A stretch of DNA of 24,043 nucleotides, taken from positions 1-24,043 of the IMG/VR virus record IMGVR_UViG_3300045973_000546. One strand, 5' to 3'. The notes beneath the pieces are model-generated. The model did not search any database. It had not been told where the DNA came from and saw only the letters and a program-made list of their open reading frames with translations. Shown here one piece after another: positions 1-24,043 of the stretch. The position numbers were made by a program, and so were the translations under genes. Numbering within the stretch: the stretch's first letter is position 1; each line of letters begins with the position of its first letter. The DNA is from a virus.

Positions 1-1
1 G

Positions 2-442
2 TACTCACGGACAGTTAGTAAAGCAGTGCAGGCATCGTGCTCTGTGCAGGCTATCGCTACACGGTGCATATGTATCGTTCGAGCGGCGTCAATTGCACGA
101 ACAGCCTTGTCAGTAAAAAGCGTGTTTATGTCGGTGCTTGCTGTGCGTATATCAACCGTCGCTTTGTCGCGCAACTACTTCCGCTTGGTAGTGGCGCACA
201 AGACCACTGTCGTTACGCTGAATAGGGTAATTAAACTAACGCGCCAGGCATACAGCCCTGTAATCGTGGTGTGTTGGCGATTCATGGACAAGGTGAGCCA
301 GTTCGTTCTTCGCGTGGCTTACGCCTTCCGTTCGTTCGCTGTGCCGTTCTCAAGCCGAGTTGTCATCGTAGCGAACGAGCAGAGAACAACTTGCGTGCCT
401 CCTGACAGCAGAACTGTCAGAGTTCAACCGGAGCAACTATGA
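2..442 (+). CDS. Phage protein of about nine-residue repeats (5' partial)
   Basis: The frame is open from the window edge to a TGA at 440-442, so the gene begins upstream. No catalytic motif is visible. The C-terminal half falls into units of about nine residues, clearest at the end: RVVIVANEQ, RTTCVPPDS, RTVRVQPEQ. Each unit starts with Arg or a bulky residue and has Val near position five, and less regular units run back through the protein. Alternating hydrophobic residues suggest a beta-strand repeat fold. The stop overlaps the next start as ATGA, and GGAG lies before that start, which suggests translational coupling. Similar short repeat proteins sit next to adaptor genes in other podoviruses (recollection, unchecked). 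The high Cys/Arg content of the N-terminal part is odd. An alternative is that only the C-terminal part is conserved coding sequence. Confidence 0.6.
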   Translation, partial: YSRTVSKAVQASCSVQAIATRCICIVRAASIARTALSVKSVFMSVLAVRISTVALSRNYFRLVVAHKTTVVTLNRVIKLTRQAYSPVIVVCWRFMDKVSQFVLRVAYAFRSFAVPFSSRVVIVANEQRTTCVPPDSRTVRVQPEQL

Positions 443-711
443 CCTCATTCCAAAAACAACCTGCAGAAGTATTGGACTACGACGTTGATTTCAGCGACTG
501 GCTTGACGCCGACACGATCTCTTCAGTCGTTGCGACGGCTGCAACGGGGCTGAACGTGGCTTCGTCCATCTTCAGTAATACGACCAAGATTGTAAAAGTT
601 TGGCTTAACGGCGGTACGACGGGCAACACATACAAGGTGACAGTGCGCGTGACGACGGGAGTAGGCCGCGTCAAAGAAGTTGATTTCAACCTTGTCGTGA
701 CGGAGCTTTGA
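439..711 (+). CDS. Small beta-rich phage structural protein
   Basis: A 90-residue protein with an acidic N-terminal part (residues 12-25, containing DYDVDFSDWL) followed by alternating hydrophobic strands such as KIVKVWLNGG and YKVTVRVTT. No enzyme motif or membrane segment is seen. The start overlaps the preceding stop by four bases and has GGAG eight bases upstream. It lies directly before the two adaptor-like genes and resembles small proteins often labelled phage fibre-tail adaptor in podoviral late operons (family recollection, not checked). A structural role at the tail or connector is likely from position and fold, but its exact partner is unknown. Confidence 0.75.
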   Translation: MTSFQKQPAEVLDYDVDFSDWLDADTISSVVATAATGLNVASSIFSNTTKIVKVWLNGGTTGNTYKVTVRVTTGVGRVKEVDFNLVVTEL

Positions 712-712
712 C

Positions 713-1402
713 ATGGGAACAATGACCGCTCAAAACGTCATGGACAAGGTGATTACGCTCTTATCCGATCAGACGAATATCCGCTGGACTCAATCTGAGC
801 TACTTGGCTGGATCAACGACGGCGTGCGTGAAGTCGCGCTCCATAAGCCGGAAGCCTGCGTAAAAGCGGTGAACGTCGTGCTGACCCCAAGCACCCCGAA
901 GCAGTCCATCCCGGCAGACGGAACGCAGTTTTTGAAGGCTGTTCGTAACACCGGATCAGACGGAACAAAACTTGGGCGCGGCATCACTATCTGCGACAAG
1001 AACTCGCTCGATGGTTTCCAGCCGACATGGTATCGGGACTCCTACGGCCCAGAGATCGTGCACTTCATGTTCGACCCGGAGAATCCGCGAGGCTTTTACG
1101 TCTATCCAAAAGCGCCGTCTTCCGCATTGAACATCGAAGTAATGTATTCCTACTCTCCTGCCGACGTTGCAGCAGGCTCGGCCATCCCAGTTGATGACAT
1201 CTACGCCAACGCGCTGGTGCACTACACGCTGTTCCGCTGCTACTCGAAAGACGCAGATTACACCAACGACACGAACGAAGCGAATCGGCAGTATCAGTTG
1301 TTCGCTTCGTCACTCGGTATCAAACACGAAAACGAAACTATCCGTAATCCCAATCTGTACCGCGCAGGGTTCCAACCTGACGCGCCAGCCGCCGCTAAAT
1401 AA
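713..1402 (+). CDS. Phage head-tail adaptor-like protein, copy 1
   Basis: A 229-residue protein of the kind annotated as phage adaptor (DUF6682-like from memory). The N-terminal helix region has NIRWTQSELLGWINDGVREV at about residues 24-43, and a later core reads FYVYPKAP and VDDIYANALVHYTLFRCYSKDADY. The same landmarks recur in the following gene, so the two are paralogues. The family is thought to sit at the connector between portal and tail. The ATG at 713 is chosen because GGAG lies seven bases before it. An in-frame ATG at 722 is possible but less well spaced. It follows the previous stop by one base, as expected in one transcript. Confidence 0.8.
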   Translation: MGTMTAQNVMDKVITLLSDQTNIRWTQSELLGWINDGVREVALHKPEACVKAVNVVLTPSTPKQSIPADGTQFLKAVRNTGSDGTKLGRGITICDKNSLDGFQPTWYRDSYGPEIVHFMFDPENPRGFYVYPKAPSSALNIEVMYSYSPADVAAGSAIPVDDIYANALVHYTLFRCYSKDADYTNDTNEANRQYQLFASSLGIKHENETIRNPNLYRAGFQPDAPAAAK

Positions 1403-1413
1403 GGAGCATCAAC

Positions 1414-2112
1414 ATGGCAACCACAACCCTAGGCAACATCCTCGACCGTGCTACAACGGTGCTTCAAGATACGACGAACACCCGCTGGCCGCAAAGCGAA
1501 CTGGTTGGCTGGATCAACGACTCATACAAAGAGATCGTGCTGCTCAAGCCGGATGCCAATACGCAGTCATCCACGGTATCGCTAGCTGCCGGAACCCGTC
1601 AGAAGTTAGCTGACGCGGGGAGTATCAACCTGCCGTCAGCCCTGCTGGTCATCGACGTACCGCGCAATATGGCCGCATTGTCCGACAAAGGGGTTATCCG
1701 CCACATCAAGCGCCAGATTCTCGACGACCAAGTTCCTACTTGGCATAACTCGACGCAGAGCGTGAATATCAAGCATTGGATTTTTGATGACCGGGTTCCG
1801 AAGGAGTTCTTCGTCTATCCGCCTGCCGCTGCCGGCGCGCAGGTTGAGATCATCTATTCGTCGGTCCCAACAGGTCACAGCACAACGACAGTCAACACGG
1901 CAGACACGATCAAGGTCGATGACATCTACGGCAACGTGTTGCTCGATTATGTCCTGTACCGCGCCTACTCCAAGGACGCCGAGTACGCAGCCAACGGTGG
2001 TCGCGCTCAAGGTCATCGTCAGTCTTTTGCTGAAGCGCTCGGGGCCAAGGAACAGATTGAAACCGCTCAGTCTGCCGCAGCAGTTGCACCTGCCGTTACA
2101 ACCGTTCGATAA
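1414..2112 (+). CDS. Phage head-tail adaptor-like protein, copy 2
   Basis: A 232-residue paralogue of the preceding protein. Shared landmarks include NTRWPQSELVGWINDSYKEI near residues 24-43, a central W-rich stretch (IKHWIFDDRVPKEFFVYPP) and VDDIYGNVLLDYVLYRAYSKDAEY. A strong ribosome-binding site (AAGGAG) lies just upstream of the ATG. The C-terminal tail is Ala/Val-rich and unlike copy 1. The conserved central and C-terminal blocks suggest the same fold and a connector or tail-adaptor role. Whether the copies form one mixed ring, two stacked rings, or have specialised separately cannot be told from sequence. Confidence 0.8.
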   Translation: MATTTLGNILDRATTVLQDTTNTRWPQSELVGWINDSYKEIVLLKPDANTQSSTVSLAAGTRQKLADAGSINLPSALLVIDVPRNMAALSDKGVIRHIKRQILDDQVPTWHNSTQSVNIKHWIFDDRVPKEFFVYPPAAAGAQVEIIYSSVPTGHSTTTVNTADTIKVDDIYGNVLLDYVLYRAYSKDAEYAANGGRAQGHRQSFAEALGAKEQIETAQSAAAVAPAVTTVR

Positions 2113-2122
2113 GGAGTAGGTT

Positions 2123-3634
2123 ATGGGTGCTCTAGTTGTCACTGACAATGCGGCATCAATGCTCGCATCAACGATCACGGCGCTTGCCGGCGTCACGTCA
2201 ATAACCCTATCCGATGCGTCCAAGTTCCCCGTTGTTAATCAAGGCGGCCCTGGAACCGACTGGAGCTATGTCACGCTGTATGACGCCAGTAACAATGCAG
2301 AGAACGTAAAGGTTACTCGTCGGGATTCAGGCTCTAACACGCTCACCATCGTTCGCGGAACAGCCGCTGGCATTTCAGGGACAACCGACGCGTCATGCCG
2401 AGCATGGGCTTCGACGACAACTGGAGTTGCTTGTCGATTGATCGCCCAGACGGTGAATGATGCCTTCTCTCAGCCGGTCACTACCGCTGCCGCCGCCGCT
2501 GCATCTGCCAGTGCGGCAGCAACCTCTGCCTCAAGCGCAGCCACGTCTGCCTCCAGCGCTGCTGCCAGTGCTGCTGCGTCTATTCCAAACACACAAAAAG
2601 CAGCGGTGAGCGGCGTTGCCTCCCTTGATGCAGGTGGATTTGTTGTCCAACTTGCAACGCCCAAAGACACGTCCGTCACCACGGTAAAGATTGCCGACGC
2701 GAACGTAACCACAGCCAAGATCGCTGATGCCAATGTAACGACTGCGAAGATTGCCGACGCGAACGTGACCACGGTAAAGATTGCCGACGCTGCAATTACG
2801 CTTGCTAAGCTTGCCGACAAACCTGTGTTTATCACAGACCGCCAGTGCATTATCAGCGGAGGTGTTGATAGCAGTGGTCTATCCGCTTTTGGCGGAAGTA
2901 TAGGCAGCACGACCGTTACTCAAACCGGAACGCTGGTTGCAACTGCTGCGAGTGGATTTAATTCCTACGGTAGCGTTGATCGGGTTGGGTCAATCACGAA
3001 CGCCTCTTGGACAGGCCTTTCTACCCCCTACGTTACCTACTACCTGTACTTGGATGTCGCTGCAGACGGCACCTGCACAACCGGCAGTACGACGCTGGCC
3101 CCTGTCTATCAGTATGGATCAAGCTACAGCAACACGAACAACCAATTCACCTTCAGCATCTCGGAGATGAAAGGGAAGGTCGGCACGGGTTCCGGTGCGA
3201 ACCAAGTATGGCGAGTGTTTGTCGGTGAAGCGGTGACGACTGGTAGCGTGGTCAACACGATTACGTGGTACACGGTTGGAACTAGGTATTTTGTGCCATA
3301 TAATGTTTTTCCTGCAAATTATTCGATAGCGAGTTTTACGCATAACCTTGGTTTTTTCAGTGATTCATCACCGTTAAAGGTTACACCATATCTAAAGCTC
3401 ATTAACGCGGCACTTGAAGCGCAGGGCGGGACTGACGGGCAGGTGTACACGGGTATCGGTTTTGCGCTAAATGCAACAAGCCCATTTCCATGCACTCAAA
3501 ACGCAAAAAATATATTTTACAGGGCGTACACCCCGCAGCAGATAAGCTACCAAAGGTACAGTGACGGGTACATCATAGGCGTGCAGCAATCAGCCGCTTG
3601 GAATATCGGCTTCCTTGTTGAGCGAAGCTGGTAA
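2123..3634 (+). CDS. Tail-fibre-like receptor-binding protein
   Basis: A 503-residue protein with a modular fibre layout. The N-terminal 115 residues are beta-rich and probably attach to the particle. Residues about 120-155 are an Ala/Ser-rich helical stretch, and residues 185-234 are five ten-residue VTTxKIADAN-type repeats, as often seen in phage fibre shafts. The rest is a Gly/Ser/Thr/Tyr-rich C-terminal region suited to receptor binding. AAGGAG stands six bases before the ATG. The last part of the gene is notably AT-rich compared with its neighbours, which suggests exchange of the tip domain. The stop overlaps the next gene's ATG by one base. No chaperone or hydrolase motif was recognised. 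Confidence 0.8.
   Translation: MGALVVTDNAASMLASTITALAGVTSITLSDASKFPVVNQGGPGTDWSYVTLYDASNNAENVKVTRRDSGSNTLTIVRGTAAGISGTTDASCRAWASTTTGVACRLIAQTVNDAFSQPVTTAAAAAASASAAATSASSAATSASSAAASAAASIPNTQKAAVSGVASLDAGGFVVQLATPKDTSVTTVKIADANVTTAKIADANVTTAKIADANVTTVKIADAAITLAKLADKPVFITDRQCIISGGVDSSGLSAFGGSIGSTTVTQTGTLVATAASGFNSYGSVDRVGSITNASWTGLSTPYVTYYLYLDVAADGTCTTGSTTLAPVYQYGSSYSNTNNQFTFSISEMKGKVGTGSGANQVWRVFVGEAVTTGSVVNTITWYTVGTRYFVPYNVFPANYSIASFTHNLGFFSDSSPLKVTPYLKLINAALEAQGGTDGQVYTGIGFALNATSPFPCTQNAKNIFYRAYTPQQISYQRYSDGYIIGVQQSAAWNIGFLVERSW
2675..2824 (+). repeat. Five tandem 30-base repeats in the fibre gene
   Basis: Five consecutive 30-base units encode ten-residue repeats of the form VTTxKIADAN (unit starts 2675, 2705, 2735, 2765, 2795). 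Units 1 and 4 are nearly identical in DNA, while unit 5 has diverged to AITLAKLADK. In-frame gain or loss of a unit would lengthen or shorten the fibre shaft. Confidence 0.9.
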
Positions 3635-5418
3635 TGGCTTTCGCGCAAAAGATCGTCGGGTTTCTCGGTATCACTCCGCGCACATCAGAGCGTCTAGTGA
3701 CGGACATGGCGGCGCAAGTGGCCGAGAATGTTGATCTTCTGTCGGGGGAAATTCGGCCTATACGACCCCCGTTGCTTGCCAATTCTCCTTCGGTATACGG
3801 CGTGAAACTCGCAGCTTACCGGGCCTACAACGGCGTGACTGAGAAGTGGCGGACATGGGATACCGATGTCGACGTCGCTGTTGCGCCTCTGTCCCCAGAT
3901 GTTGAGCAGCGTTATTACTGGACGGGCGATGGATGCCCTAGGTACGCCACGTTTACGAACTTTGGCACAACGGATTGGGCGCTTGGCATTCCAAACCCAA
4001 CGGCAAAGCCATCTGCATCCGCGACGGGCGGCGTGGGAAGCACAATAAATCGCGCTTATTGCTATACGCTCTACCAGCCATCCACCGGGGAAGAAACCGG
4101 GCCGTCTCCAGTGGGCGACATCGCCTCGGGCAAAGCGGATGGAACTTGGACGATTACCGGGTTTTCAGGTACGCCAACGAATGACCGGGCGGTTTCCTAC
4201 AATACATCAGGGCTTTATCAACGTCTTTACAGGACTTCAGGCACGTCTGCGGACTTCCAGCTTGTCTCTGAGCGCGCAGTAGCTACAACGGATTGGACAG
4301 ATACCGTACTCGATGCAGCCATGATGGGTGACAGTCTTCTAAGCTCTGGCTGGTTGCCGCCACCTGTTGACCTGAAGGGCTTGATCACGCTACCCAATGG
4401 GTGCATGGTTGGTTTTCACGGTAACGAGCTGTGCTACTCTGAACCTTATCAGCCGCACGCGTGGCCTGACGCCAACAAGAACCAGACTGAATCAGTTATT
4501 GTAGGCATTGAATCGTTTGGTACGGCGGTTGTTGCCTGCACCAAGACTCGCCCGTATGTGTTCGACGGTGTTACTCCCGATGTCGTCACGGGCGACAAGG
4601 TGAATAAGATTTGGCCGTGTTTGTCCAAGCGCAGTGTTTGTGCTGTGGGTGACGGGGTGATCTATTCGACCAATACCGGCATGGTTTACGTTGGCTCCGC
4701 AGGCCCGAGGATTTGGACTGAAGGGCTTTACACGCTGTATGAATGGGAGAAGCTGGCCCCTTCAACTTTTGTGTGCGTCATGTCAAATGACAAGGTGTAT
4801 GCGCTCCACACACCTGTTGGTTCTGCATACCCATCACTGCTCCAAATAGCCCCCAGTGAGAAGGCGTCTCTTACGGTAATCGGAACAGATGCGACTGAGC
4901 TGTATGCCGACTCTCTTGACGGGAACCTCTACCTAGTAAAGACAGAGGTGTATCAGTACAACGGAACGCCAAACGCCAGAAGCACATTCGTATGGCGCTC
5001 CAAAGCGTTCGAGCTTCCTGTCCCGGTAAATCTGGGCGTCGGTTTGATTGAGTATGTAGGCGAACTATCGGTTGACCAGATTGCCTCCGGGTACGCTCAA
5101 ATCATCACAGCGCTTGCAACAAACCAAACCGTTATCACCGTAGGAACTTCAGTTGGTGCTTTCCGGCAGATTAACTTCGCTGACGCACCAATCGGCGGCG
5201 CAATGGGAATTGCGCCAATACCTTCGAAAAACGAGTTCCTGAAATACACACTCTATGCCGATGGTAAAGCCGTGGCGACAATTGATGTGTTATCAGGAAA
5301 GACGTTCCGATTGCCGGGGGGCTACACGTCAGACGTACTAACCCACGAACTAACCGGGAACGTGCGTGTTCGTTACCTGAAAGTCTCCGAAAATATGGAG
5401 GGGTTAAAGCTTGTCTAA
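3634..5418 (+). CDS. Podoviral tail nozzle-like (tail tubular B-like) protein
   Basis: A 594-residue virion protein. The N-terminus has the pattern TSERLVTDMAAQVAENVDLL followed by SGEIRPIRPP, which I associate with podoviral tail proteins whose start describes removal of leading gaps and a fixed reference frame of strands. The C-terminus has KTFRLPGGY and LTGNVRVRYLKVSENMEGLKLV, the typical ending of this group. The interior is beta-rich without transmembrane segments or catalytic motifs. The length is close to that of tail tubular or nozzle proteins such as T7 gp12, but direct homology to T7 is an inference from position. The start overlaps the fibre stop (TAATG), and the end overlaps the next small gene by eight bases. 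Confidence 0.75.
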   Translation: MAFAQKIVGFLGITPRTSERLVTDMAAQVAENVDLLSGEIRPIRPPLLANSPSVYGVKLAAYRAYNGVTEKWRTWDTDVDVAVAPLSPDVEQRYYWTGDGCPRYATFTNFGTTDWALGIPNPTAKPSASATGGVGSTINRAYCYTLYQPSTGEETGPSPVGDIASGKADGTWTITGFSGTPTNDRAVSYNTSGLYQRLYRTSGTSADFQLVSERAVATTDWTDTVLDAAMMGDSLLSSGWLPPPVDLKGLITLPNGCMVGFHGNELCYSEPYQPHAWPDANKNQTESVIVGIESFGTAVVACTKTRPYVFDGVTPDVVTGDKVNKIWPCLSKRSVCAVGDGVIYSTNTGMVYVGSAGPRIWTEGLYTLYEWEKLAPSTFVCVMSNDKVYALHTPVGSAYPSLLQIAPSEKASLTVIGTDATELYADSLDGNLYLVKTEVYQYNGTPNARSTFVWRSKAFELPVPVNLGVGLIEYVGELSVDQIASGYAQIITALATNQTVITVGTSVGAFRQINFADAPIGGAMGIAPIPSKNEFLKYTLYADGKAVATIDVLSGKTFRLPGGYTSDVLTHELTGNVRVRYLKVSENMEGLKLV

Positions 5419-5590
5419 GCGTGCTATCCCCAGACCGAAGCCGGAGACTGATCCGGCTGTCGCTGCCATAAAAGAGAACCTTGAGGTGCTGTTCGGACAG
5501 CGGGGCGGTAGGATCGCGCCGCTTCCCGAAACGGCTAGCACCGCAGAGCTGATTTCAAAGATCAACGAAATAATCGCCCGTCTTCAGTAG
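5411..5590 (+). CDS. Small phage protein with TTG start
   Basis: A 59-residue protein beginning LSKRAIPRPKPETDPAVAAI and ending in a short helical stretch, ELISKINEIIARLQ. There is no ATG. TTG at 5411 is chosen because GGAGG at 5397-5401 stands nine bases before it and the frame is free of stops to TAG at 5588. It overlaps the end of the nozzle-like gene by eight bases, which suggests coupled translation. Small proteins with the same position and a KENLEVLFG-like middle follow nozzle-type genes in other phages (recollection). The function is unknown, and a virion-assembly role is a guess from context. Confidence 0.75.
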   Translation: MSKRAIPRPKPETDPAVAAIKENLEVLFGQRGGRIAPLPETASTAELISKINEIIARLQ

Positions 5591-5602
5591 CCCGTTAAAA
5601 GC

Positions 5603-6046
5603 ATGGCAATGTCCGTTGCCATGAAGAGGATTATCACTGACCAGGATGAGCGCATTGGCGCATGGGTGGCGGCCAGCATTGGCCGGGCTGCGCCATGGGG
5701 GCCATTTCACGCGCTCGGAATTGAGCAGGATGGAATCCTTATTGCCGGAGTTGTCTTCGATGGCTGGGTAAAAGAGGCGCGCTGTTCGATGCACTGTGCA
5801 GGCATCGGCAAACGCTGGCTTACCAGAGAATTCCTCTTTGCGTGCTTTGATTACGCATTTCGGCAGTTGAATTGCAAGGTGATCATTAATCCGGTGGATG
5901 CGGACAATGAAGCATCCATCAAATTCACTTCGCACATTGGTTTTGCAGAGGTAGCAAGGATTCCGGAAGGCTCCGGAGATTGCGACCTAATTATTTTTGC
6001 CATGCCGCGCAGGACGTGTCGCTGGTTGAGCGTTAGACGGGGTTAA
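5603..6046 (+). CDS. GNAT-family N-acetyltransferase-like protein
   Basis: A 147-residue protein resembling phage-borne GNAT acetyltransferases, which move an acetyl group from acetyl-CoA to an amine. Supporting features are a strand pair around GILIAGVVFDGW, a helix with GKRWLTREFLFACFDYAF, and the typical late block CKVIINPVDADNEASIKFTS followed by HIGF. The usual R/Q-x-x-G-x-G/A acetyl-CoA loop is not clear; the GIGKRWL segment may serve. The start is uncertain: ATGs at 5603, 5609 and 5621 are all in frame and none has a strong Shine-Dalgarno sequence. It sits inside the virion operon, so the target could be a virion or host protein, which is unknown. Confidence 0.7.
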   Translation: MAMSVAMKRIITDQDERIGAWVAASIGRAAPWGPFHALGIEQDGILIAGVVFDGWVKEARCSMHCAGIGKRWLTREFLFACFDYAFRQLNCKVIINPVDADNEASIKFTSHIGFAEVARIPEGSGDCDLIIFAMPRRTCRWLSVRRG

Positions 6047-6048
6047 GC

Positions 6049-6963
6049 ATGGCTTACATCAGTAGACGGCAACTAGAATTCCTGGGCGAGCCCATTGGCA
6101 ACATGTCCGGTGTTGGCGTGGACGGCCGCGCCATTTATCACGGTGGCGGAAAGGGCGACTCGCCACCAGCCCCCGATTACACGCCGATGGCGAATGCTTC
6201 TGAAGAATCGGCGCGCATCGGCGCAGAACTTGGCCGAGAGCAACTGGCTGAGAATAAGCGGCAGTTTGAGGTAAATCAAACGACGCTGAAGCCGGTTATC
6301 GATCAATCGATCGAGACGCAGCGTATTTCCAACGAGCAAGGCGTCAAGAATTATGAGACGTTCCAGGCCGAAGGTCGCCCCATCCAGCAGCGCCTTGCAA
6401 GTATTGCTCTGGGAGGCGACTACACCGACGCACAAAAAGCAAAGCAGGAAGAAGCGGCCGGCACGGCAATTTCCGATGCGCGCGCCGGAACAAGCCAGCA
6501 AATGAACCAGCTGATCCGCCAGGGATTGCGCATGGGATGGAGCCCGGCGAAGTTGGCTTCAATGGGCGGCCAGGCGGCCACAATGGGCGCACAGAGCCAG
6601 GTTTCTGCGGCAAATTTGGCTCGAACCGGCGTGCAGGGTAAGCAGCTGGCCCAGATGGGCGATGCGTACAACACCTATTCCGGCCTCGGATCTTCTGCAC
6701 CGACGTTCTACAACTCGGGCACAGGCGCGGCGCAGGCGGCCAGCGGTACGCAACTTGGCGTATCTGGCCAGTACATGGGCGGAATGGCGCAGGGCAACGG
6801 AACGATCATGCAAGGGCAGCAGGCGCGCATCAGTGGCCTCGGCTCAATCCTGAGCAGTCAGACCGGCATATACGATTCGCAGATGGCGGCGAACTCATCT
6901 TCGGCCTCCGGGACAATGGGACTGATTGGTGCCGGCATCGGTGCAGCAGCGACGATCTACTAA
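6049..6963 (+). CDS. Internal virion / DNA-ejection protein (gp14-slot)
   Basis: A 304-residue protein rich in Ala, Gly, Gln and Ser. Residues about 55-110 form a helical, charged region (SARIGAELGREQLAENKRQF), followed by many Met/Gln-Gly segments and a C-terminal small-residue hydrophobic segment near residues 288-304 (GTMGLIGAGIGAAATIY). This is the usual makeup of podoviral proteins packed inside the head and ejected through the tail to form a conduit. The position, first of three such genes after the nozzle, matches T7 gene 14. The correspondence is positional and compositional, not proven homology. The stop overlaps the next ATG by one base. Confidence 0.7.
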   Translation: MAYISRRQLEFLGEPIGNMSGVGVDGRAIYHGGGKGDSPPAPDYTPMANASEESARIGAELGREQLAENKRQFEVNQTTLKPVIDQSIETQRISNEQGVKNYETFQAEGRPIQQRLASIALGGDYTDAQKAKQEEAAGTAISDARAGTSQQMNQLIRQGLRMGWSPAKLASMGGQAATMGAQSQVSAANLARTGVQGKQLAQMGDAYNTYSGLGSSAPTFYNSGTGAAQAASGTQLGVSGQYMGGMAQGNGTIMQGQQARISGLGSILSSQTGIYDSQMAANSSSASGTMGLIGAGIGAAATIY

Positions 6964-7685
6964 TGAGCGACTACGACGATATCTTTTCCCGCCATGATCG
7001 GGTGGCAATTCAAGTTTCTGGCGGCAAGGATTCGCTTGCTGCTTTGTACTTGCTGCGTCCATATTGGGATCGGCTGGTCGTCTATTGGCTTAATCCTGGA
7101 AATCCGTTTCCAGAGACGTATGAGGTAATTGACCGTGTTGCTTCGATGGTTCCGCATTTCAAAGAGGTACGAGGTCGCCAGCGCGAAATAATCAAGGAAG
7201 GCGGCTGGCCTTCTGATGTTGTACCAATTCGTTGGACAAGTTTCGGCCAGTTTGGCCTTGGCGAAAAGGCGTTCAAAGTGCAGGGGCGTTTTGATTGCTG
7301 CTGGCGCTCTCTGATGCTCCCCATGCACGAAGCCATGCTTGAAGATGGAATTACCTGCGTAATTCGAGGAAAGCGCAGCGACGAGGTTGATAAATCGCCA
7401 TCCAGATCAGGCGACGTGATCGACGGCATCGAATTCGTCTATCCGCTGTGGGATTGGTCGGCCGGTGATGTGCATACGTTCCTGAGAGATAACGGCGTAC
7501 AGCTTCCGGACTATTACCTCTACGTCGACAGTTCGCTCGACTGCATGGATTGCACCGCATGGTGGGAAGACGGTATCGGAAAATTCACCAAAGCAAGGTA
7601 TCCAGCGCTTCATGCGGAGTACGTGAGGCGGATTGGTTTAATCAAGTCGGCAATCGCCGACGAATTGACACGAATCGAGGACTGA
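6963..7685 (+). CDS. APS/PAPS-reductase-like PP-loop protein
   Basis: A 240-residue member of the adenine-nucleotide alpha-hydrolase/PAPS reductase superfamily. The PP-loop SGGKDS is at residues 19-24, where such enzymes bind the adenylate pyrophosphate or phosphate. Cysteines C112-C113 and C194-x-x-C197 reproduce the CC-(about 80)-CxxC spacing used to hold a 4Fe-4S cluster in APS reductases. A basic GKRSDE segment follows at about 136-141. Known relatives reduce APS/PAPS to sulphite or, as in DndC, act in DNA sulphur modification. The gene overlaps the gp14-slot gene by one base and precedes the gp15-slot gene by one base, so it is expressed with virion proteins. Whether it acts in sulphur metabolism or nucleic-acid modification is unknown. 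Confidence 0.85.
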   Translation: MSDYDDIFSRHDRVAIQVSGGKDSLAALYLLRPYWDRLVVYWLNPGNPFPETYEVIDRVASMVPHFKEVRGRQREIIKEGGWPSDVVPIRWTSFGQFGLGEKAFKVQGRFDCCWRSLMLPMHEAMLEDGITCVIRGKRSDEVDKSPSRSGDVIDGIEFVYPLWDWSAGDVHTFLRDNGVQLPDYYLYVDSSLDCMDCTAWWEDGIGKFTKARYPALHAEYVRRIGLIKSAIADELTRIED

Positions 7686-7686
7686 A

Positions 7687-9354
7687 ATGGGTCGTAGAAA
7701 ATACGCAGATCAAGGGCTGGCTGTCATACAGGGGTTCAACATGGGCCGCCAGGTTGTGAAGGATTTCCAGGATGACCAGGTGCGCGCCGAGGTGGGCGAT
7801 GCAGCTCAAGCCAACCGGGCCACAGAATCAATGTCGGGCAATGATGCAGCCGCCGTTTTCAATAAGCAGTATGTGCCGCAGGATGGCGGGCCGGCGACGG
7901 CGGCCGAATACCTGCAGCAGAACCCAGGCGTAGCCGCTGCGCTGTCACCGGATCGTCAGGCCGGCTATGTCGTGGGAAAGGATAGCTTTGATAACCGTGC
8001 TTCTGCGAAAGCTAAGGCCAATGGCCTGAATGTCCAGGGAATGGCCGATGTTATGGCGCTCAACGGCAAGCCCGAGGAAGCAATGCGGCTTCAGCAGCAG
8101 GCGCGCCAGGGTGATTTGACTGAGTTGCAGATCAAGGGCGCCGAGCGTGGCGAACGCGAGGCAGCAGTTGAGGAAGAGTACAAGCTGAGCCGCCAGAAGC
8201 TGGCCGGCGAGTTCAGTGGCAACCGTATACGCGGCGATAACGACGCACTGATGTCGCAGTATGAGCAAGAGAAATCAGCCTATCAGGAAGCGCTCAAGGC
8301 AAACCCGGATAACCCGGCAGCGGCTGGCATTGCGCCGACCAAGCCGAAGCTGCGCACTATGACCGGGCTGGATATGCTGCATGACGCCAACCTGATCATG
8401 CAACACGACATGAAGTTTGGGAAAGTGGATCCAGCCAAGGCGCTGCAGTATCAGCAGATGGTTGGCCAGGTGAAGAAGGAAGTCAGCGTCGACGCATTCA
8501 AGCTGCTACACTCCGGTGACGTCAAGGGGGCGGTCAAGGCGTTCGAAGACCAGGGGGATCTGCGTCTTCCGGAAGGCGCCACCGTCGAGGCGCGCAAAGG
8601 TTTCTACGAAGTCGGTGGACAGAAGGTGCCGACCAATGAGCTCGTTGTGCATCTTGCGAATGGCCACGTCCAGGTAATCAACGGCCTGCAGGGCATGGAT
8701 GCGCTCGATGCGGCCGATAAGATCATCGGTAATAACTTCAAGGGTGCGGAGCTCGGTATCAGCAAGCAGCGTGTTGGACTGGAAGGCGCTCGGGTTGGTC
8801 TTGCGAACAAGGCGGAGGCGCGGGCGCAGGCGGAATTCGATGCAGGGGCGCCAGACCGAAGCCTTAAATCGACTGTCTCGACGCTTCAGCTTGGACTGGC
8901 GAACGCGTCGACCGATGAAGAGCGCACGCAAATATCGGCCAAGCTCAAGGCAATTCAATCCGGCATGGGAGCAGACAAGAATTCTCCTTCTGAGGTCAAG
9001 CTTGCCAAGTCTCTCGTTGATTCCGGTTTGGCGAAGGACATGAAGGAAGGTCTGCAGATTGCCATGTCGAAGAGCGGGCAGTCGCCGACAGAGCGCCATC
9101 TTGATCTTGTGAAGCAGTTCTCGAAGGATGATCCAAATCCGAATCGCGCGATCGAGAAGGCTAACCAGATCATGGTAGCCTCTGGTTTCGTCAAGAGCGG
9201 ATCGTCATGGAGTCAATCAGATGGTGCATCTGCGGCAACGCCAGCGCCCGCTCAGCTTCCCGCTCCAGAGCAGCGGAAGATCGGACAGTCCTATGACACG
9301 CCTAAAGGGAAATTGATCTGGCGCGGTACCGGCTGGGAGCAGCCAACCAAGTAG
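7687..9354 (+). CDS. Internal virion protein (gp15-slot)
   Basis: A 555-residue, mostly helical, hydrophilic protein rich in Ala, Gln, Lys and Glu. No transmembrane segment or enzymatic motif is seen. Residues about 130-200 and 360-450 look coiled-coil or alpha-solenoid-like. The C-terminal 30 residues carry the pattern GQSYDTPKGKLIWRGTGW, a short tail often found at the end of phage internal proteins of this kind (recollection). It lies between the gp14-slot protein and the giant gene, the place of gene 15 in T7-like virions, and is probably packaged and ejected. The start one base after the previous stop is supported by an AGGA a few bases upstream. Confidence 0.7.
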   Translation: MGRRKYADQGLAVIQGFNMGRQVVKDFQDDQVRAEVGDAAQANRATESMSGNDAAAVFNKQYVPQDGGPATAAEYLQQNPGVAAALSPDRQAGYVVGKDSFDNRASAKAKANGLNVQGMADVMALNGKPEEAMRLQQQARQGDLTELQIKGAERGEREAAVEEEYKLSRQKLAGEFSGNRIRGDNDALMSQYEQEKSAYQEALKANPDNPAAAGIAPTKPKLRTMTGLDMLHDANLIMQHDMKFGKVDPAKALQYQQMVGQVKKEVSVDAFKLLHSGDVKGAVKAFEDQGDLRLPEGATVEARKGFYEVGGQKVPTNELVVHLANGHVQVINGLQGMDALDAADKIIGNNFKGAELGISKQRVGLEGARVGLANKAEARAQAEFDAGAPDRSLKSTVSTLQLGLANASTDEERTQISAKLKAIQSGMGADKNSPSEVKLAKSLVDSGLAKDMKEGLQIAMSKSGQSPTERHLDLVKQFSKDDPNPNRAIEKANQIMVASGFVKSGSSWSQSDGASAATPAPAQLPAPEQRKIGQSYDTPKGKLIWRGTGWEQPTK

Positions 9355-9402
9355 GCGTAGCAAGCATGGCAGCATCATCCTATCTACTTGATGGGCGGTG
9401 CC

Positions 9403-12400
9403 ATGGAAAAGTTACTGAGCGACGAAGAAGTATTCGGAAAGCAATCAAATAGCGTAAGACTGCTTTCAGATGATGAGGTTTTCGGTACAGCGAGCAAGCG
9501 CCGGCCAATCGATCAGATCATCAAGGACGAGAGCGATCCAGTAAGAGCCGCCAATGCGGCTAGCGACGCCGGGTACGATTACGCCGAGATAGACAAGGCA
9601 ATCACCGAACGCGAAGAGCGGGCAAAGGCGATGTCAGAGAAGCGCACGGTCGGAAATGTGGCGACGGATCTTGTTGCTCAGCCGATTATCGGTGCTCAGA
9701 AAATGGCAGCGGGTGGAATTCGCTTCGTTGGAGACGTCATTGCCCCTGAGCCAGACAAGCCAATCGACAATTTCCGCGAACAGGGTGGCGTAGCAAATGT
9801 TCGTCAAATCGTCGGGCGCGGGTTAAGCCAGTTCGGCGGGGAGATATACCAAGAGGGCGGAGACATTGAAAAGCAGGTCAATGTTGAAATGCCGAACGCA
9901 ACCCTTCAGGGGTTGTACGGCGGCGCCAAGTCCCTCGCGTTGCAGGCACCAATGCTTGGCGCTCCCGGTGTTGCTGCGCCGCTTGCCTTCATGGGCGGGC
10001 AAGTCGGACTCGATAAATACGCCGAAGCACGTGAAGCGAAATACACCCCAGGTATGTCGGCCGCAATTGGCGCTGGGCATGGCGGTATCGAAGTCGCTAC
10101 CGAATTGCTCCCGACAAAGTTCTTCAAGGAATCCATTGGAAAGGCTGGACTGAAGGAATTCGTTGTTGGCCTATTGGCGCGAGAAGTGCCGGGTGAGCAG
10201 GCGGCCACGCTGGGCCAGGATGCAATCGATCAGGCTGTCGGCCTATCGGGCAAGACAAAGGGCGATTGGGAACAATACTGGCAAGACCGGCCTGCCGCGG
10301 CTTATCAAACCCTTCTCGCCACACTGTCGCAATCCGGACTGCAAACGGCTGGCCATGCCGCATACAAGAAGCTATCAACGATCGGCGAGCCGAAGACCAA
10401 TCAGGATCTGATTGCGCAAGAGCTCTCGGAAAATGTTGCCAGCACCAATTTCTCAGCCGAAGGAATCGCCCAGTCGGCAGTAAATCAACTGAGCCCTGAC
10501 CGTGCGCAGATGCATGCGGCACCGGCCGCGAGTGCTGTTGATCCGACTGCCATGGCGACCACCGGGGATTCTGTAAATCCAGCTGCAAACGCATCTACGC
10601 CGATACCCGAGAATCCACAATCTTCCAGCGACCCGCTTCAGCGACTCGCAGAAATCGAGATTGAATCTTCGCGTCGCGAGCTCACGCCGGCCGAGGTTTC
10701 AGAAGCCAATTCACTTATTGAACAACTTCAAGGAGAAGAGAATGCCGTTACCGAGCTACATGACAATTCCTCAGAAACTCGGGGCGCGACCGAGCCCTCT
10801 GCTGATGTCGCTACTGGCGGGCAAGGGGTGCAAGGGGAAGAAGCCGCCGCCAAAACGGTAAAGCCAGGGGGCGAATGGGCAGAGTTTCCACCCGAGTCCG
10901 GAACACTCGGAATTCCTCGTTCCGAGATGCCGCAGATCAAGGCAGAGCACCGCGGCGCCCTGATCAATTTCATGAACGCTCGAGGCATCACCAGCCAGCA
11001 GGAAGAGGTTCCAGCTGACTCACTAAAGCCAACGCAGGCAGAGTATTCGCCGAAGAAAGTCGAGAAAGCCAAGGGGTTCGAAGGTGGTGATCGGTCGATT
11101 CTTGTTTCGTCGGATAACCATGTTCTCGACGGGCATCACCAGTTGCTCGCGAAGCAAGAAGAAGGGAAGCCGGTAAAAATCATTCGCCTGAATGCACCGA
11201 TCAGCGACCTTGTTCCGCTGGCGCATGAATTCCCAAGCGCCACGACCGCGCCCGGAGCGCCTGGCACACCGCTAAATCAGGGGTTTGTTCCGCTCAATGT
11301 GCCGAGCCTGTCGCCGGCCGCACAGGCGCGGGTATCGGGAATCGATAGCAGGCTTGGTGAAATCCAGGCAGACATGCCGAATCGCACGGCGCCAGTGCGG
11401 GCATCTTTGCAGCGCGAAGCTGCTCAGCTGCTGAGTGAAAAAGAAGTGATTCACGCTCAAGCGGCAGAGGCGGCGCAAGCCAAGCCAAAACAGCCCGCCG
11501 CGCGCCAACCTTCGCCAATCGAGCGCCGCGATGATCTGGTCGGCGCAATCATGCGAGTGACTGGCGGCAATGGTATTGCGGCAAGCCATGCTCAAACCAT
11601 CGTTGGCGATAAGGCGAACGCAGCAACCAAGGTTCGCGGGCTCTTTACCAACAAGGGTACAGCAGACCTTGGCGACACGGCCATGCTGTTGCGTGAACAG
11701 GAAGGCTACGACGTCAAAGACGGCGAGCATCTTTCGGAACTGATCCGCGAACAGGCGGCCGGAAATCCCGTGTACTCGATGGAGCGCATCGAGCGCGATG
11801 CCGCAGCGAATGCAGAAAAGCAGCACAAAGATTCGATCAACCGCCGCGCCGAAGAACTTGGCTTGAAGAAGAGCGGTGGCAAGCGTACTCTTGATGCTGT
11901 CATTGCTGATATTGCCCGCGAAGAAAAGCGCCTATCCGATCTTGAGTCAGATGCCGAGCGCGAGGCAATTCAGGCTGCCGACATCGCAGATAGTATTTAT
12001 CAAGAAGAATCTGATCTAACTGAAGCCGATTTGATGCAATGGCTTGGTGATCGTGTCGAATATTCACAGGACGAAATCAATGAAGCCAATACCCGATCAT
12101 CTAAAATCAAAAGTAGAAGATCTGAAGCTCGATCTATTGAAATATCCGATGAGCAAGCGCAAGGAGATCATCGAGAAGGGGATGGCGATCGCTCGTCAGC
12201 GACAATTGGTAGCCAATCTAAAGAAGGAGCGCGAGGAAATCTCGAAGACCAGTCCGCCACAGGGCAGCGGAGCAAAGATGATCAAGGCAATCAAGGAAGC
12301 AACAAAGGCGATCAGCAAGACCGTGTAACCGAGGACGGTCCAAAGCCGCAGTATCAGGCGGGCGATCGCATTGTTCCGGGAAAAGATGTATTCGATGGCG

Positions 12401-15400
12401 ACATCGTAAAGACCAAGAATGGCAAGCTGTGGATGGCGCGCGTCAAGCGCGGGGACACAATCCCAGTTGTTCCGTTTGAAAACGGGAAGCCAGTTGTATC
12501 GGCAGATACACGCAAGACCTTCAGCCTGCTATCGCAGGAAGTCACGCACACCGGTGAAAACTATTACGGGCATGGCGGCCAGCCGAAGCCAGGGCTAACA
12601 CTTACCGGCCAAACAGCCGCAGAAATCCGGCAACAGGAACAGGATCGAGTCGCTGCTGCCGCAGAGGCTGCGCGTCAGGAAACGCAAGACGCTGCCGACA
12701 AGAAGGCGGCTGAAAAGAAATCACTCGAAGATGCCATCAAGGCCCGAGCTGCGAACCCTGACAACTTCCAGTTTGGCGAAGATGCGAAAGCTGCAGCGAA
12801 GCCGATGGGTAATCTGTTTGATCAGCCTAGCGCCAATGCGCAAGTAGCTAAATCAAACGCCAAAGAACCCCCACCAAAATACGGAATTTACCAACTACCT
12901 GATGGATCGTTCGCAAAGTTCGATAGGGTTTGGTATCGCGGAGAAAAAACAGAGCGCGCTGCAATGCTCTCTGAAATGGTTATCCCAGGAAACGCTGCGC
13001 CAAAAGATAGGCTAGATAGCCAATCATGGGTATTTACCAAGGGGTTTTCCCGCAATGAATACGATGGTAGTCCATTGCGTCTTACCAAGAATGGCGAGGA
13101 TGCTGCGGTCGACGCCAGCAATGAGCGAGAAACAGCGGATCGACCAAGCGCCGAACCTGTAACGGAGCCGGAGAAATCCGAGTCCAGTACCCCATCAGAA
13201 ATGGACTCGCTCAAAGCAGAGATGGGCGATGCCATTGGAGAACTAGCTTCTATCCTTGGTGTGAAGATGAATCTCACACCGGAAGAGGAAAGCAAGATCA
13301 TTCCGGTGATGTCGAAGATTTTCCGCATCGCCGCAAAGATGGGTTACATCAAGTTTGCTGATGCAGCGAAGTATGTCATGCAGCAGATTCGCACTATGGC
13401 CGGGACAATCGTTGCCGACAAGATCAGCATCGAGAATCTTCAGGCCGGTTACATAAATGTTTCCAAGGAGATCGGCGGCGACAAACGCGAAGCCATGTCC
13501 TATGATTCAATTGAAGACTTGGAGAAATCAGAAAATGTCACTGACGAGCGTAGCAGCACCGATCTGGAACGAGATAGCCAAGACGCAGAAGCTGCGGACG
13601 CCGTGGGCGAAGATGGCGTTCGCGCTGGACGGGATGGCGATGGCGGAACTGGAAGACAAGGAGTGGAAGGAGCTGAAGCTGAAAGTGGACAGCGAGGTAG
13701 CGAGCGCAGTAGTGAAGATGAAGCCGCTACTGCTGGAGAACATAGCGATCAGCAAATATACACAGGCGCACCCGAACTATCGCCAGGCTCTGCCGGAAGT
13801 CGTGTCGATATCGGAAGCAGTAATGATAGCCTCGATGGATTACCCATTGAATCAGACGCAGCAGCAGCAGTTGAAAAAACTGCTACAAGCAGAGTTCAAA
13901 AAGAACGGGATCAACTAGCCCAGCAAAAGTCCGACAACAAGCCGCAAGGCGAAGGACTAGCCGCTGTTCGTGCTGCGCTTCCTATCCTCACCGAAGGGCA
14001 GCAAGACGACGTATTCAAGACTGAAACGCGCTTCGCTGTTCCTGACGGTTACGGCATGCTTTTCACCAACGGCACAGGAACTGGTAAAACATTCTCTGGT
14101 CTTGGCGTCATTAAGCGCATGGGCAATCAGGGAAAGAACAATATCCTGATCGTCGCGCCTAGCGATGAAATCATCAATGCTTGGCAGAAGGCCGGCAAGT
14201 TGCTTGGCCTTGAGCTTACCCGCCTTGCTGATACCAACGACGCCGGAACGGGTATCACCATCACGACCTACGCCAACATGGGCGCCAACAATGCGCTGGC
14301 AACACGCGACTGGGATATGGTCGTCCATGACGAAGCGCACTACCTGGCGATGGATAAGGACGGCACCAGCACCAATGCACTGAAGAACCTGCGGGCGATC
14401 ACGTTGCATCCGGATGGCGTGTTTCAGCGTCACAACATGATCAATGCGGCCGACATCCAGCGTCTGGCCGAGCTGGACGCGAGCGCCAAATCAGACCGTA
14501 TGTCTGACTTTGATGTTCAATGGCAGCGTGCCGAGGTTACGCAGAAAGAAGCCGACAAGCTGCGCAACGAACTGAAGGTCAAGCAAGACGCCATCAAGCA
14601 AGACGTAGCAGATCGCCAGGGCGCCAACCGCACCCGCGCGTTGTTCCTATCTGCAACACCGTTCGCCTACGAGAAAACAATCGACTGGGCCAATGGCTAC
14701 ATCTTCGACTACAACGAGGGCCAGGCCAGCGAAGATCGCGAGTTCAGGGGTTACAACTCCGGCAGCAACAAAGACCGTTTCTTCATGCAGCACTTCGGCT
14801 ACCGCATGCGGACGGGCAAGCTGACGCAGCCAGATGCTAAGGTCGATAGCGGTTTGATGCAGCGCCAGTTCAACGCCTGGCTGAAGAAGAAAGGATCGTT
14901 GTCTGGCCGCATGCTCGATGTCGCAGCCGACTATGACCGCAAGTTCATCCTGGTTGATTCGGCTATTGGACAGCGTATTGACGAGGCGCTGCAGTGGTTT
15001 GAGGTGAAACGCAAGGCGCAGCACTCCGGCACAGGTGAGATGGGCGAAAGAGCCGGCGCCATCATGGCGAAGGCTGACCCATACGTTGATGCGCTGAACG
15101 CTGTGCGCGACCAGATCGCAGAGAAGTTCGATTACCTGTCGCGCCGCTACCTGCTCGAATCGATCAAGGCCCGCGAAGTGGTTCCGCATATCCGCGAACA
15201 CATGGCGATAGGGCGCAAGATTGTTGTGTTCCACGACTACAAGAAGGGCGGCGGATTCAACCCGTTCATTCTTGACGAGCGTTCAGTGAAATCTCAAGAG
15301 GCGATAGACGCCACAGTGTCGGCCGAGCAGTGGAATCGTGTTGTCCGCGAGTTCAATGCTGAGTTCAAAGACATCATCAATTCAGACCTGTTCAGACAGT

Positions 15401-18400
15401 CGTCTCCGATTGATATGTTCAAGCAGGAATTCCCAGGCGTGCTGCTGTTCAATGGCGACGTGCCGGCCAAGACGCGCTGCGACAATGTTGCCAAGTTCCA
15501 GGACGACGCCAGCGGTCCGCAGATCATCCTTGTTCAATCTGCTGCAGGCAAGGAAGGCATCAGCCTGCATGACACCACAGGAAAGCACCAGCGCGTTCTA
15601 TTCAACCTTGGACAGCCAACTCAGCCGACTACCGCTATCCAGCAGGAAGGCCGTATCTACCGAACCGGCCAGGTGACTGACGCAATGTTCCGCTACTTGA
15701 ACACGGGCACCAACTGGGAGAAATGGGCTTTCGCAACAACCATCGCCCAGCGTGCCAGCACAGCAGAAAACCTAGGCATGGGCGAAATGGCTCGCGCCTT
15801 GAAAGATGCGTTCGTCTCAGGATTTGAAGAATCTGGCGACTATCGCGCCGGGATGGCAGGCGAGGGCAAGGGTGGCAAGGAACGCGACAAGGCCGCGAAC
15901 GACGCGCTGACCGAATACGACCGCGCTCGCGCTTTCTACTTCGGCACGCAGAAAAAGAACAGCAAGACCAAGGCGCAGGAAGGTGCTGACTACTTTGCAA
16001 CGCCTGAACCTGTCGGATTGAAGATGGTTGAATGGGCTGACGTTCGCCCAGGTGAGCGCGTGCTTGAGCCGTCAGCCGGCCATGGCGCTATTGCTCGCTG
16101 GTTCCCTGACACAGCAGACAAGACGGCAATCGAGCCAAGCATGGCGCTACGCTCGCGCCTGGCGATGGTGTTCAACGGAACGATGATCGACACCGACTTC
16201 GAGTCGATGAATGTCGTCAATAAGTTCGACGCCATCGTGATGAATCCACCGTTCGGCTCTGGCGGGAAGATGGCCGTTGAACACTTGGCAAAGGCCGCTA
16301 CGCACTTGCGTGATGGTGGCCGCATTGTGGCCCTGATTCCTACGGGACCGGCTGCTGACAAGAAGTTCGACAAGTGGATGTATGGCGAGGAAGAGCGAGC
16401 CATCAAGCCACTTTTCGACCATCCTGTTCTTGGTCCTATCTACCGCGGCGATACCGTTAATACGCGCGCAAGCTGGATGAAGGAAGGCGTCATTGTTCGC
16501 CGTGACAAAGACGGTCATTTGTGGATGAAGCGCGAAGGCGTGCCGGGTGAATCAATGGTTGCCACGGAGTCATTCACCAGCGTCAAGCCGACAGGCAAGC
16601 GCACCGAGATGGTCAAGACGGCACCCAGCCTGAACATGGTTGCCGACATCAAGATGCCGTCAGTCACGTTCGAGCGAGCCGGCACGCAGGTAATGACGCG
16701 CATTGTTGTGATCGAGAAACAGACTGCTGCGGACAAGGTGATTGATACCCGTGGCGTCTATAACAAAGACTTCACCGGTGAAGACGACATCAATGCGCTG
16801 TTCAACCGCATGGAAAACATGGCGTTGCCTGGCCGCTTGAAAGAGCGCACTGAGGAAGAAGTGCCGGCGACGAAAACGCAGAAGGTGGAAAATCCAGCAC
16901 CGTCAGCAGTTGGCGATGTGGTCACAATCGAAGGGGCAGAGTACCCGATTGAAATCTACGTCACGAACGACGGAAAGGAAAAGCGCGGCATCTGGATGGC
17001 AGAGAGGCTGGCCAAGGCGCTTAATCCGCGTGCGTTTAAGACAGCGAAGAACAACGGTACGCCGAATCAAGGCAAGTTCTTTGTCGATGAATACTGGCTG
17101 AAGAAGAACGGCCCGGCAGTGCTATCAGCTGCGCCGTTTTCGCGCGGGGAAGACTTCACACCAATCAGCCTTGACGTTGCTGCCGGCGTTGTCCAGCGCG
17201 TCCGCGCCATCGCGGAGAAAGAGTGGAAAGTCGATATTCGCCTCGTCCCGACCTTTGATTCGCTTCCGGACGATACGAAACAGGCAATAGCCAAGTATGG
17301 TGAGGACACCAAGGCCAAGGGCGTACTGCACAAAGGGGTTATTTATCTGGTTGCTGATGAACATGAGTCAGAAGCCGATTTGGAAACCACTATTCTGCAT
17401 GAAGCCAAGGGGCATGTGGGGATTCGTCGATTGTATGGAGCAGAGGCAGAGAAAAAACTGAATGCCTTGTTCGATGCTATCGGCGGCGCGCCGGGCCTGG
17501 CCAACATTGCCAAGCGCCGCGGATTCACTGAAGAAATGCAGGGCTATGCGCTGTCGCTCAAGGATTCGGATTTCTCGAATGGTGAGCGGACACGGATCAT
17601 CATGGAGGAATTGCTTTCCCACATCGCCCAAGAGCCAAAATTCACGGACAAGGTGAAGGCCGTTGTTGGTGCGGTTCGCGCATGGCTTCGAGATAACGGT
17701 TTCATGAGCCTGTCAAGCTACGGAGAAACCGACCTTCTTAAAATCCTCAGTGATGCCAGCAAATCGCTAAGCGTTATCCGATCCGAAGACGGCCTAGCCG
17801 TCCTGATGGCGTCGTCCCGCATTTCGGCAACCGCCAACAATGCTTATCAGCAAGGGAAGCAGAAGGTTGCGGATCTAACGAGTCCGGAATCAATCAACAC
17901 CCTGGTCTATAACTTCCAGAACAAGTACGTCGACCTGAAGAACATGCAGGACCGAATCAAGGCGATAGGCGGCACGCTGACCGATCTGAATGATGCCTAT
18001 CTCGGTGAAGAGATGTATCACGGCAAGGTGATGAAGAAGACCGCGGATTTCCTCGACGAAGAGATTCATCCGTTGCTTCGCCAGCTGTTCAACAATGGAA
18101 TCAAGAAGGAAGATTTCGAGCAGTATTTGCATGCCAGGCATGCGCCGGAGCGTAATGCGGCTATGGCTTTGCGCAATCCGAATCAGGCGATGATTGATGC
18201 CGGCCAGACAAAGGCGGATGCGGATCTGAAATCGTTACATCTGCAGTTGCAAAATGCTCAGGCGCATGGCTTGGCTACCAAGGCGATTGATAATTCTATC
18301 GAGAAAGCTAAGGCAGAGCGTGCGCAATGGCATGGCGCTCAGGCATTCAAAGGCACCGAGGACGAGCGCAACTCGCTTTCCGGTATGAGCGATGCGGCGG

Positions 18401-20619
18401 CAGCGCAGATCATGTCTGCCGTGAGGCCCGGCCACCGTCATGCAATGGATTCTGCCGCAGCTAAGGTAGATGCCATCAATGCCAAGTCGCTTGATCTCCA
18501 ATTGAATTCAGGCTTGATTGACCGGGCAACCTACAACGCGATCAAGAGCGCCTATAAATTCTATGTGCCATTGCATCGTGACGAGGCGCACCCAGATAGT
18601 GCCAGCCATCCGATAGGGCAGGGCTTCAGCGTTAAGGGCAGCGGCATCAAACGGGCGACCGGTTCAAACGAGACGGTGACAAACATTCTCGGCCACGTTG
18701 CCATGAATCGCGAGGCGCAGATCACGCGCTCTGAAAAGAATAGCGTCTCGAAGCGGCTCTATTTGCTGGCTTCGCAGAATCCGGACAAAGACTTTTGGAG
18801 CGTTGGCCGGCCGCCGACGATCAAGACCATTGACCCGCGCACTGGCTTTGTCCGTTCGCAGGTTGATCCAAACTATGCCAGCAAACCGAATGTGCTGGTC
18901 GTTCGCATTGCCGGCAAGGATGCGGCCATTGTATTCAATGAACACAACCAAGAGGCCGTGCGCCTGGCTGGTGCATTGAAAAACCTTGATGGGCAGGATC
19001 TTGATGTTGTCGAGCGCACGATAGGTAAGGCAACACGGTGGTTTGCTGCGGTCAACACGCAGTACAACCCTATTTTTGGCATCGTCAATTTGATGCGCGA
19101 CTCCCAAGAGGGAATCATCAACCTGACAACGACGGAAATCGGAAACAAGAAATGGGATGTTGCGAAAACCATTCCGTCTGCGATGCGCGCGATTTACCAA
19201 ATCGAGCGGGGTGGTATCGCTAGCAATCAGCGGATGGGTGATCTGTGGAAGGAGTTCCAAAGCGTAGGCGGGGAAACTGGCTATCGTGATCTATACGCCT
19301 CACCAGAGGATCGCGTGAAGGCGCTGGAGAAGGAGCTGAAATCGTTTGAGCGAGGAAGTATCAGCAAGCGGGCGCATGCCGTTGCTGAATGGCTTTCCGA
19401 CTACAACACGACGATGGAGAACGCGGTTCGTCTTTCGGCCTACAAGGTGTCCATTGAAAACGGATTGAGCAAAGAGCGCGCAGCCAGCCTGGCAAAGAAC
19501 CTCACAGTGAATTTCAATCGCAAGGGAGCAAAAGCGGCAAAGCTCGGCGCGCTCTACGCATTCTTCAATGCGTCCGCCCAGGGCACGGCCCGGGTAGCAC
19601 AAACTATGCGCGGCCCAGCCGGAACGAAAATACTGATTGGCGGCGTCGCGATTGGCATTCTTCAGCAGGCGCTCGGCATGATGATTATGGGCGGAAGCGG
19701 AGATGACGACAGCGAATGGGACAAGATTCCTGACTTCATCAAGGAAAATAATCTCATCTTCCCGATTGGCCACGATAAGTTCGTTTCTATTCCTCTTCCG
19801 CTTGGCCTCAAAGTATTACCGAACATTGGCCGCCTGTTTGCAGAGTGGGCAACCGGTGGTGAAGATCGGCCTACCGGGAAGCAGATTGGCAAATTACTGA
19901 GTATTGCCATCGGATCATTTAATCCGCTGGGCGGCAGTGACGTGGTGGACATGGTTTCTCCGACTGTCGCTGACCCGGTAATTTCCTTGCTTCGAAATAA
20001 GGACTGGACGGGCAAGCCGATATACCGCGAGGACATGGCAAGCCTTGATCCAACACCGGGATTCACGCGTACTAAGGATTCGGCAACGCCATGGGCAAAG
20101 GGATCGAGCTACATGATCAACCTGGCAAGCGGGGGGAACGATTATCGTCCTGGACTATGGAGCCCAACTCCGGATCAAATTGACTACGTTATTGGCCAAT
20201 TAACCGGTGGCGTCGGTCGCGAGCTTGGGAAGGCAGTGCAAACCGTATCGTTTCCTTTCACCGGCGATGAACTGCCAGCGCACAAAATTCCGCTTGCTGG
20301 CCGTCTATATGGGACCACTAATGGACCAAGCGGCCAGTCCGAGAAGTTCTACGAGAACATCAAGGAGCTGAACGGTATCCAGCGCGAATTGAAGGGGCGA
20401 ATCAAGGACGACAAGGATGTTACTGAATTTCTTGAAAAAGAGAAGCGCGCCGATCTGATTGGCCTGGGAAATTCAGCAGAGTCCCAAGTGCGGCATCTTC
20501 GCCAGCAGCGCCGGATACTTTCCAAGGAAGGCGACACCGCAGGAGCAAAGGAGATTGACGCATCAATCGCTGCAGTAATGAAGGGGCTCAATATGGAAAT
20601 GCGTCCAGCGAATCGATAG
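9403..20619 (+). CDS. Giant polyvalent ejected protein: ParB-like, helicase, methyltransferase, zincin
   Basis: About 3738 residues counted from ATG 9403. ATG 9391 and TTG 9388 are also in frame, and none has a clear Shine-Dalgarno sequence. In order: twin LLSDEEVFG/LLSDDEVFG motifs (4-28); Gly/Ala-rich region (about 65-330); ParB-like domain with VLDGHHQ (574-580); helical polyvalent domain (706-790); another near 1267-1365; SF2 helicase with GTGTGKT (1557-1563), DEAH (1643-1646), SAT (1750-1752) and QQEGRIYRTGQ (2080-2090); methyltransferase with LEPSAGHG (2221-2228) and NPPF (2281-2284), typical of N6-adenine enzymes; zincin-like HEAKGH (2666-2671); C-terminal polyvalent domain with a hydrophobic segment (3407-3428) and a PLxRFG-like PLAGRLYG (3630-3637). 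This resembles P1 DarB and other polyvalent proteins thought to be ejected to shield entering DNA from restriction. Three linkers carry nested ORFs in another frame. Confidence 0.9.
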   Translation: MEKLLSDEEVFGKQSNSVRLLSDDEVFGTASKRRPIDQIIKDESDPVRAANAASDAGYDYAEIDKAITEREERAKAMSEKRTVGNVATDLVAQPIIGAQKMAAGGIRFVGDVIAPEPDKPIDNFREQGGVANVRQIVGRGLSQFGGEIYQEGGDIEKQVNVEMPNATLQGLYGGAKSLALQAPMLGAPGVAAPLAFMGGQVGLDKYAEAREAKYTPGMSAAIGAGHGGIEVATELLPTKFFKESIGKAGLKEFVVGLLAREVPGEQAATLGQDAIDQAVGLSGKTKGDWEQYWQDRPAAAYQTLLATLSQSGLQTAGHAAYKKLSTIGEPKTNQDLIAQELSENVASTNFSAEGIAQSAVNQLSPDRAQMHAAPAASAVDPTAMATTGDSVNPAANASTPIPENPQSSSDPLQRLAEIEIESSRRELTPAEVSEANSLIEQLQGEENAVTELHDNSSETRGATEPSADVATGGQGVQGEEAAAKTVKPGGEWAEFPPESGTLGIPRSEMPQIKAEHRGALINFMNARGITSQQEEVPADSLKPTQAEYSPKKVEKAKGFEGGDRSILVSSDNHVLDGHHQLLAKQEEGKPVKIIRLNAPISDLVPLAHEFPSATTAPGAPGTPLNQGFVPLNVPSLSPAAQARVSGIDSRLGEIQADMPNRTAPVRASLQREAAQLLSEKEVIHAQAAEAAQAKPKQPAARQPSPIERRDDLVGAIMRVTGGNGIAASHAQTIVGDKANAATKVRGLFTNKGTADLGDTAMLLREQEGYDVKDGEHLSELIREQAAGNPVYSMERIERDAAANAEKQHKDSINRRAEELGLKKSGGKRTLDAVIADIAREEKRLSDLESDAEREAIQAADIADSIYQEESDLTEADLMQWLGDRVEYSQDEINEANTRSSKIKSRRSEARSIEISDEQAQGDHREGDGDRSSATIGSQSKEGARGNLEDQSATGQRSKDDQGNQGSNKGDQQDRVTEDGPKPQYQAGDRIVPGKDVFDGDIVKTKNGKLWMARVKRGDTIPVVPFENGKPVVSADTRKTFSLLSQEVTHTGENYYGHGGQPKPGLTLTGQTAAEIRQQEQDRVAAAAEAARQETQDAADKKAAEKKSLEDAIKARAANPDNFQFGEDAKAAAKPMGNLFDQPSANAQVAKSNAKEPPPKYGIYQLPDGSFAKFDRVWYRGEKTERAAMLSEMVIPGNAAPKDRLDSQSWVFTKGFSRNEYDGSPLRLTKNGEDAAVDASNERETADRPSAEPVTEPEKSESSTPSEMDSLKAEMGDAIGELASILGVKMNLTPEEESKIIPVMSKIFRIAAKMGYIKFADAAKYVMQQIRTMAGTIVADKISIENLQAGYINVSKEIGGDKREAMSYDSIEDLEKSENVTDERSSTDLERDSQDAEAADAVGEDGVRAGRDGDGGTGRQGVEGAEAESGQRGSERSSEDEAATAGEHSDQQIYTGAPELSPGSAGSRVDIGSSNDSLDGLPIESDAAAAVEKTATSRVQKERDQLAQQKSDNKPQGEGLAAVRAALPILTEGQQDDVFKTETRFAVPDGYGMLFTNGTGTGKTFSGLGVIKRMGNQGKNNILIVAPSDEIINAWQKAGKLLGLELTRLADTNDAGTGITITTYANMGANNALATRDWDMVVHDEAHYLAMDKDGTSTNALKNLRAITLHPDGVFQRHNMINAADIQRLAELDASAKSDRMSDFDVQWQRAEVTQKEADKLRNELKVKQDAIKQDVADRQGANRTRALFLSATPFAYEKTIDWANGYIFDYNEGQASEDREFRGYNSGSNKDRFFMQHFGYRMRTGKLTQPDAKVDSGLMQRQFNAWLKKKGSLSGRMLDVAADYDRKFILVDSAIGQRIDEALQWFEVKRKAQHSGTGEMGERAGAIMAKADPYVDALNAVRDQIAEKFDYLSRRYLLESIKAREVVPHIREHMAIGRKIVVFHDYKKGGGFNPFILDERSVKSQEAIDATVSAEQWNRVVREFNAEFKDIINSDLFRQSSPIDMFKQEFPGVLLFNGDVPAKTRCDNVAKFQDDASGPQIILVQSAAGKEGISLHDTTGKHQRVLFNLGQPTQPTTAIQQEGRIYRTGQVTDAMFRYLNTGTNWEKWAFATTIAQRASTAENLGMGEMARALKDAFVSGFEESGDYRAGMAGEGKGGKERDKAANDALTEYDRARAFYFGTQKKNSKTKAQEGADYFATPEPVGLKMVEWADVRPGERVLEPSAGHGAIARWFPDTADKTAIEPSMALRSRLAMVFNGTMIDTDFESMNVVNKFDAIVMNPPFGSGGKMAVEHLAKAATHLRDGGRIVALIPTGPAADKKFDKWMYGEEERAIKPLFDHPVLGPIYRGDTVNTRASWMKEGVIVRRDKDGHLWMKREGVPGESMVATESFTSVKPTGKRTEMVKTAPSLNMVADIKMPSVTFERAGTQVMTRIVVIEKQTAADKVIDTRGVYNKDFTGEDDINALFNRMENMALPGRLKERTEEEVPATKTQKVENPAPSAVGDVVTIEGAEYPIEIYVTNDGKEKRGIWMAERLAKALNPRAFKTAKNNGTPNQGKFFVDEYWLKKNGPAVLSAAPFSRGEDFTPISLDVAAGVVQRVRAIAEKEWKVDIRLVPTFDSLPDDTKQAIAKYGEDTKAKGVLHKGVIYLVADEHESEADLETTILHEAKGHVGIRRLYGAEAEKKLNALFDAIGGAPGLANIAKRRGFTEEMQGYALSLKDSDFSNGERTRIIMEELLSHIAQEPKFTDKVKAVVGAVRAWLRDNGFMSLSSYGETDLLKILSDASKSLSVIRSEDGLAVLMASSRISATANNAYQQGKQKVADLTSPESINTLVYNFQNKYVDLKNMQDRIKAIGGTLTDLNDAYLGEEMYHGKVMKKTADFLDEEIHPLLRQLFNNGIKKEDFEQYLHARHAPERNAAMALRNPNQAMIDAGQTKADADLKSLHLQLQNAQAHGLATKAIDNSIEKAKAERAQWHGAQAFKGTEDERNSLSGMSDAAAAQIMSAVRPGHRHAMDSAAAKVDAINAKSLDLQLNSGLIDRATYNAIKSAYKFYVPLHRDEAHPDSASHPIGQGFSVKGSGIKRATGSNETVTNILGHVAMNREAQITRSEKNSVSKRLYLLASQNPDKDFWSVGRPPTIKTIDPRTGFVRSQVDPNYASKPNVLVVRIAGKDAAIVFNEHNQEAVRLAGALKNLDGQDLDVVERTIGKATRWFAAVNTQYNPIFGIVNLMRDSQEGIINLTTTEIGNKKWDVAKTIPSAMRAIYQIERGGIASNQRMGDLWKEFQSVGGETGYRDLYASPEDRVKALEKELKSFERGSISKRAHAVAEWLSDYNTTMENAVRLSAYKVSIENGLSKERAASLAKNLTVNFNRKGAKAAKLGALYAFFNASAQGTARVAQTMRGPAGTKILIGGVAIGILQQALGMMIMGGSGDDDSEWDKIPDFIKENNLIFPIGHDKFVSIPLPLGLKVLPNIGRLFAEWATGGEDRPTGKQIGKLLSIAIGSFNPLGGSDVVDMVSPTVADPVISLLRNKDWTGKPIYREDMASLDPTPGFTRTKDSATPWAKGSSYMINLASGGNDYRPGLWSPTPDQIDYVIGQLTGGVGRELGKAVQTVSFPFTGDELPAHKIPLAGRLYGTTNGPSGQSEKFYENIKELNGIQRELKGRIKDDKDVTEFLEKEKRADLIGLGNSAESQVRHLRQQRRILSKEGDTAGAKEIDASIAAVMKGLNMEMRPANR
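10742..10861 (+). CDS. Nested small ORF 1 inside the giant gene (+1 frame)
   Basis: A 39-residue candidate starting MPLPSYMTIPQKLGARPS and ending in a basic KGKKPPPKR tail. It has an ideal AAGGAG at 10730-10735 with a six-base spacer to ATG 10742. In the giant frame the same DNA encodes a low-complexity linker (about residues 447-486) just before the ParB-like domain. By hand count, about 29 of 39 third positions are G/C in the nested frame against about 21 of 40 in the giant frame. It is short, so chance is a real alternative. No family is recognised. Confidence 0.4.
   Translation: MPLPSYMTIPQKLGARPSPLLMSLLAGKGCKGKKPPPKR
12080..12328 (+). CDS. Nested small ORF 2 inside the giant gene (+1 frame)
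   Basis: An 82-residue candidate starting MKPIPDHLKSKVEDLKLDLL, strongly helical and charged, with a Lys-rich C-terminus (MIKAIKEATKAISKTV). AGGA at 12068-12071 lies eight bases before ATG 12080; an upstream GTG at 12044 is also in frame. The giant frame across this DNA (about residues 893-975) is an Asp/Gly/Gln/Ser-rich linker with no fold-like pattern. Hand count of G/C at third positions gives about 51 of 82 in the nested frame but about 28 of 83 in the giant frame, against about 51 of 80 in a sample of the helicase domain. That contrast favours the nested frame as the better-adapted coding frame. The function is unknown, and the alternative is a formerly independent gene now read only as a linker. 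Confidence 0.5.
   Translation: MKPIPDHLKSKVEDLKLDLLKYPMSKRKEIIEKGMAIARQRQLVANLKKEREEISKTSPPQGSGAKMIKAIKEATKAISKTV
13535..13918 (+). CDS. Nested small ORF 3 inside the giant gene (+1 frame)
   Basis: A 127-residue candidate starting MSLTSVAAPIWNEIAKTQKL. It reads like a folded helical protein: ELEDKEWKELKLKVDSEVAS, then MKPLLLENIAISKY, then ALPEVVSISEAVMIASMDYP, with a Gln/Lys-rich end. GGAG at 13521-13524 lies ten bases before ATG 13535. The giant frame here (about residues 1378-1505) is a Gly/Asp/Glu/Ser-rich low-complexity linker directly before the helicase. By hand count, about 94 of 127 third positions are G/C in the nested frame against about 43 of 128 in the giant frame. No family was recognised. 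It may be a true overlapping gene, or a captured gene whose frame is no longer translated separately. Confidence 0.55.
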   Translation: MSLTSVAAPIWNEIAKTQKLRTPWAKMAFALDGMAMAELEDKEWKELKLKVDSEVASAVVKMKPLLLENIAISKYTQAHPNYRQALPEVVSISEAVMIASMDYPLNQTQQQQLKKLLQAEFKKNGIN

Positions 20620-20623
20620 CGTG

Positions 20624-20740
20624 ATGGAAGAGCTCTACAAGAAAATGAGGGGCGGATTGTCTGATGTTGAATACGACGCCAAGCGAAACACTGCGGTACG
20701 GAAGATTGAAAAGGAGAATGAAAATTTTTCCAGCCGGTGA
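20624..20740 (+). CDS. Small hypothetical phage protein
   Basis: A 38-residue candidate starting MEELYKKMRGGLSDVEYDAK, helical and charged, four bases after the giant gene's stop. A GTG at 20621 is also in frame. No Shine-Dalgarno sequence is obvious, so it could depend on termination-reinitiation after the giant gene. Its composition is protein-like (alternating charged and hydrophobic residues), and it is the last plus-strand ORF of the phage before the convergent integrase. No family is recognised, and chance cannot be excluded at this length. Confidence 0.45.
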   Translation: MEELYKKMRGGLSDVEYDAKRNTAVRKIEKENENFSSR

Positions 20741-20773
20741 CATGATCGGAAGCGGCAACGAATAACGCCGGCA

Positions 20774-22015
20774 CTAATCCGTAGTTACTGCTTCGCCATC
20801 ACCTTCCGCTGCCGCCTTGGCGACCAGCGCGTCAATCCAGTCCGCCCAAGCCTGCATCATCTCCCGGCGCTCTGGTATGTATTCTGCATGGTTATAGGCC
20901 GCCTTAACTTGGTTTCGCTCAGCATGGGCCAATTGCTTTTCAATGATGTCGCTTCGCCAGCCCAGTTCATGCAACTGGGTAGAGGCGGTCGTCCGGAAGC
21001 CGTGCCCGCTGAACTGACCTAGATAACCCATGCGCTCAAGAACGCGATTTATAGTGGTGCTGGTCATACACGTTCCTGAAGTCCGCAGGTTCGGGAACAG
21101 GAACTTGCGGTTGCCGGAAATCATGTGCAACTCGCGCAGCAGCGCAACAGCCTGCCGGGACAGCGGGACAATATGGACCTCGCCCGGCAGCATGTGTTTT
21201 GCCATCTTCATTCTGATCGCCGGGATGCGCCACTCAGCCGCATCCAGATCAAACTCGACCCACTCGGCGAGTCGTAGCTCTTTCGTTCGAATGAACGTCA
21301 GAAGCATCAATCGGACAGCAATTTTCGTCCCCAAATATCCCCCATAAGCATCCAGCTTTATCAGGAACTTCGGTATCTCGTCTTGCGACAGCGGCGGGTT
21401 ATGCCGTACCGGCTTTCGCTTCAGCGCGCCGGCCAGCGACGTAGCCGGATCGAATTCGGCTTTCTGGTTCGGGATCGCCCAGCGGAAAATCTGACTCGAC
21501 CATTGCCGGATCAGGACCGCGATTGTCCCGGCCCCTCGCTTCTCGACCTTGCGGATGATCTCCAACAGGTGCGCCGCCTTGACGGTTCGGATTGGGAAAG
21601 CCCCGATGGTCGGGAAAACGTCCTTGGTCAAATTGTCATCGACCTGCTTCGCGTAGGTTGCAGACCAATGCGCCTTGTTGTCGACGATCCACTCGCGGGC
21701 GACTGACTCGAAAGTGTTGGTGTTCTCATCGATCACGCCCAGGCGCTCGGCCTTCTTCGAACTGGTTGGGTTCAGCCCCTGCTTGACCTGATCCCGCGCC
21801 CACTCGCGTGCCTTGCGAGCATCGGACAGCGAGACGGCCGGATATTCACCGATGGTGTAAATGCCGTCCTTGCCGTCTGGCTTCCAGTAGCGGTACCGCC
21901 AGAACTTTGCCCCGGACGGCCGGACCTCAAGAAAAAGCCCCTGGCCATCCTGCAGCTTGTAGGGTTTCTCTGTGGGCTTGGAATTACGGAGCTTTGTGTC
22001 TGTGAGGGATGCCAT
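20774..22015 (-). CDS. int: Prophage tyrosine integrase (P4-type)
   Basis: A 413-residue tyrosine recombinase of the P4-like type with an N-terminal DUF4102-style arm-binding domain (LTDTKLRNSKPTEKPYKLQD, then GQGLFLEVRPSGAKFWRYRY). A core-binding domain spans about 100-190 and the catalytic domain about 205-390. Catalytic residues are visible: R243 (in FIRTKELRLAEW), H338-x-x-R341 (HGFR), H364 (QLAHAERN) and Y374 (AAYNHAEY). The enzyme cuts and rejoins attP and attB, leaving the phage integrated. It is convergent with the late operon, with no clear terminator in the roughly 30-base gap. No Shine-Dalgarno sequence precedes the ATG. Instead a perfect inverted repeat abuts it, suggesting repression or att-related binding at its own start. 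Length and motifs are complete, so it should be active. Confidence 0.95.
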   Translation of the reverse strand: MASLTDTKLRNSKPTEKPYKLQDGQGLFLEVRPSGAKFWRYRYWKPDGKDGIYTIGEYPAVSLSDARKAREWARDQVKQGLNPTSSKKAERLGVIDENTNTFESVAREWIVDNKAHWSATYAKQVDDNLTKDVFPTIGAFPIRTVKAAHLLEIIRKVEKRGAGTIAVLIRQWSSQIFRWAIPNQKAEFDPATSLAGALKRKPVRHNPPLSQDEIPKFLIKLDAYGGYLGTKIAVRLMLLTFIRTKELRLAEWVEFDLDAAEWRIPAIRMKMAKHMLPGEVHIVPLSRQAVALLRELHMISGNRKFLFPNLRTSGTCMTSTTINRVLERMGYLGQFSGHGFRTTASTQLHELGWRSDIIEKQLAHAERNQVKAAYNHAEYIPERREMMQAWADWIDALVAKAAAEGDGEAVTTD

Positions 22016-22070
22016 CTACCGGATAAGAACCGCTGGGGAATGTCTTATCCGGTAGGTTATCCGGTTTTTT
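22016..22070. promoter_or_regulatory. Triple ACCGGATAA repeats at the integrase start
   Basis: A perfect 12-base inverted repeat has arms CTACCGGATAAG (22016-22027) and CTTATCCGGTAG (22044-22055). A third partial copy, TTATCCGG, lies at 22057-22064 and is followed by six T. The left arm touches the integrase start codon. The arrangement could be an operator for autorepression or binding sites for integrase or an excision factor. In RNA it could form a 12-base-pair hairpin, or an alternative stem ending at the T run on the plus strand. Confidence 0.6.
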
Positions 22071-22088
22071 GTACGCTGTGGTGCGTAC
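22071..22088. repeat. Short perfect inverted repeat GTACGC-N6-GCGTAC
   Basis: Six-base arms at 22071-22076 and 22083-22088 around a six-base centre, next to the integrase repeats. It could be a core-type recombination site or a protein-binding palindrome. It lacks a following T run on either strand, so it does not look like a terminator. Confidence 0.4.
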
Positions 22089-22310
22089 GCGTGATTTCTT
22101 GCGCGACGAAAACGCAGAATATCTAGAGCTGGCGCGGTGCTGGTGATTCAGGATGCGACAACCTGCTTCTAGCGTCGTGATTATCCACCATCAGAAGCAT
22201 GGTGTTGATTCCTTGGTTTTTTTGTCGAAAGCGCATTCTACCTCAAAGGCTGCATGCCGCCGGAGCCCTGCCTTTTCGATTAGAATTCGCGTTTTCCGTT
22301 CGGAATTCCC
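22089..22310. other. Prophage/host junction, no gene seen
   Basis: This stretch should contain the right attachment site and the promoter of the glycosyltransferase operon. I see no tRNA: there is no TTCGANTCC-type arm with a matching acceptor stem. No convincing ORF is present. A weak hairpin, AAAGGC paired with GCCTTT, lies at about 22,240-22,275. A promoter cannot be placed with confidence. Confidence 0.5.
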
Positions 22311-23321
22311 ATGAACGCAGCGCACGCCATGCCCCCGCACCGTCTTTCCATCGTCGTTCCTGTTTACAACGAGGAAGACAATGTCGCACCGCTCGTCAAA
22401 CGCGTGCATGAAGCGCTGGAAGGCTATGAAAACCCCTGGGAGCTGGTGCTGGTGGATGATGGCAGCAGCGACGGCACGGTGGATCGTGGCTTGCTCGCCG
22501 CCAAGGAGTACGGCCCGCACGTCCGCATCGTTGAACTGACGCGCAATTTCAAGCAAACGGCCGCCATGCAGGCCGGCATTGATGCGGCACGCGGCGATGT
22601 CATCGTCACCATGGATGGTGATTTGCAAAATGACCCTATCGACATTCCGCGCATGGTCGCCCGACTGCTTAATGAAAATCTCGATCTGGTCGCCGGCTGG
22701 CGGCAAAACCGGCAGGATGGCCTGTTCCTGCGCAAGATTCCCTCGAAAATTGCTAACAAGCTGATCGCCCGTATGACCGGTGTGCATCTGCGCGACTACG
22801 GCTGCAGCTTGAAGGCCTTCCGTGGCAGTGTGATCAAGAGCGTGCGCCTGTACGGCGAAATGCACCGCTTCATCCCGGCCTGGCTGGCCACCGTGACGAC
22901 ACCACGGCGTATCGCGCAGGAACCGACGACGCACCACGCGCGCACGGCTGGCGTTTCCAAATACGGGATTTCGCGCACCTTCCGCGTCATTCTCGATTTG
23001 ATTGCGGTGTACTTCTTCATGCGCTTCCGCGCCCGGCCTGGCCATTTTTTCGGCGGCATCGGTCTGTTTCTGACGGCGATTTCCCTGCTCGATCTGAGCT
23101 GGCTGGCCTGGGTGAAGTTCGGGCTCGGCGAATCAATCGGTGGTCGTCCGGCCCTGATTGTCGGCATCGGCGGCCTGATCGCCGGGGTGCATTTCATCAC
23201 CACCGGTGTGCTCTCGGAAATCATGGCGCGCATTTACTTTGAATCCGGCACCGTGCGTTCCTACGCCGCCCGTCCAGAAACACAGCTGGCGGCCGACCAA
23301 GGTTGGCACGCGCCACAGTGA
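22311..23321 (+). CDS. GT2 polyprenyl-phosphate glycosyltransferase (DPM1/ArnC-like)
   Basis: A 336-residue family 2 glycosyltransferase that probably transfers a sugar from a nucleotide donor to a polyprenyl phosphate on the cytoplasmic face of the inner membrane. Landmarks are the opening strand LSIVVPVYNEEDN, DDGSSDGT (49-56), the metal- and donor-binding DGDLQNDP (102-109), and two C-terminal membrane segments (about 245-267 and 278-302), the layout of ArnC/GtrB-type enzymes. The ATG at 22311 is taken, but ATG 22329 (MPPHRL) is equally plausible since neither has a strong Shine-Dalgarno sequence. Its stop overlaps the next gene's GTG by four bases, so the pair is an operon. This is bacterial chromosome, not phage. 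The sugar is unknown. Confidence 0.85.
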   Translation: MNAAHAMPPHRLSIVVPVYNEEDNVAPLVKRVHEALEGYENPWELVLVDDGSSDGTVDRGLLAAKEYGPHVRIVELTRNFKQTAAMQAGIDAARGDVIVTMDGDLQNDPIDIPRMVARLLNENLDLVAGWRQNRQDGLFLRKIPSKIANKLIARMTGVHLRDYGCSLKAFRGSVIKSVRLYGEMHRFIPAWLATVTTPRRIAQEPTTHHARTAGVSKYGISRTFRVILDLIAVYFFMRFRARPGHFFGGIGLFLTAISLLDLSWLAWVKFGLGESIGGRPALIVGIGGLIAGVHFITTGVLSEIMARIYFESGTVRSYAARPETQLAADQGWHAPQ

Positions 23322-24043
23322 ATGCGGCGGTCGACGCCCGTCCGGGTGTCAAAACCGATCTGGCCGTACTCGGCGGACTGGCTTTGGTCCTGCTCGCTTG
23401 GCGTTTCTGGCTGATCCCGCAGCTGGGTATCACGCTGTACGTCGACGAAGCCCAATACTGGACTTGGTCGCAAGAAATGGCTTGGGGGTTTTTCTCCAAG
23501 CCACCCGGCATTGCCGCCCTGATCTGGCTGTCGACCGCGCTCTTTGGCGACGGCATTCTCGGCGTCAAGGCTTTAGCCATGTTGTGCTATCCGGCCACGG
23601 CCTTCGTCTGCTGGGCCATTGCGCAACGTCTTTACGATGCCCGCATTGCTTTCTGGTCGGCGCTGACGGTGCTGACCTTGCCGATGTTTTCCTGGCTCGG
23701 CCTGTTCGTGTCGACCGACGCCTTGCTCACCTTGCTGTGGAGTCTGGCGCTGTGGGCCTATCTGCGCGCCCTGGCCGACGACCGCCCGGCCAACTGGCTG
23801 CTGCTCGGCCTGATCGGCGGCCTCGGCCTGCTCTCGAAATACACCATGGCGGCCTGTTTGCTGGCCATCTTCCTGCATTTGCTGGTTTTTCACCGGCCAA
23901 TGTTGAAATCGGCCCATCCCTGGCTGGCTGCCGGGCTGGCTTTGCTGATGCTCAGTCCGAACATTGCCTGGAATGTGGCGCACGATTTCCCGACGCTGAA
24001 ACACACGGCTGACATCACGGTAAATAAAGTCGCCGCCGGCGGC
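23318..24043 (+). CDS. GT-C membrane glycosyltransferase, ArnT/PMT-like (3' partial)
   Basis: The first 242 residues of a multi-membrane-spanning glycosyltransferase, cut by the window end. GTG at 23318 is taken as the start because it overlaps the previous stop (GTGA) and the frame stays open to the edge. An early membrane segment at about residues 15-33 is followed by the loop YVDEAQYWTW (Asp43-Glu44) and GFFSKPPGIAALI, the first periplasmic loop typical of ArnT/PMT-type enzymes, where the acidic pair is catalytic. Several further membrane segments follow. Such enzymes take the sugar from the polyprenyl carrier made by the upstream enzyme and attach it to lipid A, another glycan or a protein. 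The acceptor is unknown. Confidence 0.85.
   Translation, partial: MNAAVDARPGVKTDLAVLGGLALVLLAWRFWLIPQLGITLYVDEAQYWTWSQEMAWGFFSKPPGIAALIWLSTALFGDGILGVKALAMLCYPATAFVCWAIAQRLYDARIAFWSALTVLTLPMFSWLGLFVSTDALLTLLWSLALWAYLRALADDRPANWLLLGLIGGLGLLSKYTMAACLLAIFLHLLVFHRPMLKSAHPWLAAGLALLMLSPNIAWNVAHDFPTLKHTADITVNKVAAGG

Follow-up and report, generated by a model that had tools for sequence, protein, structure and literature searches.

Small phage genes that lie wholly within another gene, on the same strand and in another frame, are represented by the Rz/Rz1-type nested spanin genes, which are annotated in Parlo, BcepIL02, BcepMigl, DC1 and CSP3. Polyvalent DarB-like LPD38 giants are the second described system to which the locus discussed here can be compared (Iyer et al. 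2017, PMC5512222). No description of genes nested inside polyvalent giants was found in the accessible portion of that paper, and none of nested or overlapping genes in polyvalent or DarB-like phage proteins was found in the literature (most subscription papers and the original Bcep22 description were not covered). One such giant, the DarB-like gp69 of JC1, one of the Bcep22-like Lessieviruses, was detected by mass spectrometry in purified virions (PMC9144972, available in part). The available part of the same source also covers DdrA, Hdf and Ulx, the antirestriction accessory proteins of P1, which come from separate genes. In the P1 record (L164), the annotated iddB (26577-26975) lies within ddrB but runs on the other strand, and is another nested gene in an antirestriction locus.

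The window analyzed here is one IMG/VR virus record of 24,043 bases. It contains a giant ORF of about 11,000 bases (9388-20619, plus strand) that encodes 3743 residues with an SF2/SNF2-type helicase, a DNA methylase and LPD38 in one polypeptide. These are the features of an LPD38/DarB-like polyvalent protein, and the giant is polyvalent in the sense of Iyer et al., as far as the accessible text of that paper defines it. The Pfam matches are LPD38 (1.4e-44), Helicase_C_4 (5.1e-9) and MTS (5.2e-5), and phrog_10691 is matched with an E of 0. The listed start is a TTG; codons 2 and 6 are ATGs (9388-9403), and either of these may be the true start. The genes upstream have matches in the families of tail fibre, internal virion protein, virion structural protein and PAPS reductase, an integrase gene lies downstream, and the gene order resembles that of the Bcep22-like Lessieviruses.

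Two ORFs, nest1 and nest2, are held within the giant ORF. The first, nest1 (12080-12328, plus strand), encodes an 82-residue product, P0001, and runs from an ATG to a TAA in the +1 frame of the giant. It sits wholly within the giant ORF, in a different frame and on the same strand, and is thus a nested ORF like Rz1. It differs from the Rz/Rz1 arrangement in that the enclosing gene encodes a giant polyvalent protein and not a lysis protein, and in that there are several nested genes per enclosing gene. An Rz1-like lysis role for P0001 was considered and rejected, as no hydrophobic N-terminus, signal peptide, lipobox or membrane segment was seen by eye and the GRAVY is -0.67. We think it probable that nest1 is a protein-coding gene in a place where the giant needs only a flexible linker, with the reservation that translation is unproven.

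The start site and composition of nest1 bear out what a sequence-only reading had pointed to, and every number in it is correct. An AGGA, which resembles a Shine-Dalgarno element, does lie at 12068-12071, 8 nt before the ATG and within the giant codons of YSQDEIN. Among the eight ATG, GTG and TTG starts checked in the open frame of nest1, only 12080 has such an element at 5-10 nt, and AGGA is found 7-9 nt before just 3 of the 121 ATGs in the +1 frame of the giant. The element consists of AGGA only, which is a weak point. The GC content by codon position is 50/34/62% in nest1 and 62/51/35% in the overlapping giant frame, so the inversion at the third position that had been counted by hand is correct. 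The giant segment over nest1 (12082-12325, plus strand; residues about 898-980; GC3 35%) is the expected interdomain linker rich in Asp, Gly, Gln, Ser and also Arg (S13 G10 R9 D9 Q9 E7 of 81 residues). Domain-like sequence was said to return immediately after the nested stop. It does return, within about 20-90 residues: the stop falls at giant residue 981, and alignment of the giant to the relative L005 resumes at about residue 1002, and to other relatives at about 1049-1069. P0001 is basic (pI 10.0) and Lys/Glu-rich from the N-terminus onward. Its Asp+Glu content is 12.2%. Shadow +1 ORFs (n = 1501) average 1.9% (sd 2.2%), and 0.07% of them are as high; among the 20 listed +1 ORFs in the giant of the window, values above 5% are confined to the two nested candidates.

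Codon likelihoods were calculated with the usage of the window's other genes and the remainder of the giant, and the +1 and giant frames were compared in 82-codon windows. The +1 frame scores above the giant frame at just two sites of the giant ORF, nest2 (+0.229 at 13648) and nest1 (+0.203 at 12079). The next separate +1 maximum is -0.128, and windows with the +1 frame ahead make up 3.4% in all. When the giant was resampled synonymously, 0 of 20,000 sequences reached the nest1 score. In a calibrated version with global resampling, nest1 has a z of 5.26 and is at the top of 92 windows along with nest2 (background mean 1.53, sd 1.34). Under local codon permutation its z is 3.13, which is unexceptional (the background has a mean of 1.49 and an sd of 0.98, and values of up to 3.85 occur in other windows). 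The signal is therefore in the giant's choice of synonymous codons and not in codon order. A local-permutation P of 0/20000 for nest1 was not accepted as decisive, since the calibrated run shows that the background is biased.

It could be that a linker of low GC3 and low complexity happens to be open and Lys/Glu-rich in +1, and that no protein is made. The modest result under local permutation is in line with this, and a +1 frame of this length is often open, with a P of no stop of 0.65 by synonymous resampling of the giant and 0.17 by local permutation. However, the codon likelihood and Asp+Glu content of nest1 speak against a frame that is open by chance, as does the Shine-Dalgarno-like element at the one nest1 start. 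Nest1 is remarkable in its codon usage, its Asp/Glu content and the constraint on both frames, not in being open. When the nested protein was resampled synonymously, the giant frame acquired 4.9 stops on average and stayed open with P = 0.0026, so both frames look constrained and not the nested protein alone. This dual-frame constraint rests on single-sequence tests for nest1, and the comparative tests cover the ORFs of relatives only. Computation shows that both frames, in the codons they use, in their composition and in how they avoid stops, fit simultaneous coding. The nested frame dominates locally, with normal codon usage and an ordinary protein composition, and the giant frame there is of low complexity.

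The open giant frame also bears on whether two compensating indels near 12080 and 12325 could make the true giant frame look like a nested one. In favour of such an error, the window is a single virus record, and one relative (L079) has a giant ORF with a single frame break. However, the nested frame has an ATG and Shine-Dalgarno-like element of its own and ends in a TAA at 12326, no stop interrupts the giant frame, which would have the probability given above if it were unconstrained, and nested signals are also present in phages that were isolated and sequenced independently (Parlo, ZX1, JC1 and BcepIL02). An assembly artefact is scarcely credible.

The homology search that had been proposed for the 82-residue product came back empty. 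P0001 has no homolog by tblastn across 50,697 phage records, none in 151 fetched loci (best E 0.20) and none in 5 whole genomes, and 399 genomes gave only two chance-level matches. A phmmer search of 2228 nested ORFs gave a best other E of 2.7. Against Pfam and PHROGs the only match is phrog_4878 (E 0.063), and there is no match to PDB sequences. Close relatives sought through the giant region around nest1 were not found, nor did a further search for loci related to P0001 find any. In a Smith-Waterman class test, 6 of 150 shuffles reach the summed score and the reversed sequence scores nearly the same, which means there is no signal. The lack of a sequence homolog is a further point in favour of a chance frame. 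The single-sequence AlphaFold model of P0001 has helices at 6-19, 24-57 and 63-81 (pLDDT 87.5, pTM 0.62) and matches no PDB fold at E<=0.001. The pLDDT is weak evidence because no shadow ORF was folded as a control.

Relatives of the giant were also collected. Helicase-based searches gave 33 + 47 viral loci and 61 loci from bacterial genomes, and with 4 loci from a nest2 search and 6 phage records the total was 151. Together with the window these were reduced to 126 by removing identical 400-base helicase stretches; near relatives remain. For the codon scan, 96 of the 126 are long enough. With a peak threshold of 0.1 and nest2 masked, the region upstream of the helicase has 78 +1 peaks in 442 kb (56 of 96 loci), 67 of them fully open, versus 5 +2 peaks in 4 of the 96 loci. 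The longer part downstream of the helicase has 10 +1 peaks over 588 kb. A tally in which all 332 of 332 coding-like ORFs were in +1 was discarded as evidence of frame bias, as the GC criterion itself disfavours +2. Shine-Dalgarno-like sites precede 20.9% of the slot-ORF starts and 7.2% of the starts in shadow ORFs.

In five of 18 relatives (L005, L110, L124, L016 and L003) the alignment of the giant flanks the nested ORF left and right, and there the nested interval overlaps giant residues 898-980. In the remaining tested relatives the giant alignment covers at most one side. Several small families of nested ORFs recur, among them families A and B, C and others. Family A, as grouped in this analysis, comprises nested ORFs of L002, L004, L005, L011, L110, L117, L124 and L126 and has a core of LPxxxRxxLxxL; the L004 and L005 members match with an E of 6e-12, and the profile also finds L117 (3e-4) and L124 (6e-4). 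Family A shares with nest1 its frame and its part of the giant. In the window and in L002, L004, L005 and L011, AGGA lies exactly 8 nt before an ATG and follows giant-frame QDEI, EEEL, EQEI or EEEI; L117 has the AGGA 8 nt before a GTG, and L110 is without this context. The protein bodies, in contrast, have no detectable sequence similarity. P0001 is not matched by the HMMs of families A and B, and it scores 1.0 bit against that of family A, a score that 910 of 3000 shuffles equal, so it is not filed as a family A member. We read the shared slot and start context as one start site at which the protein has been replaced or has diverged fast. Both, together with the class-wide excess of +1 over +2 signals, also count against a chance open frame, which we consider unlikely overall.

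The near absence of +2 peaks is what a programmed shift into +1 would explain as well. Such frameshifting would give a truncated isoform of the giant ending at 12328, without internal initiation, and the fact that the nested frame ends in a stop is consistent with it. However, the +1 frame is open for merely 15 codons upstream of the nest1 ATG (from 12035), the codon signal begins at that ATG, and five loci share a Shine-Dalgarno spacing of 8 nt. On this evidence, which does not include a search for slippery sites, frameshifting is very improbable. A genuine, fast-evolving nested gene, its translation unproven, remains the best reading of nest1. The earlier proposal, that the nested gene is real and that its codon signature surpasses that of the giant frame, is supported by the codon likelihood, the Asp/Glu content, the constraint on the giant frame, and the slot ORFs and start context of relatives; there are no translation data, and none of the relatives found keeps P0001.

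Comparative evidence comes from the ORFs of relatives. Among 17 pairs of homologous nested ORFs, none of which includes nest1 and two of which include the window's nest2, the nested frame has the higher amino acid identity in 15 and the giant frame in 1, and the two are equal in 1. In the same pairs nested position 3 differs most in 14, with ties in 2. Other nested ORFs were seen in the course of this work. Four in the +1 frame of the giant (L009 7665-8315, L031 8373-8822, L135 4591-5130 and L144 4090-4569) resemble what we take to be HNH/AP2-type homing endonucleases. A further family was grouped by eye (L035 6743-6988, L036 7067-7369, L011 7404-7646, L108 5383-5580, L121 5122-5502 and L161 ~11563-11757); its members often have a Pro/Leu-rich end with a final His and, in loci of the helicase set, are located ~1.9-2.6 kb upstream of the helicase.

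The second nested gene, nest2 (13535-13918, plus strand), encodes 127 residues in the +1 frame directly before the helicase part, with a GGAG resembling a Shine-Dalgarno element 10 nt before its ATG (13521-13524, plus strand). It has the same GC3 inversion, as the sequence-only reading had stated. Its profile matches 116 of the 126 related loci, and the homologs keep the +1 frame. According to record titles the hosts span several bacterial phyla, and both phages and prophages carry the gene, which is unannotated. Among the ten loci without a match, L088, L089 and L097 have a look-alike ORF in its place, L148 starts inside the helicase, and in L064, L066, L074, L075, L085 and L087 the helicase ORF lacks the giant's upstream half. 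Nest2 is matched by no Pfam or PHROG model. An alignment of 64 sequences (the window and 63 others, with the loci from phage records left out) gave a predicted helical fold with a pLDDT of 92.1 and a pTM of 0.83, for which a fold search found no known match. Over 115 loci 874.5 giant-frame stops are expected and zero are observed. This is partly by construction, since the ORFs were drawn from open giant frames; all loci but four were found without nest2. In L020 (9630-9788) and like loci (L023, L024, L026-L029, L032 and L033), a nested ORF of 52-54 residues ends exactly at the nest2 start codon, so that two nested genes lie back to back within the giant.

The DarB-like genes of five Lessieviruses (Bcep22-like) have an unannotated +1 nested ORF (L156 6435-6842, L157 7245-7619, L158 7577-7951, L159 6423-6797 and L160 8471-8857). 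These larger nested ORFs are the strongest +1 codon signal of their giant. Over them, 8 of 10 pairs have more differences at position 1 of the giant than at position 3, with 2 ties, whereas in the rest of these giants position 3 differs most in 10 of 10. A short Lessievirus nested ORF was not accepted as supported by substitutions, since giant position 1 exceeds position 3 in only 3 of 6 pairs. As controls, no +1 window exceeds the main frame in the N4 virion RNA polymerase, in P1 darB or in the Vibrio phage 1.205 giant; in the giant of phiARM81mr one does. None of the 13 phage records examined has a gene annotated inside the giant. Nest1 is one instance of a class: in relatives the same linker holds different small nested genes, and the conserved nest2 adjoins the helicase.

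How nest1 is expressed and what it does are inferred, because the initiation, timing and role rest on its location and on the presence of the giant in JC1 virions. The giant gene would be transcribed together with the late genes. Ribosomes may initiate internally at ATG 12080 from the AGGA, on the same late mRNA as the giant, and the giant and a small basic helical protein would then be produced together. P0001 may assist the giant virion protein as an accessory, in its folding, its packaging into heads or its contact with DNA; this is inference only and is held tentatively, as more doubtful than not. If small proteins work with a giant that is packaged in the virion, the P1 accessory proteins would parallel them in function. 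Those are separate genes, however, P1 darB has no +1 nested signal, and a sequence link to nest1 was checked only by family searches.

A wider proposal, for and against which we see the case as evenly balanced, is that in podophages and prophages the genes for giant polyvalent virion proteins are gene nests. The interdomain linkers would house several small +1 genes, with nest2 nearly universal and others like nest1 quickly exchanged. The products would be made with the giant and would be its partners or a rapidly renewed pool of early effectors, and they would have been missed by annotation because gene callers usually refuse fully nested genes. There is a direct prediction for proteomic study of the virions of Burkholderia phage JC1, where the giant gene has its own nested ORF. 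How often small genes hide within long ones, and whether the linkers of giant proteins are a birthplace of new genes, become testable questions. That phages have nested genes is not new, but a set that recurs, favours one frame and sits within the largest phage protein would amount to a hidden class of genes.

Follow-up and report, generated by a model that had tools for sequence, protein, structure and literature searches.

Can small ORFs that lie out of frame inside a giant phage gene be genuine genes, and if so, did the giant gene grow around them or did they arise within it? This question is raised by the window analyzed here, the whole stretch of 24,043 nucleotides of a virus record (IMGVR_UViG_3300045973_000546), in which a giant ORF, unbroken along its entire length, harbors three smaller ORFs denoted N1, N2, and N3 (Table 1). 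The giant protein yields domain matches to ResIII, Helicase_C, the Strawberry-notch C domain, and MTS, with the helicase adjoining an adenine methyltransferase. Judging by these matches, it is a polyvalent protein of the DarB/PLxRFG type but not DarB proper, because LPD36 was not matched at E 0.1 and because the domain order is helicase followed by methyltransferase; in DarB, LPD36 is described as preceding the methyltransferase and the helicase as following it (PMC5512222). Upstream of the giant gene lie internal virion and tail genes, and the genes immediately 5' of it include one for a phosphoadenosine phosphosulfate reductase-like protein (6963-7685; phrog_424, E 4e-28). A minus-strand integrase gene (phrog_1) adjoins a GtrB-like O-antigen conversion gene (positions 20774-22015 and 22311-23321 of the window), and because of this adjacency, the virus is probably temperate.

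Table 1. Features of the giant gene and of the ORFs nested in it (positions in the window)
Feature	Coordinates	Strand	Remarks
Giant host gene	9403..20619	+	3738 aa, predicted polyvalent protein, DarB/PLxRFG-like: helicase, adenine methyltransferase, LPD38
N1, nested ORF	10742..10861	+	+1 phase, 39 aa, ATG at 10742, Shine-Dalgarno AAGGAG
Giant-protein domain in the N1-N2 interval	10867..11259	+	ParB-like according to the first-pass annotation; separate gene in the split relative L044, 74% identity
N2, probable nested gene	12080..12328	+	+1 phase, 82 aa, ATG at 12080, lysine-rich
Ribosome-binding region 5' of the N3 ATG	13515..13534	+	ttggagaaatcagaaa
N3, nested gene	13535..13918	+	+1 phase, 127 aa, ATG at 13535, conserved family, predicted orphan helical fold
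Giant-protein domain, SF2/Strawberry-notch-type helicase	14053..15762	+	immediately 3' of N3
Giant-protein domain, adenine methyltransferase	15949..16389	+	NPPF motif
Giant-protein domain, LPD38 (PF18857)	19708..20295	+	E 1.4e-44

As the first-pass annotation of this DNA had pointed out, the three nested ORFs share one phase, +1 relative to the giant frame, and are located at boundaries between domains of the giant protein; the N3 ORF is open from 13457, upstream of its start codon. The accompanying observation that they coincide with low-complexity stretches of the giant protein also holds: hydrophobic residues make up 10%, 6%, and 12% of the giant protein over N1, N2, and N3, respectively, compared with 26% for the whole protein, and the overlaps with N2 and N3 are the two 80-aa regions in which it is least hydrophobic. 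The length of an ORF alone is no evidence in this case because long +1 ORFs are common, with about 0.9 ORFs of at least 119 codons per giant gene in addition to N3. When a codon statistic was slid along the whole gene, the +1 frame scored higher than the giant frame only at 12103-12282, within N2, and at 13543-13902, within N3, whereas the two frames nearly tied at N1 (10663-10932). Another +1 ORF (15338-15676), previously dismissed as junk-like and used here as a control, is non-coding in +1 by the same statistic. These codon statistics, together with the stops that would be expected in the giant frame (P of an open frame over N2 is 0.004) and a modest Shine-Dalgarno sequence, suggest that N2 is probably a real gene; no homologues of N2 were found in phages, in viral contigs, or among the 81 giant genes described below. 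N1, for which no homologues were found either, could be a chance by-product, with a P of 0.36 for an open giant frame and tied codon scores, despite its good Shine-Dalgarno sequence.

N3 is far more widespread. Using tblastn, we identified it in six distinct isolated phages, at 28-42% identity and with hosts in Klebsiella, Ruegeria, Serratia, Pseudomonas, and Vibrio, in each case within a giant CDS, in the same phase, and without an annotation of its own; scans of viral contigs yielded more homologues, and in two plasmids, the N3 homologue is likewise in +1. To avoid selection for N3, loci were retrieved with a helicase-domain alignment that contained no N3 sequence. In all of the best 80 loci selected in this manner (80/80), N3 has a homologue that shares its phase, is enclosed in an open giant frame, and in most cases ends about 100 bases 5' of the helicase core. 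A more distant helicase-selected set, partly overlapping the first, contains N3 in 68 of 80 loci, that is, 67 scored directly and one, L122, in which the giant frame is broken and N3 is still nested. The working set consisted of 81 distinct N3 sequences forming 76 clusters at 90% identity, and in all 81 distinct loci, N3 is a complete +1 ORF inside an open giant frame. None of the records found in the collections searched carries an annotation of N3, probably because gene callers reject full overlaps.

The surroundings of N3 vary among the relatives. In L112, L116, and L076, N3 and the helicase core are separated by about 1026, 468, and 315 bases, respectively, compared with the usual distance of about 100, and further segments seem to have been inserted between them with the giant frame kept open. 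A family of nested +1 ORFs lies directly upstream of N3, about 160 bases before it, in L086, L090, L096, L102, and L104, and a second family of small nested +1 ORFs lies 270-690 bases before N3 in L112, L114, and L116; these two families 5' of N3 resemble a row of hidden genes.

The constraint on the two overlapping frames was assessed over the entire working set. A Shine-Dalgarno sequence of at least 4 nt precedes the N3 start in 72 of the 81 homologues compared with 21% of control +1 ATGs. The codon score of the nested frame exceeds that of the giant frame in 65 of the 81 loci (in the other 16, the giant frame equals or surpasses it), as against 0.2% of 2132 control windows. At the same time, the giant frame over N3 contains no stop codon in any of the 81 loci, whereas silent recoding of N3 predicts 4.6 stops on average. 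Across 40 pairs of relatives, with some loci entering twice, substitutions over N3 at nested codon positions 1, 2, and 3 number 978, 839, and 1663; most changes fall at the third position of N3 codons, and the slowest position is the wobble position of the giant frame. This is the reverse of the helicase control, in which the counts for giant-frame positions 1, 2, and 3 are 3896, 2947, and 8247. In close pairs, the N3 product retains a mean identity of 75% over the overlap, compared with 57% for the giant-frame peptide. For an alignment of 70 N3 homologues, AlphaFold2 predicts an all-helical structure with high confidence (pLDDT 92.5, pTM 0.84), for which no known family or fold was found in Pfam, PHROGs, PDB (by sequence or by fold), or BFVD. 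By these comparative criteria, N3 is a conserved protein-coding gene nested in a host frame that is kept open. Judging from the inverted substitution pattern, the higher identity of the nested product, and the codon score, selection acts on the N3 product, and the lack of stops in 81 loci indicates that the host frame is under selection to stay open as well; both frames are presumably translated.

N3 is accompanied by numerous other nested ORFs. In the 81 giant genes, another 63 nested ORFs with 35 codons or more appear more coding than the giant frame, all in +1 and falling into small families, whereas no such ORFs were obtained when synonymous codons were permuted in five rounds of 81 genes (405 trials). 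Two of them, at L050:3662-4231 and L074:2645-3130, encode complete HNH endonucleases (phrog_3377); the match in L050 covers residues 1-187 of 190 (E 4.2e-52). Relatives of the nested HNH genes are present in 927 phage records and, among the matches listed, are annotated as HNH endonucleases, AP2-domain proteins, or hypothetical proteins. The chance of an open giant frame over these two genes is 1.3% and 1.9%. Because the family of small HNH genes clearly came first, it is the giant frame that appears to have been opened through the captured gene; judged from sequence, capture of whole pre-existing genes out of frame thus occurs in this gene family, in two relatives. A precise HNH insertion was sought by comparison of L074 with L077, and the result was not clean, with L077 carrying an ordinary segment of similar length at the site.

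The first-pass annotation had proposed that the giant gene was built by stepwise fusion of separate domain genes, with the small genes between them becoming linkers read in a shifted frame, and had called for a search for split versions. Such versions exist: the N-terminal (ParB-like) and helicase parts are separate genes in L011/L054 and in L044. In L011/L054, other genes intervene after the separate N-terminal part, and N3 is still nested in the helicase gene. In L044, the order is tight, namely, the N-terminal gene, a ferritin-like gene (L044:4523-5008; PF00210, E 1.4e-14) whose stop codon overlaps the next start (TGATG), and the helicase gene. In the plasmid L200, a short helicase CDS begins just 5' of N3, which is nested in +1. 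No split relative shows a homologue of N1, N2, or N3 as an independent gene between domains, and the small junction genes of split relatives (ferritin in L044, a coiled coil protein in L113), examined as candidates, are not homologous to nested ORFs elsewhere. In 12 loci from the more distant scan, the helicase and methyltransferase form a free-standing gene of about 860 codons, with no N3 nearby; therefore N3 goes with the fused kind. Free-standing helicase-methyltransferase genes were seen in AT-rich viral contigs (L126, L131, L132, L137, L140, L156, and others).

Among all phage, plasmid, and viral-contig matches, N3 is nested. The sole, anomalous exception is L037:115-895, from a Desulfamplus MAG contig, where an N3 copy (432-812, 53% identity) accompanied by a short piece of giant frame with one stop is flanked by CRISPR-like repeats of 35 nt (at 115, 180, and 861); this copy could have arisen by capture of phage DNA or through misassembly, and a search of 395 genomes of the same phylum returned only L037 again. 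In L122 (3440-4080), the upstream giant frame and the helicase frame are mutually shifted just after N3, which could mean that the gene is truly split, with its parts overlapping, or that the sequence contains an error. The idea of a free-standing N3 ahead of this helicase was rejected, given that the upstream giant frame crosses N3 and the break comes after it. The fusion proposal thus stands in part: N3 and probably N2 appear to be genes that serve as linkers, and HNH genes have been captured, but N3 stays nested even in split versions, and N1, N2, and N3 are not independent genes at the junctions. Of the two outcomes that had been named as counting against fusion, small proteins that are never independent are largely what we observe for N3, whereas linker codon statistics no different from those of other linkers are clearly not what we observe.

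Four readings of these data have to be weighed. The nested ORFs might owe their existence to composition and chance, and their conservation solely to that of the giant protein. This would fit the abundance of long +1 ORFs but is hardly credible: over the overlap, the nested product is more conserved than that of the giant frame, the substitution pattern is inverted, the codon signature did not appear in any permutation trial, Shine-Dalgarno sequences are enriched at N3 starts, and the N3 family alignment yields a confident fold. For N3, this reading is rejected on the codon score, the permutation, and the substitution pattern. It is also very unlikely that the giant frame is untranslated across N3, such that the helicase and upstream parts would be separate proteins, N3 an ordinary gene between them, and the open frame accidental. 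The poor conservation of the giant-frame peptide over N3, the existence of split relatives, and the discontinuous upstream and helicase frames in L122 are compatible with this possibility, but the giant frame is open in every one of the 81 loci, although the median probability of an open frame by chance is 1.3% per locus, and giant-frame ATGs are scarce just after N3, with none near the N3 stop. A separate helicase start after N3 is rejected for lack of a giant-frame ATG there.

The other two readings accept N3 as a gene and differ in its origin. Under the first, giants engulf whole neighboring or mobile genes in a shifted frame. Such a gene would keep working as silent substitutions purge the giant frame of stops, and its out-of-frame translation would come to serve as a linker between two domains; N3 would then be the earliest gene taken up in this way, retained by every fused member. 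Capture, as opposed to birth in the linker, is inferred as the origin of N3, and we consider this scenario quite possible but hold it only tentatively. If true, it would represent overprinting in reverse, many times over, and always in the one phase reachable by silent changes. Most viral overlapping genes are thought to arise de novo by overprinting, and under the second reading, N3 and N2 are real genes that were born in this way within a pre-existing disordered linker, the giant frame being ancestral, without any capture. N3 is seen only nested (apart from the odd copy in L037) and has no homologue by profile or fold, its restricted distribution and orphan fold are as expected of an overprinted gene, N2 has no relatives, and +1 is given as the usual phase of nested de novo viral genes in a review (PMC8227390). 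Against this stand the codon usage, which in 65 of the 81 loci looks more native when the nested frame is read, as would be expected of the older frame (de novo genes of great age come to share this usage as well); the lower conservation of the giant-frame peptide (57% vs 75% identity in close pairs); and the HNH cases, which indicate that capture happens in this gene family. Birth by overprinting is therefore a possibility to be taken seriously, if a rather doubtful one.

Why the nested genes are always in +1 can be explained in part. When the nested gene is in +1, a giant-frame stop consists of a nested codon ending in T followed by a codon starting with AA, AG, or GA, and a change of T to C at the third codon position is always silent. 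In the real sequence, all giant-frame stops in +1 are removable by one silent change in the nested gene, compared with 85% in +2. Nesting in +1 also gives a more hydrophilic giant linker than nesting in +2, a phase in which ORFs are less frequent from the outset. Coupled stop/start overlaps, such as the one joining the ferritin and helicase genes of L044, might conceivably also have set the +1 phase. Silent removability of every giant-frame stop together with a hydrophilic linker is a plausible cause of the +1-only pattern that only partly explains the rule. Among the viral overlaps covered in the review cited above, +1 is also the commoner phase (PMC8227390).

Taken together, these observations make it likely that N3 and, probably, N2 are dual-coded complete genes used as linkers and that the giants of this family grew around such genes. 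N3 and probably N2 would each have a ribosome-binding site, a start, and a stop of their own and would lie, as small but complete genes, in +1 within the linkers of the giant protein. Ribosomes starting at the ATG of the giant gene would read the same DNA in the other frame, producing a hydrophilic, disordered linker, whereas internal starts on the same message would yield the small protein. Selection over the overlap would then act on the frame of the small protein and on the exclusion of stops from the giant frame. The giants of this family may have grown by joining neighboring genes around small genes, and the HNH genes would have entered in this manner in two relatives. N3 might act as a partner of the helicase-methyltransferase part of the injected protein or assist in the assembly of that part, a guess from position, because N3 accompanies this module in every fused giant seen and is located just before it.

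N3 thus represents a conserved phage gene family that is unannotated in the records found. More generally, the linker genes would provide a concrete route to multidomain giants, in which a small gene left inside becomes a linker, and the HNH cases, in which the older frame is known, make an old question on overlapping genes testable. These results suggest that giant phage genes merit a routine search for hidden genes.

Several known systems resemble parts of this arrangement. In phage lambda, Rz1 is encoded within Rz, and the two are small partners of one complex; like Rz1, N3 is a complete gene with its own start, in a shifted frame inside another gene, but unlike Rz1, it lies within the linker region of a giant gene and does not correspond to any known lysis gene. 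Free-standing phage HNH/AP2 endonucleases (phrog_3377) belong to the same family as the nested ORFs in L050 and L074, which differ in lying out of frame in a giant gene whose own frame stays open. The closest relatives of the giant protein itself are polyvalent proteins with the DarB-type methylase-helicase dyad, giant phage proteins whose injection along with the DNA is assumed (Iyer et al. 2017, PMC5512222), which similarly combine a helicase, an adenine methyltransferase, and an LPD domain in one protein. A term search of that article finds no mention of 'overlap' (PMC5512222), and nested genes in polyvalent giants seem undescribed in the open-licence literature, earlier notice elsewhere being possible. 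The nearest parallel in organization is the polymerase/surface overlap of hepatitis B virus, for which Pavesi's modular model holds that a new frame in a gene between two domain genes became the spacer that fuses them (PMC8227390, section 8). As in the giants described here, a gene between domain genes would supply, in a shifted frame, the spacer of one large protein. However, the hepatitis B virus case concerns one overlap, deduced from codon usage, in an animal virus that replicates by reverse transcription, whereas the giants form a family in tailed phages, in which one nested gene is fixed and many others, recognizable HNH genes among them, vary.

Follow-up and report, generated by a model that had tools for sequence, protein, structure and literature searches.

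The closest described relatives of the locus analyzed here are the Bcep22-like temperate phages, among them BcepIL02, JC1 and CSP3; Bcep22 itself is reportedly the subject of a 2011 study by Gill et al., which the JC1 and CSP3 papers cite. These phages end their virion operon with a giant gene. In JC1, the product of this gene, gp69, yielded 51 unique peptides in mass spectrometry of CsCl-purified virions, and gp64 and gp68, which occupy the positions of P0003 and P0005 in our sequence, are likewise reported from virions (PMC9144972). The CSP3 giant (orf43) is described as containing a transglycosylase, a helicase and a methylase (PMC10269572). For T7, which places its large ejection protein gp16 in the same slot, the reported core contains a gp15 octamer and a gp16 tetramer, and an extended N-terminal segment of gp16 touches gp15 and steadies its C-terminal part (PMC8954989, PMC11784390). 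The ejection proteins of PhiM1 are likewise reported to be octameric and tetrameric (PMC11440229).

The giant gene and its operon

We analyzed an IMG/VR virus record of 24,043 bases (the window). All window features given below with coordinates lie on the plus strand except the integrase. A frame that opens at a TTG at 9388 runs uninterrupted from an ATG at 9403, taken as residue 1, to the stop at 20619 and encodes a giant polyvalent ejection-type protein of 3738 aa (9403–20619), the last gene of the virion operon. Upstream lie a PHROG 511 "internal virion protein" (3634–5418, E 5e-110), whose counterpart is named head closure in accounts of JC1 and Ralstonia phages; an acyl-CoA N-acyltransferase (PHROG 4470) in the position of T7 gp13 (5603–6046), with a second, weak match to PHROG 308 "internal virion protein" (E 0.0017); a virion structural protein (PHROG 8003) in the gp14 position (6049–6963); a PAPS-reductase-family protein (6963–7685); and a tail-bearing protein of 555 aa, P0005, in the gp15 position (7687–9354), which is also the position of JC1 gp68 and BcepIL02 gp69.

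This order is that of Lessievirus BcepIL02 gp63–gp70 without gp64 and gp68: internal virion protein, acyltransferase, structural protein, PAPS reductase (in the same place as in the window), structural protein and giant. The synteny bears out the first-pass annotation, made from the sequence of the window, which had placed a protein of about 3700 residues in the gp16 slot of a podovirus virion operon; the single open frame agrees with that size. The same annotation had the giant follow two internal-virion-type genes. It does follow virion genes, but the actual series is GNAT, structural protein, PAPS reductase and structural protein. In its main lines the central claim of that annotation is correct, and for relatives it was known before. 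We rejected the giant in the gp16 slot as a novelty, since virion-packaged polyvalent giants in this slot have been published for Bcep22-like phages (JC1 gp69, CSP3). By the precedent of JC1 gp69, the window giant is probably packaged in virions.

Pfam and PHROG searches assigned no family to the 555-aa upstream protein, and it had no match among named phages. Among 17,729 frames, blastp gave three matches, those in the two class C-headed loci L395 and L423 restricted to the tail and that in L122 covering residues 369–476. In L133, L141 and L143, the PAPS-reductase gene is part of a longer frame with about 240–420 additional N-terminal residues, perhaps a fusion to the structural protein. Directly 3′ of the giant, on the opposite strand, is a tyrosine integrase (20774–22015, minus strand), followed by a frame that, on reading its translation, resembles a bacterial glycosyltransferase. 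Thus, the window probably contains a prophage end.

Domains of the giant and their relatives

In Pfam searches of the giant, ResIII, Helicase_C and Helicase_C_4 were above the cut-off, LPD38 was strong and the methylase family MTS was barely above the cut-off; four large PHROGs of unknown function span much of the protein. The motifs GTGTGKT, DEAH, SATPF, QEGRIYRTG, EPSAGHG, NPPF and PLAGRLYG are all present. SF2/SNF2-type helicase motifs occupy residues of about 1551–2120 (14053–15762) and are followed by an adenine methylase with EPSAGHG and NPPF (residues about 2196–2327; 15988–16383), the zincin-type motif HEAKGH (residues 2666–2671; 17398–17415), and a conserved C-terminal module that includes LPD38 (residues 2834–3730; 17902–20592). 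PLAGRLYG, which is PLxRFG-like, is at 20290–20313.

Residues 489–615 (10867–11247) share 72% identity with part of F116 p59 and contain a DGHH motif. On this basis, and following Iyer et al. for the name, we take the stretch to be ParB-like. It appears from its sequence to be a recently moved domain. Pfam gave no ParB-like match at E ≤ 1 anywhere in the giant. Within residues 1–1166, the best matches among phage records (421 records overall) fall in this stretch. HEAKGH was placed in a predicted helix following strands in a structure model, and a PDB search found no fold match for the region. We modeled residues 2590–3738 from 71 sequences (mean pLDDT 77.6, pTM 0.65), and Foldseek comparison of this model with the PDB gave no match at E ≤ 0.001. 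Thus, from the domain list of the first-pass annotation, the SF2 helicase and adenine methylase stand with intact motifs, as does the PLxRFG-like motif, but the ParB-like domain lacks a Pfam match and the zincin a fold match. Several unlike biochemical domains are joined in one late-operon polypeptide, as in the polyvalent proteins of Iyer et al. (2017).

Comparison with named phages by blastp revealed that the giant is a mosaic. Its helicase–methylase region is 43–45% identical to those of Parlo, Skulduggery, ZX1 and Ruegeria 45A6, and 60% identical to that of a Rhodocyclaceae contig. That contig, a 60–70% relative (L004), has a 3151-aa frame without a recognizable head. For the C-terminal 900 residues, the closest named relative is the Methanosarcina (archaeal) virus MetMV (39%; L002, 16001–18535), and the C-terminus used as a single-sequence query found no close relatives among viral contigs. 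Of 600 candidate stretches for relatives of the C-terminal module, 408 were relatives, and the contigs with the best 80 of these 408 were used. Across relatives, the module occurs with very different middle regions.

The helicase–methylase dyad was encoded in all 80 loci that we fetched with the dyad alignment. Since the first-pass annotation had named inactive motifs across relatives as evidence that would count against it, we examined conservation: all six dyad motifs are kept in 72 of 80 relatives, although motif I and III peptides were used in the fetch and the counts for these two are biased. In 79 of 79 orderable relatives, the helicase precedes the methylase. P1 DarB resembles the window protein in being a giant head protein with an SF2 helicase and an adenine methylase, and its first 30 residues, which hold packaging information, are reported to suffice to package a reporter (PMC9024508). 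However, DarB has the methylase before the helicase and lies in another gene context, and blastp detected no similarity to the window giant at 1e-3. On the domain order we rejected membership in the DarB family, and the label "DarB-like" is not supported in the sense of descent. Because the opposite order is found in P1 DarB, in BcepIL02 and in the descriptions of Iyer et al., who report that the methylase nearly always comes first (PMC5512222), the window dyad is a second, order-reversed dyad, DarB-like by analogy and in its parts list only.

The "DarB-like" or PLxRFG proteins of Parlovirus, Skulduggeryvirus and Lastavirus ZX1 share the slot and the helicase-then-methylase order with the window giant, but have SLT at the N-terminus and LPD39 in place of LPD38. 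The Bcep22-like giants (BcepIL02 gp70, JC1 gp69, CSP3 orf43) share gene order, slot, size class, LPD38, helicase, methylase and the ParB-like stretch (57%). BcepIL02 differs in its N-terminal SLT transglycosylase and in having the methylase before the helicase, and the CSP3 giant in its described transglycosylase; the window giant, by contrast, has the reversed order, a doubled head and no SLT. An SLT domain is present in the Parlo, Skulduggery, ZX1 and BcepIL02 giants, whereas Pfam found no SLT match in the window giant at E ≤ 1.

By position and PHROG labels, the giant is last in a gp13-gp14-gp15-gp16 series, as T7 gp16 is. Unlike T7 gp16, it lacks a transglycosylase and is three times longer, and we found no sequence or fold similarity between the two; a review describes the gp16 homologues of P22 and Sf6 as also lacking the SLT transglycosylase. 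N4 vRNAP resembles the window giant in its described build (PMC12633501): it is a giant ejected protein whose N-terminal part is of membrane type, and it further contains an enzyme, a domain with a zincin motif and a C-terminal part of about 1100 aa that is helical. Its enzyme is an RNA polymerase instead of a helicase–methylase pair. An N4 vRNAP-like architecture was attractive, yet we set it aside, as there was no sequence or fold match. VIA-align returned common helical matches only (best Z 8.0 over 114 residues), a result that leaves room for kinship. Neither T7 gp15 and gp16 nor N4 vRNAP could be linked by fold or sequence to the giants or their upstream proteins in our searches.

Doubled heads and class-matched tails

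The first 28 residues of the window giant contain two copies of LLSD(E/D)EVFG, namely LLSDEEVFG (residues 4–12; 9412–9438) and LLSDDEVFG (residues 20–28; 9460–9486), with a repeat p ≤ 0.005. We scored internal repeats in the first 80 residues of 61 giants, comprising the 52 that had a start among the best 80 of 408 module relatives and nine others. Repeats at p ≤ 0.005 occurred in 17 of 61 N-terminal windows compared to 9 of 487 internal windows; 36 of the 61 giants had no significant N-terminal repeat (p > 0.05). The repeated motifs differ wholly among lineages (WWESSP, FDPDAYL, DLFEExG, GYRFVGGDP, PWEKY, SFVYDDEQ and others), and some of the repeats detected belong to a small domain rich in strands (for example, RFELPDGRIGRFEVPDG) rather than to short head motifs. 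The heads of L129 and L130 contain repeats of the (L/V)D(V/A)xGLQP type, in about four copies. Transglycosylase-bearing giants have upstream tails and no doubled head.

Just upstream of many giants, the adjoining protein ends in a short distinctive C-terminal tail. In the window, this tail comprises the last 24 residues of the 555-aa protein, IGQSYDTPKGKLIWRGTGWEQPTK (9280–9351), and is assigned to class C. To avoid choosing motifs by position, we scanned five motifs over all viral contigs. GYRFxGGDP gave at least 142 in-frame matches, and among the matches listed 132 were no more than 45 residues away from the stop, most often 18–19. GPWEKY gave at least 121 (110 N-terminal among the matches listed) and AFDPDAY at least 146 (among the matches listed, 123 N-terminal, 3 C-terminal and 20 other). 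Complete scans gave 94 matches for AEYDxLPxG, 78 of them C-terminal, and 36 for the window's own motif, SDEEVFG; nine of these fell inside the N-terminal 40 residues of a frame of at least 200 aa, most of them doubled, and the remaining 27 were elsewhere, largely in unrelated proteins.

We defined four head and tail classes (A–D) and collected adjacent gene pairs by the motif of one side or by the LPD38 module alone. Among the matches listed, 424 adjacent pairs comprised 183 A–A, 60 B–B, 10 C–C and 94 D–D pairs, two mismatches and 75 pairs in which at least one side was unclassed. With duplicates removed, 292 of the 294 listed pairs that were classed on both sides matched, compared to a mean of 118 and a maximum of 143 when heads were shuffled over the 294 pairs. 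Both off-diagonal pairs look like pattern artefacts, although we count them as mismatches: in L251 the next called frame is 71 aa long and extends past the end of the available DNA, and the L595 head, NPWDDDEIVV/NPWDADPIV, has the look of class B.

Matching was also evident when only the side not used for collection was scored. Among the matches listed, a class A tail was followed by a class A head in 120 of 125 cases and a class A head preceded by a class A tail in 101 of 107; the corresponding values were 90 of 98 for class D heads and 57 of 74 for class B tails. All nine class C heads had a class C tail. Two patterns, those of the B head and the D tail, are loose and were adjusted after seeing the data (that for the class D tail was rewritten, as the first version matched nothing); those of A and C are specific. 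In frames of at least 250 aa, the class B head pattern matched 844 of 5145 internal stretches and the class A head pattern 29; the class C tail occurred in 11 C-termini among 5145 such frames, true ones included.

At the level of motifs, 110 of 125 genes that follow a GYRF tail among the matches listed start with PWxKY, 95 of them at least twice, and the other 15 mostly have variants such as PWEEY. All nine SDEEVFG-headed genes are preceded by a protein with a W.G.GW-type tail like the window's YDTPKGKLIWRGTGWEQ; examples are YQTPKGMMIWRGNGW (L423) and YVTASGRKVIWDGKGW (L396, a near-duplicate of L400). Among the 424 pairs listed, no pair of any other class has a W.G.GW tail. With its doubled LSDEEVFG-type head beside a W.G.GW-type tail, the window pair belongs to class C. 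Among the matches listed, heads with exactly two copies, the usual number, made up 140 of 164 in class A, 8 of 9 in class C and 75 of 81 in class D.

Neither side fell into classes A–D in 54 of the 77 payload relatives examined. Thus, either there are more classes than these four or the rule does not hold everywhere. By eye, several of the unclassed relatives have doubled heads of their own (L100, L112, L113 and L123–L125). L123, L124, L125 and L029, with DLF... heads and tails like (E/D)xxAATAKKYxxSxxEVxxxL, are a possible fifth class.

Most class A and class D downstream proteins are of ordinary size: the median length of complete ones is 594 aa in class A and 712.5 aa in class D. The two complete class C downstream proteins have 2530 and 3738 aa. 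In F116, a cultured Pseudomonas aeruginosa phage, the tail is of class A and the head is a doubled KPWEEF; the annotation of F116 p59 (L011, 11471–12370) skips this head, and the record breaks the frame just past it. One class A downstream protein has a relative that carries the annotation DNA injection protein; a class A downstream protein of L285 had no match among named phages. We modeled a class D upstream protein from 22 sequences (mean pLDDT 74.2, pTM 0.40), and Foldseek gave no PDB match at E ≤ 0.001, the T7 gp15 fold included. Its tail was modeled as two helices (mean pLDDT about 60–90); therefore, the tails are not all of one shape. A glutamine-rich family of class A upstream proteins was aligned but left out of folding.

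Proposed docking of heads on tails and its alternatives

The new part is the class-matched doubled head and upstream tail. A literature search, mostly in open-access papers, found no description of such head–tail motifs or of docking. Modular polyketide synthases carry C- and N-terminal docking domains, in which the tail of one protein and the head of the next are class-matched and the genes adjacent. Those domains are unrelated to the pairs described here, which are phage virion proteins with a doubled head.

A model that would accommodate these data takes the giant to be the ejection protein, in the gp16 position, of a temperate phage of the Bcep22 kind. The giant would be loaded into the head together with its upstream partner (7687–9354) because its two N-terminal head motifs would dock on two copies of this partner, at C-terminal tails of the matching class, and on infection both proteins would leave with the DNA. 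The C-terminal module, with the zincin motif, LPD38 and one hydrophobic helix, may serve ejection and placement. The middle payload, the ParB-like domain and the helicase–methylase pair, would act on the entering DNA; most simply, the pair would track along it, methylating it against restriction. We give this whole explanation an even chance. Two head copies are expected to be usual if each gp16-like protein binds two gp15-like partners, as the four and eight subunits of the T7 core would suggest, and the contact of the gp16 N-terminus with gp15 would fit such docking. The code itself, in which tail and head classes are numerous, mutually exclusive, matched and exchanged as one cassette, two heads set a 2:1 stoichiometry and a matching head makes any payload injectable, the helicase–methylase pair being an example, we put forward tentatively, at slightly below an even chance.

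In one set of loci, head and tail were replaced in concert. Bodies of different classes were alike at 1e-6 in 291 upstream and 893 downstream pairs. When L285 (A/A) was compared with L446 and L545 (both D/D), the upstream bodies were identical at 300 of 503 and 221 of 455 positions, with 51 of 98 and 56 of 96 in their last 100 columns, and the 100 columns after the head at 78 and 81 of 100; the tails, however, were identical at only 9 of 34 and 12 of 36, and both head and tail classes differ. Head and tail also changed together in L034/L037, L466/L591 and L534/L593, where the flanks are weakly alike near the junction. Two loci, L025 and L079, look reversed for motif position: there GYRF forms the doubled head, and the upstream tail is PWEKY-like.

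Head and tail might instead each be read by a third virion part, such as a portal, core adaptor or scaffold, whose type varies among phages, much like capsid-targeting sequences. We consider this unlikely. The N-terminal 30 residues of P1 DarB are a sufficient packaging signal (PMC9024508), the GYRF and PWEKY motifs have a WEK core in common, and the two reversed loci also favor this reading; but a third-part reader would permit GYRF–GYRF and PWEKY–PWEKY pairs, and the 424 pairs listed include none.

It is improbable that the giant is only packaged anti-restriction cargo that, like P1 DarB, takes no structural part in the ejection channel, with the gp16 job done by another protein. Its helicase–methylase pair and the precedent of DarB, which protects entering DNA from type I restriction, would suit such a role, but the giant closes a gp13-14-15-16 type operon, no other gp16-like gene lies between it and the integrase, and its C-terminal module recurs with quite different middles.

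Finally, since tail and head adjoin on the DNA in all classes (usually within about 15 bases; 48 in the window), co-inheritance alone would give matching, but we judge it very improbable that the motifs are merely a recombination hinge swapped whole without protein function, as it is the amino-acid sequence that is conserved, the head repeats its motif internally, the tail is kept where upstream bodies have diverged past blastp detection, and the resumption of body homology at both cassette edges in L285 versus L446 and L545, together with the reversed loci, argues that linkage is not the whole account.

A review describes ejection proteins as mosaically conserved, at <10% even where phages share a host. 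For the way in which such dissimilar proteins recognize each other inside the head, a matched head–tail code would provide a testable rule for which proteins assemble, and it would allow copy ratios to be predicted from sequence. It would also identify ejection partners in unannotated phages, as a head predicts a tail and a tail a head, and would explain how defense-countering giants and plain proteins of 500–900 residues can serve the same machine.

Follow-up and report, generated by a model that had tools for sequence, protein, structure and literature searches.

We found that a small gene very probably lies out of frame inside the giant polyvalent gene of the phage sequence analysed here, with its own translation start and a close tie to the helicase that the giant gene encodes. 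The window, by which we mean the whole stretch of 24,043 nucleotides from IMG/VR record IMGVR_UViG_3300045973_000546, contains a giant ORF on the plus strand at 9388-20619 (3743 codons as listed, TTG start). Nested within it on the same strand, at 13535-13918 and in the +1 frame, is an ORF with an ATG start and 127 codons followed by TAG, encoding a product of ~14 kDa that is predicted to be all-helical. A Shine-Dalgarno-like GGAG (13521-13524, +) stands 10 nt 5' of this ATG. A previous sequence-only reading of the window had pointed out the 127-codon ORF and its GGAG, and the coordinates confirm both.

The nested frame had a third-position GC of 74.0%; the same stretch read in the giant frame had 33.1%, and a set of 1000 codons from the helicase region 68.8%, which bears out the earlier hand counts of 74, 34 and 64%. 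Taken by itself, the window shows an open +1 frame that is no more than weakly to mildly unusual. When the giant gene was reshuffled synonymously, +1 frames of this length or longer arose at P = 0.15 with codons resampled from the gene and at P = 0.017 with codons permuted. What raises the nested ORF above chance is that, wherever a relative has the giant frame open, the homologue is again read in +1, together with selection that is specific to the frame.

By Pfam and PHROG matches the host gene encodes a DarB-like polyvalent protein, a multidomain product that combines a SWI2/SNF2 ATPase, an adenine methylase and an LPD domain. Directly upstream of the nested gene is a helical domain (13234-13527, +; AlphaFold residues 1-98, pLDDT mostly >90) that appears to be exchangeable by recombination; its consensus AGYHIEkGAR.Fa.yAkAMv.dlG was found in many giant relatives and is swapped among them, and the domain had no match in Pfam or NCBIfam. 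Downstream follow a SNF2/Strawberry-notch-type SF2 helicase-like module (14056-15762, +; Pfam ResIII, SNF2-rel_dom, Helicase_C and Helicase_C_4), an N6-adenine methyltransferase-like core (best Pfam stretch 16177-16332, +; Pfam MTS above cut-off, PHROG DNA methyltransferases) and, near the C terminus, an LPD38 polyvalent-protein domain (19708-20295, +; Pfam E 7e-45). Elsewhere in the window, the adjacent genes at 713-1402 and 1414-2112 both match PHROG 399 (structural protein), apparently as a tandem duplication, and the virion gene block includes an acyltransferase-like gene (5603-6046) and a PAPS-reductase-like gene (6963-7685). The giant gene is followed by an integrase gene (20774-22015, -) and a gene for a GtrB-like O-antigen glycosyltransferase (22311-23321, +), and the source phage is therefore probably temperate.

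Homologues of the nested protein are numerous: the main set holds 95 distinct proteins, and we counted about 99 distinct sequences overall. Their carriers are six phages, IMG/VR contigs by the dozen, MAGs of bacteria and three plasmids. With the exception of a single transplanted copy, from Desulfamplus, all of them overlap a helicase-methylase gene and are read in its +1 frame. A tblastn search of phage genomes with the 127-aa product returned eight records from six distinct phages (E 4e-11 to 0.06), namely Klebsiella ZX1, Ruegeria 45A6, Serratia Parlo, Pseudomonas Skulduggery, Vibrio 1.232.O and Vibrio D274, and searches with two other family members joined all six at E 5e-9 or better. Every phage match falls within an annotated giant gene and, by the annotated CDS coordinates, in the same +1 relation as in the window. 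IMG/VR contributed 51 further loci and GTDB genomes two; a class-wide search around a Rhodocyclaceae MAG gave 2 matches in 369 genomes, one of them new. A tblastn search of plasmids with a single family member (L009) gave no match; a profile search of helicase-bearing plasmids identified three carriers, from Comamonas (E 6e-40), Acinetobacter oleivorans (5e-17) and A. baumannii (8e-13), all with the nested gene in the +1 frame and with in-frame stops 5-17 codons upstream of its ATG. All loci read agreed in the frame relation and in the position of the ATG, and in each the nested gene had a separate stop. Conservation at the protein level reaches down to about 30% identity, and W11, N12, P64, E68, A71, P87, E94 and L105 are invariant or nearly so in the family alignment. 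At one locus (L034/L090, IMGVR_UViG_3300049043_000362) the nested gene is intact and the giant gene is broken across several frames, through either sequencing indels or decay. The nested product had no match in Pfam, PHROGs, NCBIfam, PADLOC or PDB sequences. No record that we inspected annotates the nested gene, and the overlap is not described in the open-licence papers searched.

Both frames are kept open by selection. Across 67 close pairs, dN/dS was mostly 0.15-0.6 in the nested frame and mostly 1.1-2.5 when those bases were read in the giant frame, with one exception, a 97%-identical pair with few changes (L038/L056). The sequence-only reading had proposed comparing synonymous change per frame in aligned relatives. 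When 16 pairs were pooled, the nested frame gave a dN/dS of 0.31, and the giant frame within the overlap a dN/dS of 1.75 and a dS of 0.14; outside the overlap, giant-frame dS was 0.78 downstream (dN/dS 0.23) and 0.91 upstream. The synonymous rate of the giant frame thus falls 5.5-fold exactly over the nested ORF. A sliding profile of roughly 3200 codons contained one deep synonymous trough, at codons 0-119 from the nested start, where synonymous differences were 0.08-0.10 compared to about 0.24-0.65 elsewhere. Since the trough is single, the codons profiled contain no second overlap of this kind. With the nested protein taken as fixed, the mean probability of an open giant frame by chance was 0.028 per locus, and the frame was open at 52 of 52 loci; the selection and open-frame counts ignore the kinship of the loci, and the effect appears in nearly all pairs and in several lineages. 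Stops that break the nested frame in relatives had been named earlier as an outcome that would speak against a gene; the nested frame was not broken in them.

We considered whether the ORF is open by chance, or whether an RNA element and not a protein constrains the synonymous sites. The window-only P values leave some room for this and are not decisive on their own, but the synonymous trough stops at the ORF ends, the nested protein is conserved to low identity under a dN/dS well below one, it has a confident predicted fold, and its start and Shine-Dalgarno sequence are kept. A chance ORF is ruled out by the comparative selection tests, and we regard this pair of explanations as barely credible. 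The locus instead appears to be a conserved overlapping nested gene: an ORF inside another ORF, in a different frame, found in diverse relatives and carrying a dual-frame selection signature. The earlier suggestion of an overlapping gene therefore stands on some 99 distinct sequences, a retained start and Shine-Dalgarno sequence, purifying selection on the nested frame and a trough whose borders match those of the ORF.

At the level of sequence, the start signals suggest that the nested gene has its own site of translation initiation. All 54 distinct nested genes checked start with ATG, and 50 of them have a Shine-Dalgarno-like tetramer at the right distance, compared to 15% of control ATGs (3274 ATGs located elsewhere in the +1 frame of these giants). 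An in-frame stop lies directly 5' of the nested ATG in 11 of the 54 genes and within five codons of it in 20, so that in those phages the product is not a frameshift extension of the giant. A search for an internal promoter gave one weak match, not clearly above chance. The shared strand and the +1 relation would also suit a +1 ribosomal frameshift that extends the N-terminal part of the giant, with no separate protein made. These stops, however, rule out such a product; the positions of the ATG and the Shine-Dalgarno sequence are also conserved, and the sequence upstream is replaced among relatives, which makes a common shift site unlikely. We consider frameshifting very improbable. The nested gene would more plausibly be translated from its own Shine-Dalgarno sequence and ATG on a late message, as judged from the sequence.

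The two readings of the overlap differ markedly in predicted structure. AlphaFold modelled the nested protein as a confident fold of seven helices (pLDDT 90.0, pTM 0.81), in agreement with the earlier view that this frame encodes a helical, fold-like protein. The corresponding segment of the giant was modelled as a confident helical domain (residues 1-98), then a disordered stretch (residues 101-203, pLDDT about 40) and then helices leading into the helicase, and the disorder begins where the nested gene begins. This predicted linker (13534-13842, +) is rich in Gly, Asp, Ser, Arg and Ala, and translation of the giant frame over the nested ORF confirmed the Gly/Asp/Glu/Ser-rich character noticed previously. 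Its composition approximates a passive -1 reading of the nested gene (r 0.92), and the giant-frame sequence is depleted of Cys, His, Tyr, Trp and Leu. The giant's version of the overlap thus reads as a passive, disordered shadow of the nested frame. Searches with the nested model gave best Foldseek E values of 0.11 (viral, BFVD) and 3.1 (PDB), and a second look with VIA-align gave a best Z of 4.2 over 65 residues; none of these amounted to a convincing fold match. A DNA-mimic antirestriction protein of the Ocr/ArdA kind is not favoured, as the nested proteins have a mean net charge of only -3.7, and the one in the window has +2.

The small gene is closely linked to the helicase-methylase part of the giant. 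When contigs were fetched by the helicase alone, without reference to the nested gene, 80 of 80 carried it, always in the +1 frame, and near full-length helicase relatives occurred in six phages, which are the six that have the nested gene. Identity of the nested protein tracks helicase identity (r 0.68) and hardly that of the upstream region (partial r 0.13). Among 113 pairs in which nested protein and helicase both exceed 60% identity, 50 have upstream domains below 40%; a further 33 pairs have a similar upstream region and a divergent helicase, and in the examples listed from these the nested gene follows the helicase. These patterns indicate a recombination breakpoint immediately 5' of the nested gene, and that the small gene and the helicase are inherited as one module. 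A distant Bacteroidota relative, from Aquimarina, begins at the helicase and has neither the linker nor the nested gene.

Codon usage suggests that the nested small gene is the older of the two frames. Relative synonymous codon usage (RSCU) in the nested frame correlated with that in the rest of the giant gene at a mean r of 0.50; for the overlap read in the giant frame the mean was 0.17, and the nested value was higher in 77 of 90 cases. In the window, the nested frame reached r 0.63, a helicase control 0.60 and the giant frame in the overlap -0.04, which supports the earlier claim that codon adaptation sits in the hidden frame. The use of codon usage as a criterion of frame age is reviewed in PMC8227390. 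Together with the Aquimarina arrangement it favours capture of an older, free-standing small gene, which we hold to be the most likely origin with moderate confidence. Such a gene would have stood just upstream of a helicase-methylase gene; an ORF further upstream would then have become continuous with the helicase by running across the small gene in a different frame. As we read the locus, the giant's version of the overlap is no more than a disordered tether between the exchangeable helical domain and the SNF2-helicase/N6-methylase.

Overprinting would reverse this order: the giant linker would be old and the nested gene would have arisen de novo in the +1 frame. It fits what is known of viral genes in that +1 is the commonest frame for those of de novo origin, whose products tend to hydrophobic enrichment and acidic depletion (PMC8227390), and the nested product is hydrophobic-rich and acidic-poor. 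Apart from the recently transferred Desulfamplus copy, every copy known lies in an overlap, and an old de novo gene could since have adapted its codons (Sabath et al. as reviewed in PMC8227390). Against this, genome-like codon usage is found in the nested frame and not in the giant frame, the giant frame is disordered, fast-evolving and passive, and the linker-less helicase relative lacks linker and nested gene alike. We regard overprinting as possible, if somewhat doubtful. The earlier notion of a captured former gene is thus favoured by codon usage, the disordered shadow and the Bacteroidota relative, short of proof. A similar fusion across an existing small gene has been proposed for the hepatitis B virus polymerase and gene S (PMC8227390), where the small gene is likewise thought to have separated two portions of a larger coding unit, and the large protein is now read across it out of frame. 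The animal virus and its proteins are unrelated; here the host is a polyvalent gene of a tailed phage, the nested gene is internal and has a bacterial Shine-Dalgarno sequence, and the genealogy is drawn from codon usage and one linker-less relative.

One copy of the small gene occurs without the giant. In a Desulfamplus MAG (JADFZJ010000049.1, locus L060:125-889) the nested ORF and its Shine-Dalgarno sequence are intact and the giant is lost; tblastn of the giant found no match outside the overlap. Our first impression of a standalone ancestral gene was ruled out by the -1 frame, which contains 1 stop compared to 12.5 expected, so that the copy must have left a giant gene recently. The copy is flanked by CRISPR-like repeats; on a second contig of this assembly, next to type I-D cas genes, the same repeat forms a 15-copy array with 64-65-bp spacing. 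A homologue search had been suggested earlier; it returned many relatives, and the only free-standing one among them looks recently moved. Its intact state could point to a function without the helicase, though the copy moved recently; we treat it, a single case in a MAG, as a lead.

From its linkage to the helicase module, the likeliest function we can propose, tentatively, is that of a partner of the giant enzyme, as a late accessory or packaging protein. The nested protein would be made late and help the giant into the capsid, or would hold or assist the helicase-methylase before and after ejection. The small protein could instead be a free anti-defence or host-takeover factor, encoded in the linker by happenstance and never touching the giant. 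A small folded protein with no family match in a late gene block would suit this, as would the intact Desulfamplus copy between repeats of a cas-associated array, and there is a precedent in ardD, an antirestriction gene within tniA (PMC3533173). The strict one-to-one linkage and co-recombination with the helicase module argue against an independent effector, as does the absence of a PADLOC match, and the Desulfamplus copy is single and recently moved. We therefore consider such a role rather unlikely.

The proposed partner role resembles that of known helpers in the P1 Dar system, in which DarB is a giant helicase-methylase packaged in the capsid and the smaller virion proteins Ulx, DdrB, DarA and Hdf aid localization (PMC9024508). 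The job suggested for the nested protein is like that of Ulx or DdrB for DarB, without homology; a relationship to Ulx was rejected by hhalign (probability 0.2%). The ulx gene is separate and adjoins darB, and Pfam matches in the window's giant place helicase before methylase. Virion packaging, ejection along with the DNA and antirestriction activity are known for P1 DarB, and a DarB-like protein was seen in JC1 virions (PMC9024508, PMC9144972). The ardD gene in tniA of Tn5053 is likewise a small gene nested in a large mobile-element protein gene and is tied to restriction biology (PMC3533173), but it is antisense, in contrast to the same-strand +1 arrangement of the window. The DarB-like or PLxRFG giants of Parlo, ZX1, Skulduggery and Bcep22-like phages belong to the same class of host gene (PMC6606913, PMC9505181, PMC9144972). 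In Parlo, ZX1 and Skulduggery the nested gene is present yet unannotated, published and deposited annotations giving the giant only; no Bcep22-like record was matched in our nested tblastn searches of phage genomes.

In conclusion, every proteobacterial-type member of the host family that we examined carries the nested gene, and the annotation we inspected misses it. With this gene, the antirestriction/ejection module found in podovirus-like phages and phage-like plasmids would gain a new protein family, and the gene presents an unusually clean case in a tailed phage in which the annotated frame appears passive and the hidden frame does not. It is possible, though we hold this with still less assurance than a partner role as such, that the linker joining the parts of these giants, throughout their family, is an out-of-frame shadow cast by an older gene that is still needed, and that the product of this older gene is an obligate partner (a loader, regulator or subunit) of the ejected helicase-methylase. 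If so, both partners of the machine would be written on the same DNA and would move as one unit.
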